From positions 1-62,185 of the forward strand of contig JAXHLS010000004.1 of NCBI GenBank assembly GCA_034522055.1: 62,185 nucleotides of DNA. The letters are read 5' to 3'. The first letter of the stretch is position 1. Every line of letters starts with the position of its first letter. This DNA comes from Gammaproteobacteria bacterium (lineage in GTDB: Bacteria; Pseudomonadota; Gammaproteobacteria; JAABTG01). Shown here one piece after another: positions 1 to 62,185 of the stretch. A model generated the notes under the pieces. The model did no database searches. It was not told the DNA's origin and saw only the letters and a list, made by a program, of their open reading frames with translations. The position numbers and the translations under genes were made by a program.

Positions 1-21
1 CGTCGTCCGGGGCCAATATTC

Positions 22-50
22 TGAGGGCGATGGTAAGGGAATCGCCCTCA
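22..50. other. perfect 10-bp stem-loop upstream of PFOR gene
   Basis: A 10-bp perfect stem (TGAGGGCGAT pairing with ATCGCCCTCA) closes a 9-base loop. No T-tract follows, so it is not a classical terminator. It may be the 3' end of an upstream transcript or a regulatory hairpin. The rest of 1-244 shows no gene; a GGGAGG Shine-Dalgarno lies just before the ATG at 245. Confidence 0.4.
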
Positions 51-244
51 CCCGGCCACCGGCCCGTCCTGTCGCTATGCCCGTCCCGGGTATCGGCCTC
101 GCCGACCAGCACGAATCGTTGATCCGCGTCACGTCCGCCAACATGGGCGGTGGAGGTTTAAGGAGATTGGAATATACTGAAATTCCACATTGTAGTATGT
201 GAAGACCTGCCCATGTCCCACACGGGCGCCTGCCGGGAGGTCCC

Positions 245-3200
245 ATGTCCGAGTCCCGCACCCTGATCATCGATGGCAACGAGGCCGCCGCCCGTATCGC
301 CTACCTCGCCAGCGAGGTGGTGGCCATCTACCCCATCACCCCCGCTTCGCCCATGGGGGAACTGGCGGATCAGTGGGCCGCCGAGGGCCGGCTCAACCTG
401 TGGGGACGGGTGCCGCGGGTGGTGGAGATGCAGAGCGAGGGCGGTGCCGCGGGCGCGGTCCACGGGGCCCTTCAGGCCGGAGCGTTGACCACCACCTTCA
501 CGGCCTCCCAGGGCCTGTTGCTGATGATCCCCGATATGTACCGCATAGCCGGCGAACTCACGCCCGCGGTATTCCACGTGGCGGCCCGCAGCCTGGCGGC
601 CCAAGCCCTGTCCATCTTCGGGGACCACAGCGACGTCATGGCGGCGCGCGCCACGGGCTTCTCCATGCTGAGTTCGGGCTCGGTGCAGGAGGCCATGGAC
701 CTGGCCCTCGTCGCCCACGCCGCCACCCTGGCGGCACGCATCCCGGTGGTCCATTTCTTCGATGGCTTCCGCACCTCCCATGAACAGAACACCGTACATG
801 CCATTCCCCTGGGGGTGGTGCGCAGCCTGCTGGACGAGGAGCAGGTGCGGGCCCACCGCCGGCGCGCCCTGTCCCCGGACCATCCGGTGATCCGCGGCAC
901 CGCCCAGAACCCGGACGTCTATTTCCAGGCCCGGGAGACGGTGAACCCCTACTACGAGCGCTTCCCCGGAGTGGTGCAGCACACCATGGACCGGCTCCAA
1001 GCGCTGACCGGCCGCGCCTACCGGCTGTTCGACTATCGTGGCGCACCCGACGCCGAGCGGGTGCTGGTGGTCATGGGCTCGGGGGCCGAGGCGGCCGAGG
1101 AGGCCGTGCGCTGGCTGGCGGCCCGCGGAGAGTGGGTGGGGGTGGTGAAGGTGCGCCTCTATCGGCCCTTCGCCGCAGACCACCTCATCGCCGCCCTGCC
1201 GCCCACCGTGCGGCGCATCGCGGTGCTGGATCGCAGCAAGGAGCCCGGCGCCGGCGGCGAGCCCCTGTACAAAGATGTGGTGACCGCCGTGGCCCAGTAT
1301 GTGGCCGCCGGCGGCAGCCGTTTCGCCGCCATGCCGCGCATCGTGGGCGGGCGTTACGGCCTCTCCTCCAAGGAGTTCACCCCGGCCATGGTCAAGGCGG
1401 TGCTGGACGACCTGGCGGCCCCGCAACCCCGCAACGATTTCACCGTCGGGATCCATGACGACGTGGGCCACCACAGCCTGTCCTGGGACCCGGAATTCGT
1501 AACCGACGCCCACGATGGTCAGGTGCAGGCGGTGTTCTATGGTCTCGGCAGCGATGGCACCGTGAGCGCCAACAAGAACACCATCAAGATCATCGGCGAG
1601 GACACGGCCCACCACGGTCAGGGTTACTTCGTCTACGACTCCAAGAAATCCGGCGCCGTCACCGTCTCTCACCTGCGTTTCGGCCCCCGGCCCATCGCCT
1701 CGCCCTATCTCATCGGCGACGGCCAGGCGGACTTCGTGGCCTGCCACCAGCCGGTGCTGCTGGAGCGCCTGGATGTGCTGGCCAAGGCGGCGCCCGGGGC
1801 GGTGTTCCTGCTGAACAGCCCCGTGCCGCCGGAGCAGGCATGGGACGGCCTGCCGCGGGGCATGCAGGAGCGCATGATTCGCCTCGGTGTCCGCTTCCAT
1901 GTCATCGACGCCTATGGCACGGCCCAGGCGGCGGGCCTGGGGCGGCGCATCAACACGGTGATGCAGGCCTGCTTCTTCGCCCTCGCCGGGGTGTTGCCCC
2001 GAGACGAGGCCGTGGCGCGCATCAAGGCGGCGGTGCAGAAGAGCTACGGCGCCCGGGGCGAGGCCTTGGTGGACGCCAACTTCGCGGCCATCGATGGCGC
2101 CCTGGCCGGGCTTCACCAGGTCCCCCTGCCGGCGGCGGCCACCGGCCCGGAGCGGCTGTCCGGGCCCATCCCCGCCGCTGCCCCGGACTTCGTGCGCGAC
2201 GTCATCGGCCCCATCATCGCCGGGCGTGGCGACGACCTGCCCGTCAGCCGCCTGCCGGTGGACGGCACCTGGCCCACCGGCACCGCGGCCTGGGAGAAGC
2301 GCAACCTGGCGCCGGAGATCCCGGTGTGGGACGCGGATCTGTGCACCCACTGTGGCAAGTGCCCCCTGGTGTGTCCCCACGCCGCCATCCGCAGCAAGGT
2401 GTTCCCCGCCGCGGCGGCGGCCGGCGCACCGGCGACCTTCAAGCACGTACCGGTGAAGGGTAAGGATTTCCCTGCGGACATGGATATCAGCTACCAGGTG
2501 GCCCCCGAGGACTGCACCGGCTGCGGCCTGTGCGTGGAGGTGTGCCCCATCAGCTCCAAGGAAAAAGCGGAACACAAGGCGCTGAACATGGCGCCCCAGC
2601 CGCCCCTGCGCGCCGCCGAGGCCGCCAACTGGGCCTTCTTCCTCGGCTTGCCGGAGTACGATCGTCGCGCCATCAAGTGGGCCACCATCAAGGGCTGCCA
2701 GCTGGCCCGGCCCCTGTTCGAGTTCTCCGGCGCCTGCATCGGCTGCGGCGAGACCCCCTACCTCAAGCTGGCCACCCAGCTCTTCGGCGACCGCATGCTG
2801 GTGGCCAACGCCACCGGCTGTTCCTCCATCTACGGCGGCAACCTGCCCACCACGCCGTGGACCGTCGATGGGGCCGGGCGCGGGCCCGCGTGGTCCAACT
2901 CCCTGTTCGAGGACAATGCCGAGTTCGGCTTCGGCTTCCGGCTGGCGGTGGACAGTCTCGCGGCCCGCGCCCGTGGCTTGGTGGAGGGCTTGGCCAATCG
3001 CCTGCCTGCCGGTCTGGCGGCGGCGGTGCTGGAGGCGACCCAGGGCGACGAGGCGGGTATCCAGGATCAGCGGCAGCGGGTGGCGGGGCTGCGCCGGGCC
3101 CTGGCCGACGTGGACGGCCCCGAGGCCCGGGAGCTGGAGCAGCTGGCCGACTACCTGGTGAAGAAGAGCGTGTGGATCGTGGGCGGCGACGGCTGGGCCT

Positions 3201-3841
3201 ACGACATCGGTTTCGGTGGCCTCGACCATGTGCTGGCCCAGGACGACGACGTCAACGTGCTGGTGCTGGACACCGAGGTCTATTCCAACACCGGCGGCCA
3301 GATGTCCAAGGCCACCCCGAAGGGCGCCGTGGCCAGGTTCGCCGCCGCGGGCAAGCCGGGGGCCAAGAAGGATCTGGCCCTCATGGCCATGGCCTACGGC
3401 CACGTCTACGTGGCCACCGTGGCCCTGGGGGGCCGGGACGTGCAGACGGTGCGCGCCTTCCTGGAGGCCGAGTCCTATCCGGGACCTTCCCTCATCCTGG
3501 CCTACAGCCCCTGCCTGGCCCACGGCATCGACCTCGGCCGCACCCTGGAGCGCCAGGACCTGGCGGTGCGCAGCGGCCACTGGCCCCTGCTGCGCTTCGA
3601 TCCGCGCCGCGCCCAGGCCGGCGGCAACCCGCTGCAGTTGGACTCCAAGGCGCCGGAATTGCCCTACGAGGCCTTCACCGCGACGGAGAACCGCTTCAGG
3701 ACGCCCCCCGGCCAGTCCGCCGCCGCTGCGGCGCGCCTGGCCCGGGAGGCTCAGCAGGTCGTCCTCGACCGTTATCGCCGCTACCGGCAGTTCGCCACGG
3801 CCCTGGGCCGGGGGCCGGACGAGGACGGTGACGCCCCGTGA
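245..3841 (+). CDS. nifJ: pyruvate:ferredoxin (flavodoxin) oxidoreductase, single-chain
   Basis: At 1198 aa this is the usual length of single-chain PFOR, which oxidises pyruvate with CoA to acetyl-CoA, CO2 and reduced ferredoxin or flavodoxin in the cytoplasm. The N-terminal pyrimidine-binding domain starts with YPITPASPMGE. Two [4Fe-4S] motifs follow near residues 700-765 (CTHCGKCPLVCP and CTGCGLCVEVCP). The C-terminal thiamine-diphosphate domain has GCIGCGETPY, NATGCSSIYG and DTEVYSNTGGQMS. GGGAGG lies 4 bases before the ATG. It is transcribed alone and converges on the outer-membrane gene at 3937. The reduced ferredoxin could feed the complex encoded from 9272 (inference). A 2-oxoacid specificity other than pyruvate cannot be excluded. 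Confidence 0.96.
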   Translation: MSESRTLIIDGNEAAARIAYLASEVVAIYPITPASPMGELADQWAAEGRLNLWGRVPRVVEMQSEGGAAGAVHGALQAGALTTTFTASQGLLLMIPDMYRIAGELTPAVFHVAARSLAAQALSIFGDHSDVMAARATGFSMLSSGSVQEAMDLALVAHAATLAARIPVVHFFDGFRTSHEQNTVHAIPLGVVRSLLDEEQVRAHRRRALSPDHPVIRGTAQNPDVYFQARETVNPYYERFPGVVQHTMDRLQALTGRAYRLFDYRGAPDAERVLVVMGSGAEAAEEAVRWLAARGEWVGVVKVRLYRPFAADHLIAALPPTVRRIAVLDRSKEPGAGGEPLYKDVVTAVAQYVAAGGSRFAAMPRIVGGRYGLSSKEFTPAMVKAVLDDLAAPQPRNDFTVGIHDDVGHHSLSWDPEFVTDAHDGQVQAVFYGLGSDGTVSANKNTIKIIGEDTAHHGQGYFVYDSKKSGAVTVSHLRFGPRPIASPYLIGDGQADFVACHQPVLLERLDVLAKAAPGAVFLLNSPVPPEQAWDGLPRGMQERMIRLGVRFHVIDAYGTAQAAGLGRRINTVMQACFFALAGVLPRDEAVARIKAAVQKSYGARGEALVDANFAAIDGALAGLHQVPLPAAATGPERLSGPIPAAAPDFVRDVIGPIIAGRGDDLPVSRLPVDGTWPTGTAAWEKRNLAPEIPVWDADLCTHCGKCPLVCPHAAIRSKVFPAAAAAGAPATFKHVPVKGKDFPADMDISYQVAPEDCTGCGLCVEVCPISSKEKAEHKALNMAPQPPLRAAEAANWAFFLGLPEYDRRAIKWATIKGCQLARPLFEFSGACIGCGETPYLKLATQLFGDRMLVANATGCSSIYGGNLPTTPWTVDGAGRGPAWSNSLFEDNAEFGFGFRLAVDSLAARARGLVEGLANRLPAGLAAAVLEATQGDEAGIQDQRQRVAGLRRALADVDGPEARELEQLADYLVKKSVWIVGGDGWAYDIGFGGLDHVLAQDDDVNVLVLDTEVYSNTGGQMSKATPKGAVARFAAAGKPGAKKDLALMAMAYGHVYVATVALGGRDVQTVRAFLEAESYPGPSLILAYSPCLAHGIDLGRTLERQDLAVRSGHWPLLRFDPRRAQAGGNPLQLDSKAPELPYEAFTATENRFRTPPGQSAAAAARLAREAQQVVLDRYRRYRQFATALGRGPDEDGDAP

Positions 3842-3936
3842 GTGGGAATCCAGGCCGGGTCTGCATCACCCTGCCCAGGCGGGTCGCGGGGGCGGCGAAA
3901 TCAGGAGCCGCCGCGGCCTCTGATGGCCGCCCCCGG

Positions 3937-5202
3937 TCAGAAGAAGTAACGCAGCCGCAGCTCGGCGCGCCAGTCGTTCTGGCGCTCGCCGAACTCGCTG
4001 TCGCGGCCGCCGGCCAGCAGGCCGATGCGCCCCCGCAGTTCCACGTTCTCGAGTCCCGCGTACACCACCTCGGGGATGACGGAGGCGCTGGCGTCGTGCA
4101 GGTTGACGATGGCGGTGAGGCCGGCGTTCCAGTACAGGGCGTCGAAGGGTTCCTTCTGGGATACCTTCAGATACACATAGTCCCGCATGGCCTGGGGCCG
4201 GCCGTAGCCGGCCTCGAGGGCCCCGCGGGCGGCGGGGCGCAGGGCCGGGTCGTCGCTGGCGGAGCGCGCGAGGGCGTAGAAGCGGCGCATCTCCTGCGAT
4301 GAGTAACCGGCCCCGTTGTGATAGTACTCCGCGATCCACGTGGTCTCGGTGGCGGTCAGGTAGCGCAGGCCCAGCAGCCAGTCCGCTCCCTCGGCCTCTC
4401 GCGGCCGCAGGCGGTTGGCCGGGTCCAGCACCGGGCGCCGGCGCTCGTGCTGCCACGCCACTTCGCCGTGGATGGCGAAGTGAGGGGCGAGGTTGCGGGA
4501 GAAGTCGAGGCCGACGGCATCGGGGCGGCTGTCGCCCGTGCGCACCATCAGGTCGATATCGGTGTCGCGGTAGAGCAGGTACAGGCGCGCCGCCAGGTTG
4601 GTGTCGTCGGTGGCGCCGAAGTCGTCGTTGAGGGTGCCACGCACCGGCAGGGCGAGGGCGGTGAGGGACAGGGTCTGCAGCGGGCCGCCGGCGCTCCTCA
4701 CGTACTCCACCGCGGCCACCTTGAAGCCCTCCCGGGCGAGGTCGGGATCGGTGGCGTCCTTGGCGCGCTCCACGAAACCCACGGTGGTGAAGGCATAGCC
4801 CTTGCCCCAGCGCAGGGCCCGCTTGCCGAGGCTCAGGGTCCAGCGGGGGGCGGGCCGGCCCTCCACGTAGCCCTCGTAGAAGGCGGCGTCATCGGTGCTG
4901 CCCGCCACGTCGTCCAGGGCCTCGGCGTGGAACAGGCCCTTGAAGGTGAGGCCCTGGAGCCGGTAGAGGCCGGAGACCTCCAATACGCCGCGGTAACGCC
5001 GGCCGGCGGCGGGGGCGCCGGCGGGAAAGCGCAGGGCGGAGAGGGCCGCCCCGTCGTCCAGCTCGATGTGTTCGGCACTGCCCTGGAAATAGCCGCCCAC
5101 CTCGTAGGGTTGCTTCTGGTAGCGCCCCATGTCGAAGCTGAAGTCGGCGGCCGGCGCCGCCGCGGCGGCGGCGATGCAGGACGCCAGCGCGAACCCCTTC
5201 AT
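3937..5202 (-). CDS. outer-membrane beta-barrel protein with signal peptide
   Basis: This 421-aa protein begins MKGFALASCIAAAAAAPAADF, a clear Sec signal peptide, and ends with the aromatic LRYFF typical of outer-membrane barrels. The body is a series of amphipathic strands with many W, Y and charged residues, as in porins and DUF1302-like or alginate-export-like barrels. The ATG at 5202 overlaps the preceding stop by one base (TGATG), so it is translationally coupled. It is the last gene of an ATPase-permease-LolA-like-barrel operon and is probably the outer-membrane partner or acceptor of that system. The exact family is not recognised. Confidence 0.8.
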   Translation of the reverse strand: MKGFALASCIAAAAAAPAADFSFDMGRYQKQPYEVGGYFQGSAEHIELDDGAALSALRFPAGAPAAGRRYRGVLEVSGLYRLQGLTFKGLFHAEALDDVAGSTDDAAFYEGYVEGRPAPRWTLSLGKRALRWGKGYAFTTVGFVERAKDATDPDLAREGFKVAAVEYVRSAGGPLQTLSLTALALPVRGTLNDDFGATDDTNLAARLYLLYRDTDIDLMVRTGDSRPDAVGLDFSRNLAPHFAIHGEVAWQHERRRPVLDPANRLRPREAEGADWLLGLRYLTATETTWIAEYYHNGAGYSSQEMRRFYALARSASDDPALRPAARGALEAGYGRPQAMRDYVYLKVSQKEPFDALYWNAGLTAIVNLHDASASVIPEVVYAGLENVELRGRIGLLAGGRDSEFGERQNDWRAELRLRYFF

Positions 5203-5948
5203 CAGCGCAACTCGCCCACCCTCGGCATGTAATCCAGGGTGAACACCTCGTCGGCCAGCTCCCGGGGGCGGATGCCGTCGAACAGCATCACCGACTGGTA
5301 GCCCCGGTAGAGGGGGCTGTCGGTGACGAGGCGGGCGGGACGCACGATGCCGTGGCCGAAGTCCTTGATGTCCCCATAGCGCAGGGTCTTGATGAGCAGG
5401 CCGCTGGCGGCGTAGGCCTCGATGGTGACGGGCACTCCCGTGGCCTTGTCCACCCACATCTTGAGGCGGTCGTAGGCCACCGCCGGACCGCGCGCCTCAA
5501 GGTCGAGCAGGTAGTGGGTGTCGTCCTCGCCGGCGGGCGCGGCGGTGTATTCGGTGCCGAACTCCAGGCGCATGATGTCGGAGTTGTTGAACACCCCGCC
5601 CACCACCGATTGCAGGCTGGTGATGCGGATGGGCTTGCCGACGTTGGGGATGTACAGCCACAGGTTGTCGCCGAGGCGCAGGGTGGTGCGCCCATGCTCG
5701 CTGGGCGGGTCCAGGAACAGGGCCACCATCTTGTCCGTGCCCTTCTTGACGGTGTAGAGGACGAACTCCTTGCGGTCGCCGTCGGGCTCGATGTTGATGA
5801 GCTTGCGGTACATCTCGTAGGCCGCCGGCGCCATGCGTTCATCCACGCCCGCCAGCACGGCGGTGGCGTCGTAGGCCAGGGCCGCCGGGGCCAGGCCGAC
5901 GGCCAGCAGCCACAAAAGGGTCGCACGCAACATGGTCTCGTTCCTCAT
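5202..5948 (-). CDS. outer membrane lipoprotein-sorting (LolA-like) protein
   Basis: This 248-aa protein has a signal peptide (LLWLLAVGLAPAALA) and then a LolA/LppX-like beta fold of the COG2834 type, recognised from segments such as MVALFLDPPSEHGRTTLR, LWLYIPNVGKPIRI and KMWVDKATGVPVTIE. Members of this group sit in the periplasm and carry lipid-like cargo. The start at 5948 overlaps the permease stop (ATGA). A second ATG at 5933 would also keep the signal peptide. With the ABC genes upstream and the barrel downstream it forms a Lol-like envelope export route whose cargo is unknown. Confidence 0.82.
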   Translation of the reverse strand: MRNETMLRATLLWLLAVGLAPAALAYDATAVLAGVDERMAPAAYEMYRKLINIEPDGDRKEFVLYTVKKGTDKMVALFLDPPSEHGRTTLRLGDNLWLYIPNVGKPIRITSLQSVVGGVFNNSDIMRLEFGTEYTAAPAGEDDTHYLLDLEARGPAVAYDRLKMWVDKATGVPVTIEAYAASGLLIKTLRYGDIKDFGHGIVRPARLVTDSPLYRGYQSVMLFDGIRPRELADEVFTLDYMPRVGELR

Positions 5949-7189
5949 ACGTGGCGCAGGGCGGTGATGGGGTTCATGCGCGCCGCCTTCCACGCCGGCT
6001 GCAGGCTGGCCAGCCCCGCCGTCACCACCACCATGAGGCCGATCCACAGCACCTCCGTCGCCGCCAGGACCGGCGCCAGGACGATGTGCTGGCGGCCGAA
6101 GGCGAAGGCCACCGGCCACAGGTTGAGGGCCTGGACCAGCAGCACGCTGACGGCGGCGCCGATGACGGTGCCCATCAGCCCCAGGAGCAGGCCTTCGGCC
6201 ACGAACAGGGCGAGGATACGATGGGGCGGCGTGCCGATGGCGGCCACGGTGCCGATCTCGCGGATGCGCTCGTACACCGCCATCACCATCACGTTCATGA
6301 TGGCGATGAGCACGATGCCCACCAGCATGATGCGGATGAAGAAATCCAGCAGGTCGATCATGCGCGCGATGTTGGCGAAGGGTGACAGCTGGTGCCAGCC
6401 ATGAACCTCGAACTGGGGCTGGCCGCGGGGATTCACCAGGGTGTCCAGGCTATCCCGCAGCCGCGCCGCCACGGCGTCCACCTGGTCGATGTCCGCCAGC
6501 CGTACCGCCAGCTCGTTGACCTCGGGCTGCTCCAGGCGCAGCAGGGTGCGGGCATCGTCCATGTGCAGGTAGCCATCGCGCCCGCCGGGGCCGGTCACCG
6601 CCTCCAGCACCCCCTGCACCAGGAAGGTCTGGCCGTTCACCGAGCCGTCGGCATTGGTGGCCACCAGCACCACGGTGTCGCCCGGGGCGATCTTCATTCC
6701 CTTGGCCAGCAACTCCGGCAGCAGCAACGCTCCCGGGGCCACCAGGCCATCCTCCAGGCGGCCGGCCACCAGGCGCTCGGCCAGGGCGGGCATGGCGGCC
6801 GTCTCCCGCTCGGGCAGGATGCCGTTCAGGCGTATGCTCGTGGTCTCGGTGAAGTTGCTCAGCATGGCGCCGAAGCGGAGCCGTGGCGCCGTGGCCACCA
6901 CCTCGGGCATGGCGTCCAGGGCCTCCTCGATCTTCTTCAGGGCCTGGGGTTTGATGTTGAGGGTGAGGGGCAGATTCTCCAGGGACGCCACGTAGCCCTT
7001 GCGGTGGACCTGCAGGTGGCCAAGCATGGCATCGGTGATCTGGCCCACCATGAGGGTCTTGAAGGAGCCGGAGACCGCCACGAACAGCAGCACCGCCACG
7101 ACGCCGAGGACGATGAGGCTGGAGGTGAGCAGGGTGCGGCGCCAGTAGCGCCACAGGTTGCGGGTGGCCAGGGCGAGAATACGGCTCAT
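5945..7189 (-). CDS. MacB/LolC-type ABC transporter permease
   Basis: This 414-aa permease has an N-terminal membrane segment (LLTSSLIVLGVVAVLLFVAV), a periplasmic MacB_PCD domain of roughly 230 residues, and three C-terminal membrane segments of the FtsX type ending in ALRHV. This topology is that of LolC/LolE/MacB permeases, which extract substrates from the outer leaflet of the inner membrane rather than move them through a pore. Its ATG overlaps the ATPase stop (ATGA), and its stop overlaps the LolA-like start. A longer in-frame opening upstream lies inside the ATPase gene and is rejected. Confidence 0.9.
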   Translation of the reverse strand: MSRILALATRNLWRYWRRTLLTSSLIVLGVVAVLLFVAVSGSFKTLMVGQITDAMLGHLQVHRKGYVASLENLPLTLNIKPQALKKIEEALDAMPEVVATAPRLRFGAMLSNFTETTSIRLNGILPERETAAMPALAERLVAGRLEDGLVAPGALLLPELLAKGMKIAPGDTVVLVATNADGSVNGQTFLVQGVLEAVTGPGGRDGYLHMDDARTLLRLEQPEVNELAVRLADIDQVDAVAARLRDSLDTLVNPRGQPQFEVHGWHQLSPFANIARMIDLLDFFIRIMLVGIVLIAIMNVMVMAVYERIREIGTVAAIGTPPHRILALFVAEGLLLGLMGTVIGAAVSVLLVQALNLWPVAFAFGRQHIVLAPVLAATEVLWIGLMVVVTAGLASLQPAWKAARMNPITALRHV

Positions 7190-7878
7190 GATCCTGCCCC
7201 GTGGTGGTCGGCCAGGCGCCCGTCCTCGAGGGTGAAGACCGTCTCGGCCTCGCCCACGATCTTGGTGTCGTGAGTGGAGAAGATGAAGGTGGTGTCCAGC
7301 TCGTCGCGCATCCGTTTCATGAGTTCGAGAATGCGATAGGCGGTGGCGTGATCCAGGTTGGCGGTGGGCTCGTCCGCCAGCACCAGCCTGGGCTCGGTGG
7401 CCAGGGCCCGGGCCACCGCCACCCGCTGCTTCTGGCCTCCGGAGAGTTGATCGGGGCGCTTGTGGCCCTGATCCGCCATGCCCACCGCCTCCAGCAGTTC
7501 GGCCACGCGGGTGTGGCGCCGGGTCGCCGGCCAGTCCAGCACCATCTGCAGCGGATAGGCGATATTCTCGGCGGCGGACAGCACCGGGATCAGATTGAAG
7601 TCCTGGAACACGAAGCCGAGATGGCGGCCGCGAAAGTCGGCGGCGGCGCGCCGGCCGAGGCCGGCCACATCCGTATCCAGCACCGTCAGGCGGCCGCCGC
7701 TGGGCTTGTCCAGGCAACCGATGAGGTTAAGCAGGGTACTCTTGCCGCTGCCGGAGGGCCCCACGAAGGCCACGAAGGCCCCGGCCGCGATGGTGAACCC
7801 TACGCCCCGCAGGGCGGGCACGTCCACATCCCCGACCCGATAGGTCTTGGTGAGGTCGTGGGCGGAAACCAGATCCAT
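7186..7878 (-). CDS. LolD/MacB-type ABC transporter ATP-binding protein
   Basis: This 230-aa ATPase has Walker A GPSGSGKST, signature LSGGQKQRVAVARAL, Walker B LVLADEPTANLD and H-loop STHD, all intact. The closest groups are LolD and MacB. The start MDLVSAHDLTKTY at 7878 fits the family N-terminus; in-frame codons further upstream have no family resemblance. It is the first gene of the four-gene minus-strand operon. The promoter must lie in 7879-8164. Confidence 0.92.
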   Translation of the reverse strand: MDLVSAHDLTKTYRVGDVDVPALRGVGFTIAAGAFVAFVGPSGSGKSTLLNLIGCLDKPSGGRLTVLDTDVAGLGRRAAADFRGRHLGFVFQDFNLIPVLSAAENIAYPLQMVLDWPATRRHTRVAELLEAVGMADQGHKRPDQLSGGQKQRVAVARALATEPRLVLADEPTANLDHATAYRILELMKRMRDELDTTFIFSTHDTKIVGEAETVFTLEDGRLADHHGAGS

Positions 7879-8164
7879 GGCGTTACGGGTCTCGAAGGTT
7901 GCGTGCCCCAGTCCCGGAATTCTTCCCCGGCGGGCACGTATCCACTCCGGAGAAATCCTTAACCGACATCGCCGCGGTTCAATCCCGTGTGGGCGGATAC
8001 CCATGCCGGGCGGCTATTTACATTCCATCACCGCGACAGCCCCTCACCTCACGGTGGCCGAGGCATGAAAACACCGGCCTTGGCAGGTATGGCGCAGTTA
8101 TCCCGTAACGGAATTGCAGTATAGATCCACGACTCCGGGCAAAGTAGCGATATCTTGCTCTTGC
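7879..8164. other. intergenic region upstream of the Lol-like operon
   Basis: No gene was seen in this stretch. It must hold the promoter of the minus-strand ABC operon and ends at the left inverted repeat of the RAYT unit. No clear sigma-70 pair stands out. Confidence 0.5.
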
Positions 8165-8186
8165 ATTTGGGGTCAGAGTAAAAACT
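8165..8186 (+). repeat. left 22-bp inverted repeat of RAYT unit (REP-like)
   Basis: This is an exact 22-base reverse complement of 8944-8965, with core GGGGTCAGAGTAAAAA. It lies at the 3' side of the transposase gene and ends one base before the last codons. The GGGGTCAGA core recurs near 25918, 38800 and 40091. Confidence 0.9.
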
Positions 8187-8187
8187 A

Positions 8188-8883
8188 TTACCGACGCGCG
8201 CGCCTTGTCTTCGGCCCTCGCTTGAGGGGGATCATCCTCCGGCCGCTGAGCCGCTCAATTTCATCTCTGAACCTATCGTTCCCAAGGGCCATCCCGCTAT
8301 TCGTGGCGTCCCGGATCGCTTTAGTAACCGCCGGCTCCAACTCGCTGGGGAACAAACGCCGGTAGGTATCGGCCCGCTCCGCCACGGTTGTGCCGAGCGT
8401 CTGGTAGGCCGGGTGAGGCGTCCACAGCTTGGCCGGATGTCCAAGAGCGTTAGCACGATAGCTGGACCAGGAGTAATCCTCCGGAGTCGCCACCATTCCA
8501 GCACGTACCGGGTTTAACTCAATGTACCGCTGGCAGACCAGCAGATATGAATCGGTCTCAACGACGCATGACTTGTAGCGCCCCTCCCACAGCGTCCCCG
8601 TCCTTTGATTGGCGTGGTTGAAGTACCGTACGTATTGACGGCCGAGCGTCTGCATCAGGCGGGGCACTCCATCGGCGGACACGGGGGTCACCAGCAGGTG
8701 CACGTGGTTTGTCATGAAGACCCAGGCATGAATGGCCACGGTATTCTTTGCCGCATACTCCTCGAGCCAGCGTGCATAGGCGGCAACGTCTTTCTCCGAG
8801 GCGAAGCATGCCTGCCGGTTGTTGCCGCGCTGGATGATGTGAAGGGGAATGCCTGGAATACAAACCCTCGGTAACCTTGCCAT
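8188..8883 (-). CDS. REP-associated tyrosine transposase (RAYT, Y1/HUH type)
   Basis: This 231-aa protein begins MARLPRVCIPGIPLHIIQRG, the characteristic RAYT start. It contains the HUH metal-binding motif in FMTNHVHLLVTP and the catalytic-tyrosine region near LMQTLGRQYVRYFN, then GTLWEGRYKSC, RYIELNPVRAGMV and YSWSSYRANALG. RAYTs cut and join single-stranded DNA at REP sequences. The gene is bracketed by a perfect 22-bp inverted repeat (8165-8186 and 8944-8965), so this is a self-contained REP-RAYT unit. It looks intact. A C-terminal basic tail (KRGPKTRRARR) is present. Confidence 0.95.
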   Translation of the reverse strand: MARLPRVCIPGIPLHIIQRGNNRQACFASEKDVAAYARWLEEYAAKNTVAIHAWVFMTNHVHLLVTPVSADGVPRLMQTLGRQYVRYFNHANQRTGTLWEGRYKSCVVETDSYLLVCQRYIELNPVRAGMVATPEDYSWSSYRANALGHPAKLWTPHPAYQTLGTTVAERADTYRRLFPSELEPAVTKAIRDATNSGMALGNDRFRDEIERLSGRRMIPLKRGPKTRRARR

Positions 8884-8943
8884 CTCTCGTCCCTGAAAAT
8901 TTGCGTGCCCCTTCTGTTTATCAGGACTCTCAGTGCGCCGGCA

Positions 8944-8965
8944 AGTTTTTACTCTGACCCCAAAT
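8944..8965 (-). repeat. right 22-bp inverted repeat of RAYT unit
   Basis: Exact reverse complement of 8165-8186. It lies about 60 bases upstream of the transposase start and may double as the transposase binding site. Confidence 0.9.
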
Positions 8966-9271
8966 ATGCTGAATAGGCGGCTGCCCCAGGAGGGTGCCTG
9001 GCTTCGGCCGGGCAGGGCCTTTTTGGGGCAACGCCGCCGGCCGCTCCTGCGGCGCTGGCGGGCCCTGCGGTCGATCATGTGCTGGTGCGATTATTGCTTC
9101 CAGGATGTTCAGCTCCCCCTTCGAGGGCGAATCGTGGCGCTGGATGACTCACGCCTGTAGACAATGGGATTGGTGCCGAAAACAGCTTCATGACCGGTAG
9201 ATAATGGAATACAAATATGCTTATGATCCTCACTCTCCCAAGGGCCCATCCTGGTCGTCCGCAAGGATCCT
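8966..9271. other. intergenic region before the MBX-like operon
   Basis: No gene was seen. The region should carry the promoter of the long operon starting at 9272. The part near 9180-9240 is AT-richer, but no clear promoter elements were assigned. Confidence 0.4.
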
Positions 9272-9775
9272 ATGACTGATCGAAGCAAGTCCCTGGTGGT
9301 GGTGTTCGCCGCCGCCCTGCTGCTGTGGTTGTTGCTGACGGCCAGCCTGGCGTGGCAGGAGTTGCTGGTGGGCGTCGTGGTGGCCCTCACCGTCGCCCTG
9401 GCGACCCGGGACCCGGGCGGTTTCTTCGCCGCCCTGCGCTTCGAGCCCCGGGCCCCGCTCCACGCCGTGCGTTTCCTGGGCACCTTCCTGGTGGCCCTGG
9501 TGCGGGCCAATGTGGACATGGCGCGCCGCGTCCTCACGCCGGCCCTGCCTATCCGCCCGGCGGTGGTGAAGGTGCGCACCGGGCTGGCATCGGAACTCGG
9601 CCGCCTGCTGCTGGCCAACAGCATCACCCTGACCCCCGGCACCCTGGCGGTGGACCTGGAGGGGGACGAACTGCTGGTCCATTGGGTGGATTGCCCCCCG
9701 GGGACCGACATGGAGGGCGCCACCCGCCACATCGCCGCGGGTTTCGAGCGCCACCTGGCGGGGTTCGTGCGATGA
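9272..9775 (+). CDS. mrpE: MrpE/MnhE-like antiporter subunit (MbxA position)
   Basis: This 167-aa protein has two N-terminal membrane segments and the MnhE signature LLANSITLTPGTLAVDLEGD. Subunit E belongs to the sodium/proton antiporter module (MrpEFG) found both in Mrp antiporters and in the membrane arms of MBH/MBX-type complexes. It is the first gene of a tightly packed operon; its stop overlaps the next start (ATGA). Because hydrogenase-like subunits follow, it is read here as part of a respiratory complex and not of a free Mrp antiporter. Confidence 0.92.
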   Translation: MTDRSKSLVVVFAAALLLWLLLTASLAWQELLVGVVVALTVALATRDPGGFFAALRFEPRAPLHAVRFLGTFLVALVRANVDMARRVLTPALPIRPAVVKVRTGLASELGRLLLANSITLTPGTLAVDLEGDELLVHWVDCPPGTDMEGATRHIAAGFERHLAGFVR

Positions 9776-10032
9776 CCGAGCCCATGGTCCTGCTGCCCCT
9801 GCTGCTGGTGGGCGCCGGGGTGCTGCTGGCCCTGGGGCGGCTGGTGGCGGGCCCTACGGCGCCCGATCGCGTGGTGGCCGCGGACACCATCGCCGTCATC
9901 ACTACGGCGGCCATCGTGCTACTGGCGGCGGCCTTCGACAGCGCCCTGTACCTGGACGTGGCCCTGGTCTACGGCGTCCTCGCCTTCGTCGGGGTGGTGG
10001 CCATCGCCCGTGCCATCGAGGGCGGGCCATGA
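9772..10032 (+). CDS. mrpF: MrpF/MnhF-like antiporter subunit (MbxB position)
   Basis: This 86-aa protein has three predicted membrane segments and the MrpF-family stretch RLVAGPTAPDRVVAADTIAV. It is a small membrane subunit of the sodium/proton translocation module. It overlaps the genes on both sides by four bases, indicating translational coupling. Length and order (E, F, G) match Mrp and MBX operons. Confidence 0.93.
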   Translation: MTEPMVLLPLLLVGAGVLLALGRLVAGPTAPDRVVAADTIAVITTAAIVLLAAAFDSALYLDVALVYGVLAFVGVVAIARAIEGGP

Positions 10033-10334
10033 TGACCTTCCTGGGCAACCTGTTGCTGCTGGTGGGGGGACTGTTCTGCCTGCTGGGGGCCCTCGGCCTG
10101 GTGCGCATGCCGGACGTCTACAACCGCATCCAGGCGGGCACCAAGGCAGTCACCATGGGCTCCCTGTGCATACTCGCCGGGGTGGGCCTCCTGTATCCCA
10201 CCTGGTGGCCCAAGCTGGTGGCAGTGGCCCTGTTCATCCTCCTCACCAACCCCGTGGGCTCGTCGGCCATCGCCCGGGCCCTCTACCGTTCGGGGATCCG
10301 GCCCTGGCACAAGGCCGGGGAGGAGGAATCCTGA
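10029..10334 (+). CDS. mrpG: MrpG/MnhG-like antiporter subunit (MbxC position)
   Basis: This 101-aa membrane protein has the MnhG signature GALGLVRMPDVYNRIQAGTK. It completes the E-F-G set of the ion-translocating module. Its start overlaps the MrpF stop and its stop overlaps the next start. Nothing unusual was seen. Confidence 0.93.
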   Translation: MMTFLGNLLLLVGGLFCLLGALGLVRMPDVYNRIQAGTKAVTMGSLCILAGVGLLYPTWWPKLVAVALFILLTNPVGSSAIARALYRSGIRPWHKAGEEES

Positions 10335-10606
10335 TGTTCTGGCTGCTCCTCGGCATCGTCGTCCTCATGCTCACCAGCGCGGTGCTGGTGCTGGTGCTGG
10401 ACAACCTCCTGGCGGCCCTGGCGGCCAGTTCCGTGGTGTCCCTGGCCCTGGCCCTGGTGTTCGTGATCCTGCGGGCCCCCGACGTGGCCATGACCGAGGC
10501 GGCGGTGGGGGCGGGGCTCAGCGCCCTCATCCTCGTGCTGGCCCTGCGGCGGCTGGGGCTGGTGGCGGTGGGCGGCACCCGGGACGGGGAGGGCGGCGAT
10601 GCCTAG
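10334..10606 (+). CDS. DUF4040 / MbhD-like membrane subunit (MbxD position)
   Basis: This 90-aa protein has three membrane segments and the DUF4040 signature RAPDVAMTEAAVGAGL. In Mrp antiporters this domain is the C-terminal part of MrpA; in MBH/MBX complexes it is the separate subunit D. Its occurrence as a free gene here is one of the features that separates this operon from an ordinary mrp operon. AGGAGG lies 8 bases before its ATG. It overlaps the next gene by 8 bases. Confidence 0.88.
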   Translation: MFWLLLGIVVLMLTSAVLVLVLDNLLAALAASSVVSLALALVFVILRAPDVAMTEAAVGAGLSALILVLALRRLGLVAVGGTRDGEGGDA

Positions 10607-11288
10607 GTTCGCCACCGTGCTGTTCCTGGCGGGTTTCGCCTTCCTGCTGTTCACCTTGACCCTGACCCTCGGCTTCGGCGAGCCGCCCATGCGCGCGGGG
10701 CAGGGGGTGCTGGACCAGGCGGTGGCGGGCACCGGTGCCGCCAACGCGGTGAGCGCGGTGTTGCTGGGCTTCCGCGGCCTCGACACCCTGGGGGAACTGA
10801 GCATCCTGTTCGCCGCCGCCACGGCCGGGGGGCTGGTGCTGGGCCGCCGCCGGCCGCCCGCGGAGGGGGCCCCCGCGGGCACCATCCTCCAGGCGGGCAC
10901 GCGGCTGCTGTTCCCTCTCATGCTGGTGGTGGGCTTCTACATCGTCCTCCACGGCCACCTGACGCCGGGCGGCGGCTTCCAGGGCGGCGTCATCCTGGCC
11001 GCCGCCTTCTTCCTGCCGCTGCTCGCGGGCACCGGCGCGGGCCCGGACCATGGCCTGTTGCGGGTGGTGGAGGGTCTCGCCGGCACCGCCTTTATCCTCA
11101 TCGGCCTCGCCGCCCTGTGGGGCGGCGGCGTGTTCCTGGAGCCCCTGCTGGTGCGCCCGGAGGCCCTCCACGAACTCTTTTCCGCCGGCACCCTGCCCCT
11201 GTTGTATCTCGCCGTGGGCCTCAAGGTGGGGGCGGAGCTGGCGGGGCTGCTGGCCCACATGGCCCATGCCGGCGGGGGGGAGGCCTGA
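10599..11288 (+). CDS. mrpB: MbhE-MnhB fused membrane subunit (MbxF position)
   Basis: This 229-aa protein has two recognisable parts. Residues about 1-90 resemble the MbhE type (NAVSAVLLGFRGLDTLGE). The remainder is an MnhB domain with the signature GHLTPGGGFQGGVILA. Both are membrane subunits of the sodium/proton module. One gene for the two domains fits the MBX arrangement. The start at 10599 overlaps the DUF4040 stop, and its stop overlaps the MrpC start by one base. Confidence 0.88.
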   Translation: MPRFATVLFLAGFAFLLFTLTLTLGFGEPPMRAGQGVLDQAVAGTGAANAVSAVLLGFRGLDTLGELSILFAAATAGGLVLGRRRPPAEGAPAGTILQAGTRLLFPLMLVVGFYIVLHGHLTPGGGFQGGVILAAAFFLPLLAGTGAGPDHGLLRVVEGLAGTAFILIGLAALWGGGVFLEPLLVRPEALHELFSAGTLPLLYLAVGLKVGAELAGLLAHMAHAGGGEA

Positions 11289-11749
11289 TGGACGCCTACA
11301 TCGGCCTGGTGCTGTTCGTGGGGGCCGCCGGCCTCATCGCCATCGGGGTGGTGGGGATCCTGCTGTCCAACCATCTCTTTCGCATGGTGCTGGCCCTGGT
11401 CATCGCCGAGGCCGGGGCCAACCTCATGCTGGTGCTGGCGGGTTACCGCTGGGATGCGGTGGCGCCCATTCTCCAACCGGGGGTCGCCGCCCAGCCCATG
11501 GTGGACCCCATTCCCCAGGCCCTGGTGCTCACCGCCATCGTCATCGGCGTGGGGGTGCAGGCCCTGGCCCTGACCATGGTCATCCGCATCCGCGAGACCT
11601 ACGGCACCCTGGACATGGCCGAGGTGCGGGCCCGCATGGAGGCGGACCTGGCGGCGGCGTCCGGCGTCGAGGTCACGGGGAGTTCCGAACGCCCGGCGGG
11701 CGGGCGTCCCCTGCCGGGCCCGGACGCCCTGCCGGAGGTGCCGCGATGA
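11288..11749 (+). CDS. mrpC: MrpC/NuoK-like antiporter subunit (MbxG position)
   Basis: This 153-aa protein is homologous to NuoK and MrpC. It has three membrane segments and the typical IGVVGILLSNHLFRMVLAL and LVLTAIVIGVGVQALAL stretches. The hydrophilic C-terminal tail of about 45 residues is longer than in many NuoK proteins but is common in MrpC. It lies between MnhB and MrpD as expected and is coupled to both by overlapping start and stop codons. Confidence 0.92.
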   Translation: MDAYIGLVLFVGAAGLIAIGVVGILLSNHLFRMVLALVIAEAGANLMLVLAGYRWDAVAPILQPGVAAQPMVDPIPQALVLTAIVIGVGVQALALTMVIRIRETYGTLDMAEVRARMEADLAAASGVEVTGSSERPAGGRPLPGPDALPEVPR

Positions 11750-13209
11750 TGACCTACGCCGTGGCCCTGCCCCTGGTGGCAGCCTTCCTGCTGCCCATAC
11801 TACACGGCGCCGCGCGCTGGCTGGGGGCCGTGGCGGGGCCCGCGGCCCTGGTGGCGGTGCTGCTGGTGGTGTACCAGAGCTGGCAGCCGGCGGCGTTGCC
11901 CTTCGCCATCGATCTCGGCGGCTTCGCACCGCCCTGGGGCATCACCTTCTACGTCGATAGCCTGGCCCTGCTGTTCTGCGCCGCCGTGGCCCTCATGACC
12001 CTGCTGCTGTGGCCGCGGGACGAGGGGGAGGGCGACACCGATGCCCTGGTGCGCCGGCGCGTTCTGACCCTGCTGCTGGCCGCCGCCGCCGCCGGCCTCG
12101 CCCTGTCGGGGGACCTGTTCAACATCTACGTCTTCTACGAACTGGCGGCGGTGGCCTCCTACGGCCTCGCCGCCGAGCGCGGCACCCCCGCCGCCTACGC
12201 CGCCGCCTTCCGTTACCTGATGTTGAGTGCCCTGGGCTCCGTCATCGCGCTATTCGGCATCGCCATCGTCTACTTCCAGACCGGCACCCTCAACCTCGCC
12301 CATCTCGCTCTCGTCGCCGAAGAACTCCAGGGGCCGGCGGGGATCGCCGCCTTCCTGTGCCTGCTGGTGGGCTTCGGCGTCAAGGCGGAGCTGTTCCCGG
12401 TGAACGCCTGGGTGCCCGAGGTGTACGGCGTCACCACCCGGCGCACCGCCGGCCTGCTGGCGGGCGTGGTATCGAAGCTGGCGGTGCTGGTGCTGGTACG
12501 CCTGCTGGTGCTGGTGTTCCCCCAGGAGGAGTTGCGGGACGTGCTGTTGGTGCTGGGGGTCCTCGGCATGGTGGGGGGCGAGCTGGCGGCCTGGAAGGCG
12601 CGGGACATGGCCCGCATGCTGGCCTTCTCCTCCATCGGCCAGTTGGGCCTGGTGTTCGTGGCCTTTTCCCTGCCGGGCGATGCCGGGCTGGTGGCGGGCA
12701 TCATCGTGGCCGTCCATCACCTGGTGCTGAAGCCCGGCCTGTTCATGCTGGCCGGACAGTGGGGCGGCGGCCTCCAGGGCCTGGTGGGGGCGGCGCGGCG
12801 CGCGCCCCTGGCGGGCCTGTTGTTCGTGCTCTTCGCCCTGTCCCTGGTGGGGCTGCCGCCGTTGCCCGGGTTCTGGGCCAAGTTCCTGGTGCTCACGGGG
12901 CTGGCCGGGGAGGCGGGCGGGCTGGCGTGGCTGGCCATCGTGGCCATCATCGTGGCCACGGTGCTGGAGGTCAGCTACCTGTTCCGGCTGGCGGGGCGCC
13001 TGTACAGCCGTGGCGATGAAGGCGCCCCGGCGGGTGCCGCCGGCGGTGGGTACCCCGTCACCGCGGGGTTGCTCGGGGCCCTGCTGGTAGCTGCGGTGGT
13101 GTTCGCCGTGCCCCTGTGGGAGGTGGTGCAGGACATGGCGGCCGAGGCCGGCGACGTGGCCCTCTACGTGCGCACGGTGGGCCCGATGACTGGGGGCGGG
13201 GCGCCATGA
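11746..13209 (+). CDS. mrpD: MrpD/NuoN-like antiporter subunit (MbxH position)
   Basis: This 487-aa polytopic membrane protein is of the NuoL/M/N antiporter family. Family landmarks are FNIYVFYELAAVASYGL (the TM5 glutamate), VKAELFPVNAWVPEVYG (the TM7 lysine) and VAVHHLVLKPGLFMLAG. It is one of two large antiporter subunits in the operon. Two adjacent ATG codons (11746, 11749) are possible; the first overlaps the MrpC stop. It would form an ion channel in the membrane arm. Confidence 0.92.
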   Translation: MMTYAVALPLVAAFLLPILHGAARWLGAVAGPAALVAVLLVVYQSWQPAALPFAIDLGGFAPPWGITFYVDSLALLFCAAVALMTLLLWPRDEGEGDTDALVRRRVLTLLLAAAAAGLALSGDLFNIYVFYELAAVASYGLAAERGTPAAYAAAFRYLMLSALGSVIALFGIAIVYFQTGTLNLAHLALVAEELQGPAGIAAFLCLLVGFGVKAELFPVNAWVPEVYGVTTRRTAGLLAGVVSKLAVLVLVRLLVLVFPQEELRDVLLVLGVLGMVGGELAAWKARDMARMLAFSSIGQLGLVFVAFSLPGDAGLVAGIIVAVHHLVLKPGLFMLAGQWGGGLQGLVGAARRAPLAGLLFVLFALSLVGLPPLPGFWAKFLVLTGLAGEAGGLAWLAIVAIIVATVLEVSYLFRLAGRLYSRGDEGAPAGAAGGGYPVTAGLLGALLVAAVVFAVPLWEVVQDMAAEAGDVALYVRTVGPMTGGGAP

Positions 13210-15071
13210 CCCATCTCGACCTGCTGCTGCTGGTGGCCTTTCTCAATCTGCCTCTGGCCTGGTGGCTGGCGGGCGGCGTCCGGCGCCGGCATTTCCTGGC
13301 CCTTCCCTACGGCCTGATGTTGGGCATGCTGCTCTATCTGGACCCCGGGGCCACATGGCCCAGCGGCGTGTCCTGGGTATTCCTGGGCCAGCCCCTGTCG
13401 TGGCGCCTCGATGGCCTCGGCTGGTTCTTCGCCCTGCCCACCATCGGTGCCGCCCTGGCCGCCGCCGCCTATGCCTCGGGGGAGTGGGGCGAGCGCTTCG
13501 TGGCCGCCGGCGGCAGCTCGGGCTGGCTGCATCTGGCCCTGGCCGCCAATGTCTTCGCCATGCTGGTGCTGCTGTCGGCGGGGGATCTGCTGACCCTGTT
13601 CATCGGCTGGGAGCTGGTGAGCTGGGTGGGCCTGCCCCTGATGGTGCTGGCGGGCGGCGCCGCGGTGGGGGCGGGGATCCGTTACATCACCTACGCCATG
13701 GGCGGTGGCATGGCGGTGCTCCTGGGGGTGGTCCTGGTCGACGCCTGGTCGGGCTCTCTGTTGCCGGCGGATTTCATGGCGGTGCTGCCCACCCTGGCTC
13801 CCTGGCAGGTGGGGTTGCTGGTGGCCCTGTTCTTCGGCGGCTTCGGCGTCAAGATGGCCATGCTGCCCTTCCACCTGTGGCAGGCCCCGGCCTACGGCCT
13901 CAGCGTGGGGCCGGCGGCGGCCTTCCTGGGGGCCATCTCATCGCGCATGGGGCTGTTCGCCATGGCCCTGGTGCTGGTGAAGTTCATCACCCTGGAACGC
14001 CTGGTGGATCTGAGCATTATCCCGGGGCTGCTGGACAGCCGCGACGTGCTGGCCTGGATCGCCGCCTTCACCATCATCCTCCCCACCTATACGGCCCTGA
14101 AGCAGAATGACGCCCGCCTGCTGCTGGTCTGGCACGGCATCGGCCAGGGGGGCTACATGGTGCTGGGGCTGGTGATGGGGGATGCCTTCGGGACGGCGGG
14201 CGGGCTGCTCCACGTCTTCAACTACGCCACCAACCAGGCGGTGCTGCTGCTGGCGGTGTTCGCGGTGATGCACCGCACGGGTACGGCGGACCTCAACCGC
14301 ATGGGCGGCCTCATCGTGCGCATGCCCCTGTCCTTCCTGGCCCTGCTCATCGGCATCATCGGCTTGGCCGGCCTGCCGCCCATGAACGGCTTCGTGTCCA
14401 AGTGGCTGGTGTACCGCTCCCTGGTATTGGAGGGCGAACCGCTGCTGTTCCTGGCCGCCGTCATCGGCACCCTGGGCACCATCCTCAGCGTCTACAAGCT
14501 CATCCACAACATGTTCCTCGGTCAGCTGCGGGTGGAGCACGAGGACATCCGCGAGGCCCCGTGGAGCATGACCGGGCCCATGCTGGTGCTGTGCGGCATC
14601 ATCATCGTCACCGGCACCATGCCGGGCCTGGTGCTGGGGGTGGTGGCCGATGCCCAGCAGGCCATCGGCCTGGCGGCGCCGGACTACCACCTGGGGGGCG
14701 TCACCTCGCCGGCGGGGGGCCTCGATATGCTGTGGCTGAACGGTGTCATCATGGCCGGCTTCGCCGTGGGTGCGGTGCTGTTCTACGGTTTCGGCGGCCG
14801 CAGCAAGCGGGTCCACCAGCTGGACAACTACGCCGGCGGCCATTTCCTCACCGCCGACGTGCGCTACCAGTACAGTGACAACTTCTATCCTGGCCTCATG
14901 CACCACATCGGCGGCTGGTATCGCTCGAGCTTCCAGTGGCTGGAGGGGGCGGTGATCTCCGTCGTAGACCTCCTGGCTACCGCCCTCCAGGGCTTCTATC
15001 GCCAAGCCCAGCCGGCGGCCTGGGTGCTGTTCACCATTACCCTCGGTTTCGCCTGGGCGGTCCTGCCATGA
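13206..15071 (+). CDS. second NuoL/MrpA-like antiporter subunit (MbxH' position)
   Basis: This 621-aa polytopic protein has the antiporter landmarks FIGWELVSWVGLPLMVL and FGVKMAMLPFHLWQAPAYG, followed by LAGLPPMNGFVSKWLVY. The C-terminal extension after about residue 480 ends with a further membrane helix (VLFTITLGFAWAVL). Two large antiporter-like subunits in tandem are the hallmark of MBX/MBS, whereas MBH has one. It overlaps MrpD and the NuoH-like gene by four bases each. Confidence 0.9.
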   Translation: MTHLDLLLLVAFLNLPLAWWLAGGVRRRHFLALPYGLMLGMLLYLDPGATWPSGVSWVFLGQPLSWRLDGLGWFFALPTIGAALAAAAYASGEWGERFVAAGGSSGWLHLALAANVFAMLVLLSAGDLLTLFIGWELVSWVGLPLMVLAGGAAVGAGIRYITYAMGGGMAVLLGVVLVDAWSGSLLPADFMAVLPTLAPWQVGLLVALFFGGFGVKMAMLPFHLWQAPAYGLSVGPAAAFLGAISSRMGLFAMALVLVKFITLERLVDLSIIPGLLDSRDVLAWIAAFTIILPTYTALKQNDARLLLVWHGIGQGGYMVLGLVMGDAFGTAGGLLHVFNYATNQAVLLLAVFAVMHRTGTADLNRMGGLIVRMPLSFLALLIGIIGLAGLPPMNGFVSKWLVYRSLVLEGEPLLFLAAVIGTLGTILSVYKLIHNMFLGQLRVEHEDIREAPWSMTGPMLVLCGIIIVTGTMPGLVLGVVADAQQAIGLAAPDYHLGGVTSPAGGLDMLWLNGVIMAGFAVGAVLFYGFGGRSKRVHQLDNYAGGHFLTADVRYQYSDNFYPGLMHHIGGWYRSSFQWLEGAVISVVDLLATALQGFYRQAQPAAWVLFTITLGFAWAVLP

Positions 15072-15967
15072 GTGTCCTGGAACTGCTGCTTGAACTGGTG
15101 CTGATGCCCATCGTGGCCTTCGTCATCGGGCTCTTCATGGTGTTGATGATGCGCAAAATCGGTGCCCGCCTGCAGCGCCGGGTGGGGCCGCCCGTGTTCC
15201 AGCCCCTGTACGACATCGTCAAGCTCTACGGCAAGCGCACCCAGGTCTCCCACGGCCTCATGCACGATATCGGCATTATCATGGCGGTGGGGGGCTACGT
15301 GGCGGCCGAGACCCTGCTGCCGATGCCGGGCATGAACGGCATCGCCGAGAAGGGCGGGCTCATCGCCCTGCTCTACGTCATCATGATCCCCTCCCTCGGC
15401 CTCGCCCTCGGCGTCGGGCAGTGCGCCAACCCCAACGGCTCCATCGGTATCTCCCGGGCCCTGACCGCCATGCTGGCCTACGACATCCCCTTCGTCATCG
15501 TCATCTTCGGCGTGGCCTGGCACTTCGGCACCACCAACCTGGTGGACATCATCGCCCTCCAGCAGGCCGGCGGCATCGCCACCTGGGGCGCGGTGGAGAT
15601 GCCCCTGCTGGCCATCGCCGGCCTGTTCGGCATGCAGGCCATGCTGGGCAAGCAGCCCTTCGAGATCTACGTCGCGCCGGCGGAGATCGCCACCGGGCCC
15701 ATGGTGGAGATGGGCGGCAAGTACCTGGGCGGTCTGTTCGTGATGCAGTCCTTCCAGCTCTACACCGCCGCGGTGATCTACGTCACTCTGTTCCTGGGGG
15801 GCGGCGAGAACTGGCTGTTCTTTCTGATAAAGATATTCGCCGTGGTGGCCATCCCCATGTCCATCGCCTTCCTGTTTCCGCGCTATCGCACCGAAAACCT
15901 TGTGGGATTGCTTTGGAAATGGCCGGTGATGGCCGGGTTGATAGGGGTGGCGTTGTTGATGTACTGA
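15068..15967 (+). CDS. NuoH/HycD-like membrane-anchor subunit (MbxM position)
   Basis: This 299-aa membrane protein is of the complex I subunit 1 family (NuoH, HycD, MbhM). Landmarks are MMRKIGARLQRRVGPPVFQP near the N-terminus and KQPFEIYVAPAEIATGPMVE in the loop that contacts the hydrophilic arm. It joins the antiporter arm to the electron-transfer arm. The start at 15068 overlaps the previous stop; a longer in-frame opening inside the NuoL-like gene is rejected. After this gene the tight packing stops and a 240-bp repeat-bearing gap follows. Confidence 0.93.
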   Translation: MSVLELLLELVLMPIVAFVIGLFMVLMMRKIGARLQRRVGPPVFQPLYDIVKLYGKRTQVSHGLMHDIGIIMAVGGYVAAETLLPMPGMNGIAEKGGLIALLYVIMIPSLGLALGVGQCANPNGSIGISRALTAMLAYDIPFVIVIFGVAWHFGTTNLVDIIALQQAGGIATWGAVEMPLLAIAGLFGMQAMLGKQPFEIYVAPAEIATGPMVEMGGKYLGGLFVMQSFQLYTAAVIYVTLFLGGGENWLFFLIKIFAVVAIPMSIAFLFPRYRTENLVGLLWKWPVMAGLIGVALLMY

Positions 15968-15989
15968 GGGCCCTTTGCCGGCCAATCCC

Positions 15990-16193
15990 AATTTTGAATT
16001 TTGAATTTTGAATTATGAATTCCGGTGTTCGCTACGCTCACGTTCTTCTTGATCAAGAGCGGTTTTTTTCGCTGGACCCACGGGGAACCTCGGGCCCCCG
16101 GTGGGTTCGAAAGATGGGGTATGTATCAATGAGACGACATGCGAGCGCAGCGAGCGCATCAATTCAAAATTCAAAATTAAGAATTCAAAATTG
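15990..16193. repeat. intergenic repeat unit bounded by inverted heptamer arrays
   Basis: The left edge (15990-16021) is an (AATTTTG)n array and the right edge (16160-16193) is its inverse (CAAAATT)n. Between them lies about 140 bp that begins TCCGGTGTTCGCTACGCTCA, the same 20 bases found at 17580-17599 in a second unit. No gene was seen. The two arms could pair into a long AT-rich hairpin in the mRNA. Confidence 0.85.
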
Positions 16194-16207
16194 GCGGTGA
16201 GCAAACG

Positions 16208-16912
16208 ATGAAGGAAATCCAACAGATCCCGGTAGCCCAGGCGTCCCGAACTAATCCCTTCGCCCGGGTCTTCGACGAGCTCACCGCCTTCTGTCGGTCG
16301 CGTTCCATGTTCATGCTCCATTACTGTACGGGGTGTGGGGCCATCGAGTTGCCGCCGGCCATGACCTCGCGCTTCGACATGGAGCGCCTAGGGATCCAGC
16401 CCATGGTGAGTCCCCGCCAGGCGGATATTCTGCTCATCACGGGTTATGTCTCGGTGAAGACCCTGAAGCGGGTGATCCTCACCTACGAGCAGATGGCCTC
16501 ACCCAAGTACGTCATCGGCATCTGCTCCTGCACCGTCAATGGCGGCATGTACTGGCAGAGCTACGCCACCGCGAAGAAGCTCAACGACTACATGCCCGTG
16601 GACATGTACATCGCCGGCTGCATGCCGCGGCCCGAGGCGGTCATCGAGGGCCTGCGGGGCCTGATGGAGCGGGTGCGCACGGGGGAGGCGAACGGTTGGG
16701 AGGATTACTACCGGCGCTACGATTACTACCTGGGCCACCAGCAGCGCCTGTTCGGCGAGGCCTGGCAGACCCCCACCAACGTTATCCAGGAGGCCGAGCA
16801 TTACGGCCTCGCGGGGCCGGAGACCGAGGGCGAGCACACCGCCTTGCTGCGCCAGCACCAGCAGCCCCTGGAACCCCTGGAGATGCGCATCGGCTTGAAG
16901 GAGCGGGTATGA
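16208..16912 (+). CDS. NuoB-like small subunit with [4Fe-4S] (N2-type) motif (MbxJ position)
   Basis: This 234-aa soluble subunit is of the complex I 20-kDa / hydrogenase small-subunit family. The four ligands of the proximal (N2-type) [4Fe-4S] cluster are visible: the CxxC pair in YCTGCGAIE, a cysteine in GICSC and the last in AGCMPRPEAV. It would hand electrons to the active site formed with the NuoD-like subunit. The C-terminal 70 residues, rich in Y, Q and E, extend beyond the core fold. It lies 15 bp after a heptamer-repeat unit. Confidence 0.93.
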   Translation: MKEIQQIPVAQASRTNPFARVFDELTAFCRSRSMFMLHYCTGCGAIELPPAMTSRFDMERLGIQPMVSPRQADILLITGYVSVKTLKRVILTYEQMASPKYVIGICSCTVNGGMYWQSYATAKKLNDYMPVDMYIAGCMPRPEAVIEGLRGLMERVRTGEANGWEDYYRRYDYYLGHQQRLFGEAWQTPTNVIQEAEHYGLAGPETEGEHTALLRQHQQPLEPLEMRIGLKERV

Positions 16913-16940
16913 ATCCAGCCGGCGCGAGGGGTATGCGGAG

Positions 16941-17519
16941 GTGGCGGCCGTGAGCGGGGGCGAGGGATCCAAGGCCCTCGGGCCCATCCTGCGGGACGTG
17001 AAGGGCGCGCACATCACCAGCACCCGCCCACGGCGCTCTCGGGTGGACCTGCCGGCGGATGCCCTGCCGGCCCTGCTGGAGCTCCTCAAGGGGCGGGCCG
17101 GCTTCGTCCACCTGTCGGCCATCAGCTGCGTGGACTGGATGGACGACGGGCAGTTCGAGCTGGTCTACCACGTGTGGTCCTACGAGATGTCCATGATGGT
17201 GTCCGCCCACATCCGCATCCCCCGGGAGCCGGGGGTGTACCTGTCGGTCTACGACCTCTACCACCCGGCCGCCTTCTTCGAGCGGGACATTCACGAGATG
17301 TACGGCCTCTATTTCGAGGGCAGCCCCGACATGGAGAAGTTCATCCTCACCGAGTGGGACGGCCCGCCCCCCATGCGCAAGGATTTCGACTCCGAGGCCT
17401 GGGTCAACGACCACTTCGACTGGCAGGACTATAGGCCAGAATGGCTTCAGGAGCTTGAGGAGGACGGAGGGGGGATCGCGATTCGGCCGGATGAGCAGCG
17501 GTTCAGTCGCCGGAAGTAA
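16941..17519 (+). CDS. NuoC-like subunit (MbxK position)
   Basis: This 192-aa protein is of the complex I 30-kDa subunit family. The family signature is FFERDIHEMYGLYFEGSPD followed by LTEWDGPPPMRKDF. It is a structural subunit of the hydrophilic arm beside NuoB and NuoD. The chosen start is GTG at 16941; no ATG in this frame gives a better N-terminus. It sits 28 bp after the NuoB-like gene and is followed by a 446-bp repeat-rich gap. Confidence 0.9.
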   Translation: MAAVSGGEGSKALGPILRDVKGAHITSTRPRRSRVDLPADALPALLELLKGRAGFVHLSAISCVDWMDDGQFELVYHVWSYEMSMMVSAHIRIPREPGVYLSVYDLYHPAAFFERDIHEMYGLYFEGSPDMEKFILTEWDGPPPMRKDFDSEAWVNDHFDWQDYRPEWLQELEEDGGGIAIRPDEQRFSRRK

Positions 17520-17534
17520 CCTGCCTGAGCGCTC

Positions 17535-17943
17535 CAATTTTGAATTTTGAATTTTGAATTTTGAATTTTGAATTATGAAATCCGGTGTTCGCTACGCTCA
17601 CCGTTTTATTGAGGAAAAAGAATGATCTCGCCAAGGCGCCAAGTTCGCCAAGAATGCGGTCACGGACCTGGATGGTTTTTGCACCTTGGCGAAGGATTGA
17701 CCTTTTCCACGACATATTCCCGTGTCGCGCCCGCGCATCGATTCGAAGTTCAGAGTTCAAGATCCAAATCTTACAATCTTGTTGAGGGGAAAGTGATCTG
17801 GCCAGGGTGCCAAGTTCGCCAAGAAGGCATTTACGGCTCTTGGCGCTCTTTGCGTCTTGGCGAGAGATTTCCTTTCTCCACGTCAGAGTCGCGCGCGAAG
17901 CGCGCACATCAATTCAAAATTCAAAATTCAAAATTCAAAATTG
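17535..17943. repeat. second heptamer-bounded repeat unit, with CGCCAAG repeats inside
   Basis: The left edge (17535-17577) is (AATTTTG)n and the right edge (17910-17943) is (CAAAATT)n. Inside are two copies of a motif family built on CCAAGTTCGCCAAGAA and its inverse CTTGGCGA. The unit sits between the NuoC-like and NuoD-like genes. Short open frames crossing it are not credible genes. Confidence 0.85.
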
Positions 17944-17965
17944 CCGACGCCCAGGAGGCCTCCTG

Positions 17966-19108
17966 ATGCGCCCGGAGAATTACGAGGCCAAGCGGCAGCC
18001 GCCGAGCAACGAATACGAACTCAACTTCGGCCCCAACCATCCGGGCATCGAAGGCAACTATGCCCTCAAGGTGAAGCTCCATGGCGATGAGGTGCTGGCG
18101 GCGCGGGCCGACGGCGGTTACCTCCATCGGGGCTTCGAGAAGCTCATGGAGCAGCGGCTGTGGATCCAGAACATCGCCCTGGTGCCGCGGATCTGCGTGC
18201 CCGATCCCGCGCCCATGGAGGTGTGCTACGCCATGGCGGTGGAGGAGTTGTGCGGCCTCGAGGTGCCGGAGCGAGCCCAGTGGCTCAGGGTGCTGCTGCT
18301 AGAGATGTCGCGGGTGGCCGCGCATCTCTTCACCTTCGGCGGCCATGCCGCCACGACAGGCATGTACAGCCCCATGTTCTGGGGGGTGGCGGACCGGGAC
18401 CTGGTGCTCGACCTGTTCGAGGAACTCACGGGCGGGCGTGTATACAGCATCTACAACATCCCCGGTGGTGTGCGTCGGGACGTGCCCGATGGGTTTCTCG
18501 AGCGCCTCGTCCATACCCTGGATTATCTCGATTCCCGGCTGCCCGATTACGACCACCTGTTCTTCACCAACCAGGTGTTCGTGACCCGCTCCCGGGGCGT
18601 GGGCGTCCTCAACCAGCAGCAGGCCCTGGAGTGGGGTGTCACGGGGCCGAACCTGCGGGCCACCGGCCTGGCCTTCGACGTGCGCCGCGACGACCCCTAT
18701 CTGGTGTACGACCAGATCCCCTTCGAGGTGGCCACGGAGCACGCGGGGGATGCCTGGGCGCGTACCCTGGTGCGCCGCCGCGAACTGGTGCAGAGCATCC
18801 GGATCCTGCGCCACGTGGCCGAGCGCCTCCCCGGTGTGCCGGGCCCCATCCGCGCGCCCATCCCCAACCCCCTGGCCTGGAAGGTGCCCGCAGGTGATGC
18901 CTACGTGCGGGTGGAATCTTCGAAAGGGGAACTTGCCTGGTACGTGGTGTCCGACGGCGGCGTCAAGCCCTACCGCACCCACGTGCGCGGGCCGTCGTCC
19001 ATGCATGCAGTACAAGTGCTGGAACGGCTGGTGACCGGCTGCCGGTTGGAGGACGTAGCTCAGATCATGTTTTCTTTGGACGCATGTCCTCCGGAAGTGG
19101 ACCGGTGA
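17966..19108 (+). CDS. NuoD-like large subunit with remnant [NiFe] motifs (MbxL position)
   Basis: This 380-aa protein is of the NuoD / hydrogenase large-subunit family, recognised from NFGPNHPGIEG, GYLHRGFEKLMEQR and the C-terminal SLDACPPEVDR. Catalytic group 4 [NiFe]-hydrogenases have two CxxC pairs. Here the first motif is RICVPD with one cysteine (C77), and the last is DACPPE with one cysteine (C374). A [NiFe] site is therefore not expected. Loss of part of the ligand set is what distinguishes MBX/MBS-type and related complexes from hydrogenases. AGGAGG at 17953 fixes the ATG at 17966. The true electron acceptor or donor at this site is unknown. Confidence 0.92.
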   Translation: MRPENYEAKRQPPSNEYELNFGPNHPGIEGNYALKVKLHGDEVLAARADGGYLHRGFEKLMEQRLWIQNIALVPRICVPDPAPMEVCYAMAVEELCGLEVPERAQWLRVLLLEMSRVAAHLFTFGGHAATTGMYSPMFWGVADRDLVLDLFEELTGGRVYSIYNIPGGVRRDVPDGFLERLVHTLDYLDSRLPDYDHLFFTNQVFVTRSRGVGVLNQQQALEWGVTGPNLRATGLAFDVRRDDPYLVYDQIPFEVATEHAGDAWARTLVRRRELVQSIRILRHVAERLPGVPGPIRAPIPNPLAWKVPAGDAYVRVESSKGELAWYVVSDGGVKPYRTHVRGPSSMHAVQVLERLVTGCRLEDVAQIMFSLDACPPEVDR

Positions 19109-19389
19109 ACCGGCAGCCGGTCACCAGCCGTTCACCAGCCGTTCAATCTTGAACTTCGAATTTTGAATTGTGAGTTTTGAATTGGAACAGCAGGGAGTTG
19201 CTGGATGGACAGGGAGAATGTTGTCCGAGTTCGTTGAGATCGTAGGTTGGGGTGAGGAACGAACCCCAACGGATGTTTATCGGACACCGTTGCTCGAAAA
19301 CAATGCCGCACATTCCATCCGGCGGGATTGCGAAGAATTCCCCCGCTTGTTGACCTCCATCGTCAAGTCGACTCAAGAGAAGCAGTAAG
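19109..19389. repeat. repeat-bearing gap between NuoD-like and NuoI-like genes
   Basis: A degenerate heptamer array (19143-19186) opens the gap. GGTTGGGGTGAGGAACGAA with its inverted partner AACCCCAAC lies near 19235-19270. A 72-codon opening at 19170-19388 begins inside the repeat; its end vaguely resembles a small helical protein but is not credible alone. The matching CAAAATT array lies inside the next coding region. Confidence 0.6.
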
Positions 19390-21285
19390 ATGTCCAAGCC
19401 AATTCAAAATTCAAAATTCAAAATTCAAAATTCGGGCGAGCGGGCGCCGGATATTGACCCCAACACGAAGGGCTCGATCCTCAACCCCCTCCGTGCTCTT
19501 CAGTTCTTCGCCCGCGAGCCCGTAACCGTGCCTCTGGGCCCCCGCGTGGCCGCCATGCGCTACCGCGGCTTCCATATCAACGACTGGGAGGCGTGCATCG
19601 GCTGCTCCACCTGCCAGAAGGTGTGCGACAACGCGGCCATCACCATGGTGCGGGTGCCGGGCCTGCCCGAGGACCCCCTGAACGGGGTGCGCAACCTGCG
19701 CCCGGCCATCGACTATGGCCGCTGCTGCTGGTGCGCCCTGTGCGTGGACCTGTGCCCCACGGGCTCCATCCGCCTGTCCCGGGAGTACGTGCACACCTGC
19801 ACCGACGAGGAGCTGTCCAGCTACTTCATCCTGCCGGACCCCAAGGGGATCCATAACGAATATTACGGCGAGGGCTGGACCCAGACCGCCGAGAACGACC
19901 TCGTGGATCCCAACCGCCAGGCCATGGCCGAGCGGCCCGCCGCCGAGCGGGTGGACGACTTCAACGAGATCGTCGAAGGCTACGACCTCCAGCAGGCCAT
20001 CGTGGAGGCCTCGCGCTGCGTGCAGTGCGGCATGTGCCACGATGCCTGCCCGGCCCACATGAACGCGCCGGAGTACATCCGCGCCATCTGGCAGCAGGAC
20101 CTGGAGGAGGCCGTGCACCAGATCTACCGCACCAATCCCTTCGCCCACACCTGCGGGCGGGTGTGCACCCACCGCTGCGAGACCGCCTGTTCCATCGGCA
20201 AGCGCGGCGAGCCCGTGGCCATCCGCTGGCTGAAGCGCTTCGCCATGGACGCGGTGGGTGACGAGCGGGTGCGCTCCATCGTCGCCGAGCGTTTCCCGAA
20301 GCAGCCGGCCAGCGGTCGCTCCGTGGGTATCGTGGGGGCAGGGCCGTCGGGCCTCACAGCGGCCTTCGACCTGGCCCGCCACGGCCATAAGGTGGTGGTC
20401 TACGAGGGCCTGGAGAAGGCGGGCGGCATGGCGCGCTACGGCATCCCCGCCTACCGCATGCCTTACGATCGGCTGGACGCGGACATCGGCGTCATCGAGG
20501 CCATGGGGGTGGAGATCCGCTGCAACACCCGGGTGGGGCACGACGTGTCCATGGAGCAGTTGCGGGACGAGCATGATGCCGTGCTGCTGGGGTTGGGGCT
20601 GCAGTGGGCGCGCTCCACCCGCATCCCCGGCGCCGACCATCCCAACGTGTTGAAGGCGGTGGATTTGCTGCGGCGGGTGACGGAGGAGGACACCTTCGAG
20701 GTACCCCGCCGCGCCGTGATCATCGGCGGCGGCAACGTGGCCATGGATATCGCCCGCACCCTGGCCCGCCTGCAGCGAAAACAACACGGCGAGGTGGCCG
20801 TGACCCTGACGGCCCTGGAGGACCTGGAACATTTCCTGGCCGACGCCGACGAGGTGCGGGAGGCGGGCGAGGAGGGCATCGAGATCTTCGACGCCCGCGG
20901 CCCGCGCGAGTGCGTGGTGGAGGGGGATATGCTCCGCGGCCTGCGCACCTGGGGGGTGCGCTCCATCTTCGATGCCGACGGCCGCTTCGCACCGAGCTAC
21001 GACGAAGAGGACGAGCAGTTCCACCCCGGAGACATGATCGTGGAGGCCATCGGCCAGCAGGCGGACACCGCGCTGCTGGGGGAGGCCCTGACGGAGGCCC
21101 TGGAATGGCAGCGCGGGCGGCTCGCGGTGGACGACGCCTGCCGTACCTCCGAGCCCTGGCTGTGGGCGGCGGGGGACATGGTCCACGGCCCCGACGTCAT
21201 CCACGCCGTGGCCGACGGCCACCGCGCGGCGGCGGATATCCAGGGCCATTTCGAAGATATGGACCGCAGGAGCAAGGCATCATGA
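19390..21285 (+). CDS. NuoI-like ferredoxin subunit fused to NfnB/GltD-type NAD(P)H oxidoreductase (MbxN position)
   Basis: This 631-aa protein is a fusion. Residues about 55-120 are a two-cluster ferredoxin domain (CIGCSTCQKVCD and CCWCALCVDLCP) like NuoI/MbxN. Residues about 200-630 resemble GltD and NfnB: cysteine motifs CVQCGMCHDACP and CGRVCTHRCETAC, an FAD site GIVGAGPSGLTAA, an NAD(P) site VIIGGGNVAMDIA and the closing motif AAGDMVHGPDVIHAVADG. The fusion would let NAD(P)H and the iron-sulfur chain of the complex exchange electrons directly. The first 15 residues are encoded by a (CAAAATT)n array, giving NSKFKIQNS. The ATG at 19390 is the only good upstream start. Confidence 0.9.
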   Translation: MSKPIQNSKFKIQNSGERAPDIDPNTKGSILNPLRALQFFAREPVTVPLGPRVAAMRYRGFHINDWEACIGCSTCQKVCDNAAITMVRVPGLPEDPLNGVRNLRPAIDYGRCCWCALCVDLCPTGSIRLSREYVHTCTDEELSSYFILPDPKGIHNEYYGEGWTQTAENDLVDPNRQAMAERPAAERVDDFNEIVEGYDLQQAIVEASRCVQCGMCHDACPAHMNAPEYIRAIWQQDLEEAVHQIYRTNPFAHTCGRVCTHRCETACSIGKRGEPVAIRWLKRFAMDAVGDERVRSIVAERFPKQPASGRSVGIVGAGPSGLTAAFDLARHGHKVVVYEGLEKAGGMARYGIPAYRMPYDRLDADIGVIEAMGVEIRCNTRVGHDVSMEQLRDEHDAVLLGLGLQWARSTRIPGADHPNVLKAVDLLRRVTEEDTFEVPRRAVIIGGGNVAMDIARTLARLQRKQHGEVAVTLTALEDLEHFLADADEVREAGEEGIEIFDARGPRECVVEGDMLRGLRTWGVRSIFDADGRFAPSYDEEDEQFHPGDMIVEAIGQQADTALLGEALTEALEWQRGRLAVDDACRTSEPWLWAAGDMVHGPDVIHAVADGHRAAADIQGHFEDMDRRSKAS

Positions 21286-21794
21286 CTGAACACCGGGAAG
21301 GCCATCCCAGCGGTAAGGAGCGCCTGCAGGCGGCTCAGACCCTGGGCGAGATCCTCGCCACCGCGACCTCCTTCGAGGAGACGGCGCGGGACTTCTACCG
21401 CGACCTGGCGCCGCGGGTGAGCAAACGCATCCGCTGGCTAGTGGACGAGCTGGCGGAGGAGGAACAACGTCACTACGATCTATTCGGGGAACTCGCCACC
21501 CGCGACGACGTCCTGGAGCAGGTGGAGGAACGGGTGGCGACCCCGGCCGCCAACCGGCGCTTCTCCGACTGTGTGCAGTCGGCGGATCTGGGCGACAACC
21601 CCGACGACCAGGCCGTGTTGCAGTACGCCCTCTATCGCGAGCAGGCGGCCATGGACCAGTACACGGAGCTGGCCCAAAGCACGTCCCCGGGTCCCGTCCA
21701 GGAGCTGTTCCAGTTCCTCGCCAACGAAGAGACCCAGCACAAGGCGGAGCTGGAGAAGCTCTATTACGAGGTGGTCCACAGCGGGGGCGTGTAA
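21282..21794 (+). CDS. rubrerythrin-like ferritin-fold diiron protein
   Basis: This 170-aa protein has a four-helix ferritin-like core. The carboxylate and histidine ligands of a diiron centre are visible in FEETARDFY, EEEQRHYDLF, YREQAAMDQY and NEETQHKAELEKLY. There is no C-terminal rubredoxin domain. Such proteins usually reduce peroxide or handle iron. The ATG overlaps the stop of the fusion gene (ATGA), so it is co-translated with the complex and may protect its iron-sulfur clusters from oxidants (inference). It is the last gene of the operon. Confidence 0.88.
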   Translation: MTEHREGHPSGKERLQAAQTLGEILATATSFEETARDFYRDLAPRVSKRIRWLVDELAEEEQRHYDLFGELATRDDVLEQVEERVATPAANRRFSDCVQSADLGDNPDDQAVLQYALYREQAAMDQYTELAQSTSPGPVQELFQFLANEETQHKAELEKLYYEVVHSGGV

Positions 21795-21838
21795 GCCCCC
21801 GCGGCATCGCCACTCGCGCGGCGCCGACCTCGAGTGCC

Positions 21839-22654
21839 TCAGCCCGGTGCCGGGGCCGGCTCCACCGACAGGGGGGCGTCCGCAGGGGCGGCGCCCCGTT
21901 CCCGGACCAGCTCGGCGATCAGGGCCTCCAGGTTCTGCGCGGCTTCGCTGTCGTCACCGAAGGCCTTCAGCCTTTCCAGGGCCTCGGTGGCGGAGTCGGG
22001 GGCCTCGAGGATGTAGTAGAGGGCCGCGTTCATGAAGGCCTCGTCCTGCCCCTCAACCGGCGAGTAGGCCGCCAGCACCTCTTCCAGGCGCGGGCGCAAC
22101 TCGTCGTCCACCTCCAGGTAGTGGAGGCCGTCGGCATCGATGCGGAAGGCCCGCCGCATGGCCCATACCCCGCGGGACAGGTCCCCCGTGGCCGCCGCCG
22201 CCACCGCATAACCGGCCTTGGGCTGGCCGCTGTCGGGGGCCGCCTCCGCCGCCAGGCCGAAGCTCCGCAGGGCACCCCGGGCATCACCCGCCGCCAGCCG
22301 CGACCAGCCATCGCCCCCCTGGACTACCGTGTTGGTTTCATCGTTGCTGTCATAGTTCGACGATGAGATGTCGGTGGTGTCCCTGGAGGTCGTGGTGGTG
22401 GTGCCGTAATCCCGCAAACCGACATGGCTGCGATAACGGTAGGAGGGCGAGTAGCTCCGGTAACCGTGGCGCCGATGGCTCCGGTAAAGCCCATAGCGAT
22501 GGCCGCCGTAGTAGGGGGAGTAATGACGACCGTAGTGGTGACCATAGCCGTAGCCCCAGGCCGCGGCGGGCGGCGCCACGAGAGACAGGGCGAGACCGAC
22601 CACAAGAACGGCGGCGAGGCCGCCGCCGGCATGGATGATGCGAGGGTGTGACAT
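21839..22654 (-). CDS. secreted His/Tyr/Gly-rich protein with TPR-like C-terminus
   Basis: This 271-aa protein was not assigned to a family. It has a signal peptide (ending APPAAA), then about 60 residues very rich in Y, H, G and R (GYGYGHHYGRHYSPYYGG), then a T/S/D-rich linker, then helical repeats that look like tetratricopeptide units (GWSRLAAGDARGALRSFGLA). The C-terminus is A/P-rich. GGAGG precedes the ATG at 22654. The His/Tyr-rich part could bind metal or the cell wall. It converges with the preceding operon, 44 bp apart. Confidence 0.75.
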   Translation of the reverse strand: MSHPRIIHAGGGLAAVLVVGLALSLVAPPAAAWGYGYGHHYGRHYSPYYGGHRYGLYRSHRRHGYRSYSPSYRYRSHVGLRDYGTTTTTSRDTTDISSSNYDSNDETNTVVQGGDGWSRLAAGDARGALRSFGLAAEAAPDSGQPKAGYAVAAAATGDLSRGVWAMRRAFRIDADGLHYLEVDDELRPRLEEVLAAYSPVEGQDEAFMNAALYYILEAPDSATEALERLKAFGDDSEAAQNLEALIAELVRERGAAPADAPLSVEPAPAPG

Positions 22655-22756
22655 GGCGGATCCTCCATTCAGGCCGCATGACGCGGCTGCTTCGTGCCTG
22701 GCCATCCCCGTTCAGGAGACCCCGTAGAAAGTGGCTTCCTTACAGGGCGCAGCCGT

Positions 22757-23020
22757 CGCCGGTATCTCCATTGCCGTCAAGCCCAGGGGGCGGCGGTCCC
22801 GCTCGTCCGGCTGTTGGATTTTGTGGGGAAATGGCGAGAGAATGACCACCAATCGCACGTCGCAGGGACCGAAGACATGGACGAAGACACCTCACCGGCC
22901 ACGACCACCGCCCCCATCCGCACCATCCCCGGCGCACCGCGCCCACCCTGCGCAATACATTTCTCTGTAGATAAGTCCGCGCCGGTCTGAGGGGCGGCTT
23001 GGTCCGACAGACATTTCTCC
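22757..23020 (+). repeat. dispersed 264-bp repeat, copy 1
   Basis: About 85-90 percent identical by eye to 34478-34746, in the same orientation. Both copies begin at CGCCGGTATCTCC and end at GACATTTCTCC. Amino-acid-level similarity in one plus-strand frame (LVR-LDF, KWREN, HVAGTEDMDE) suggests decayed coding origin, but no start or family is evident. The copy sits at the left edge of the accessory region. Confidence 0.85.
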
Positions 23021-23023
23021 GAA

Positions 23024-23122
23024 ATGCCGAAGCTTGTAACGATTTCAGGGAAACTCGAAGACGATGCCAGGAAATACCAGATCCGGGCCGTAGAAAAGGC
23101 AGTCCAGGAGGCTGAGAAATGA
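23024..23122 (+). CDS. 32-aa open frame coupled to hicB
   Basis: This short frame begins MPKLVTISGKLEDDARK and ends by overlapping the hicB start (ATGA). It is not a HicA toxin, which is longer and has a conserved histidine. It may be the remnant of a partner gene or a small leader peptide. A GGAG-like site upstream is weak. Confidence 0.35.
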   Translation: MPKLVTISGKLEDDARKYQIRAVEKAVQEAEK

Positions 23123-23358
23123 AGAAAAGCGCACTGTACGCCAAAATCGTGGAATGGTCCGAAGAGGATCAGTGTTTCGTGGGTAGCGCACCAGGGCTGG
23201 TGTATGGGGGTTGTCACGGCGCAGACGAAAAGGAAGTTTTTACCGAGCTTTGCCGAATCGTTGATGAAGCCATTGAGCTTTACCACCAAAAGGGAAAGCC
23301 TCTTCCTTCCCCGACGGCTGGCCGTGACCTTGCCAACACATTGCAACGAATCGCATAA
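23119..23358 (+). CDS. hicB: HicB-family antitoxin-like protein
   Basis: This 79-aa protein has the HicB partial RNase H-like fold: YAKIVEWSEEDQCFVGSAPGL, then GCHGADEKEVFTELCRIVDEAIELY. HicB neutralises the HicA mRNA interferase and often represses its own operon. No HicA gene lies on either side, so it is an orphan. CAGGAGG lies about 10 bases before the ATG. An imperfect GGACAGAC...GTCTGTCC inverted repeat follows at 23372-23424. Confidence 0.82.
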   Translation: MKKSALYAKIVEWSEEDQCFVGSAPGLVYGGCHGADEKEVFTELCRIVDEAIELYHQKGKPLPSPTAGRDLANTLQRIA

Positions 23359-23371
23359 CAAGCGGTGTATA

Positions 23372-23424
23372 AGTGGACAGACGATCATATCCGCGATATC
23401 CGAAGCGCGCGTAACCGTGGTCTG
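23372..23424. repeat. REP-like inverted repeat (GGACAGAC / GTCTGTCC)
   Basis: GTGGACAGACGAT on the left pairs imperfectly with CGTGGTCTGTCC on the right. A related, longer hairpin with the same CGTGGTCTGTCC arm lies at 41202-41247. It separates hicB from the ParA-like gene. Confidence 0.55.
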
Positions 23425-23477
23425 TCCGCTGTTATTCTGTCCCCTGTTGTTCGCCGTAAGCTAAGTGAGGCAAATGA

Positions 23478-24506
23478 ATGACTAAGATTGTAGCTTTATA
23501 CAATAACAAAGGAGGGGTCTCTAAGACGACCACCACGTTTAATCTGGCCGTATTTCTTTCCCAAAAAGGAAGCCAAGTCCTCGTAGCCGATTGCGATCCA
23601 CAGTGTAATATGACCGAGCTATTTCTCGCGATGAGAGATGATCTAGACGACCCGAGCAAGGAACTCCCTGGTACTTCAATCTATGAGGCCCTCCTTCCCC
23701 GTTTTCGCGGCCAACAGTCCGAGATAAGCCAGGCGGATATAGAGATTGTGCCGCATGAGCGATATGAAGGATTGCACCTTTTCAAAGGAGATTTGGCTTT
23801 TTCTCAAGCGGAAACGTATTTTGGAACTGCTTGGAATCAGGCGGTTACAGAAAACATCCATGAGAAGAATACTTATGTTGCTCTACATCGCCTTTTTGAG
23901 TCCATGGGATCAGCGCGAGGTTTTGACTATATCCTATGTGACGTTGGTCCGAGTACTGGCGCTATTACTCGTACCGTTGTCCTATCTTGTGACGAAATTG
24001 TGATTCCCTTGGTGCCTGATAGATTCTGTTATCAGGCGGTTCAGCTTCTCGGAACCGTTGTGAAACAGTGGGTATCTCAGCACAAAGTGATTTGCTCAAG
24101 TTTGACTCCGTTCGGTATCGCGCCGTTTCCTGGCAGGCCGAAGCTAGCCGGCACAGTTTTGCAGAACTTCAAGGTTCACCAAGGGTCTCGGGTCAAAGCG
24201 TCTTACATTAAATGGCAAGAGCGCATAGCAGCGGAGATAAGCAACTGTCTCGTCGGAGATGATGGTCTTGAAGCGAAATCCACTTTTGATCCGTGCAACC
24301 CGTACACTGCCTCGATCAAGGATGTCGCGGTGCTTGCCCCTGTGGCTCAGCTTTTCGGTAGGGCAATTTTCGACATCGAGCAAGAACATACAAAGGAAGC
24401 GTCGAGCGACGGACGGATGTACTACGGTACAGTTTGGGAGCCGTGGCTGAGACGGATGGAAGAGTACAAACAGGAAATTGCGAAAATCGCAGAAGCCTTA
24501 GAATGA
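23478..24506 (+). CDS. ParA/Soj-family ATPase (orphan)
   Basis: This 342-aa protein has a deviant Walker A (NNKGGVSKTTTTFN, residues about 9-22), DCDPQCNMTEL for the A' region and DYILCDVGPSTGAI for Walker B. No ParB-like gene, parS-like repeats or replication gene is nearby, so it is not part of an ordinary partition system. Its stop overlaps the start of the next gene (ATGA), forming a two-gene cassette. Codon usage is AT-rich compared with the chromosomal genes, a sign of transfer. GTGAGG precedes the ATG. Confidence 0.9.
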   Translation: MTKIVALYNNKGGVSKTTTTFNLAVFLSQKGSQVLVADCDPQCNMTELFLAMRDDLDDPSKELPGTSIYEALLPRFRGQQSEISQADIEIVPHERYEGLHLFKGDLAFSQAETYFGTAWNQAVTENIHEKNTYVALHRLFESMGSARGFDYILCDVGPSTGAITRTVVLSCDEIVIPLVPDRFCYQAVQLLGTVVKQWVSQHKVICSSLTPFGIAPFPGRPKLAGTVLQNFKVHQGSRVKASYIKWQERIAAEISNCLVGDDGLEAKSTFDPCNPYTASIKDVAVLAPVAQLFGRAIFDIEQEHTKEASSDGRMYYGTVWEPWLRRMEEYKQEIAKIAEALE

Positions 24507-25177
24507 GTGAGCAGTATATTTATACAGCCCTAATTGATGTCTTGGGCTACAGAGCTCGGCTGGAGTCGGACATGAGGCGCGGCATGTCTTCTATGAAAGA
24601 TGATCTAGAAGGGGCTCTATCGATATTTGATACCGTCAATAATGCGGTCTTTGGAGTCCAGGCTATATCGGACACTGTCATTCTTACGTGCAACACTCAC
24701 ACTAATTTTGAAGAATTTCTCGGAATCATAAAATTGGTTTTCCTTTCGTTTCTGAAGCGGAAATTATTCATTCGAGGCGCAATTGCCTACTCAAAGCATT
24801 TCCAGAGCGGTCGGCTAACCTACAGTCATGCAATAACGCGTGCCTACGAGATCGAAAGTACATCGGCCATTTACCCAAGAATCATCGTCGATAACAACAT
24901 CGTTGATATGTTTAGGTCGGGCTCGAACCTTCCAGATATTTTTGGAAAAGGTCATCTCTGCCACTGTAATGGCACTGCATTTGTCAATGTTGTAACATCG
25001 GTCTCGTGGAACGATGCATATCAATCGGCCCGAAATATGTACGAGCGAGATCGAGGGGATTTACAATACAATGAGGTGGCTTTTGCGAAGCATGTCTGGT
25101 TTGAGGAGTACCTTTTTTCATCCTCAGCTGTTGATCCGGATGCTAAGAGGTATGTAGAACAAATTGAGGACCTATAG
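24503..25177 (+). CDS. nucleotidyl-cyclase-like protein paired with ParA-like ATPase
   Basis: This 224-aa protein resembles the class III cyclase core. ALIDVLGY (D12) and AISDTVIL (D57) are 45 residues apart, the spacing of the two metal-binding aspartates. FIRGAIAYSKHF and TRAYEIES match the later parts of the fold. There is no transmembrane or sensor domain. Nucleotide specificity cannot be read from the sequence. Overlap with the ParA-like gene argues for one function. It might be a signal-nucleotide synthase of a defence module, or a catalytically inactive member; both are inference. Base composition is AT-rich like its partner. Confidence 0.6.
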   Translation: MSEQYIYTALIDVLGYRARLESDMRRGMSSMKDDLEGALSIFDTVNNAVFGVQAISDTVILTCNTHTNFEEFLGIIKLVFLSFLKRKLFIRGAIAYSKHFQSGRLTYSHAITRAYEIESTSAIYPRIIVDNNIVDMFRSGSNLPDIFGKGHLCHCNGTAFVNVVTSVSWNDAYQSARNMYERDRGDLQYNEVAFAKHVWFEEYLFSSSAVDPDAKRYVEQIEDL

Positions 25178-25186
25178 CCCAACAAA

Positions 25187-25798
25187 AATTACGGTGACGC
25201 TTTACTGTTTGAATTACGGTGACGCTTTACTGTTTGCACCACTTCCCTCTCGGCTTACGCTACGCACATGTCTCGGCTCCCACGGATCATCTTACCCGGC
25301 GTTCCCCACCACGTGACGCAACGAGGGAACAGGCGGCAACGGATCTTTAATAATTGGCAATGCCGCACATTCTAGCGGGTGGGGGAATCCCGCCCGGGTA
25401 ACCGCTAGCCACGGGCCCGGTATCGAGCCTTGCAGTCAGCCCGGTGACGGGCTGGTTGATGCGTAGGTATGAAGGCAGGCGAGGTGCAAGGGTAACGGGT
25501 GAAGCCGACCTTGAAGGTGTAGAGCTCCGAAAAGTTCGTTGGTGAGTGCCGATGGGTTTGTCCCACCAGCAGGCAACAGCCGTCATGCGCCCTGGCAAGC
25601 ATGACGGGCACTCCCCGGGGTCCGAGGCCGTGTCGAGCCTGACATTGCGAATGTGCGGTAACCAAGGAGATCCCATCATCGGTGTGCAGGAGGCGCGCAT
25701 CCGTGGACAAGCCGTAACAAGCGAGGAAGCGGGCGGTGGTGATGGGAAGTCGGAGGCTCCCATAGTAGCTCCGTGAAAATAGATCTGTCCCGTTTCTC
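25187..25798 (+). repeat. composite repeat copy A: REP arms, RAYT 5' end, group II intron 5' part
   Basis: Two AATTACGGTGACGCTTTACT repeats (25187, 25212) are followed by the first 29 codons of a RAYT gene (25268-25354, MSRLPRIILPGVPHH). The RAYT frame then runs into the 5' part of a group II intron (25354-25769), which breaks off at CATAGTAGC. A 29-base tail ends CCCGTTTCTC. The whole block recurs almost identically at 33791-34458. Confidence 0.85.
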
Positions 25799-26032
25799 CG
25801 CTTGACGACCACCGCATGACGTTGCACCTTGCGGATGTCATGGTAGGGTGTTAACTGCTTCTGGAGACAGTCGGCGGCAACAGCCTGTAAATGAGCTAAA
25901 TTCATGGGGATCCCACAGGGTCAGATCCCATTTTTTATTCCCCAAAATCCGCGCCGCCTTTCCCGAAAATGCGCGATGAACCATAAAAAAACCCAGGTTG
26001 AACAAGGCTTCTTCATTAGCATTTCTTTCAGA
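25799..26032. other. intergenic remnant with REP-like GGGTCAGATCCC
   Basis: No gene was seen. The piece 25800-25905 reads like RAYT 3' remains on the minus strand (not certain). GGGTCAGATCCCATTTTTTATT at 25915-25935 belongs to the GGGGTCAGA motif family found next to RAYT genes. Confidence 0.4.
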
Positions 26033-26133
26033 CTAGGCTTTTTTATGTCTAGCCAAACTTATCAGACCAAGCAGCCCTGAACCAAAAAGCCACACTCCGG
26101 CCGGTACTGGCACAGGAGAAACATCACGATCAT
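26033..26133 (-). pseudogene. 3' part of disrupted secreted-protein gene (C-terminal sorting anchor)
   Basis: This fragment encodes RDVSPVPVPAGVWLFGSGLL then GLISLARHKKA and a TAG stop. It is a PEP-CTERM/VPxxA-type anchor: proline motif, hydrophobic helix, basic tail. It is the missing end of the gene whose 5' part lies at 28812-29370. Removing the IS at 26134-28811 with one GATCAT copy restores an uninterrupted frame. Confidence 0.9.
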
Positions 26134-26158
26134 CTCAAGAGTCCCGAGTTCTCGGCGG

Positions 26159-26512
26159 TTATTGCTCCCCGTGCTGACCCTCGAGCTCGTCGAGCCAGTC
26201 TTCGGTGAGCGCATCGAGCTCGTCTAGTTGTTCCTGGGAGTAATCTTCCGGGGCGTAGTGCTCGAGCCAGGAGATCAGGAAGCTCGTAATACGCTCACGA
26301 GGGAAGTCCGGATACGCCTTCTGTATGCATTCGATGGACTGATCGAAGCTGAGGCGTTGGGCCTCGGGCCAGATGATCTCGCGTCGTCCGGGATCGAGCT
26401 GCACGCCGTCCATGAGCGCCCAGAGAGCGTCTGAGACTTCGATGGAGCGCTGGCCCTGGGGCGAGCCCATGTAGTCGAGTAGCCCGCCGACGAAGGGATG
26501 CTTCTCACTCAT
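26159..26512 (-). CDS. hypothetical acidic protein carried by the IS
   Basis: This 117-aa protein was not recognised. It is acidic and leucine-rich, mostly helical in appearance, with a D/E-rich end (EQLDELDALTEDWLDELEG). It starts MSEKHPFVGGLLDYMGSPQG and lies 25 bp inside the left end of the IS. It diverges from the methylase gene, with 131 bp between. It could be a passenger or a regulator; no DNA-binding motif is obvious. Confidence 0.7.
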   Translation of the reverse strand: MSEKHPFVGGLLDYMGSPQGQRSIEVSDALWALMDGVQLDPGRREIIWPEAQRLSFDQSIECIQKAYPDFPRERITSFLISWLEHYAPEDYSQEQLDELDALTEDWLDELEGQHGEQ

Positions 26513-26643
26513 GTCGATAGCATAACACTGGCGGACGTTCGATCATCAGGTACGCAAGGCGCTGCCCCGAGTCATCGACGTCGTTTGACACCCTAGCTGA
26601 ATGAGGCTAGTCTGCTGGTCGTCACGGACACGGATCGGCAGCG

Positions 26644-27333
26644 ATGGGTAGCTACTTCGGATCGAAGGCGACGTCGGGCTTGTGCCAGGCGATCATCGCC
26701 CTGATGCCGCCCCACGACACCTACATCGAGAGCCACCTCGGCGGCGGGGCGATCATGCAGCGCAAGCTGCCGGCGCTCGTCAACATCGGCATCGACCGCA
26801 ATCGGCGAGCGCTCGCGAAGTTCGAGTGCCCCTATCCGGTCGAGCTGGTGCATGGCTGCGCGCACCGATTCCTGGCCGAGTATGCGTATCGGGGGCGAGA
26901 GCTCATCTACAGCGACCCGCCCTATCTGCAGCCGACCCGCCGCGGCGAGCGCCGATACCGTTTCGACTACGAAGAGCACGACCACGTGGCGTTGCTCGAG
27001 CTGCTCAAGCGCCTGCCCTGTCACGTGATCCTCTCCGGCTACCCCTCGGCGCTCTACGACGAGCGGCTGGCCGGGTGGCGCAGCCTCGAGCTTCAGGTGA
27101 TGAACCAGGCGGGCGTCGTCACCGAGAAGCTGTGGTTCAACTTCAGCGTCGATCGCCTGCACTGGGCGCGCTATGCGGGCAAGAACTTCACGGACCGCCA
27201 ACGCATCAAGCGTAAGGCGGTGAGCTGGGCCCGCCGCTACGAGGCCATGCCGCCCGCCGAGCGCCTGGCGGTGCTCGCGGCCGTGATGGCCGTGGAAGTC
27301 CAGGAGCCCGAGCCCGGCATGCCTTCTCCATAA
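26644..27333 (+). CDS. D12-class (Dam-like) N6-adenine DNA methyltransferase
   Basis: This 229-aa protein starts MGSYFGSKATSGLCQAIIAL, a variant of the SAM-binding motif (FxGK/SK) of D12 methylases. YIESHLGGGAIMQRK replaces the usual EPFxGGG. The catalytic motif is YSDPPYLQPTRR (DPPY). It transfers methyl from SAM to adenine in DNA. No cognate endonuclease lies inside the element, so it is an orphan methylase. It is an unusual passenger for a 2.7-kb IS and could protect the element or control transposition by methylation (inference). Confidence 0.88.
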   Translation: MGSYFGSKATSGLCQAIIALMPPHDTYIESHLGGGAIMQRKLPALVNIGIDRNRRALAKFECPYPVELVHGCAHRFLAEYAYRGRELIYSDPPYLQPTRRGERRYRFDYEEHDHVALLELLKRLPCHVILSGYPSALYDERLAGWRSLELQVMNQAGVVTEKLWFNFSVDRLHWARYAGKNFTDRQRIKRKAVSWARRYEAMPPAERLAVLAAVMAVEVQEPEPGMPSP

Positions 27334-27389
27334 CCGGCCCCGCGCGGCGGGCCAAATCACCGTTTCATTCTCTTCATGGGAGGTGGACG

Positions 27390-28790
27390 ATGTCGCTATG
27401 GGAGTCCTGGTGGAAAGCAATCTGGCTGCTGCGTCCGGCGTTCTCGCGCCTGCGCACCTTCCTGTGGTTCGCCACCGCCGTGGCCGGTCTCACCGTGCGA
27501 GGCGATCTTTTAGGCGTGACCAGCCTCGTGCGGGCGCTCGCCCTCAAGCCCCGCTTCTACGACAACCTGCTGGATTCGTTCCACAGCCGCGCCATCAAGC
27601 TCGAGCGGCTCGCGGCGCTGTGGACCCAAGCCGTGCTGCGGCTCTTTCCCGCGCCGCTGCTCGTCAACGGCCGCCGCGTCATGGTCGGGGACGGAATCAA
27701 AGTCCCCAAGCGCGGCAAGAAGATGCCCGCCGTGAAGCTATTGCATCAGCAGTCCGACGCCAACACCAAGCCCGAATACATCATGGGACACTCCCTTCAG
27801 GCGGTGAGCCTGCTGGTTGAGGCCGACCAAAGCGTCTTCGCTGTCCCCCTCGCCGTGCGCATCCACGAGGGCCTCGTCTTCTCCAATCGCGACCGGCGCA
27901 CCCTGCTCGACAAGATGCTCGCCCTGATTCAGACCGTGGCGATCACGGAACCCTTCTACTACGTTGCCGATGCCTACTACGCCGCCGGCAAGATGGTTCG
28001 CGGCCTCATCGCCGAGGGCAACCATCTCGTCACCCGCGTCCGATCCAATGCCGTCGCTTACACCCCCTATCGCCAGCGCGGCCCGAGGAAAAGAGGCCGG
28101 CCGAGACGCTACGGGAAGAAGCTCAAGCTCAGGTCACTGCTGAACGACACGAACGACTTCCAATCCGGGCCAAGCCCCGTCTACGGCGAGGACAACGTCA
28201 CGATTCGGTACCAGGTCCGAGACCTGCTCTGGCGGCCCGCCGGACAGCTCGTGCGCTTCGTCGCCGTCATCCACCCGACCAGAGGCTCTTGCCTGCTGAT
28301 GTGCACCGACGTCGCCCTGGACGCCGTCGAGATCATTCGCCTCTACGGCCTGCGCTTCAAGATCGAGCACAGCTTCAAGCAGGCCGTCCGACAGATCGGC
28401 ACCTTCGCCTATCACTTCTGGATGCAGGACATGAAGCCGCTCAAACGCCGCAACGGCAATCAATACCTGCACCGGGAAACGCTCAGGTATCGCGAGAACG
28501 TCAAACGCAAGATCCACGCCTACCACGTCTTCATGCAGGCCGGCGTCGTCGCTCAAGGCTTGCTTCAGTATCTGTCGGTGGTTTTCCCGCAGCTCATCTG
28601 GCAATCCTTCGGCTCGTGGCTGCGGACGATCCGACCCGGTATTCCCCCGTCGGAGCTCGTCGTCACTCATGCGCTACGCAACACGCTGCCGGAATTTCTC
28701 TTGAGTTCCGCCAAAACCCATTCCCTGGCAAAATTCATCACCGAACGGCAGGACACTGAAAGAATCAGCATGTTCCGCCTCGCGTCCTGA
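27390..28790 (+). CDS. IS4-like DDE transposase of the methylase-bearing IS
   Basis: This 466-aa protein has the DDE-transposase layout: VMVGDGIKVPKRGKKMPAVK with the first aspartate, YYVADAYYAAGKMVRGLI with the second, and RFKIEHSFKQAVRQIGTFAYHF with the glutamate. GGGAGGTGGACG precedes the ATG. It looks full-length. It runs in the same direction as the methylase, 56 bp downstream, and ends 21 bp before the right terminal repeat. Confidence 0.88.
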   Translation: MSLWESWWKAIWLLRPAFSRLRTFLWFATAVAGLTVRGDLLGVTSLVRALALKPRFYDNLLDSFHSRAIKLERLAALWTQAVLRLFPAPLLVNGRRVMVGDGIKVPKRGKKMPAVKLLHQQSDANTKPEYIMGHSLQAVSLLVEADQSVFAVPLAVRIHEGLVFSNRDRRTLLDKMLALIQTVAITEPFYYVADAYYAAGKMVRGLIAEGNHLVTRVRSNAVAYTPYRQRGPRKRGRPRRYGKKLKLRSLLNDTNDFQSGPSPVYGEDNVTIRYQVRDLLWRPAGQLVRFVAVIHPTRGSCLLMCTDVALDAVEIIRLYGLRFKIEHSFKQAVRQIGTFAYHFWMQDMKPLKRRNGNQYLHRETLRYRENVKRKIHAYHVFMQAGVVAQGLLQYLSVVFPQLIWQSFGSWLRTIRPGIPPSELVVTHALRNTLPEFLLSSAKTHSLAKFITERQDTERISMFRLAS

Positions 28791-28811
28791 CGAGAAGTCG
28801 GGACTCATGAG

Positions 28812-29370
28812 GATCATGAACAGCCCACGCATAGTAATAAACGAGTTCCTTATTAGCGTCTCCCGGACCACCTGAAGCAAAAGAAAAGGATTTCGCATCA
28901 TTTGTGGGATTGGATGGCCTTTCTGAGCCAGACCAATAACGACTGTCACCCATGACGTTGGCAAATGGCCCCGGTGATCCAGCCGTGATGCCGGTGTAGG
29001 TATACAGATGATCGTACTCGTTATCCATACAATTGGCTTCAGACTCCTGAGGCGCGCCGCTACAGTCATACACCTGCAAATCCCCATCAAGATTCATACT
29101 TGGCAGGCGCCAGCCGCTGACGCCATCAACAGTCAAGGCAGCCGCCCAGTCTATCGCATTGGGCCAGGACATCCGACCATCACCAGGTGAAAACCCATTG
29201 TCGTAGGCAGTACCGACTGCTGCATTGGCATCGGCCAGCCAAGTGATATCCAGAACATCATCGTAGTACGCCAATCCATTCAGGCGTGAATACAAAGCCG
29301 CGTGGGCTACAGAGGAAACTGAAAGCAGGATAAAGGCGGGCACGAGCCAGGAAAGGAATATTCTCTTCAC
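28812..29370 (-). pseudogene. 5' part of disrupted DUF1566-like secreted protein
   Basis: This part encodes about 186 residues. The start is a GTG at 29370 with GGAGG upstream; a TTG at 29376 is a weaker alternative. The signal peptide (FILLSVSSVAHA) is followed by a DUF1566/Lcl-type domain: YYDDVLDITWLADANA, WPNAIDWAAALTVDGVSGWR, SRYWSGSE and YYAWAVHD. The frame is cut by the IS at 28811. With the tail at 26133-26033 it would make a 217-aa surface protein sorted by a PEP-CTERM-like anchor. As it stands the product gains about 16 junk residues and lacks the anchor. Confidence 0.9.
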
Positions 29371-29785
29371 AATCAATCAACCTCCGTATTTAATCATTCG
29401 TCGGTTGGTAAATCTTAGACTCAATTCATTCGTTTTCCAACTCGATCGCGAGGCACCGTATGAGGATGTATAAACCACCTTTTCGGCGGCTCGTAGCGGG
29501 CAGTCTTCCTTGACCTGCGTCGGCATCCGTCGTCGGTAGGCTGCTGTGGCTCGCTTATCAGCGTGCTGATCGGGTTCACGTACCCGGATCCAGCCCGGAG
29601 ACGGACTCGCCGACACAAATCTCCCCCGCCCACCGCTTTTCCGGACAGGCAACGCCGTTGTCGCGCCGCTGACGGCACATGTTCAAACGAAGTGAGCGTG
29701 CGCTTACCTCATCTCGTCGAACAGCCCCCGCTGCGGTGGCGCCCGACTCAGCGGCCGCCGAGTAATAATAGGGGACGGCAGCGGC
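29371..29785. other. intergenic region upstream of disrupted secreted-protein gene
   Basis: No credible gene was seen. The AT-rich part next to 29371-29440 probably held the promoter of the secreted-protein gene. The remainder is GC-rich filler running into a group II intron fragment. Confidence 0.4.
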
Positions 29786-30120
29786 TTGGCAATGCCGCAC
29801 ATTCTAGCGGGTGGGAATCCCGCCCGGGTAGCCGCTAGCCACGGGCCCGGTATCGAGCCTTGCAGTCAGTCCGGTGACGGGCTGGTTGATGCGTAGGTAC
29901 GAAAGCAGGCGAGGTGCAAGGGTAACGGGTGAAGCCGACCTTGAAGGTGTAGAGCTCCGAAAAATTCGTTGGTGGGGGAGTGCCGATGGGTTTGTCCCAC
30001 CAGCAGGCAACAGCCGTCATGCGCCCTGGCAAGCATGACGGGCACTCCCCGGAGTCCGAGGCCGTGTCGAGCCTGACATTGCGAATGTGCGGTAACCAAG
30101 GAGATCCCATCATCGGTGTG
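29786..30120 (+). repeat. group II intron fragment B (5' part), left of transposon
   Basis: Near-identical to the intron part of composite repeats A and C, starting at TTGGCAATGCCGCAC. It stops at GGTGTG (30115-30120), where the 3,369-bp transposon begins. It resumes at 33490 with the same GGTGTG. Fragments B and D are therefore two halves of one intron copy. Confidence 0.88.
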
Positions 30121-30220
30121 TGAGAGCGGTCACCCGATTTGATGGACTGATTTTCACGATTGGTGATGGTTCCATCGACAGCGGTGGCGGCTGCGTTGCC
30201 GCCGCGGTCACGCGCACAGA

Positions 30221-30409
30221 TCAGGACGAGGGGTCGAGGGGCAAGGTCAGTTGATTGTCGTGGGGGCGCTGGTCGTGGTACCAGCGGTGCAGTTGTGAGA
30301 AGTAGTGGTTCTGGAAGGCGGTATAGAAGTCTTCGAGGAACTCATTGAGTGCAACGACGGCTTCGTCGGGCAGTTCGGGGAAGGCGAAGCGATCGGCATC
30401 GTCGTGCAT
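30221..30409 (-). CDS. small transposon-encoded protein
   Basis: This 62-aa frame begins MHDDADRFAFPELPDEAVVA and contains a helical, aromatic-rich stretch (LEDFYTAFQNHYFSQLHRWY). It starts one base after the ATPase stop, so it is probably co-translated. Its function is unknown; it may be an accessory transposition factor. Confidence 0.6.
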   Translation of the reverse strand: MHDDADRFAFPELPDEAVVALNEFLEDFYTAFQNHYFSQLHRWYHDQRPHDNQLTLPLDPSS

Positions 30410-30410
30410 G

Positions 30411-31259
30411 TCAGCGGGCTCCAGCGGCGCTGCGTCGAGGCGGTTGCGTTGCGGGCGCAGCGAAGACCTGCAGATAGAGTTTTTCGTCGAGCACGGTGAT
30501 GTCGCGCTGCGCGGCGGCCATGAGCAGTTCGGCGGCCATACTGATGAAGATGCGGTAGTTGCCGGCGGCGTGATCGGCGAGCGTGTGGCGCAGTTCCTGG
30601 GTCATGAGGCCGGCGTTGCCGGCGGCGGCGAGCAGGTGTTCGAGGCAGGCGAGGAGTTCTTCACGGGTTGCGACGCCGGTGGCGAGGCGTGTGCGAATGC
30701 GCGAGCCCAAGGGGATGAGTTCCTCGCGGCGGAGTTTGTCGAGCAGGCGAGCATCGCCTGAGAGCACCACGCACAGGAGCGATTGGGAATCGAAGCGTGC
30801 GCTGGCCAGCAGGCGCAGCTCACTCAAGACCATGGGGGTCATTTCCTGGGCTTCGTCGATGAGGATGACGGGGCGTCGATTGGCGGAGCCGAGATGGTCG
30901 AGCCAGCGGGCGCGCAGCGCCTTGAAGCCACCCCAGCGGTTGCTCATGCGCATGGCGATCCCGAAGATGTCACCGAGCTCGCGGTAGAAGTCGCTCAAGT
31001 TGCTTTGCGGATGGTGGATGACGCCGACCGACAAGTCCGTCAGGCGTGAGAGGCGCTCGGCAAGCAGTCGCATGACGACGCTTTTGCCGGAGCCGGGATC
31101 ACCATGGACAAGCGCGAAGCCGCCCTCGCGCAGGTGCGCCTGCTCGATACGCCAGCAGAAGTTCTCGATCTGGGGCGGCACATAGAGCGCTTCGGTCGGC
31201 ACGTCAGGGGTAAAGGGGTTCCACTTGAGGCCATAGAGCGCCAGGAGTTTCTGGTTCAT
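30411..31259 (-). CDS. AAA ATPase (ExeA/TniB-like) transposition partner
   Basis: This 282-aa ATPase has Walker A HGDPGSGKSVV, Walker B RPVILIDEAQEM and the ExeA-type start KWNPFTPDVPTEALYVPP. In Mu-, Tn7- and Tn5053-type elements such ATPases choose target DNA and activate the DDE transposase. It lies 6 bp after the transposase stop. The C-terminus is helical (LRHTLADHAAGNYRIFISMA). Confidence 0.9.
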   Translation of the reverse strand: MNQKLLALYGLKWNPFTPDVPTEALYVPPQIENFCWRIEQAHLREGGFALVHGDPGSGKSVVMRLLAERLSRLTDLSVGVIHHPQSNLSDFYRELGDIFGIAMRMSNRWGGFKALRARWLDHLGSANRRPVILIDEAQEMTPMVLSELRLLASARFDSQSLLCVVLSGDARLLDKLRREELIPLGSRIRTRLATGVATREELLACLEHLLAAAGNAGLMTQELRHTLADHAAGNYRIFISMAAELLMAAAQRDITVLDEKLYLQVFAAPATQPPRRSAAGAR

Positions 31260-31265
31260 GCGGGG

Positions 31266-32708
31266 TCAATCCTTCTCGTTGGTGGGTAAATAGGCCGGCG
31301 GCAGGCCGGTGGCGGCGTAGTCGGCGATCATTTGTTTCATCAGCGGTGCGATGCCGGTGTTGGTCGCGGCGCTCGGCGCTGGGTGGGTCGGCTCGACGCG
31401 CCGGCGCAGGGCGTCGGCGTTGGCCGTTTTATCGAGCGGGCGCACCGGGCAGAGGATGGTGCCCGTGCGCGCATCGACCAGGTCGACGCGGCTCAAGTCC
31501 CAGCGGGCATAGCGCAGATGCACCTCGCTCAGATGACGATAGCGCGACGGCAGCTCGAAGCGCTGGCCGTCGAGACTGACGGTGCCGTCAGAGCGGCGTT
31601 GCTTGCGCTTGACCTCAAGGCGGAAGGCGGCGCGCAAGTCGTCGCTGCCGGGGCACTCGCGCGCGACGTTGGGGCCGGCGAGTAAGCGATCGAGCGGTGT
31701 CTCGCCGAGCTCGCTGTGCACGGTGCAATGATATTCCTGGGTAATCCAGGCTTGGGTCGCCACGTTGAGCTGCTCGAGTGTGAGGTTCGGTTCGCCCTCG
31801 AGCATGGCGAGCAGGCGCCCTTCGACGCGGCCCCAGAGGTTCTCCTGCTTACCATTCACATGCGGCGAATACGGCAACGTTGGCAGGTGCACAATACCCA
31901 GGTGATGAAGCCCCGCGGTGAACTCGGCCGAGATCATCGCCGCGCCGCGGTCGGTCATCAGCGAGCGCGGCAACCCGACCTTTTGCAAGGCCTGGCACAG
32001 GCCGTGGACCAGCTCCTCGGTGCGCTCGTTCGTGTACCACTGGGCATGGCACAAGAACCGTGAGCGATCGTCGATGAAGCCGACCAGCAGCGGTTTGACG
32101 TACTCGCCACGGCGGGTCAGGACCTTGCGCGAGCCGTGATGGAAGTCCAGATGCATGAGCTGCAGCACATGCGCGACTTCGTAGCTGCGCACTTCGCGCT
32201 GTTCGAGCCAGTCGCGGGCGGCCATCGCCCCGTCAGTGGCGCGCTTGGGCGTTCGTTGGCGCACGAGTCCCTGGGCTTTCAGATAGCGCCGCACGCTCGG
32301 ATACGAGGGCGACTTCGCGTCGGCGAGGGTCACGCGTAAGTTGTCATGGTGTAACTGGGCGGTCCAGCCCGGGTGTTCGCGGTACTGGGTCGTCAGCGCC
32401 TGCACGGCCTCGGCTGACAGGCTCGGAAAGCGGCCGATGTCGCGCCGCACCTGATTGCGCAGCGCCCGCACCGGATCGGCGGCATGCCTGGCGGCGTAGA
32501 ACCAACGCTCCAGAGTCGAGGCGGCGAACCGCATCTCCAGCCCCGTGAACGGATGACGCCAAGTCTTGGCAGCCAAGTCCTTCAGCGCGGCGCGCAACTG
32601 GCCCGGGGCCGGCGGCGCGGCGAGCAGCGGTCCGATGATCGCAAAGCGCAGTCGCGCCCAACGATCGCGTTGCGGTAGTTCGTCCTCGTTGCTCATGCTC
32701 GCTCCCAT
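31266..32708 (-). CDS. rve-type DDE transposase (Mu/Tn552/TniA-like)
   Basis: This 480-aa transposase has an N-terminal helix-turn-helix part and a retroviral-integrase core. The acidic triad is visible as MHLDFHHGSR, LMTDRGAAMIS and VNGKQENLWGRVEGR. A C-terminal beta-barrel region follows (RYRHLSEVHLRYARWDLS). Two starts are possible (32708, 32696). Its pairing with an AAA ATPase places it near the Tn7/Tn5053/Mu group and not with IS21, whose IstB is different. Confidence 0.92.
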   Translation of the reverse strand: MGASMSNEDELPQRDRWARLRFAIIGPLLAAPPAPGQLRAALKDLAAKTWRHPFTGLEMRFAASTLERWFYAARHAADPVRALRNQVRRDIGRFPSLSAEAVQALTTQYREHPGWTAQLHHDNLRVTLADAKSPSYPSVRRYLKAQGLVRQRTPKRATDGAMAARDWLEQREVRSYEVAHVLQLMHLDFHHGSRKVLTRRGEYVKPLLVGFIDDRSRFLCHAQWYTNERTEELVHGLCQALQKVGLPRSLMTDRGAAMISAEFTAGLHHLGIVHLPTLPYSPHVNGKQENLWGRVEGRLLAMLEGEPNLTLEQLNVATQAWITQEYHCTVHSELGETPLDRLLAGPNVARECPGSDDLRAAFRLEVKRKQRRSDGTVSLDGQRFELPSRYRHLSEVHLRYARWDLSRVDLVDARTGTILCPVRPLDKTANADALRRRVEPTHPAPSAATNTGIAPLMKQMIADYAATGLPPAYLPTNEKD

Positions 32709-32795
32709 GGTGGCCTTGTTGATGGGAACGCAGGCTACAAAGTGCCTGATCGGCAGTCTATCGACATCCTCTGCGGGTAGTGGGCAACCCGCGAA

Positions 32796-33347
32796 TTACC
32801 TGACCATGGCACGGGTGCTCAAGGGCGCAATGAAGCGCAGCGCTTGTACCAGACGATCGCTCAGCGCGCTCGCCTCGAAGCGTTGCAACAGGCTCTGCGG
32901 CAACTGGTGAATCGCCACCGGTGGCATGAAGTGCTGGCAGGTCGATCGCCAGAACGGTGTCGCGGGAAAAGTGGTGCACCACCACGCCCGCCAGCGCTTC
33001 AGCGTGACCGCCGCGATGCGCAACCGAGCGCACACGGTTCGAGCCGAAGCGCTGCCCGGCGGCGAGAGCAACATAAACACCACCGCCAGATACACACGAC
33101 GGCCCGCAAACCGCACCGACGGCGGCGTCGTGCGGTGATCACAGCGACCGCAGGTGAAGCTCAAACGCCGGGAATAAGCCTCCTGTAGCGCCGCCGGACA
33201 GCCACGTGGTTTACGCGGATAGTCCGCCACATGCAGTGGCCCCCCGCACGCCCGGCAACCCTGCAGCCGCGTCGTCGCGGCGAGTTCTTGGTCGATGGAG
33301 ATAAGGAGATGAAAAAAAGCGGGATCTTGCAGTAGGACGTGGCACAC
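32796..33347 (-). CDS. cysteine-rich transposon protein of unknown function
   Basis: This 183-aa protein has two CxxC pairs (CRACGG and CGRCD) separated by about 36 residues, suggesting a zinc ribbon near the N-terminus. A basic region (RTVCARLRIAAVTLKRWRAWW) with helix-turn-helix character follows. It is the first gene of the minus-strand transposon set and could bind the element ends or regulate transcription. The family is not recognised. Confidence 0.7.
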   Translation of the reverse strand: MCHVLLQDPAFFHLLISIDQELAATTRLQGCRACGGPLHVADYPRKPRGCPAALQEAYSRRLSFTCGRCDHRTTPPSVRFAGRRVYLAVVFMLLSPPGSASARTVCARLRIAAVTLKRWRAWWCTTFPATPFWRSTCQHFMPPVAIHQLPQSLLQRFEASALSDRLVQALRFIAPLSTRAMVR

Positions 33348-33489
33348 TTACGGGGTCTCCTGGCTTGGTAACCGGAGACTCCCCGGAGGGGATCTTCTAG
33401 TCAAGATCCCCGATGGGGATCCCCCTCAAACCATCACCAAACTAGACCTCAGAAAGCAAAATCACCATCAAAATAGGTGGCGCTACTCA

Positions 33490-33788
33490 GGTGTGCAGGA
33501 GGCACGCACCCGTGGACAAGCGATAACAAGCGAGGAAGCGGGCGGTGTTGATGGGAAGTCGGAGGCACCCATAGTAGCGAGGAGTCCCGGTAATGCGGGA
33601 GGAGCCAAGGGGTGTCGGCTTGAGATAACGGGAGAGGGGCAACACGGCCCTACGCTGAGAGGACTATGCCCGTGAGCACACGACTCGAACGTTTCACACA
33701 GAAGGCGCGTGCCGAGCCGCAGTTGCGGTTCACGTCCCTGATGGGGATGCTGTTCGATCCCGAGGGGCTGCACGCCAGCTTCGAGCGC
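33490..33788 (+). repeat. group II intron fragment D, continuing fragment B
   Basis: The fragment starts with the second GGTGTG target copy and continues intron sequence past the CATAGTAGC point where copies A and C end. It reaches the first 41 codons of the intron reverse transcriptase and then breaks off at a REP-like array. Confidence 0.85.
33666..33788 (+). pseudogene. N-terminal fragment of group II intron reverse transcriptase
   Basis: Encodes MPVSTRLERFTQKARAEPQL then RFTSLMGMLFDPEGLHASFER, the conserved start of LtrA-type maturases. It is cut before any RT motif by the composite repeat C. It belongs to a different intron lineage from the complete intron at 34781-36782. Confidence 0.85.
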
Positions 33789-33790
33789 GG

Positions 33791-34458
33791 AATTACGGTG
33801 ACACTTTACTGTTTTCACCACTTCCCTCTCGAATTACGGTGACACTTTACTGTTTTCACCACTTCCCTCTCGGAATTACGGTGACACTTTACTGTTTTCA
33901 CCACTTCCCTCTCGGCTTACGCTATGCACATGTCTCGGCTCCCACGGATCATCTTACCCGGCGTTCCCCACCACGTGGGGCAACGAGGGAACAGGCGGCA
34001 ACGGATCTTTAATAATTGGCAATGCCGCACATTTTAGCGGGTGGGAATCCCGCCCGGGTAACCGCTAGCCACGGGCCCGGTATCGAGCCTTGCAGTCAGC
34101 CCGGTGACGGGCTGGTTGATGCGTAGGTATGAAGGCAGGCGAGGTGCAAGGGTAACGGGTGAAGCCGACCTTGAAGGTGTAGAGCTCCGAAAAGTTCGTT
34201 GGTGAGTGCCGATGGGTTTGTCCCACCAGCAGGCAACAGCCGTCATGCGCCCTGGCAAGCATGACGGGCACTCCCCGCGATCCGAGGCCGTGTCGAGCCT
34301 GACATTGCGAATGTGCGGTAACCAAGGAGATCCCATCATCGGTGTGCAGGAGGCGCGCATCCGTGGACAAGCCGTAACAAGCGAGGAAGCGGGCGGTGGT
34401 GATGGGAAGTCGGAGGCGCCCATAGTAGCTCCGTGAAAATAGATCTGTCCCGTTTCTC
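33791..34458 (+). repeat. composite repeat copy C: REP arms, RAYT 5' end, group II intron 5' part
   Basis: This copy has three AATTACGGTGACACTTTACT repeats (copy A has two). RAYT codons start at 33930; the intron part is 34016-34429, followed by the same tail ending CCCGTTTCTC. It differs from copy A by scattered substitutions. The junction of RAYT and intron is identical in A and C, so the block was duplicated as a unit. Confidence 0.85.
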
Positions 34459-34477
34459 TGGGCGGCTTCGCTACCAC

Positions 34478-34746
34478 CGCCGGTATCTCCATTGCCGTCA
34501 AGCGCAGGAAGGCGGCAGTCCCGCTTGTCCGGGCGTTGGATTTTGCGCAGAAATGGCGAGAGAATGACCACCCATCGCACGTCGCAGGGACCGAAGACAT
34601 GGACGAAGAGGCCTCGCCGGTCACGACCACCACCCCGATCAGCGCCATCCCCGGCGCACCGCGCCCACCCACCCTGCGCAATACATTTCTCGGTAGATCA
34701 GTCCGCGCCGGTCTGATGGGCGGCTTGGTCCAACAGACATTTCTCC
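34478..34746 (+). repeat. dispersed repeat, copy 2
   Basis: Direct repeat of 22757-23020. It lies immediately before the complete group II intron. Together the two copies bracket about 11.5 kb of accessory DNA. Confidence 0.85.
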
Positions 34747-35147
34747 GCCATGCTGCGCACGGGGGAGAAATGCTTATTAGTTATCGCGCCGAGCAAAGCT
34801 CGGCGTCTCTTGCGGGGTGGAAGTCCCCGTCGGGCAAGGGTTAGCCACCCACCCGTATCGAGTGTTGATCTCAATGAGGAGCGGGGCAACCCGCGAACGA
34901 TAAGTGAGGTAAGCGTACACAGAGAATCCTGTAGGCCGTAGGGGTGGTCGCGCACCCTGAAGTGCTGGTACAGCTTCGAAATAAGCTTATTGCGGATGTC
35001 GACAGTTTTAACTTGCTGGAAGACAACACGAAGCGCCCGGAATGGCTTGGGTGTGGAGGTCCGCCGGAGTCCACAGGCCGTGGCATGCAGGAAGAGAGGC
35101 GCCGTAGAACTCGGGAAGCCCCGCAAGCTCCTGAACGAGGTGAAGCC

Positions 35148-36680
35148 ATGAAACCGACAGAGCTGGGACACGCAAGGGTGAAGAGCCTGGACACGGCGTA
35201 TGCTCCGGTGGAGGGGCCGAACAGGGAACGGACAGGCAGGCCGGGAACGGCCGCATGCGAACGGGGTGTCTTATCGGGCATAGTAGTCGGAGGTTGGGAA
35301 AGCCAGCCACAAGGCGAAGGACCCGACGGGAGTACGCAGCCCGCAAAGGAAACTCGTGCCGGACACGTTGGATCGGATCAACATGAGCCCACCTCACTGC
35401 GGGGAATAGCCAAACGGGCGAAAGCCTGTAAACACCATCGCTTTCGCGACCTTTACCGGGAAGTGAATGCCGAACTTCTGCTGCATTGCTGGCAGGCACT
35501 GAACAAGGATGCTGCCAGCGGTGTGGATGGACTGACGGCGGCGGCCTATGGTGAGAACCTGATGGCCAATATTGCTGACCTGGCGGAGCGTGTGAAAGCT
35601 AAACGCTATCGAGCAAAGCTCGTACGGCGTGTTTACATCCCCAAGGAGAATGGAAAACAAAGGCCGCTGGGTATCCCGGCGCTGGAAGACAAGCTCGTGC
35701 AACTGGCCTGTGCCAAGCTGCTGACGGCGATCTACGAAAGCGACTTTCTGGATAGCAGTTACGGCTACCGGCCGGGTCGAAGCGCCAAGGAAGCAGTGTG
35801 TGACCTCACGTTTCGTCTGCAATTCGGGAGCTATGGCTACCTGGTCGAGGCGGACATACGGGGGTTTTTCGATCACATGGACCACGACTGGCTTCTGGAG
35901 ATGTTGTCGTTACGGATCGACGACCGCGCCTTTGTGCACTTGATCCGGAAATGGCTGAAAGCCGGGATACTGGAGACCGATGGACAGGTACTCCATCCCG
36001 GAGCGGGCACCCCGCAAGGCGGGATCATCTCCCCGGTGCTTGCCAACCTCTACCTGCATCACGTGCTGGACCTCTGGTTCGAACGTGTATTCAGGCCCCG
36101 TTGCCGGGGCGAGGTAATGCTGTGCCGATATGCCGATGATTTTGTCTGTGCGTTTCGTTATCAGGAAGATGCGGAGCGGTTCTTCGAGATGCTACCGCTA
36201 CGGCTGGGAAAGTTCGGCCTGGAGGTGGCGCCGGAGAAGACGCGGATCGTGCGCTTTAGTCGATTTCATCTGAGCATGGAACGCCGGGTCACCTTTCTGG
36301 GTTTCGAACTGTACTGGTTCCGGGACCGCAAGGGTAAGCCGCGCGTCATGCGTCGAACCGCTCGCAAGAAGTTGCAAGGCGCGTGTCGTCGCATCAAGGT
36401 GTGGATTAAGGGCAACCGGCATCTGCCGGGCAGGGAGTTTGTACGGGGACTGAATCGTCGCCTGGTGGGGCATTACAACTACTACGGTCTGCGGGGCAAC
36501 TCGCGGTCGTTATGGCGGTTCTATCAATGGGCCATGGAGTGTGCATTCAAGTGGCTGAATCGGAGAGGCGGGAAGCGCAAGAGTTTCACCTGGCAGGCAT
36601 TCGCCGGTGCCGTGGAAAAGCTCGGAATCGCCAAACCCCGCATTACCGAACGGCCCTCTGCACGGCGGGTGTTTGCATGA
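35148..36680 (+). CDS. ltrA: group II intron reverse transcriptase/maturase
   Basis: This 510-aa RT has motifs in order: VDGLTAAAYGENL, VRRVYIPKENGKQRPLGIP, YGYRPGRSAKEAV, VEADIRGFFDHMDH, GTPQGGIISPVLANLYL and the catalytic RYADDFVC. A maturase domain follows (ARKKLQGACRRIKVW, GHYNYYGL). No C-terminal HNH endonuclease is present, so retrohoming would not use one. The ATG at 35148 follows GAGGTGAAGCC; the frame is open upstream into intron RNA. All key residues look intact. Confidence 0.93.
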   Translation: MKPTELGHARVKSLDTAYAPVEGPNRERTGRPGTAACERGVLSGIVVGGWESQPQGEGPDGSTQPAKETRAGHVGSDQHEPTSLRGIAKRAKACKHHRFRDLYREVNAELLLHCWQALNKDAASGVDGLTAAAYGENLMANIADLAERVKAKRYRAKLVRRVYIPKENGKQRPLGIPALEDKLVQLACAKLLTAIYESDFLDSSYGYRPGRSAKEAVCDLTFRLQFGSYGYLVEADIRGFFDHMDHDWLLEMLSLRIDDRAFVHLIRKWLKAGILETDGQVLHPGAGTPQGGIISPVLANLYLHHVLDLWFERVFRPRCRGEVMLCRYADDFVCAFRYQEDAERFFEMLPLRLGKFGLEVAPEKTRIVRFSRFHLSMERRVTFLGFELYWFRDRKGKPRVMRRTARKKLQGACRRIKVWIKGNRHLPGREFVRGLNRRLVGHYNYYGLRGNSRSLWRFYQWAMECAFKWLNRRGGKRKSFTWQAFAGAVEKLGIAKPRITERPSARRVFA

Positions 36681-36712
36681 AGCCTATCGACCGCGCGAAA
36701 GCGAGTACAACC

Positions 36713-36752
36713 GAGGAACCGGATGCGGGAAAACCGCACGTCCGGGACTGTG
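36713..36752 (+). ncRNA. group II intron domain V
   Basis: The hairpin GGAACCGGATGCGGG-AAAA-CCGCACGTCC followed by GGGACTGTG has the length, loop and 2-base bulge of domain V, the catalytic core of group II ribozymes. Domain VI with its GCCGGGTAACCGGC stem follows at 36753-36780. Confidence 0.8.
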
Positions 36753-36908
36753 CCGGGGGCGCCGGGTAACCGGCGTCCCTACGGCGGATGCGGCTGGATC
36801 GTTGTAGATGGCTGTAAAAACCCGCGCATTATGTCACGCAATACATAATGCACGGTTTTGCTCAGCCGTTAACAATCGTGAACCCTGGGGCAATGGAGTA
36901 CAACATAC

Positions 36909-37151
36909 ATGGATAAGTGCAAATTCACGGAGTATTTTGAGAAGGAAGTGCTGCGGAAGCGCCCCTACTTGAAAAAAGAGTGGTGTATCTATGTGATTGA
37001 AAACGCTATTAAGTCGGAGTCCCAAGAGCACAATCGCTATCGCTATTGGGCCGCGATTCCCGAGCTTGAAGGGCGCTACTTGCGGGTTGTTACCCTGGAA
37101 GAGAAGGTGACAATTCACAACGCATTCCCGGACCGAGGATTTAAGTCATGA
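36909..37151 (+). CDS. DUF4258-like small protein, partner of DUF2283
   Basis: This 80-aa protein begins MDKCKFTEYFEKEVLRKRPY and has a compact beta-rich end (YWAAIPELEGRYLRVVTLEE). Small proteins of this kind commonly precede DUF2283 genes in toxin-antitoxin-like pairs. Its stop overlaps the DUF2283 start (ATGA). It appears intact while its partner is interrupted by an IS. If it is the toxin, loss of the antitoxin would be expected to be harmful, so it may be inactive. Confidence 0.65.
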   Translation: MDKCKFTEYFEKEVLRKRPYLKKEWCIYVIENAIKSESQEHNRYRYWAAIPELEGRYLRVVTLEEKVTIHNAFPDRGFKS

Positions 37152-37266
37152 AGCTAAATTATTATCCGGAAACTGACTCGCTTTATATCGATCTGTCCGA
37201 ACGACCCAGTGCGGAGAGTCGTGAAATCTCGGAAGGGGTGGTTCTTGATTACGACTCCGACGGTAA

Positions 37267-38577
37267 GGAGAGTGATCGATATTAACTTGCCAAGTTGGCA
37301 TTACTCGGTACGCGGATGGATCTCATAGTTCCAGTCACCTTGGAAGTCGTTGCGCGTGAGCGCAATGGCCTTCATCTGAGCATCGGTGATTTTCGCACCG
37401 GTGGGGTATTTGCGCTCGTCCAGCTTCGCCTTGACGCGAAGCCCCTTGGCAGTACGCGTATGGCCGATGAGGTCGACGATGGTCTCGAAGGTACGCAAAG
37501 GCTTGCCTCGCCAGTTCTGCGTGATGTGACAGAACAGGCGGTGCTCTATCTTGTTCCACTTGCTCGTGCCCGGAGGAAAGTGGCTCACGCGGATACGCAG
37601 GCCCGTCTCGTCGGCGAATCCTTGCAATTCATGTTTCCATACCCTCGAACGGTAGCCGTTCGATCCCCCAGCATCAGCCGTGATGAACAGCTCCTCGGCC
37701 TTTGGATAGGCCGCGCGGCCCATCTCCTGCCACCACTGACGAATGGAGGCCACCGCAAAGGCAGGGGTGTCGTGGTCACGCCCGACGTTGACCCAGGCTT
37801 CGTTGCGCCCCATGTCGTAAATCCCGTAGGGGATCGCCTTGCCGAGCCCATCGCTGGGGAAGTCGTGCACCAGTGCCTTCTCCGGGGCGCCCTTGGGCTG
37901 CCATTCCCGCCCCCCATTGCGAAAATCGCCCATCAACTCCTTCTTCTTCCTTCTTCGTGTCCACCGAGATGACCGGCTGGCCCGCGCCGAGCAGGCCCTC
38001 GGCCGTCGCGTTGATGTACTCGAACTGCGCGTGGCGCTCGGGATGCGAGACCCCTTCGCGACTCTTGCGCACCGACTGCAACCGGTAGCCCGCTTCGTTG
38101 AGCAACCGTCCGACCGTGGTCGAACTCACCTTCCAGCCTTGCGCCGTCAGCGCGGCCGCGAGTTTCGCCCGGCTCTTGCAGGTCCAGCGCAGTGGCGACT
38201 CCGGGTCGCCGCGCGTCAGCGGGTCCACCAATCGCTCCAGCGCCTCCAGGAGCCCCGGTTGGCTCGCCTCAATTCCGGGGCGACCGGCACCCGCGCGGCG
38301 TACCCGCGCACTCGGCTGCACGCCGGACTCGATCTCACGCCGTCCCTTGCGAATGGTTTCGCGGGCAAGCCCGGTGGCCGACGACACCAGCGCATCGCCT
38401 CCCCAACCGATGCTGCGCGATTCCGCCGCCGCCCACAACCGCCGGCCACGTTCGTTGAGTTCCGGCGAAACGGCGACGTATTTCTCAACGATTGCGGCTT
38501 CCAGCAAGAGGTTTCGTTTCATCCCCGTAGGAGATCACAGATCCCACCATTTGGCAAGTTAATTTGCGACAGAGGCC
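37267..38577. mobile_element. 1,311-bp ISAzo13-type insertion sequence
   Basis: The 27-bp imperfect inverted ends share ATTAACTTGCCAA. TAA is repeated at both flanks (37264-37266 and 38578-38580). One frameshifted transposase is encoded on the minus strand. It is inserted in the DUF2283 gene. Confidence 0.85.
37301..38522 (-). pseudogene. ISAzo13-family transposase, frameshifted
   Basis: The first frame (38522 to about 37935) carries the N-terminal helix-turn-helix part and ends near PVISVDTKKEEEG. The second (about 37936-37301) continues with GDFRNGGREWQPKG, ITADAGGSNGYRSRVWK and WNKIEHRLFCHITQNW. The family normally reads SVDTKKKEL-GDF without a break. The shift sits in a GAAGAAGGAAGAAGAAGG tract (37941-37962), where a short duplication is the likely cause. 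Translation by programmed frameshifting is possible but not supported by a classic slippery site. Confidence 0.85.
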
Positions 38578-38809
38578 TAAGCTAGTTGGTATCGACATCG
38601 ACAATGCCACTAACAAAGTGGAGATGAAGAGGCTCATTCTTCGCAAACTGCCCGGCAAGATTGAAACTGCTGCCGCATAACAACCGGATCCAAGCGACGC
38701 AAAAAGCCGCGCGCTTGAGACGGAACGTTGAACTAAACCGCTCCGCGGTAGCTCCCCTTCGATAAACGCCGGCGGTTCTTCCGTCGTCAATAAAAAAAAG
38801 GGGTCAGAT

Positions 38810-40089
38810 CTTAGGCATCCCCTCATTTTTAACTCAAATAATACCGAAGGCATCGCGGAACACGCGTTGCTCGTGGAGGAGTTCGGTGAACTTCTCGAAT
38901 AACGGGCGCAATCGCTCCTCAGGCCAATTCGGAATATGTTCGTAGAGCATCAGTCCCTGGCGAAACAGCGAGTGGGTACGCCGCTTAACGGTATTTGCCT
39001 TCAGCCAGCGATCGTAGCCCAACGCCTCTCCCGCGGCACCGAGCAGCGACAGCAAGGCGATGGCCAGTGCACTGATCAGCAACAACCGGTCGCGGCGCTC
39101 CGGGCGACCGATCCGCAGCGAGGACATCCCCATGCCGAAGCGCAGATCCTTGATGTCGCGGAAGCTCGTCTCAATCCCCCAGCGCTTGGCGTAGTAACCG
39201 ATGAGCGTCTTCGCCTTCGCCTCGCGGTCACTGGCAGCCAGGCACCACGGCTCCTTCATGTCCTTGGCCTGCACACACACGACCGTGGCCACGGGCAGGG
39301 CTTGGGAGTCGGTCAGCGTCGCATCGCGCAACGTGCGCGCCCGGCCATGGGTACCCACCCACTTCGCTGCCTTGCGCCGCTCGCCCTTGGCGTTGGTGAT
39401 GTAATACTGGCTGCGCAACCGCACCACATAGCCGAAACCCAACTCCTCGCTCAGCAGCTTCAACAGCTTGCAGTCCGCAAAGCCCCGATCGGCCACGATC
39501 GTCACCGCCACCCCCGCCGGCAGCACCTCATAGAGCCGACACAGCAACGCATCCTCGTAATCCGTCTGCCGGCCCTTGAGGGTGGCAGCCTCCACCGTCT
39601 GCCACAGCAACGGTGTGGCACGACCATGACGGGTCAGCATCGACAGCACCAGCGTCTCGTGCCCGTCATTGGCAAAGCTCGTCCAGTCCAGCGCCACCAC
39701 CACCTTGGTACGTGCGCCGATAACATAGGGCACCCAGCACGCAAAGAACCTAGCGAGTTTGATGCCGCGGTTGCTCAGCAGCCGGTCCACCTGCTTCACA
39801 CCATGCTTGCTCAGCGTCCCCTGGGCATGCGCCAGACCCTGACCGATGGCGTGCACTGCCAGCGAAGCGCTGGCCAGCACTCCCCAAGCCGCGTTCGCCA
39901 GCGACAACACGCGCTTGGCGTGCAAGTCGCCGTCGAAAAGCGTATCAATGAACTCGATGATGTCATCCTGCCGAAGCGCCTGTGCTGCTTTCATCGCCGG
40001 TCCTCATGGTGATTGTGAGGACTCCAAGAATGATCTTCAGATCAACAAGTTGCAAGCCATTGTTGAGATTAAAAATGAGGGGATCCCTG
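38810..40089. mobile_element. 1,280-bp IS4-type insertion sequence
   Basis: The inverted ends share ATCCCCTCATTTTTAA and, a few bases in, CTCAA. AGGGGTCAGAT occurs directly outside both ends (38799-38809 and 40090-40100), an 11-bp target duplication typical of IS4. The target is a REP-like GGGGTCAGA motif next to a decayed RAYT gene. Confidence 0.85.
38834..39994 (-). CDS. IS4-family transposase
   Basis: This 386-aa DDE transposase has VVVALDWTSFANDGHET with the first aspartate, VTIVADRGFADCKLLKLL with the second, and the YREK-like region YYAKRWGIETSFRDIKDLRFG with the glutamate. It appears complete and fills the element. The start MKAAQALRQDDIIEF at 39994 fits the family. Confidence 0.92.
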   Translation of the reverse strand: MKAAQALRQDDIIEFIDTLFDGDLHAKRVLSLANAAWGVLASASLAVHAIGQGLAHAQGTLSKHGVKQVDRLLSNRGIKLARFFACWVPYVIGARTKVVVALDWTSFANDGHETLVLSMLTRHGRATPLLWQTVEAATLKGRQTDYEDALLCRLYEVLPAGVAVTIVADRGFADCKLLKLLSEELGFGYVVRLRSQYYITNAKGERRKAAKWVGTHGRARTLRDATLTDSQALPVATVVCVQAKDMKEPWCLAASDREAKAKTLIGYYAKRWGIETSFRDIKDLRFGMGMSSLRIGRPERRDRLLLISALAIALLSLLGAAGEALGYDRWLKANTVKRRTHSLFRQGLMLYEHIPNWPEERLRPLFEKFTELLHEQRVFRDAFGII

Positions 40090-40150
40090 AGGGGTCAGAT
40101 ACGATATTGTGCCAGGCTTTTACCACCAAGTCTTCAGGTATGTGCCACTC

Positions 40151-40370
40151 ATGGCCCGTTTCGCCCGCTACGTCATTCCCGGTCAGCTCCAGCACATTAT
40201 GCGGTGGGGTAACGACCACGAAGTGATTTTACCGCGGATGCGGACCGCCAAGTTTTCCGTGATTCGCTGGTGGAAGCGACCTCCAAGCACGGTCTGGCCA
40301 TTTATGCCTATGTTTGGATGACCAATCACGTCCATGGGCAGGCGACGCCGGCGTTCGTTCACAGTGTTAG
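40151..40370 (+). pseudogene. decayed RAYT transposase fragment
   Basis: The frame begins MARFARYVIPGQLQHIMRWG, matching the RAYT N-terminus (HIxxRGN). A frameshift later moves to a frame reading VEASSKHGLAIHAYVWMTNH with the HVH region. The C-terminal half is missing. It lies beside the GGGGTCAGA motif hit by the IS4-type element. Confidence 0.85.
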
Positions 40371-40443
40371 CAAAGTGTTCCAGTTGGGGGCGGTGGGCGA
40401 TTGTCGCCTTGACAATACGCACACGATAATTACAATGTAATGC

Positions 40444-40735
40444 GTGAGCCATCTTAACTTTGACTGGGATCCACGTAAGGATGCCGCTAATCGCAAGAAG
40501 CATGATGTCTCGTTTCACGAGGCCAAAACTGCCTACGGACGAGTTCGGTCGGCTTATAGCGGACCCCGACCATTCTGAAGAGGAGGATCGGTTCATACTA
40601 CTCGGAACGAGTATTCATTCTCGTTTGCTGGTGGTGTGCCACTGCGTTAGAGATGGTGAGACCATTCGAATCATCTCTGCGCGTAAGGCGGATAAGCGAG
40701 AACGAAAGACTTTTGAAGGGTATAGACATGCGTGA
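40444..40735 (+). pseudogene. brnT: BrnT toxin gene with single-base frameshift
   Basis: A GTG at 40444 opens SHLNFDWDPRKDAANRKKHD and VSFHEAKTAYG, the BrnT N-terminus. After an extra G near 40540 the frame shifts to DEFGRLIADPDHSEEEDRF and ISARKADKRERKTFEGYRHA. The length of 292 nt is 97 codons plus one base. BrnT is a ribosome-independent RNase toxin. The frameshift would inactivate it, unless it is a sequencing error. It overlaps brnA. Confidence 0.85.
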
Positions 40736-40937
40736 TCATTACGATTTTTCAGATTCCGTCAAGAACCCATACGCTAAGAAGCTCAAGAAGCAGGTTACGA
40801 TCCGGCTTGATGAAGATACCATTGCGTATTTCAAGAATCTTGCCGAGAAGAAAGACCTTCCGTATCAGAGCCTTATTAACCTCTATTTGAGAGATTGTGC
40901 CCAGTCGCGGAAAGATCTCAAAATTGAGTGGCAATAG
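40728..40937 (+). CDS. brnA: BrnA-like antitoxin
   Basis: This 69-aa protein begins MRDHYDFSDSVKNPYAKKLK and has the ribbon-helix-helix part KKQVTIRLDEDTIAYFKNLA. BrnA binds BrnT and represses the operon. Its ATG lies inside the end of brnT, the usual arrangement. It looks intact. Confidence 0.88.
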   Translation: MRDHYDFSDSVKNPYAKKLKKQVTIRLDEDTIAYFKNLAEKKDLPYQSLINLYLRDCAQSRKDLKIEWQ

Positions 40938-41054
40938 GGACCGAAGATTGCTGGGTCACCGGGGGACACGCAAACAATGGCGCGCTGCTGGTGGTGGTGC
41001 GTTGCTTCCAGGAAATCGACGAACGTAATGCCGCCGTGCGGATGATCATTTCAA

Positions 41055-41232
41055 CGAGGTTACCGAACTCGTCAATGACGTGCTACGCAAGGATATCGAA
41101 ATGGTCGAAGGCGTGAAGTGGGAAACGGGGTCCCAGGAAGAACAACACATTCGCGGCAGATAATACTGAAGCTGAACATATCGTGAGGGAATGCCGAAAG
41201 AGGACACAGACCACGATGCTGGGAGCGCACGC
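41055..41232 (+). repeat. duplicated antitoxin-tail segment, copy 1
   Basis: Encodes EVTELVNDVLRKDIEMVEGV without a start, followed by shared non-coding sequence. It is about 85-90 percent identical by eye to 44293-44466. It is a remnant of a ribbon-helix-helix antitoxin gene. Confidence 0.75.
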
Positions 41233-41247
41233 TACCGTGGTCTGTCC
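41202..41247. repeat. REP-like hairpin GGACACAGACCACG / CGTGGTCTGTCC
   Basis: Two arms of 14 and 12 bases pair with one bulge and enclose 20 bases. A related arm is seen at 23413-23424. It is a candidate REP element. Confidence 0.65.
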
Positions 41248-41310
41248 CTATTGGCGTGTCCCTATTGGCGGCGCCGGATGCTCCTTTCGGTCGCGCCGTT
41301 GTTTGCGACG

Positions 41311-41583
41311 TTAGGGCTGATCGTAGTGCCCCCCAAGAGCGAAGATGTAGATGTAGGCATCGTCAAATTTGTAAACCACCCGGTCCTTTTGAGAAATCCG
41401 CCTCGACCACAACCCAGATAGGTTGTGCTTCAGCGGCTCAGGCTTTCCTGTATCTTCGCTGGGGTCGTCGGACCGGAGCATTTCTTTGAGAAGCTTGCGC
41501 AATGACCTATGCAGGTTCTTGTCGCTCTCCCGCATGGCCTCGTATGCTTCCCAGGTGTTGCCTTCAAATACGAGTGATCTCAT
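41311..41583 (-). CDS. yoeB: YoeB/Txe-family toxin
   Basis: This 90-aa protein of the YoeB mRNA-interferase family reads MRSLVFEGNTWEAYEAMRES, ...GKPEPLKHNLSGLWSRRI and DRVVYKFDDAYIYIFALGGHY. The C-terminal H-Y needed for RNA cleavage is present. It overlaps the end of yefM by 20 bases. It cleaves mRNA at the ribosome when free of antitoxin. It appears intact. Confidence 0.93.
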   Translation of the reverse strand: MRSLVFEGNTWEAYEAMRESDKNLHRSLRKLLKEMLRSDDPSEDTGKPEPLKHNLSGLWSRRISQKDRVVYKFDDAYIYIFALGGHYDQP

Positions 41584-41836
41584 CCATCTGCTCTTTCGTA
41601 GGCTTGTATCCCTTCTTCTTGCTGTGCGTGGCCGAGGATGCAGCAATCTGCTTCATGAGGTCACTATTCTGCAAAATGTAAAGAGTCTCCTGCTCCCTTT
41701 CCCAGTCTTCGGCACTGAGCACAACAAAGTCCTCGCCAGAGCGGCGAGTAACCCGAAGCGGCTCATGCTTGCTAAGTGCTTGTTCTACAAGGCGTTTCAG
41801 GTTGTCCCTGAATTGATTAACGCTTACGGTATCCAT
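41564..41836 (-). CDS. yefM: YefM/Phd-family antitoxin
   Basis: This 90-aa protein begins MDTVSVNQFRDNLKRLVEQA, the YefM DNA-binding fold, and ends with an acidic/basic tail that would bind the toxin. The start at 41836 has a GAGGG-like site upstream; longer in-frame codons are not family-like. With yoeB it forms an intact module, probably autoregulated. Confidence 0.92.
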   Translation of the reverse strand: MDTVSVNQFRDNLKRLVEQALSKHEPLRVTRRSGEDFVVLSAEDWEREQETLYILQNSDLMKQIAASSATHSKKKGYKPTKEQMDEITRI

Positions 41837-41928
41837 AGCATCTGCCCTCAGTTGTACGGAAGTGCCGTACGTTACACCAAAAGCCCTCACAAAACACTCC
41901 AGACGGACCAAAACATGCTGTCATGCCT

Positions 41929-41965
41929 TGCGCAAAAAGCGCAAAAAGCGCAAAAAGCGCAAAAG
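41929..41965 (+). repeat. 9-bp tandem repeat (GCGCAAAAA)
   Basis: Four units of GCGCAAAAA upstream of yefM. In the divergent direction the array is about 100 bp from a BrnT fragment. It could be promoter spacing or a slippage product. Confidence 0.75.
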
Positions 41966-42065
41966 CCCCGCCAACATGCTTTGGCCGCTGAGTAGCGGCG
42001 TTAGAAGCCGCCGGGAAGCGCGTCGACGGCGTCGGGGATTGAGCCATAAGGTATAGTTTTTAGCC

Positions 42066-42245
42066 ATGTTTGAGTTCGATGAACGGAAGAGCCGTGCCAA
42101 CACCAAGAAGCACGGCATCGATTGCATCGAGGCTCAGGAACTCTGGGCCGATCCGGACTTTATAGAGATCCCGGCGACGACGATGGATGAGCCGTGGTTC
42201 CTCGTGATTGGTCGAATCGGTGGCAAGCACGAATCAGCCGTTAGC
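42066..42245 (+). pseudogene. truncated BrnT-like toxin
   Basis: Encodes MFEFDERKSRANTKKHGIDC, ...LWADPDFIEIPAT and FLVIGRIGGKHESAV, the first two-thirds of a BrnT protein. It then joins unrelated sequence, so the C-terminal strand and helix are missing. A TATAGTTTTTAGCC stretch lies upstream. No antitoxin follows. Confidence 0.82.
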
Positions 42246-42518
42246 GGTGCTGGGCTTCTGCCTCGCGCTATTCGGGAAGCTGGTGGTGAGCGGCGCGCCC
42301 GGGGGCTGAGGGAAGGAACCCCCGGCCGCCAGCCCTGTCTCGTCCCCGCCGGTTGACCGCCAAGCGCCCTTGGGGCAGCATCTATAACCTATGACTTTCC
42401 TTTCCCCCATCGCCCGCGCTTTCGTATGGTGGTCCCACGCGCGACTGCCCATGGGTGTGTGTGCCCTCGGGGGTGATGCGGGACCGTAGACCGATACCAG
42501 GACGAAGTCCCTCCCGAG

Positions 42519-42556
42519 AGGCCGCAATTCCCAAAGGATTGCGGCCTTTTTGTTTT
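42519..42556 (+). terminator. Rho-independent terminator
   Basis: A 10-bp perfect stem (AGGCCGCAAT with ATTGCGGCCT) has a 9-base loop and is followed by TTTTGTTTT. The transcript it ends is not identified: 42250-42518 has no credible gene and could encode a small RNA. Confidence 0.88.
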
Positions 42557-42586
42557 CTGATGTGCAGAGTGCCAAGGAGAATCGAG

Positions 42587-43171
42587 ATGTCCGTGCCGGC
42601 GGCCTACCTCGGCGTCATCATCATCTGGGCCTTCACGCCCGCGCGCCTCGGCGGCATGGTGCTGGGGCTGGCGGGGCTGGTGGTGATATTCGGTACCGCC
42701 CTGGACATCGATACCGGGGTGGCGATGGGGGTGGCGGCGGTGTTCTGCGCCACGGTGTTCCACTCGGCCAGTGCGGTGTGGGTGAAGCGGCTCGACGCGG
42801 GGTTGTCGGGACTCGCCGTCACCACGGGCGGGCTGGTCGTGGCGGTGCCCCTGTTCCTTCTCACCTGGTTCCTCACGGGGGCCGCTTGGCCGGAGGAGGT
42901 GCCGGCCCGGGCGGGCGCAGCCATCCTCTATCTCGGGGTGGTGGGCTCGGTGCTGGGTTTCGCCCTCTACTACTACGTGCTCGGTCACCTGGCGGTGACC
43001 CGGGTGGCCCTCATCACCCTGGTGACGCCGGTGTGCGCCCTGTTCCTCGGGGCCGCCCTCAACGGCGAGCCCCTGACGGGCGAGGTGTGGGCCGGTACGG
43101 CCCTCATCGGCCTGGGCCTGGCCACCTACCAGTTCGGCAGCCAGGCCGGCGGCCTGCGGCTGCGGAGATAA
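42587..43171 (+). CDS. EamA/DMT-family permease with internal deletion
   Basis: This 194-aa protein starts MSVPAAYLGVIIIWAFTP, a normal DMT N-terminus. It then jumps at about residue 18 to RLGGMVLGLAGLVVIFG, which in full-length (about 300 aa) members lies after the first EamA half. Roughly 100 residues are missing. The second EamA domain is complete (VGSVLGFALYYYVLGHLAV). AAGGAGA precedes the ATG. It is probably non-functional, although a half-size transporter that dimerises cannot be excluded. Confidence 0.82.
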   Translation: MSVPAAYLGVIIIWAFTPARLGGMVLGLAGLVVIFGTALDIDTGVAMGVAAVFCATVFHSASAVWVKRLDAGLSGLAVTTGGLVVAVPLFLLTWFLTGAAWPEEVPARAGAAILYLGVVGSVLGFALYYYVLGHLAVTRVALITLVTPVCALFLGAALNGEPLTGEVWAGTALIGLGLATYQFGSQAGGLRLRR

Positions 43172-43178
43172 TGCGCCC

Positions 43179-43205
43179 TTGACAACTACGCCATTGGCGT
43201 ACATT
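43179..43205 (+). promoter_or_regulatory. promoter and operator of the HigB/HigA module
   Basis: TTGACA (43179-43184) and TACATT (43200-43205) are 15 bp apart. A perfect palindrome TACGCC-ATT-GGCGTA (43187-43201) fills the spacer and overlaps the -10. The ATG at 43214 is 9 bases after the -10, so the transcript would be leaderless or nearly so. The palindrome is the natural site for HigA autorepression (inference). Confidence 0.72.
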
Positions 43206-43213
43206 TTCCAGCG

Positions 43214-43567
43214 ATGATCACGATCGCCGAGACTGCCCCATTTCAGCGCAAGATTGGGGCTTTGCTCTTCGATGAAGACCGTGCGGATCTGTTCGCTTAT
43301 CTCGCTGAACATCCCGGTGCTGGCGTATTGATTCAAGGTACGGGCGGTATTCGTAAACTTAGGTGGGTCCGTCGAGGTAGCGGTAAGAGTGGCGGTGTTC
43401 GCGTGATCTACTACTTTCACAGTGAACTGATGCCCCTCTACCTATTGGCGGCGTTCGGAAAGAACGAAAAGGCAAATATTTCGGCTGAAGAGAAGCGGCG
43501 GTTGGCGAAAGCGGTAAACGACTTGGTGGTATTTTGGAGGCGGAGTAATGGGCAAGGCATTCACTGA
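43214..43567 (+). CDS. higB: RelE/HigB-type toxin
   Basis: This 117-aa protein is of the HigB2/RelE group. Recognisable parts are GAGVLIQGTGGIRKLRW, GGVRVIYYFHSELMPLYLL and the C-terminal AEEKRRLAKAVNDLV. Such toxins cleave ribosome-bound mRNA. The toxin precedes the antitoxin, as in hig loci, and they overlap by 20 bases. It looks intact. Confidence 0.9.
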   Translation: MITIAETAPFQRKIGALLFDEDRADLFAYLAEHPGAGVLIQGTGGIRKLRWVRRGSGKSGGVRVIYYFHSELMPLYLLAAFGKNEKANISAEEKRRLAKAVNDLVVFWRRSNGQGIH

Positions 43568-43835
43568 AATAGCTGAGGGGCTCACAGATGCGGCAAACCA
43601 CGCCAAAGGGAAGAAATCCGGCGTGGTGGAACATACTCCGGAAACCCTTGATGTGCGGGCAATTCGGGAGAAAACGGGTATGAGCCAAGAACGCTTCTGC
43701 GCGACGTTTGGCATCTCCATCGGCACGCTTCGGCATTGGGAGCAAGGGCTGCGCACGCCGCGAGGAACAGCAAGGGTTCTGTTGAAGGTGGTCGATCAGA
43801 ATCCCCATGCCGTAATAGCCGCCGTGAAAGAATAA
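43548..43835 (+). CDS. higA: HigA-type helix-turn-helix antitoxin
   Basis: This 95-aa protein has an XRE-type HTH (IREKTGMSQERFCATFGISI then TLRHWEQGLRTPRG). It would neutralise the preceding toxin and bind the palindrome at 43187-43201. It appears intact. Confidence 0.92.
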   Translation: MGKAFTEIAEGLTDAANHAKGKKSGVVEHTPETLDVRAIREKTGMSQERFCATFGISIGTLRHWEQGLRTPRGTARVLLKVVDQNPHAVIAAVKE

Positions 43836-44186
43836 ACGGCTCGTCCGCAGAATCTGTGGGTGAATGTTTCGCTCGCGGCGAGCGCCAACCAGTGATGTAC
43901 ATGGATAAATGATGGCGGCGTGGCGCTACTTTGGGTTGGTTTTTCCGCAACGAACAACAGGCTCTCGCCAAGAACGCGAAGGACGCCAAGAAAGCTTCAG
44001 CTTATGTTTTTCGTTGTATTCGTGCCCTGTGCAATATCCCGTGGCCCCGGGGGCAATACGAGCGCCATCTATCGTGACCGAGGGGTACCAAGGATGATCC
44101 TGACTTGGCGCTCTTGGCGACTTGGCGAGAGGAAATTCTCCTCATCTACACCCACGAATTCTGCTGACGAGCCGACTTTTCTAACG
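43836..44186. repeat. repeat-bearing intergenic region with CGCCAAG inverted repeats
   Basis: CTCTCGCCAAGAACGCGAAG near 43965 is matched by CTTGGCGAGAGG near 44120, forming large imperfect inverted arms. The same family occurs at 17630 and 17860. No credible gene. Confidence 0.65.
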
Positions 44187-44359
44187 TTGAGCGCGGCAAG
44201 TTCTATCGGCCCAACGCCAAAATGAACCTGCCGGTATATCTGGATGAGGACGTGTGCAGCTACCTGGTGGATAAGGCCGATAACAAAGGCGTCGAGGTTA
44301 CCGAACTCGTCAATGACCTGCTACGCAAGGATATTGAAATGACCGAAGGCGTGAAGTGA
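44187..44359 (+). pseudogene. ribbon-helix-helix antitoxin remnant
   Basis: Encodes VERGKFYRPNAKMNLPVYLD, EDVCSYLVDKADNKGVEV and TELVNDLLRKDIEMTEGVK. The fold resembles CopG-like antitoxins with a short basic lead. No start lies before the lead; an internal ATG at 44222 gives only 45 residues. From 44293 on, the sequence repeats 41055-41232. No toxin is adjacent on this strand. Confidence 0.7.
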
Positions 44360-44500
44360 GAAACTGGACGCCAGGACACCACATTCTCGGCGGATAGTGC
44401 TGAAGCGGAACATGTCGTGAGGAAATGCCGAAAGAGGGCACAGACCACGATGCTGGGAGCGCACGCAACCGGGGGCTATCCCTTATTACCCCTTTATTAG

Positions 44501-44785
44501 TTATGGCTTATCGGCTTTCTCGCGTGAAAGAGCCAGATCATAAACTTCACTTCGATTTCTTTTGCCGACCGCAAGAACAGTGACCGTGACGGTAGTATCG
44601 AAGACCGAATAGACCAACCGATATCCAAGTTGACGCAGTTTGATTTTGTGCAGGTTTGTTCCTCCGCTAACTGCTGCGGAAGGAACATGTGGATTGGAAA
44701 GCCGCTCTTTGAGTTTTTTAGCGAAAAGTTCTCGCGCATTGGGACCGAGCTTTTTCCATTCTTTCAGGGCACTTTTCAGCCAACC
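44501..44785 (-). pseudogene. RelE/StbE-type toxin lacking its start
   Basis: The minus-strand frame reads ALKEWKKLGPNARELFAKKL, HKIKLRQLGYRLVYSVFDTT and VLAVGKRNRSEVYDLALS, a clear RelE-family core. Upstream it runs into sequence with no methionine start and no family resemblance. It is therefore a 5'-truncated toxin gene; an alternative start was not found. Confidence 0.75.
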
Positions 44786-44840
44786 GGCTCCCCAGCGACC
44801 GATTGTCCGCCGTTTCGCTTCATCCGGGCTAGACTCCTGC

Positions 44841-44898
44841 TATTCACTATTCACTATTCACTATTCACTATTCACTATTCACTATTCACTATTCACTA
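44841..44898. repeat. heptamer array (TATTCAC)n at the 3' end of rsgA
   Basis: About eight units of TATTCAC. The right edge supplies the last codons and the TAG stop of rsgA on the minus strand. Related arrays are at 50787-50846 and 50931-50960. Confidence 0.92.
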
Positions 44899-45793
44899 CC
44901 CCCGATCTCCTATCCCCAACCACCTCCCCCTGCCTCTCCAGCCCTTCCAGTATCCCCCAATAGCTCTCCAGCCGCCGCCGCGCGATGTGGCCGCGGGCGA
45001 CGGCTGCGGTCACGGCGCAGCCGGGCTCGTCGCGATGGCGGCAGTCGCGGAAGCGGCACTCGGGTATATGGGGCCTGAACTCGATGAAACCCCAGGCCAC
45101 ATCGCGGGCGGGGATGTGCCAGAGGCCGAAGTCCCGTACCCCGGGGGAATCGATGATGGCGCCGCCGCCGGGCAGGGAGTAGAGGGTGGTGGCGGTGGTG
45201 GTGTGGCGGCCCATGGTGTCCACCCCCAGCTCGCCTACGGGGATGTCGAGGTCCGGGATCAGACTTCGGGTGATGGAGGATTTACCCACCCCGGACTGGC
45301 CCACGAGGATCCCTGCGGCGCCGGCCATGGCCGCCGTCAGTTCGTCGAGGCCATGGTCCGTGGCGGTGCTGGTGTATACCAAGGGGTAACCCAGCCCCTC
45401 ATACAGGGATAGTTCCCGGCGCAGGGCGATGAGGGTTTCCGGATCCGGCAGGTCCGCCTTGTTGAGTACCACCGTGCCGGCGAGGCCCAGGTGCTCTATG
45501 GCCACCAGATAGCGGTCGAGGAGGGGCAGTTGAAAAGGCGGTGCGGTAGCGATGACCACGTAGACGCGGTCGATGTTGGCTGCCATGGGCCGGGAGTGGC
45601 GGTTGAAGTCGGGCCGCGCCAGCAGGCTGGTGCGCGGGGCGATGGCCGTGATGCGGCCTTGGCCGCTGCCGGTGAGGGCCCAGCGTACTCGGTCTCCGCA
45701 CACCGGGCGCTCATGGCGGTGGACCGTGGTGCAGCGATGCACCCGTCCCGTCGCATCTTCCACGCGGCTGATATGGCCGTGGTTGGAGAGCAC
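44882..45793 (-). CDS. rsgA: ribosome small subunit-dependent GTPase RsgA
   Basis: This is a circularly permuted GTPase that helps mature the 30S subunit. Motifs occur in permuted order: TVVLNKADLP (G4), GQSGVGKSS (G1), DSPGVRDF (G3). The zinc site is CRFRDCRHRDEPGC. The GTG at 45793 gives 303 aa, but the open frame extends upstream about 35 codons with RsgA-like residues (GELEGRVLSNHG) and no ATG, so the true start may be a rare codon near the cytochrome gene. The last five codons come from the heptamer array. Confidence 0.93.
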   Translation of the reverse strand: MLSNHGHISRVEDATGRVHRCTTVHRHERPVCGDRVRWALTGSGQGRITAIAPRTSLLARPDFNRHSRPMAANIDRVYVVIATAPPFQLPLLDRYLVAIEHLGLAGTVVLNKADLPDPETLIALRRELSLYEGLGYPLVYTSTATDHGLDELTAAMAGAAGILVGQSGVGKSSITRSLIPDLDIPVGELGVDTMGRHTTTATTLYSLPGGGAIIDSPGVRDFGLWHIPARDVAWGFIEFRPHIPECRFRDCRHRDEPGCAVTAAVARGHIARRRLESYWGILEGLERQGEVVGDRRSGVVNSE

Positions 45794-45893
45794 CCGGCCT
45801 TCCAGCTCGCCGACCTCGCCGGTGGCGGTCGCAGGCCGCCTGCGCCCCGCGCCGCGGGATGGCCGGGTCAGCGTGCCATCCTCGCGCCTCGTG

Positions 45894-46196
45894 TCACTGT
45901 CCGAACTTGTAGAACCGGTCGTTCAGAAAATCCGTGACGGCGGCCACCTCGTCGTCGAACCATTTGAGACCGAGGCTGTGCTCGCAGCGCCGTACCTGGG
46001 CCTCCAGGCCGTCGAGGCTGGTGACCCGGCGGTTGTCGCGAGTGTAGATGTCGTTGGGATCGCCACTCATCATGGATTCATGACAGGACATGCAGTTGGC
46101 GTCATGGAGCGCCTTGCCGTCGGCGGCCATGGCGACCGGGACGGTAGTGGCGGCGAGCAGGACGGCCAGCAGGGGATGGCGGAGGTACGTGTTCAT
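45894..46196 (-). CDS. small mono-heme cytochrome c
   Basis: This 100-aa protein has a signal peptide (LLAVLLAATTVPVAMA) and one heme motif CMSCH. The remainder (VRRCEHSLGLKWFDDEVAAV) is typical of short gammaproteobacterial cytochromes of unassigned partner. GGAGA precedes the ATG at 46196. It lies directly upstream of rsgA and probably shares its transcript. It would work in the periplasm. Confidence 0.9.
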   Translation of the reverse strand: MNTYLRHPLLAVLLAATTVPVAMAADGKALHDANCMSCHESMMSGDPNDIYTRDNRRVTSLDGLEAQVRRCEHSLGLKWFDDEVAAVTDFLNDRFYKFGQ

Positions 46197-46433
46197 GGGC
46201 AGAGTCTCCAAGAGATTAAATTCGTCGTGTTGGAAATCACAGGGAATCTCGAAACCAATCGAGGGCATGGCCCTGGTACAGGCGCATTTCAGCTCCAGAC
46301 AGGCGATGAGACCCTAAGGTGCCACCACCGGGTGGACTTAAAGAACGCCTTTTCTCTAAGGTCTTCCAAGAAGATGCTGAATTATTCGGCGCTTCCCCCA
46401 ATCCTCCGGGGTCAACGGCCGGCCGGCTGCGGT

Positions 46434-47687
46434 TCATCCGGATGCCTGGCCGATGGCCTTGAGATGGGCCACCCGCAGGGGGGCGGGGGGATGGCTGTCG
46501 TGAAACGCCGAGTAGAGGGGATCCGGGGTGAGGGTGGCGGCATTCTCCTGATACAGCTTAACCAGGGCGTTGATCAGGGCACCGCCATCCGCCTGACGGG
46601 CGGCGAACTCGTCGGCCTCGAACTCGTGGCGCCGCGACAGCCAGGCGCCGAGGGGCTGTAGGACGAAGGTGAACACCGGCAACACCAGGAAGAACAGGGC
46701 CAGGGCGGCATAACCGCTGGGGTTCGAGACCCCGAGGCCATGGTAGAACCAGGGCTGGTTCATGAGCCAGCCCACCAGGGCCAGCCCCGCCAGGCTGGTG
46801 ACGGTGGACATGGCTATACGCTTGATGACGTGACGGCGCTTGAAGTGGCCCACCTCGTGGGCCAGCACCGCCTCCACCTCGTCGGGGGCCAGGCTTTTCA
46901 GCAGGGTGTCGAAGAAGACGATGCGCTTATGCTTGCCGAAGCCGGTGAAGTAGGCATTGCCGTGGCCCGAGCGCCGCGAGCCGTCCATCACGAAGATGCC
47001 ATCGCTGGACAGGTCGTTGCGCGCCAGCAGGTCCTCCACGCGACTGCGCACCTCACCCTCGTCCAGGGGCTCGAAGCGATTGAACAGAGGAGCGATGAGT
47101 ACCGGGTAGGCCCACACCAGGGTGAGGCTGAAGCCCAGCCAGATGAGCCACGCGTAGAACCACCACAGGGAGCCGGCGTTGTCGAGTATCCACAGCACGG
47201 CGTAGAGCAGGGGCGCCATCAGGGCCACCAGCAACACCAACTGCTTGGCGTGGTCCGCCAGGAAGACCCGCGGCGTGGTGCGATTGAAGCCGAATTGCTC
47301 CTCGATGACGAAGGTCTGGTAGGCGGCCACCGGCAGGTCGATGAGCATGCTGATGAGGGCTATGCTGAGAAGCACGGCCACCCCGGTGTGGAGGGGGCCG
47401 AGCTCCAGGGCACGCCAGGCACCGTCCAGCAGGTCCAGGCCGCCGCCGAGGGTCCAGGTGAGCAGGATGAGGGCCTCCACCACCAGGTCCCAGCGGTTGA
47501 AGCGGAGCTTGGTGGCGGTGTAGTCGGCGGCCTTCTGATGCTCCACCAGGGTAATGCGGTCGCGGAAGTCCGCAGGCACCGCGCCACGGTGGCCGAGGAT
47601 ATGGCCGAGATGGCGGTGGAGCAGCCACTGGCGCACGGCCAGGGAGGCCACCAGGAAAACAAGGAATATGACGGTCAGGGTATTCAT
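46434..47687 (-). CDS. M48-family (Ste24/CaaX-type) membrane metalloprotease
   Basis: This 417-aa protein has several membrane segments and the zinc motif HEVGH, with the downstream glutamate in EFEADEFAARQADG. GNAYFTGFGKHKRIVFFDTL is characteristic of the Ste24-like branch. It probably degrades or processes membrane proteins. It is divergent from orn, 86 bp apart. Confidence 0.93.
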   Translation of the reverse strand: MNTLTVIFLVFLVASLAVRQWLLHRHLGHILGHRGAVPADFRDRITLVEHQKAADYTATKLRFNRWDLVVEALILLTWTLGGGLDLLDGAWRALELGPLHTGVAVLLSIALISMLIDLPVAAYQTFVIEEQFGFNRTTPRVFLADHAKQLVLLVALMAPLLYAVLWILDNAGSLWWFYAWLIWLGFSLTLVWAYPVLIAPLFNRFEPLDEGEVRSRVEDLLARNDLSSDGIFVMDGSRRSGHGNAYFTGFGKHKRIVFFDTLLKSLAPDEVEAVLAHEVGHFKRRHVIKRIAMSTVTSLAGLALVGWLMNQPWFYHGLGVSNPSGYAALALFFLVLPVFTFVLQPLGAWLSRRHEFEADEFAARQADGGALINALVKLYQENAATLTPDPLYSAFHDSHPPAPLRVAHLKAIGQASG

Positions 47688-47773
47688 GGATCCGGTCTGG
47701 GTGGCGCGACCGCATTGGGGCCGCCGTTTGTTAGAATGCCAAGATTACTACGAGTTCAAGGAAATCATGCGCC

Positions 47774-48319
47774 ATGGCAGCGGATCCCAACAACCTGATC
47801 TGGATCGACCTGGAGATGACCGGCCTCGATCCGGCCCGGGATTATATCATCGAGGTGGCCACCCTCATCACCGATGCCCATCTCAACATCCTCGCCGAGG
47901 GACCGGTGCTGGCCATCCATCAGCCGCCCGCCGTCATCGCCGCCATGGACGAGTGGAATACCGAGCACCATGGTGCATCGGGCCTCATCCGGCGAGTGCA
48001 GGAGACCGACATCCGCGACCGCGATGCCGAGGGCATGACCCTGGATTTCCTGCGCGACTACGTGCCGCCGGGCGAATCCCCCATGTGTGGCAACAGCATC
48101 TGCCAGGATCGCCGTTTCATGGCCCGCCTCATGCCGGAGCTGGAGGGCTATTTCCATTATCGCAACCTGGACGTGAGCACCCTGAAGGAGCTGGCCGCAC
48201 GCTGGAAGCCCGAGATCATGGACAAGCTCCAGAAGAAATCCGCCCATCGCGCCCTGGATGACATCCGCGAGTCGGTGGATGAACTCAGGTTCTATCGCCA
48301 GGAACTGTTCAGTATCTAA
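47774..48319 (+). CDS. orn: oligoribonuclease
   Basis: This 181-aa 3'-5' exonuclease degrades 2-5-nt RNAs and pGpG. The DEDDh residues are seen in [10 protein letters not shown], the [13 protein letters not shown] region and [16 protein letters not shown]. Length and sequence are typical. It heads a plus-strand group with nnrD, as in many gammaproteobacteria. Confidence 0.97.
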
Positions 48320-48325
48320 TCGCCC

Positions 48326-49816
48326 ATGTCCAACGCTACCACACGCCTGCCCCGGGAACTCTATCGCGCCGCCGATGTACGGCGGCTGGATGCCCTGGCC
48401 ATCGAAGGCCATGGCATCCCGGGGCTGACCCTGATGGGGCGTGCCGGCGGCGCCGTTTTCAACACCCTCATGACTCGCTGGCCCGAGGCCCGGCGGGTAC
48501 TGGTGTGTTGTGGGTCGGGCAACAACGGCGGCGATGGCTACATCGTGGCGACCCTGGCGCAGCAACGGGGGCTGGCGGTGACCGTGCTGGCCGCCACCGA
48601 TCCGGCGCGCCTGCAGGGGGACGCGGCCAGCGTCTGGGAAGACGCCCGGGCCGCCGGTGTACCCGTCGTCCCCTGGGAGGGACGGTTGATGGACAGGCCC
48701 GACGTCATCGTCGATGCCCTTCTGGGCACCGGTCTGGACCGTGCCGTGGAGGGGACCTACGCCGAGGTCATCGACGCCATCAACGACGCCGGTGCGCCGC
48801 GGCTGGCGGTGGATATCCCCTCCGGGCTTCATGCCGACAGCGGCCGCGTTCTGGGGCGGGCGGTGAAGGCCGATGTCACGGTCAGTTTCATCGGCCTCAA
48901 ACAGGGTCTGTTCACCGGTGACGGCCCCGATCACGCCGGTACCGTCGCCTATCATGACTTGGAGGTGCCCGAAGACGTGCGGGCCGCCGTGGCGCCGGCG
49001 GCGCTGCGCCTCGGCCCCGGGCCCGGGCAGCCCCTCATGACGTCGCGCCCGCGCAACGCTCACAAGGGCCTGTTCGGCCACGTGCTGGTGGTGGGGGGCA
49101 ACACGGGCATGGCGGGTGCCTCCCGCATGGCCGGCGTGGCCGCCCTGCGTGCCGGGGCCGGGCTGGTGTCTGTGGCCACGGTGCCGCAGGCCCCGGCACC
49201 CCCCGAGCCCGAATTGATGGCTCGCGGCGTGGCCGGCGCGCGGGACCTGGAGCCGCTGCTCGAACGCGCCACGGTGGTGGCCGTGGGGCCGGGGCTGGGC
49301 ACCGATGATTGGGGGCGGGAGATGTTCGAGGCCTGCCTGGGAGCGGAACGGCCCCTGGTGGTGGACGCCGATGCCTTGAATCTGCTGGCCTTCGAGGGTG
49401 GCAGCCGGGACGACTGGGTGCTCACCCCCCACCCCGGTGAGGCAGGGCGCTTGCTGGGCACATCGGCGGCGGCCGTGCAGGCGGACCGTTTCGCGGCGGT
49501 GGCGGAGCTGCGCCGGCGCTACGGTGGCACGGTGGTGCTCAAGGGTTGCGGCACCCTGGTGGCCGGCCCCGGTCTGCCGGTGGGGGTGTGCACCGCCGGC
49601 AATCCCGGCATGGCCAGCGGCGGCATGGGAGACCTGCTCACCGGTGTCATCGCCGGGCTCATGGCCCAGAGGCTGGGAGCGCCGGAGGCGGCCCGTGCCG
49701 GGGTGTGGATCCATGGCGCCGCCGGCGATCGCGCGGCCCGTCGCGGCGAGCGGGGCCTGGTGGCCACCGATCTGCTGGAGGGGATACGGGAGGGGGTCAA
49801 CGGTCATGGCGGGTGA
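48326..49816 (+). CDS. nnrD: bifunctional NAD(P)H-hydrate epimerase/dehydratase
   Basis: This 496-aa metabolite-repair enzyme has an N-terminal YjeF_N epimerase (LVCCGSGNNGGDGYIVA, VDALLGTG) and a C-terminal ADP- or ATP-dependent dehydratase (GHVLVVGGNTGMAGA, AGNPGMASGGMGDLLTGV). It repairs damaged NADH and NADPH hydrates. It lies 6 bp after orn and overlaps the next gene by 11 bp. Confidence 0.96.
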   Translation: MSNATTRLPRELYRAADVRRLDALAIEGHGIPGLTLMGRAGGAVFNTLMTRWPEARRVLVCCGSGNNGGDGYIVATLAQQRGLAVTVLAATDPARLQGDAASVWEDARAAGVPVVPWEGRLMDRPDVIVDALLGTGLDRAVEGTYAEVIDAINDAGAPRLAVDIPSGLHADSGRVLGRAVKADVTVSFIGLKQGLFTGDGPDHAGTVAYHDLEVPEDVRAAVAPAALRLGPGPGQPLMTSRPRNAHKGLFGHVLVVGGNTGMAGASRMAGVAALRAGAGLVSVATVPQAPAPPEPELMARGVAGARDLEPLLERATVVAVGPGLGTDDWGREMFEACLGAERPLVVDADALNLLAFEGGSRDDWVLTPHPGEAGRLLGTSAAAVQADRFAAVAELRRRYGGTVVLKGCGTLVAGPGLPVGVCTAGNPGMASGGMGDLLTGVIAGLMAQRLGAPEAARAGVWIHGAAGDRAARRGERGLVATDLLEGIREGVNGHGG

Positions 49817-50780
49817 CGCCGCAGTCGGGGTCGGAGAGGGCGCCATCCGGGTGGGCATCAGCGCCTGCCTGCTGGGTGAGGAGGTGCGATTCGATGGCGG
49901 ACACAAACATGACGCCTACGTCACGGGTACCCTCGGTCGCTATTTCGAGTTCGTGCCCTTCTGCCCGGAGGTGGCGGTGGGGCTGGGGACCCCGCGTCAA
50001 CCCATCCGCCTGGTGCACCATGAGGGCGGGGTGCGGGCGCGGGGCGTCAAGGATCCCACCATCGACCCCACCGAGGGCCTCATCGCTTACGGTAGCGCCG
50101 TGGCCGATCAGGCCGCCGGATTCAGCGGCTTCATCCTCAAGCGGGCGTCACCGAGCTGCGGCATGGAGCGGGTCAAGGTCTATCGCGACAACGGCCATCC
50201 CACTCACGATGGCAGCGGCCTGTTCGCCGCCGCCCTCATGGCCGCGCGACCCCTGCTGCCGGTGGAAGAGGAAGGGCGCCTCGGCGACCCGGTGCTGCGG
50301 GAGAACTTCATCGAGCGGGTATTCCTGTTCAACCGCTGGCAGCGGCTGGTGGCCGATGGGCTGACGCCCAAGGCCCTGGTGCGCTTCCACACCGCCCACA
50401 AGCTCATGCTCATGGCCCACTGCCAGCAGACTTACCGGGACCTCGGCCGGCTGGTGGCCGAGGCCGGCCGCCGCCCCATGGCGGAGCTGGCCCAGGAGTA
50501 CATCACCCGCCTCATGGCGGCCTTCAAGAAGAAGGTGACCCGCGGCCGGCACGTCAACGTACTGCTGCATCTCATGGGCTATCTGAAGGACCATCTGGAC
50601 AGTGGCGACAAGGCCGAGCTGGTGGACGCCTTCGAGACCTACCGCGCCGGTCGCCTGCCCCTCATCGTGCCCATCACCCTCCTCAGGCACCACTTCCGCC
50701 GCCATCCCGACCCCTACATCGACGCCCAGTTCTATCTGACGCCGCATCCGGATGAGTTGATGTTGAGGAATACGATTTAG
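49806..50780 (+). CDS. DUF523-DUF1722 protein (TudS-like plus YbgA-like)
   Basis: This 324-aa protein has an N-terminal DUF523 domain (residues about 16-155) with cysteines in SACLLG, FCPEV and SPSCGM. DUF523 includes [4Fe-4S] thiouracil desulfurases, so these three cysteines are likely cluster ligands. The C-terminal DUF1722/YbgA domain (HKLMLMAHCQQTYRDLG) often accompanies photolyase genes; a photolyase gene is next to it on the opposite strand. The ATG at 49806 overlaps the nnrD end. Confidence 0.9.
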   Translation: MAGDAAVGVGEGAIRVGISACLLGEEVRFDGGHKHDAYVTGTLGRYFEFVPFCPEVAVGLGTPRQPIRLVHHEGGVRARGVKDPTIDPTEGLIAYGSAVADQAAGFSGFILKRASPSCGMERVKVYRDNGHPTHDGSGLFAAALMAARPLLPVEEEGRLGDPVLRENFIERVFLFNRWQRLVADGLTPKALVRFHTAHKLMLMAHCQQTYRDLGRLVAEAGRRPMAELAQEYITRLMAAFKKKVTRGRHVNVLLHLMGYLKDHLDSGDKAELVDAFETYRAGRLPLIVPITLLRHHFRRHPDPYIDAQFYLTPHPDELMLRNTI

Positions 50781-50786
50781 GGGAAA

Positions 50787-50960
50787 AGTGAATGGTGAAT
50801 GGTGAATGGTGAATGGTGAATGGTGTGTGGGTGAATAGTGAATGGTATGAGCTACGGTGGTGCCGGTGGCAAGGGCGGTTACCGGTTTCAGCACGGCGCC
50901 GTGCCCATGCTTTTCCCTCGGCCCAGCGCGACTATTCACTATTCACTATTCCCTATTCAC
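50787..50960. repeat. heptamer arrays flanking the gap between DUF523 gene and photolyase
   Basis: (GTGAATG)n at 50787-50846 and the inverse (ACTATTC)n at 50931-50960 enclose about 85 bp, the same inverted layout as the AATTTTG units. The right array supplies the photolyase stop codon. Confidence 0.88.
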
Positions 50961-52400
50961 TTTCTTCTCCATTCCCCCCTTCACCTCCCCATAGGCCTCC
51001 AACGCCCGCTCCCGGGACGCCTTGAGGTCGACCATGGGCGCCGGGTATTCGCGGTCCAGGGTCACGCCGGCGACCTGTAGCGCGGTGGCCGGGGCCTCCC
51101 AGGGGCAGTGGAGGTAACGGTCGGGCAGGCCCGCCAGTTCCGGCACCCAGCGGCGCACGTAGAGTCCCTTGGGGTCGAAGCGCTGGCCCTGGCGCACCGG
51201 GTTGAATATCCGGAAGTAGGGGGCGGCGTCGGCGCCGGAACCGGCGGTCCACTGCCAGCCCATGACGTTGTTGGCCACGTCGGCGTCCACCAGGGTATCG
51301 CGAAACCAGGCCTCGCCCTGCCGCCAGTGGATAAGCAGGTTCTTGGTGAGCAGGGAGGCGACGGCCATGCGCACGCGGTTGTGCATCCAGCCCGTGTGCC
51401 ACAGCTCGCGCATGCCGGCGTCCACGAGGGGGATGCCGGTGCGGCCGCGCTGCCAGCGTTCCAGATCTTCGGCGGCATCCTGGCGCCACGGAAAGGCGGC
51501 GAAGCGGGGGTTGAAGGGCTCCGTCACGGTATGGGGGAAATGGTGCAGCAGGTGATGGGCGAAGTCCCGCCACACCAGTTGGCGCAGGAAGGGCTCGGCG
51601 GCGGCGTCGCTGGCGGCATTCTGTATCGCCAGGGCCACCTGGCCGGGGGTGATCTCGCCGAAGTGCAGATGGGGTGACAGGCGGGAGGTGCCGGCATGGT
51701 CCGGGCGGTCCCGGTCCTCGCCGTAGCGACCGATGGCCCGGCAGTCGAAGGCGGCGAGGGCGTCAAAGGCCCCCCGTTCGCCGGCGCACCAGTGATCCGC
51801 GAGGCCCGCGTACCAGGGTATGGCGGGCAGCAGGTCCAGGTGGTCCACCGAGATGGCACCCGGCAGGTCCGGCGGCGCCGGCAGTGCCGCGGGGGCCTCC
51901 AGGGGTAGTGGTCGGGTCACGTCACGACGGTGGGCCTTCCAGTACGGTGTGTAGACCCGGTAAGGGGTGCCGGTGGCGGTGTGGAGTTCCGTGGGTTCCG
52001 CCAACAGCGCCCCGGGATGGTGGCTGACGGCGACGCCCTGGCGCGTCAGGGCCGCCTCCACCGTGGCGTCCCGCGCCACCGAGGCAGGTTCGTAGAGGCG
52101 ATTCCACGTCACCGTGTGCGCCTGGACGTGGCGGGCGAGGGCCGGGAGTCGTTCCACGGCCGGGCCGTCGATGATCTGGAGGCGGGAACCGAGGCGCCGG
52201 AGTTCCTGATCCAGGGCGAGGAGACTGCGGTGCAGCCACCACCGGGAGGCCGCCCCCGGAACGCCGTGATGGTCCACGTCGGGGTCGTGGATATAGACGG
52301 GGATCACCGTCTGGTGTTGTGCCAGGGCCAGGCTCAGGGCGGGGTTGTCGGCGAGGCGCAGGTCCCGCCTGAACCACACCAAGGCAGTGGATCCCCTCAT
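50946..52400 (-). CDS. phrB: deoxyribodipyrimidine photolyase
   Basis: This 484-aa class I photolyase has an N-terminal antenna domain (LVWFRRDLRLADNPAL) and the C-terminal FAD domain (LVWRDFAHHLLHHFP, GIPLVDAGMRELWHTGWMHN, NVMGWQWTAGSGADAAPYFR). It repairs UV-induced pyrimidine dimers using blue light. The last residues (KKVNRE) and stop lie in a heptamer repeat. It is convergent with the DUF523-DUF1722 gene and divergent from tsaE. Confidence 0.95.
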   Translation of the reverse strand: MRGSTALVWFRRDLRLADNPALSLALAQHQTVIPVYIHDPDVDHHGVPGAASRWWLHRSLLALDQELRRLGSRLQIIDGPAVERLPALARHVQAHTVTWNRLYEPASVARDATVEAALTRQGVAVSHHPGALLAEPTELHTATGTPYRVYTPYWKAHRRDVTRPLPLEAPAALPAPPDLPGAISVDHLDLLPAIPWYAGLADHWCAGERGAFDALAAFDCRAIGRYGEDRDRPDHAGTSRLSPHLHFGEITPGQVALAIQNAASDAAAEPFLRQLVWRDFAHHLLHHFPHTVTEPFNPRFAAFPWRQDAAEDLERWQRGRTGIPLVDAGMRELWHTGWMHNRVRMAVASLLTKNLLIHWRQGEAWFRDTLVDADVANNVMGWQWTAGSGADAAPYFRIFNPVRQGQRFDPKGLYVRRWVPELAGLPDRYLHCPWEAPATALQVAGVTLDREYPAPMVDLKASRERALEAYGEVKGGMEKKVNRE

Positions 52401-52486
52401 GGCAGACGGTCGCGGTCCTCCCGGATGCCGCCATTGGTCATGGAGAGGGCGTACCCGTCGCCGCGATTCCGTGATGAAATGGCGTC

Positions 52487-52960
52487 ATGGTAGAGCAACA
52501 GCAGTTGGAGTTGGGGGACGCCGAGGCTATGGAGGCGCTGGGCGCCCGCATCGTGGACGCCCTCGGTGGCCGCGGGCTGGTGTTCCTGGCGGGTGAGCTG
52601 GGGACGGGCAAAACTACGTTGGTCAGGGGCGCGCTGAGGCATATGGGGCACCAGGGTTCCGTGAAGAGTCCTACATTTACGCTGGTGGAGCCCTACGAGA
52701 TCAACTCCCAAATGGTGTTCCATTTCGACCTCTATCGCCTCGGCGACGCGGGCGAACTGGAGTTCATGGGCTTCCGTGATTACATCGCCGGCGACACCCT
52801 GTGTTTCGTGGAATGGCCCGAGCGTGGCGCGGGTGGCCTGCCGCCGCCTGACATCGAGGTGAGGCTGGAGTATCGGGGCAGCGGCCGCGGCGCCGTCGTC
52901 GGTGCGGCGACGGCGCGGGGGGCCGAAGTGCTCGCCGGCATCGCCGGCGGAGAGCATTAA
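52487..52960 (+). CDS. tsaE: tRNA threonylcarbamoyladenosine biosynthesis ATPase TsaE
   Basis: This 157-aa ATPase has Walker A LAGELGTGKTTLVRG and the family motifs SPTFTLVEPYE and HFDLYRLGDAGELE. It works with TsaB and TsaD to make t6A37 in tRNA. It precedes amiB by 170 bp, a conserved neighbourhood. Confidence 0.95.
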   Translation: MVEQQQLELGDAEAMEALGARIVDALGGRGLVFLAGELGTGKTTLVRGALRHMGHQGSVKSPTFTLVEPYEINSQMVFHFDLYRLGDAGELEFMGFRDYIAGDTLCFVEWPERGAGGLPPPDIEVRLEYRGSGRGAVVGAATARGAEVLAGIAGGEH

Positions 52961-53130
52961 GCCTATGATGGATAAGGGATATTTGCTGGCCAGAGGGGCT
53001 GGCGGACGCGCAGCTGGTGTTAATTAAAAATATTAGATAAAACATCTATCTGCATAAAAATTATAGAAAAACTTGAATTATCTCGTGGTTGGGTCAAGAA
53101 TGGTTTCAGGACCATACCCGTCGAAGCGCC

Positions 53131-54423
53131 ATGCGAGTTCTGTGCATTCTGCTGTTGCTGACCGCCACCGCCGCCCACGCGGCGACCCGGGTGGACGGCC
53201 TGCGTATGTGGCCCTCACCGGAGCGGGCACGGCTGGTATTCGATATCAGCGCACCCCTGGAGCATCGTGTGTTCACCCTGGCCGACCCCCACCGCGTGGT
53301 GGTCGACCTCTCGGGGGCCTCCCTGGCCAGGCCCCTGGAGCAGCCCGCCGCCGATGATCGTTCCCTGAAGCGCATCCGCAGTGCCGTGCGTAAGAAGGGG
53401 GACCTGCGCATCGTACTGGACCTCAAGCACAAGATGCGGCCCAAGACCTTTATGCTCCAACCCAGCGACAACTACGGACACCGGCTGGTGCTGGACCTTT
53501 ACCCCAGTGACGGCGCCACTGCCCCTGCGCCCACGGTGAAACGGGTACAGCAGGGCAGGGCCCTGCGGGACGTGGTCATCGCCATCGATGCGGGCCACGG
53601 TGGCGAGGATCCCGGGGCCATCGGCCCCCGGGGGACGCGGGAGAAGGACGTGGTGTTCGAAATCGCCAGGGAACTGGAACGGGCCATCGCGGCCGAACGG
53701 GGCATGAGGCCCGTACTGACGCGTACAGGCGATTATTTCCTCTCCCTGCGCAAGCGTATCGAGCGCGCCCGCCAGCACCAGGCGGACTTCTTCATCTCCA
53801 TCCACGCCGATGCCTTCCGCGATCGTCGCGTGCGGGGGGCGTCGGTCTACGCCTTGTCCCAGCGGGGGGCTACCAGCGAGGCGGCGCGCTGGCTGGCGAA
53901 GCGGGAGAACGCCTCGGACCTCATCGGCGGCGTATCCCTGGAGGACAAGGACAACCTGCTGGCCTCGGTACTGCTGGACCTGTCCCAGACCGCCACCATC
54001 GAGGCGAGCCTGGGGGCGGGCAACTACATGCTCAAGGGCCTCGGGCGCCTCGGCAAGTTGCACAAGACGTCTGTCCAGCAGGCGGGCTTCGTGGTGCTCA
54101 AGTCACCGGACATTCCCTCCCTGCTGGTGGAGACGGGCTTCATCTCCAATCCCACCGAAGAGGAGCGCCTGATGCAGCACCGCCACCGCTCCGCCATCGC
54201 TCGCGCCCTGGTGGACGGCCTGCGGCGGTATTTCAGCGAGCACCCGCCCCCCGGGACCATACTGGCGGCCCGCCGGCACATCATCACCCGCGGCGAGACC
54301 CTGTCGGAGGTGGCCCAACACTACAAGGTCAGCGTGGACCTGTTGCGGGCCACCAATGAACTCAAGAGTGACCGCATCCAGGTGGGACAGGAACTGCGCA
54401 TCCCGGCGTCTAACGAAGGTTAG
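53131..54423 (+). CDS. amiB: N-acetylmuramoyl-L-alanine amidase AmiB-like
   Basis: This 430-aa protein has a signal peptide (ILLLLTATAAHA), an AMIN domain (about 22-120), an Amidase_3 zinc domain with VIAIDAGHGGEDPGAIG, FISIHADAF and LLVETGFISNP, and a C-terminal LysM (HIITRGETLSEVAQHYKVS). It splits septal peptidoglycan during division. The start at 53131 is preferred because the signal peptide follows directly. Confidence 0.95.
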   Translation: MRVLCILLLLTATAAHAATRVDGLRMWPSPERARLVFDISAPLEHRVFTLADPHRVVVDLSGASLARPLEQPAADDRSLKRIRSAVRKKGDLRIVLDLKHKMRPKTFMLQPSDNYGHRLVLDLYPSDGATAPAPTVKRVQQGRALRDVVIAIDAGHGGEDPGAIGPRGTREKDVVFEIARELERAIAAERGMRPVLTRTGDYFLSLRKRIERARQHQADFFISIHADAFRDRRVRGASVYALSQRGATSEAARWLAKRENASDLIGGVSLEDKDNLLASVLLDLSQTATIEASLGAGNYMLKGLGRLGKLHKTSVQQAGFVVLKSPDIPSLLVETGFISNPTEEERLMQHRHRSAIARALVDGLRRYFSEHPPPGTILAARRHIITRGETLSEVAQHYKVSVDLLRATNELKSDRIQVGQELRIPASNEG

Positions 54424-54481
54424 GCACCGTACGTCACTAACATCGGACCACCCTGGTCCCTCCGGGCATCGCCGGCCGGCC

Positions 54482-55144
54482 TCAGGGCAGGTGCCGCCGG
54501 CCTTCATCGCTGACATTGACCACCACGGCCTCGCGTAACAGCTGCTCGCTGGTCTCGTGGAGGGTGCGGCGGCTGAAGATGAGCTTGTAGGGCTTGCCGC
54601 CTTTCTGGCGCCACAACACGGCCGAGCGCACGGCGGCCAGCAACAGGGCGCGTATGCGCTCCGCGATATCCCGGCGTTGCAGCAGTTGCGGTTCGCCGTT
54701 GACGATGACCCGTGGCGGCAGGCCGCTGAGGTTGTCGCTGTAGATGCGCGCCAGTTCTGCCACGTTGCCCTCGTCGGTGATGGGTTCCTCCATGCCCGTG
54801 GCGAAGGCCCGCAGTTGATTCCCGAGGGACTCCAGGGTGGCGGGGCTGCGGGACAGGCGCCGCTCGAGCTTGAGGACCGCCATCCCGTAGACGCCTGCCG
54901 GTTGGGCGGCGAGGGCGGTGGGGGTCTCCAGCAGTTTGCGCAACAGACGCAGGCCATTCTCGAGGCCCGGCAGCCCCCCGTAGACGGATTCCGTGGCGGG
55001 GGCGTCGAAGATCACCAGGCTCCTCAGGCTCACCGCCATGGGCTCCACATCGCTCAGGCCCGTGCGGGCCACCTGGTCCACCAGGGAGGTGGCCTGCAGC
55101 ACGCCCGCGAGGGCCATGACCTGATCGGCGGAGTGGGTCTTCAA
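54482..55144 (-). CDS. hflD: HflD-like protein
   Basis: This 220-aa helical protein of the HflD family is recognised from VMALAGVLQATSLVDQVA, LKLERRLSRSPATLESLGNQ and RAVLWRQ-like AVLWRQKGGKPYKLIFSRR. The chosen start is TTG at 55144; an ATG at 55117 would cut into the conserved first helix. It sits just after mnmA, the usual pairing. In E. coli HflD interacts with phage lambda CII; its housekeeping role is unclear. Confidence 0.92.
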   Translation of the reverse strand: MKTHSADQVMALAGVLQATSLVDQVARTGLSDVEPMAVSLRSLVIFDAPATESVYGGLPGLENGLRLLRKLLETPTALAAQPAGVYGMAVLKLERRLSRSPATLESLGNQLRAFATGMEEPITDEGNVAELARIYSDNLSGLPPRVIVNGEPQLLQRRDIAERIRALLLAAVRSAVLWRQKGGKPYKLIFSRRTLHETSEQLLREAVVVNVSDEGRRHLP

Positions 55145-55282
55145 GGCGTCAGTGGTCGTCTTTCATGGAGCGGTTGAACCTCGTCGTCGTCGGGCTGCGC
55201 CGGCGGCATCGGGCGCCGCCGTCCATGGGCAACAATAACCAACCCGGCGCCGGATGAATATACCCGAGGGCCGCCGGTGCCC

Positions 55283-56380
55283 TCAGCCCGAATGCACCAG
55301 GCCGGCGATGACGCCGCCGCCCAGGCACACCTCACCCTGATAGAACACCGCATACTGGCCGGGGGTGGCCGCTCGCTGGGGTTCATCGAAGTCCACCCGG
55401 AGGCGTCCCTCCGGCGCCGGCATCAGCCGCGCCGCCTGGTCCCGCTGGCGATAGCGAATCTTGCATGCGCAGCGCAGGGGCAGGGTCGGCCGCGGGCCTA
55501 TCCAGTGGGGATCCGTCACTTCCACCGCCACGCTCATGAGTAGGGGATGACGGGGATCCTGGGCCACCACGAGCACATTGTCCGCGGCGCGCTTGTCCAC
55601 CACATACCACGGTGCCTCACCGGCATCGGAGCGGCCGCCGATGCCGAGCCCCCTGCGCTGGCCCAGGGTATGGAACATCAGTCCGCGATGCCGGCCGATG
55701 ACCGTGCCCGCAGTGTCGCGTATGTCTCCCGGGCTGGCGGGCAGGAAGCGGGCCAGGAATTCTCCGAAGGGCCGTTCGCCGATGAAGCAGATGCCGGTGC
55801 TGTCCTTTTTGTCGCCGGTAACGAGCCCCGCCTCGCGGGCCAGGGCGCGCACCTGGGTCTTGGTCAGCTCACCCAGGGGAAAGTCGGCGGGCGCGAGTTG
55901 CTCCTGGCCGAGGCGATGGAGGAAATAGGACTGGTCCTTCTCCGGGTCCCGGCCCTTGAGCAACGCGATACCGGCGGCGGTGGTGCGGGTGCGGGCGTAG
56001 TGTCCCGTGGCGATACGCTGGGCACCGAGGCCCCGGGCGTGTTCCAGGAAGGCGCGGAACTTGATCTCGCTGTTGCACAGCACATCGGGGTTGGGGGTCC
56101 TGCCGGCGGCGTGTTCCGCGAGGAAGTGTTCGAATACCCGCTCCCAGTATTCGGCCGCGAAGTTCACGGTATGGAGCGGAATATCGAGTTGCCGGGCGAC
56201 GGCCGCGGCGTCGGCCAGGTCCTCGGCGGCGGCGCACTGGCCGTCCGCGTCGTCCTCTTCCCAGTTCTTCATGAACAGGCCCGCGACCGTCTGCCCGGCG
56301 CGTGCGAGCAGGAGCGCGGCAACACTGGAATCGACGCCGCCTGAGAGCCCCACCACCACCTGGCTGGAGGCACCGCTCAT
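55283..56380 (-). CDS. mnmA: tRNA-specific 2-thiouridylase MnmA
   Basis: This 365-aa enzyme has a PP-loop [14 protein letters not shown], the catalytic cysteines in LCNSEIKF and [10 protein letters not shown], and the C-terminal barrel. It makes s2U34 in tRNA using sulfur from the Tus relay. The ATG at 56380 (MSGASSQ) is chosen over longer in-frame codons that are not family-like. hflD follows 138 bp downstream. Confidence 0.96.
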
Positions 56381-57224
56381 GGGCTGTGGTGGAGGATGGC
56401 GAGGAGGAAGCGGCCATCCCTTCCGATTATGGATACCCGTGCCCCGGGGATGCAACCCATGGTGAACCCTGCCGGCGTTCCCGGGTGGCGGGGGCAAGGG
56501 CCAATCATGCGTTTTCGTTTGTCACCTGCCGTGGGCATGGATATACTCCTGTTAAGTTTCGATAGAAACAGAACCGTTTGAGTTGAGTCCCTGGTTAGAA
56601 AGGGACCACGGGTTTGGAGAGTAGTGTAGCCGTCGATGGCTCGTTACCCTTGTCACGGGTGGCAAAGAGGGTCCTCGCGACGGTCATGGTCGACATCGCC
56701 GCTCATCTCCCGACCCTCTCATGGTTGTTCCATGTCGCTCGCGGCATGGGATGTTTGTCCAGATTCTAGAGTATGCAGGACGTGAGGTGGCCGGGACCGG
56801 AGTGGTGCCAGGCGTACCTTGAGAAACCATCAAGCTTTTCTGGTACGGACCAAGCGTCCGTTCTCGAGTGGATAGCAGGGAAGCGGCAGGAATGGGCTGA
56901 CCGTCCGGTTTCACCGGGTTGAGCCGCCTTTCAGGCCATTCTTCATAGTTCAAAGTGGCTGGACGGCGCGCCTGACGCAGAAGCAGGCAACGAAGCCCGC
57001 CACCCCATTTCATGCAATCTTTTGCATTATTTATATAAAAAAACTGACTGGGTCGCCTTACAGGGCATGACGTAGGCCATAGGCCCCTTGGCTCGAACCG
57101 AAGCGGGAAGGTATTCCACGCGCCGGGACACCAGTCGTCCAGTAACGGGCATGCCACGCGAGTCGTGTTGGCGGGCCCGACAGAGAGGTATGTGTGCAAT
57201 ACAACTTTCCGTGAGGGGTTATCT
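56381..57224. other. 844-bp region without a recognised gene
   Basis: No credible gene was seen on either strand. An AT-rich patch near 57020-57050 (TTGCATTATTTATATAAAAAAAC) is a plausible promoter area for the ABC operon starting at 57225. The part 56790-56950 has several short inverted repeats and may be the remains of a mobile element. Confidence 0.45.
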
Positions 57225-58076
57225 ATGAGTGCAAACCAGAATTCGTCCGCGCCGACGGCCGAGGAGGTCCTGGCCCAGCATCGCAGAGACAGAGAGATAA
57301 AGGGCTTCGGCGGCCAGATGGTCAAGTGGTTCCACGATTCCAAGTACTACTTCCTCGGTCTGTTCATCATCCTGTTGATATGGCAGCTGGTGATGGGGCT
57401 GGGGGCCCTGGGCGAGGATTTCAGCGCGTCCTTCACGCCGGTCGCCACCTTCAAGGCCTTCGTAGAAATGGTGGAGACCGGCGACCTCATGCACCATACG
57501 ATCCCCAGCCTGAGACGTGTCGCGGTGGGCCTCGGCACCGCCGTCATCGTGGCCATCCCCATCGGCATCCTCATCGGCTATTTCAAGGTTCTGGAGCAGA
57601 TGACCTACATCGCCTTCCAGTTCCTGCGCATGGTCTCTCCTCTGGCATGGATGCCTATCGCCATCATCATCTTCGGCGTGGGCGACAAGGCCGTCTATTT
57701 CCTCCTGTGGCTGGTGGCCATCTGGCCCCTGATCCTCAACACCGCGGCGGGTGCGGGGCGGGTCAGCCAGTTGTGGATCAACATGGCCAAGACCATGGGC
57801 GCCACGGACCGGGGCATCATGTGGAAGATCATCATCCCGGCGGCCATTCCCGACATGCTCACGGGCCTGCGCCTCGCCGTGGGCATCAGCTGGATCATCC
57901 TGGTGCCGGCGGAGATGCTGGGGGTACCCGACGGCCTTGGCTACTACATCCTGGATACCCGGGACCGTTTCCGCTACGACCAGTTGATGGCCACCATCGT
58001 GACCATCGGTGCCATCGGTTATGTGCTGGACACCATCATGCGCATGCTGATCCGTCGCTTTGCGTGGAAGATCTGA
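57225..58076 (+). CDS. NitT/TauT-family ABC transporter permease
   Basis: This 283-aa inner-membrane permease is of the SsuC/TauC/NrtB group. A hydrophilic N-terminus of about 45 residues is followed by six membrane segments; the EAA-like loop reads MAKTMGATDRGIMWKIIIPA. GAGGGG precedes the ATG. Substrates of the family are nitrate, sulfonates, bicarbonate, cyanate and similar small anions or organics; which one cannot be read here. A 33-bp gap leads to the ATPase. Confidence 0.92.
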   Translation: MSANQNSSAPTAEEVLAQHRRDREIKGFGGQMVKWFHDSKYYFLGLFIILLIWQLVMGLGALGEDFSASFTPVATFKAFVEMVETGDLMHHTIPSLRRVAVGLGTAVIVAIPIGILIGYFKVLEQMTYIAFQFLRMVSPLAWMPIAIIIFGVGDKAVYFLLWLVAIWPLILNTAAGAGRVSQLWINMAKTMGATDRGIMWKIIIPAAIPDMLTGLRLAVGISWIILVPAEMLGVPDGLGYYILDTRDRFRYDQLMATIVTIGAIGYVLDTIMRMLIRRFAWKI

Positions 58077-58109
58077 TCGATGGACGGGCGAACGACGGAG
58101 GCAAAAGCA

Positions 58110-59705
58110 ATGAGTTCAAACGAAAATCGAGAGGTCCTGGCGAGCTTCAGGGACGTCTACAAGTTCTACGAGAAGGATGGCGAGTACGTCACCGCCCTCA
58201 AGGGTCTCAATCTCGACATCTACAAGCACGAGTTCCTGTGCATCGTGGGTCCTACCGGCAGTGGCAAGTCCACCATGCTGCGCATGCTGGCAGGGTTGGA
58301 CCAGCCCTCCATGGGCGAGTTGACGCTCCACGGACAGCCCATCGAGCGGCCGGGCCGCGACCGCGGCATGATCTTTCAGGAGTACTCCCTGCTGCCGTGG
58401 CGCAACCTGGAACAGAACATCGAACTGGGGATGGAGTTCGACGGCACGGCCAGCGAGCAACGGGCCGAGACCGCCAAGAAGTTCGTGGATCTGGTAGGCC
58501 TCGGCTATGCCAAGCACAAGAACCCGTGGGAGTGCTCGGGCGGCATGAAGCGCCGCGCCTCCCTGGCCATGATCCTGGCCATGACGCCGGAGATCCTGCT
58601 TATGGACGGGGCCTTCAACGCCCTGGACGCCAAGACCAAGATGACCCTCCAGACCGAGATCCTGGACATCTGGGAGCGCGAGGACACCACCATCCTGTTC
58701 GTCACGGCCGAACTCGACGAGGCGGTGAAGCTGGGCCAGCGTATCGTGGTGCTGAACAGCAGCGGCGAGATCGCTGACATCATCGACAATCCGCTGCCCT
58801 ATCCGCGTCTGGGAAAGGCCTCCACATCGCCCGAGTTCACCCGCCGGGCGGCGGAGGTTCGCGAGCACGTACTGGATGTGATGCTTGCCTCCTCCAGTGA
58901 GGATCGCAAGCGCAAGGACCGTCCGCTGCTGGAGCTGCGCAACATCTACAAGGTGTTCACCAAGGAGGGGGAGGATTTTCTGGCCCTGCAGGACGTCAAT
59001 CTGGCGGTTAAAGACGGCGAGTTCATGTGCATCCTCGGGCCCACGGGCTGCGGTAAATCGGTGACCCTCAACATCGTCGCCGGCCTCTACGAGCAGACGG
59101 CGGGCGAGGTGATCCTGGACGGCAAGCCGGAGAAGGGTCCCGGCGCCCACAAGGGCATGATCTTCCAGGAGTACGCCCTGTTGCCCTGGCGCACGGTGGT
59201 GCAGAACGTGGAGTTCGGTTTGGAACTCGCCGGCTTCTCCAAGGCGGAGCGCCATGCCATCGCCCTCGAGCAATTGGAGAACGTGGGGCTCCTGGAGGCG
59301 GCCAACCTGTCCATTCACGATATCTCCATGGGGGCCCGCCAACGGGTGGCCATCGCCCGGGCCCTGGCCAACAGGCCGAAGATCCTGCTCATGGATGAGC
59401 CCTTCGATGCCCTGGATGCCCTCAGCAAGGCGGAGATGCAGGTGGAGATCCTCAAGACCTGGGAAAAGACCAAGAAGACCATCTTCTTCGTCACCCACGA
59501 CGTGGACGAGGCCATCTTCATCTCCGACCGCATTACTGTGATGGACATCAATCCGGGGCGGGTCAAGGCCATTCTCGACAACAGCCTGCCAAGACCACGG
59601 CACGAGAAGGTCAAGCGCACGGACGATGCGTTCGCGGAGATGCGGGACAAGATCATCGGTCTCTACTCCAGCCTCATGGAAGACGAACTGGACCTTATCG
59701 TCTGA
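58110..59705 (+). CDS. tandem ABC ATPase with one degenerate site
   Basis: This 531-aa protein is two fused NitT/TauT-type ATPase domains. NBD1 (about 8-250) has Walker A GPTGSGKST and signature CSGGM. Its Walker B reads ILLMDGAFNALD, with glycine for the catalytic glutamate, and its H-loop reads VTAE, with alanine for histidine. NBD2 (about 270-531) has Walker A GPTGCGKSV, Walker B ILLMDEPFDALD and VTHD intact, but its signature is ISMGARQR. In the folded pair, NBD1 Walker/H-loop faces NBD2 signature, so all defects fall in one composite site and the other stays canonical. Confidence 0.93.
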   Translation: MSSNENREVLASFRDVYKFYEKDGEYVTALKGLNLDIYKHEFLCIVGPTGSGKSTMLRMLAGLDQPSMGELTLHGQPIERPGRDRGMIFQEYSLLPWRNLEQNIELGMEFDGTASEQRAETAKKFVDLVGLGYAKHKNPWECSGGMKRRASLAMILAMTPEILLMDGAFNALDAKTKMTLQTEILDIWEREDTTILFVTAELDEAVKLGQRIVVLNSSGEIADIIDNPLPYPRLGKASTSPEFTRRAAEVREHVLDVMLASSSEDRKRKDRPLLELRNIYKVFTKEGEDFLALQDVNLAVKDGEFMCILGPTGCGKSVTLNIVAGLYEQTAGEVILDGKPEKGPGAHKGMIFQEYALLPWRTVVQNVEFGLELAGFSKAERHAIALEQLENVGLLEAANLSIHDISMGARQRVAIARALANRPKILLMDEPFDALDALSKAEMQVEILKTWEKTKKTIFFVTHDVDEAIFISDRITVMDINPGRVKAILDNSLPRPRHEKVKRTDDAFAEMRDKIIGLYSSLMEDELDLIV

Positions 59706-59732
59706 AACCTGTTTTCAAGTTTGGAGAGCTGC

Positions 59733-60434
59733 ATGAGAAAAGCAATCCATAAAGCGCTCATGGCCTCGGCGCTGGTGGCGATGGGTGTGCCGTCGGTATT
59801 CGCCGCCAGCCCGGAGCCGGAGATCATGGGCGATGCGGCCAGTGGCATGCGCCTGTTCCTCGCCAATTGCATGATCTGCCATGGCGCCGGCGGCAAGGGT
59901 GACGGCCCCTACGCCTCTAAGCTGCCGGACAAGCCCGCGGTGTTCGCGAGCCCGACCTTCGCGGAGAGCCATACGGACGAGTCCATATACAGCGTCATCA
60001 GCAAGGGCGGGGCGGCCCACCGGCTGTCGCCTTATATGCGGGCCTGGGGCTTCCGTCTGGAGCAGCAGCAGATCGCGGACCTGACGGCCTACGTCTCCGC
60101 CATTGCCAATGGCACGTCGGTGGATATGGGCATACCCCCAAGCGGCAAGCCGGGGGAGAAGATGTATTTCGACTACTGCAGCGCCTGTCACGGCCCCGGG
60201 GGCAAGGGCGATGGAGCGCTGGCCTATACCTTGCGGGGAAGCAAGCCCAAGGATCTCACGAGTCAGGAGGTCAGCCAGCTGCCCACCCAGGTGTTGTTCC
60301 GCGCCATCAAGGTCGGCCTGGACAAGAACAACATCCCCCTGGATGCCTCCATGCCGTCTTGGGGGCGGTTCCTCAGTGACGAGCAGATTCTGGCCATTGT
60401 GGAATATATCCGCTCACTTTCGGCGCAGAAGTAG
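59733..60434 (+). CDS. di-heme cytochrome c
   Basis: This 233-aa periplasmic protein has a signal peptide (ALMASALVAMGVPSVFAA) and two class I cytochrome domains, with heme motifs CMICH (about residue 46) and CSACH (about residue 150). Each is followed by GAGGKGDG or GPGGKGDG. GGAGAG precedes the ATG. Its place between the ABC ATPase and the binding protein suggests the imported compound is linked to electron transfer. It could be an electron acceptor for a periplasmic dehydrogenase encoded outside the window. Confidence 0.93.
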   Translation: MRKAIHKALMASALVAMGVPSVFAASPEPEIMGDAASGMRLFLANCMICHGAGGKGDGPYASKLPDKPAVFASPTFAESHTDESIYSVISKGGAAHRLSPYMRAWGFRLEQQQIADLTAYVSAIANGTSVDMGIPPSGKPGEKMYFDYCSACHGPGGKGDGALAYTLRGSKPKDLTSQEVSQLPTQVLFRAIKVGLDKNNIPLDASMPSWGRFLSDEQILAIVEYIRSLSAQK

Positions 60435-60839
60435 GCCATATCGCCTGGTTTTGGTGCAGGATGTCGACCGTTTTGAAAGTGCTCCGGTATTGAAGGGGGG
60501 AGGCGTGCTGACTAAGATGATTTTCTGAACCGGGTTTCTTAAACTGGGTCCAAATTCAACACCCCGTTTGCCGGGGTGATGGCCCCAAAAGGACTGAAGG
60601 TCAAATTGGAAGTGTTTTTTCTTACGGGGCGTAGGGAGGAAGGATCAAGGGATATGGGCTCGCCCAGAGGGGCGACGGAGTGCCGAAAATCCATGTGTTT
60701 GGTTGATGTAAGCGTGATGCCCGGCATCCAGAGAGTAACTGACGCGTGGTAAGACCGGCCTGACTTGGAAACTGTGGAGATTTTGCCGCGGCTTCTTCCT
60801 TCAGGCACTAAATGTTCGTTTTGGTGAGGAGGATAACTA
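60435..60839. other. 405-bp intra-operon gap with stem-loop
   Basis: No gene was seen. A hairpin CACCCCG-TTTGC-CGGGGTG lies at 60560-60578 without a T-tract. GTTTTTTCTT near 60615 is not preceded by a strong stem. A separate promoter for the binding protein may lie here, since such proteins are usually made in excess. Confidence 0.5.
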
Positions 60840-62078
60840 ATGAGCGATAAGGGCAAGAAAACCACCGAAGGCCAGAAGCCCGAAGCGTCCGGCAGCCGCC
60901 GACGTTTCCTGGGGGCTGCTGCGCTGGGCATGGGGGCCGGTGTCACCGGTTTCCCTTACATCAACATCAAATACGCCGGGGCCGCGCAATTCCCCGTCGT
61001 CAAATCCTGCTATCTGCCGATCACGGATGCCACACCTATCCTGATCGCGCACGAGCAGGGCTTCTTCGCCGACGAGGGCCTGGAATCGGAGCGTCCGGTA
61101 TTGATCCGGGGCTGGTCACCCATCGCCGAGGCCTTCATGGCGAAGCGCTTCAACCTGACCCACCTGTTGCTGCCCATACCCATCTACATGCGCTTCGGTC
61201 TGGGCTTCCCCGTCAAGGTGGTGGCCTGGGACCACACCAATGGCTCCGCCCTCACAGTGGGTGCCAAGAGTGGCATCAACAGCCAGGCGGACCTCGGTGG
61301 CAAGCAGATCGCCGTGCCCTACTGGTATTCCATGCACAACGTCATCCAGCAGATGATCCTGGCGGAATATGGCATCGAGCCGGTGATCCAGAGCCGTACC
61401 GCGCCGCTGAGCAAGAAGCAGTGCAACCTGTTCGTCATGCAGCCGCCGGATATGCCCACGGCCCTGGCGAGCGGTGCCATCGACGGCTACATCGTGGCCG
61501 AGCCCTTCAACGCGGTGGGCGAAGTTCTCGCCCGGGGCAAGGTCATCCGCTTCACCGGTGACGTGTGGAAGGACCATCCCTGCTGCGTGGCGGTGATGCA
61601 CGAGGACCAGGTGGATAACAAGGAGTACTCCCACAAGGTCATCAGCGCCATCGTCAAGGCCGAACTGTGGGCCCTGAACAACACCGAGAAGGCGGCCGAG
61701 GTGATGTCCAAGGACGGGGCAAAGTATCTGCCGTTCCCGGCCAAGGTCATCAAGCGCGCCATGATGAAGTACGACCTCGATACCTATGGCCCCAACGGCA
61801 CCGGCGCCATCCAGAACCCCGACTGGAACGGCCGGCGTTGGAGCGTTAACCCCTTCCAGTATCGGGACAACACCATACAGGTGGTGGAGCAGCTCAAGAA
61901 GACTGTGCTGCAGGGTAAGACGGACTTCATCAACAGCCTCAACGGCGACAAGGTGCAGAAGGAATTGATGTACACCGATGGCGTCAGGGAGGCGGCCGAA
62001 GCCATCGGTGGCCTGCAGGTGTTCCCCAACGTCAATCCGGAAGACCCCTACCGTCGCCAGGAGATCATCAAGGTCTGA
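60840..62078 (+). CDS. Tat-exported NitT/TauT-type substrate-binding protein
   Basis: This 412-aa protein has a twin-arginine signal (SRRRFLGAAALGMGAG) and an NrtA/SsuA-like fold: PVVKSCYLPITDATPILIAH, EQGFFADEGLESE, LGGKQIAVPYWYSMHNVI and ALASGAIDGYIVAEPFNAVG. Export by Tat implies folding, possibly with a cofactor, before export. GAGGAGG lies 8 bases before the ATG. It completes the importer with the permease and tandem ATPase; ligand unknown. Confidence 0.93.
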   Translation: MSDKGKKTTEGQKPEASGSRRRFLGAAALGMGAGVTGFPYINIKYAGAAQFPVVKSCYLPITDATPILIAHEQGFFADEGLESERPVLIRGWSPIAEAFMAKRFNLTHLLLPIPIYMRFGLGFPVKVVAWDHTNGSALTVGAKSGINSQADLGGKQIAVPYWYSMHNVIQQMILAEYGIEPVIQSRTAPLSKKQCNLFVMQPPDMPTALASGAIDGYIVAEPFNAVGEVLARGKVIRFTGDVWKDHPCCVAVMHEDQVDNKEYSHKVISAIVKAELWALNNTEKAAEVMSKDGAKYLPFPAKVIKRAMMKYDLDTYGPNGTGAIQNPDWNGRRWSVNPFQYRDNTIQVVEQLKKTVLQGKTDFINSLNGDKVQKELMYTDGVREAAEAIGGLQVFPNVNPEDPYRRQEIIKV

Positions 62079-62101
62079 TTGGTCTTGGGATGGCCAGAGA
62101 G

Positions 62102-62133
62102 CCCGCCGTGGGGTAACCCACGGCGGGTTTTGT
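62102..62133 (+). terminator. Rho-independent terminator after the ABC operon
   Basis: An 11-bp perfect stem (CCCGCCGTGGG with CCCACGGCGGG) and a 4-base loop GTAA are followed by TTTTGT. It lies 24 bp after the stop of the binding-protein gene. Confidence 0.93.
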
Positions 62134-62185
62134 ATATCCGGATGAATTCCGTCCACATCCATGCCGCCGGAACAGGCGGTGGCGG

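What the first reader, a model, noticed from the sequence alone, without database searches (positions are those of the whole stretch)
9272..21285. Bacterial operon with the gene order of the archaeal MBX/MBS respiratory complex
The sequence shows thirteen consecutive genes: MrpE, F, G, DUF4040, MbhE-MnhB, MrpC, MrpD, a second NuoL-like antiporter, then NuoH-, NuoB-, NuoC-, NuoD- and NuoI-like subunits. Known: this is the order A-B-C-D-F-G-H-H'-M-J-K-L-N described for Thermococcales MBX (MBS), a relative of complex I and group 4 hydrogenases that reduces sulfane sulfur. Two antiporter-type subunits and the lack of a hydrogenase site separate it from MBH. Inference: an ion-pumping ferredoxin- or NAD(P)H-linked complex in a gammaproteobacterium, with unknown terminal substrate.
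Basis: partly seen in the sequence, partly recalled or inferred. Interest (0 to 1): 0.88.

Follow-up and report, generated by a model that had tools for sequence, protein, structure and literature searches.

The report
NADH-linked MBX complex in sulfur oxidizers
Sulfur-oxidizing bacteria carry a genuine relative of the archaeal sulfur-reducing ion pump MBX/MBS with a built-in input module, probably for NADH, which makes it a good candidate for the unidentified enzyme that lets such bacteria breathe their stored sulfur when oxygen runs out.

Summary
Confirmed: thirteen intact genes (9272-21285) encode an MBX/MBS-type complex. The five main subunits compared with solved structures (L, J, M, H, H') match Pyrococcus furiosus MBS best. 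L groups with MBX (100/98), apart from complex I and [NiFe] hydrogenases. Diagnostic MBS residues are present: shortened CxxC motif of J, two of four NiFe cysteines of L, no quinone His/Tyr. (1) The last gene is a NuoI-GltD fusion, so a flavoprotein input module is attached; its motif (ALE, not YRR) predicts NAD(H). (2) A ferritin-like gene follows in 63 of 68 testable relatives. (3) It is patchily widespread in sulfur oxidizers: all 18 carriers among 369 genomes of the class have dsrA (two only a partial gene), against 119 of 369 overall. It is not unknown: Thermotoga MBX and an Endoriftia 'putative Mrp-Mbx' are in print. Best explanation: a Na+/H+-pumping NADH:polysulfide oxidoreductase for respiring stored sulfur under anoxia; activity and direction are unproven. 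Main puzzle: an extra cysteine (CxC) beside the catalytic cluster in the proteobacterial clade. Verdict: new variant of a known kind.

The parts
9272..9775 (+). MrpE-like subunit (MbxA position)
   Evidence: Pfam MNHE 1.4e-37
9772..10032 (+). MrpF-like subunit (MbxB position)
   Evidence: Pfam MrpF_PhaF 2.5e-17
10029..10334 (+). MrpG-like subunit (MbxC position)
   Evidence: Pfam PhaG_MnhG_YufB 1.2e-26
10334..10606 (+). MbhD/DUF4040 subunit (MbxD position)
   Evidence: Pfam MbhD 1.2e-17
10599..11288 (+). MbhE-MnhB subunit (MbxE position)
   Evidence: Pfam MnhB 1.4e-22 and MbhE 3.3e-7
11288..11749 (+). MrpC/NuoK-like subunit (MbxG position)
   Evidence: Pfam Oxidored_q2 2.3e-21
11749..13209 (+). 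MrpD-like antiporter subunit (MbxH)
   Evidence: best PDB match 6u8y_H (MBS) 8.6e-62, 33% identity
13206..15071 (+). second antiporter subunit (MbxH')
   Evidence: best PDB match 6u8y_X 6.8e-40; NCBIfam PRK08668 1.7e-102, under its cut-off
15068..15967 (+). NuoH-like membrane anchor (MbxM)
   Evidence: best PDB match 6u8y_M 5.3e-52
16208..16912 (+). NuoB-like subunit carrying the proximal cluster (MbxJ), with a clade-specific CxC
   Evidence: best PDB match 6u8y_J 9.4e-65; ligand columns
16941..17519 (+). NuoC-like subunit (MbxK); GTG start assumed
   Evidence: Pfam Complex1_30kDa 7.7e-26
17966..19108 (+). NuoD-like subunit (MbxL), RICVPDP...LDACPPEVDR, no NiFe site
   Evidence: best PDB match 6u8y_L 5.9e-118; tree; residue columns
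19390..21285 (+). NuoI-GltD/NfnB fusion (MbxN plus NAD(H)-type flavoprotein), 631 aa
   Evidence: NCBIfam PRK13984 1.8e-241, 802.6 bits, under its 946 cut-off; NuoI part best matches 6u8y_N among NuoI-type chains, 84.6 bits; model resembles NfnI 5jca_L, E 3.1e-41; ALE instead of YRR
21282..21794 (+). ferritin-like (rubrerythrin-family) protein
   Evidence: Pfam Rubrerythrin 2.1e-13; follows the fusion gene in 63 of 68 relatives with room for it

Best explanation
This is an MBX/MBS-family respiratory complex with its own NAD(H) input module, working mainly as an ion-pumping NADH:polysulfide (sulfane sulfur) oxidoreductase. Proposed path: NADH -> FAD of the fused GltD domain -> the cysteine-rich cluster sites of that domain -> two [4Fe-4S] clusters of the NuoI domain -> the site-differentiated proximal [4Fe-4S] cluster of MbxJ, where polysulfide from stored sulfur is cleaved. 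The redox step drives the two antiporter subunits and the Mrp-like Na+/H+ module. Its likely job is respiring stored sulfur when oxygen and nitrate are absent, with carbon reserves as electron source. Shown here: subunit set, family membership, conserved cluster ligands, fusion, NAD-type motif, overlap with dsrA. Inferred: activity, direction, pumping, and the role of the ferritin-like protein (perhaps protection against oxygen or peroxide).
For: MBS best match for L, J, M, H, H' and tree. The MBS paper (PMC7684303; [quoted passage not shown] that two of four NiFe cysteines remain (MbsL C85, C385); and that Nqo4 H38/Y87 and MbhL E21 are absent. The window has each of these sequence states (gap against a group 4 hydrogenase). 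Pump residues identical: MbsH 3 of 5, MbsH' 4 of 5, MbsM 2 of 5 plus one D-to-E. Cofactor: in DsrL/NfnB, YRR marks NADP(H) and its absence NAD(H) (PMC7596348, passages); 83 of 85 fusion rows lack YRR, the window reading ALE. Ecology: all 18 MBX carriers among 369 genomes have dsrA at E <= 1e-30, 119 of 369 overall. [quoted passage not shown] a fragmentary Endoriftia contig (L090) carries NuoD, fusion and ferritin-like genes. T. maritima mbxA rises 4.36-fold with S0 (PMC9431562, passages). Stored-sulfur respiration is reported in Beggiatoaceae (PMC4959497, passages).
Against: No activity or expression data for this organism. NADH to polysulfide has little driving force (about 50-60 mV from recalled textbook potentials), so little can be pumped and the reaction could run backwards. 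Proteobacterial J has an extra cysteine two residues before a cluster ligand (64 of 68 proteobacterial MBX J rows, some genomes twice); if it coordinates the cluster, the open iron site would be lost. MbsH H330, MbsM E104 and E193 are not conserved. In four Beggiatoa-type loci (L074, L077, L080, L092) no MBX gene lies directly beside the fusion gene, and the Thiomargarita genome of L077 gave only a Nuo-type NuoD, so the flavoprotein may have another partner there. PFOR, a marker of fermentation, is only weakly commoner in carriers (11 of 18 against 20 of 60, p 0.054). dsrA marks sulfur oxidation, not sulfur reduction. [quoted passage not shown] alba (PMC11507549, passages).
Confidence: 0.5

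Rival explanations
1. The same complex runs mainly in reverse: the ion gradient of a respiring or photosynthetic sulfur oxidizer pushes electrons from sulfide, persulfide or polysulfide to NAD+, a cheaper source of NADH than reverse complex I from quinol.
For: Small potential gap (recalled values); NAD-type motif; all 18 carriers have dsrA; a relative, DsrL-1A of A. [quoted passage not shown] 15 of 18 carriers have a RuBisCO-family gene.
Against: [quoted passage not shown] Known relatives are linked to sulfur reduction. RuBisCO is as common in dsrA genomes without MBX (55 of 60).
Confidence: 0.2
2. A ferredoxin:NAD+ oxidoreductase (Rnf-like or its reverse): ferredoxin exchanges electrons with the NuoI clusters and NAD(H) with the flavoprotein; the J-L-M chamber couples to pumping without a sulfur substrate.
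For: MBX was first proposed as a ferredoxin-NADPH oxidoreductase (PMC3035292, passages). PFOR lies at 245-3841 in the same window. Endoriftia rTCA co-expression fits a ferredoxin link. The extra J cysteine could close the catalytic iron site.
Against: Both donor and acceptor would sit on the N subunit, away from the coupling chamber, so pumping would be hard to drive (inference). P. furiosus MBS was later shown to reduce a polysulfide-type substrate (PMC7684303).
Confidence: 0.15
3. An ordinary or diverged NADH:quinone oxidoreductase (complex I-like).
For: NADH-type input; NCBIfam labels L and J as NuoD and NuoB.
Against: Quinone ligands H38/Y87 are E and V in the window, while both Nuo copies of the same genome keep H and Y; L falls outside Nuo; the membrane arm is Mrp-type.
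Confidence: 0.06
4. A [NiFe] group 4 hydrogenase.
For: Same superfamily and Mrp-type arm.
Against: The second cysteine of each NiFe motif is lost (D and E there); MbhL E21 is G; separate clade.
Confidence: 0.01

Closest known systems
MBS/MBX of Pyrococcus furiosus (PDB 6u8y)
   Same: Thirteen-subunit set; best match for L, J, M, H, H'; shortened J motif with C25/C28/C93/C123; MbsL C85 and C385 kept; no Nqo4 H38/Y87 or MbhL E21.
   Different: N subunit fused to an NAD-type GltD flavoprotein (MBS takes electrons from ferredoxin, PMC7684303); extra J cysteine at position 91; longer J C-terminus; ferritin-like gene added; dsrA-bearing genome.
MBX of Thermotogota (Fervidobacterium L091, Thermotogaceae L085; T. 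maritima MBX in PMC9431562)
   Same: Same order and same NuoI-GltD fusion in L085 and L091 (47 and 44% identity); L in the neighbouring clade, joined at 88/80.
   Different: No ferritin-like gene beside the fusion in L091 (L085 had no room), no CxC in J; the published T. maritima model names ferredoxin as donor (passages).
'Putative Mrp-Mbx' of Endoriftia (PMC11636981)
   Same: Presumably the same system: an Endoriftia contig (L090) carries NuoD pieces, the fusion and the ferritin-like gene.
   Different: The passages read call it related to S0 reduction in other organisms and list its function/direction as unknown; they do not mention the fusion, cofactor motif or cluster residues.
Dehydrogenase-linked MBX of Desulfurococcaceae (PMC3035292)
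   Same: MBX-type operon with a SudA/GltD-family gene, proposed to be linked to an NADPH dehydrogenase (passages).
   Different: There a separate sudA-like gene; here a fusion with an NAD-type motif. No sequence comparison was made here.
DsrL-1 (rDsr-linked NAD(H) oxidoreductase)
   Same: GltD/NfnB-type flavoprotein without YRR, tied to sulfur metabolism (PMC7596348, passages).
   Different: Partner of DsrAB, not part of an ion pump.
Respiratory complex I
   Same: NADH-type input, B-C-D-I-H core, antiporter-like subunits.
   Different: Different input flavoprotein, Mrp-type arm here, no quinone ligands here, different clade.

Membership tests
MBX/MBS | Thirteen-subunit gene set in MBX order with two antiporter-like subunits | tested here: met
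   order repeated in 37 of 46 relatives
MBX/MBS | L subunit clusters with MBS, not with Nuo or hydrogenase | tested here: met
   37 MBX rows one side of a branch at 100/98; the program warns of long branches, among them MBH, HycE, L002, 6u8y_L and 2fug_4
MBX/MBS | J: CxxC motif three residues shorter than MBH; C28, C93, C123 ligands | tested here: met
   the hydrogenase compared was a Thermotogota one (L156), not MBH itself
MBX/MBS | L: only the first cysteine of each NiFe pair kept (C85, C385) | tested here: met
MBX/MBS | Nqo4 H38/Y87 and MbhL E21 absent | tested here: met
   E, V and G in the window; Thermotogota MBX has H at the H38 column
MBX/MBS | One open (non-cysteine) iron site on the proximal cluster | tested here: inconclusive
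   MBS motif kept, but an extra cysteine at position 91 lies two residues before ligand C93; geometry not computed
MBX/MBS | Ferredoxin as electron donor | not testable with these tools
   The fused NAD-type flavoprotein argues for NADH but does not exclude ferredoxin
MBX/MBS | Sulfane sulfur (polysulfide) reductase activity | not testable with these tools
   needs biochemistry
Complex I (Nuo) | Quinone-binding His and Tyr in the D subunit | tested here: not met
Complex I (Nuo) | D subunit inside the Nuo clade | tested here: not met
Group 4 [NiFe] hydrogenase (MBH, Hyc) | Four cysteines binding NiFe | tested here: not met
   two of four remain
NCBIfam NF010590 / PRK13984 (NuoI-GltD fusion) | Score above the curated cut-off of 946 bits | tested here: not met
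   802.6 bits over 598 of 611 positions; same architecture, below the equivalog threshold
NADP(H)-type GltD/NfnB/DsrL-2 | YRR motif | tested here: not met
   ALE in the window; only 2 of 85 fusion rows have YRR (L110, L111)

The most novel reading that the evidence does not exclude
In sulfur-storing Proteobacteria MBX has become a reversible, NADH-linked polysulfide-cleaving pump whose catalytic cluster gained a nearby thiol (CxC, as in ferredoxin:thioredoxin reductase, recalled). In anoxia it respires stored sulfur; when energized it runs backwards and makes NADH from sulfide or polysulfide at the cost of the ion gradient, bypassing quinone and complex I. It would be a previously unrecognized reversible switch between sulfur storage and NADH.
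Probability: 0.15. Interest if true: 0.85.

Novelty: new variant of a known kind. Interest (0 to 1): 0.55.

Why it matters
Some sulfur-storing bacteria are reported to reduce their stored sulfur to sulfide when oxygen is gone (PMC4959497, passages), but the enzyme is open: a 2024 Beggiatoa paper calls the fate of intracellular sulfur unclear and finds no gene for the sulfur reductase it looked for in its strain (PMC11507549, passages). The MBX-NADH complex is a specific, testable candidate, present in records named Thiodiazotropha, Lamprocystis, Thiohalocapsa, tubeworm symbionts, Thiobacillus and, for the fusion gene, Thiomargarita. It also gives a natural comparison between MBS and complex I: the same kind of coupling arm, an NADH-type input, and presumably polysulfide instead of quinone at the end of the chain.

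Tried and rejected
Complex I and hydrogenase identities were rejected on tree and residues. An NADPH link was considered and rejected for this clade on the YRR motif; it stays likely for two members of a second subtype (L110, L111). A link to Calvin-cycle autotrophy gave nothing (RuBisCO family 15 of 18 carriers, 55 of 60 non-carriers). A link to PFOR was weak (11 of 18 against 20 of 60, p 0.054). The first impression that the same-genus genome G001 lacks the complex was wrong: a 91% identical J fragment lies at a contig edge. NF045663 in the own genome told nothing. Paper searches returned none; searches were mostly off topic. Two likely relevant reviews are not held. The structure model has mean pLDDT 73.3 and low confidence in much of the NuoI part, so only the flavoprotein part was used. 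A J model was not made because coordinates are not returned.
Full report
What is there. Window 9272-21285 holds thirteen intact genes on the + strand in the order MrpE, F, G, MbhD, MbhE-MnhB, MrpC, MrpD, a second antiporter, NuoH, NuoB, NuoC, NuoD, NuoI. The last gene continues as a GltD/NfnB-type flavoprotein: a 631-aa NuoI-GltD fusion whose best NCBIfam model is PRK13984 (802.6 bits, under the 946 cut-off). An AlphaFold model (mean pLDDT 73.3; much of the NuoI part is poor) matches chain L of P. furiosus NfnI best (5jca_L, E 3.1e-41). A rubrerythrin-family gene follows at 21282-21794.

Membership. Against solved structures by sequence, the best match of each of five main subunits is P. furiosus MBS: L 397 bits against 269 for complex I and 140 for MBH; J 222 against 117; M 180 against 75; H 213 against 129; H' 141 against 119. 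The NuoI part of the fusion matches the MBS N chain best among NuoI-type chains (84.6 bits). In a 46-row tree of the L subunit, 37 MBX rows including the window and 6u8y_L lie on one side of a branch at 100/98, Nuo rows at 98/96 and hydrogenase rows at 100/100; the program warns of long branches. The same genome has two other NuoD genes, which fall with Nuo. J and M were not treed.

Active-site residues. The MBS structure paper (PMC7684303; abstract and parts 1-3 of 6 of section 3 read) gives tests. The window J has C25, C28, C93 and C123 and the same short motif, while a Thermotogota group 4 hydrogenase J is three residues longer there. The window L keeps C85 and C385, has D and E at the other two NiFe positions, E and V for the quinone residues H38 and Y87, and G for MbhL E21; both Nuo copies in the same genome keep H and Y. 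Thermotogota MBX has H at the H38 column, so that column alone is not diagnostic. Pump residues are mostly kept in H and H' and partly in M; M E104 and E193 also vary in other bacterial relatives. One thing differs: 64 of 68 proteobacterial MBX J rows have an extra cysteine two residues before C93; the four others are L169 and the second subtype (L170, L171, L173). MBS and every Thermotogota row in the alignment read G there. Some genomes are counted twice, the window among them. By recall, such CxC pairs flank the cluster of ferredoxin:thioredoxin reductase. Whether the cysteine coordinates the cluster, serves as a redox thiol or does nothing is not known.

Cofactor. In NfnB and DsrL-2 a YRR motif binds the NADP phosphate; DsrL-1 enzymes without it prefer NAD(H) (PMC7596348, passages). 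At these columns 83 of 85 fusion rows lack YRR (66 read ALE, the window among them) and 2 have it (L110, L111). Of GltD-type rows without NuoI, 9 of 9 from L008-L016 have YRR, three others (L076, L174, L175) do not, and four truncated fusions read ALE (rows include overlapping loci). So NAD(H) is predicted.

Distribution. A genome scan kept 80 loci with the fusion (its patterns came from the window's own protein, so near relatives are favoured). Many of the named ones are sulfur oxidizers by recall (Thiodiazotropha, Lamprocystis, Thiohalocapsa, Sedimenticola, tubeworm symbionts, Thiomargarita, Parabeggiatoa, Thiobacillus, Parasulfuritortus); many others are unnamed gammaproteobacterial MAGs; two are Thermotogota, two Izimaplasma or Clostridiales MAGs. 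NuoD lies just upstream in 69 of 74 loci with room, the ferritin-like gene just downstream in 63 of 68 (L096, counted as a miss, has it, but its fusion hit is split), and all twelve other genes in order in 37 of 46. The nine misses: L028 (an apparent broken duplicate), L034, L043 and L061 (upstream genes not all within reach or not matched), L047 and L067 (no MbhD hit), L074 and L077 (no MBX genes just upstream), L079 (NuoH to NuoD not matched). In 369 genomes of the class, 17 have the fusion at E <= 1e-100 and 17 the J subunit at E <= 1e-45, 18 in the union; three of these (G221, G236, G266) are the second subtype and G001 is known from a J fragment only. All 18 have dsrA at E <= 1e-30 (G211 and G266 only a partial gene under the family cut-off), as do 119 of 369 overall (one-sided Fisher 5.6e-10, not corrected for kinship; the 18 come from 15 families). 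By the family's own cut-off the figures are 16 of 18 and 112 of 369. MBX is thus a patchy trait inside the dsr sulfur oxidizers of this class; Thermotogota carriers were not tested for dsrA.

Mechanism. I put first a NADH-driven, ion-pumping polysulfide reduction for stored-sulfur respiration. Supports: MBS chemistry; T. maritima mbxA up 4.36-fold with S0 (PMC9431562, passages); [quoted passage not shown] reported stored-sulfur respiration in Beggiatoaceae (PMC4959497, passages) with no enzyme settled, and one paper that finds the evidence in B. alba not conclusive (PMC11507549, passages). The driving force from NADH is small, so the reverse direction is a serious rival. Carriers are not richer in RuBisCO, and the PFOR excess is not significant. 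A PFOR gene at 245-3841 leaves the ferredoxin rival open.

What is new. Bacterial MBX is in print for Thermotoga and, as a 'putative Mrp-Mbx', for Endoriftia, and an MBX linked to a separate SudA-type NADPH dehydrogenase was proposed for Desulfurococcaceae in 2010 (PMC3035292, passages). In my searches (an open-licence library, listings and passages; two likely relevant reviews not held) I saw no description of the fused NAD-type module, the ferritin-like partner, the CxC cysteine or the overlap with dsrA in Proteobacteria. Hence: new variant of a known kind.

Noticed in passing
window 15975-16196, 17514-17943, 19137-19436: Arrays of the heptamer AATTTTG/CAAAATT sit in the gaps after NuoH, NuoC and NuoD and encode the QNSKFKIQNS start of the fusion protein. 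Of the 80 related loci 5 have such arrays (9 arrays): 4 at the NuoD-fusion junction, 2 at NuoH-NuoB, 2 between fusion and ferritin-like gene, 1 before the fusion in L089, whose left side is cut.
   Followed up: partly
window 245-3841: Single-chain pyruvate:ferredoxin oxidoreductase on the + strand, about 5.4 kb upstream of the operon.
   Followed up: partly
L109, L110, L111, L170, L171, L173 (genomes G221, G236, G266): A second, diverged MBX subtype in dsrA-bearing genomes: MbsJ C25 to G, MbsL C385 to Y, and a YRR (NADP-type) fusion in L110 and L111.
   Followed up: partly
L074, L077, L080, L092: In Thiotrichaceae, Thiomargarita and Parabeggiatoa loci the fusion and ferritin-like genes have no MBX genes directly beside them; L077 has an MBX-like NuoH about 7 kb downstream. 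The Parabeggiatoa genome has an MBX L gene elsewhere (L122), the Thiomargarita genome of L077 gave only a Nuo-type NuoD.
   Followed up: partly
L028 about 5379-8203: An apparent broken duplicate of NuoB-NuoC-NuoD pieces inside the operon of a tubeworm symbiont; assembly error not excluded.
   Followed up: no
L123 (genome G374): A second MBX-like L protein without the cysteines (RINVIEP...YIVAPEIDR) in a MAG that also has a fusion-type MBX.
   Followed up: no
window 8188-9078 (-), 23478-24506, 27390-28790, 31266-32708 (-), 34944-36680: Mobile-element-like and related genes around the operon: Y1 transposase, ParA-like ATPase, DDE transposase, integrase core, group II intron reverse transcriptase.
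   Followed up: no
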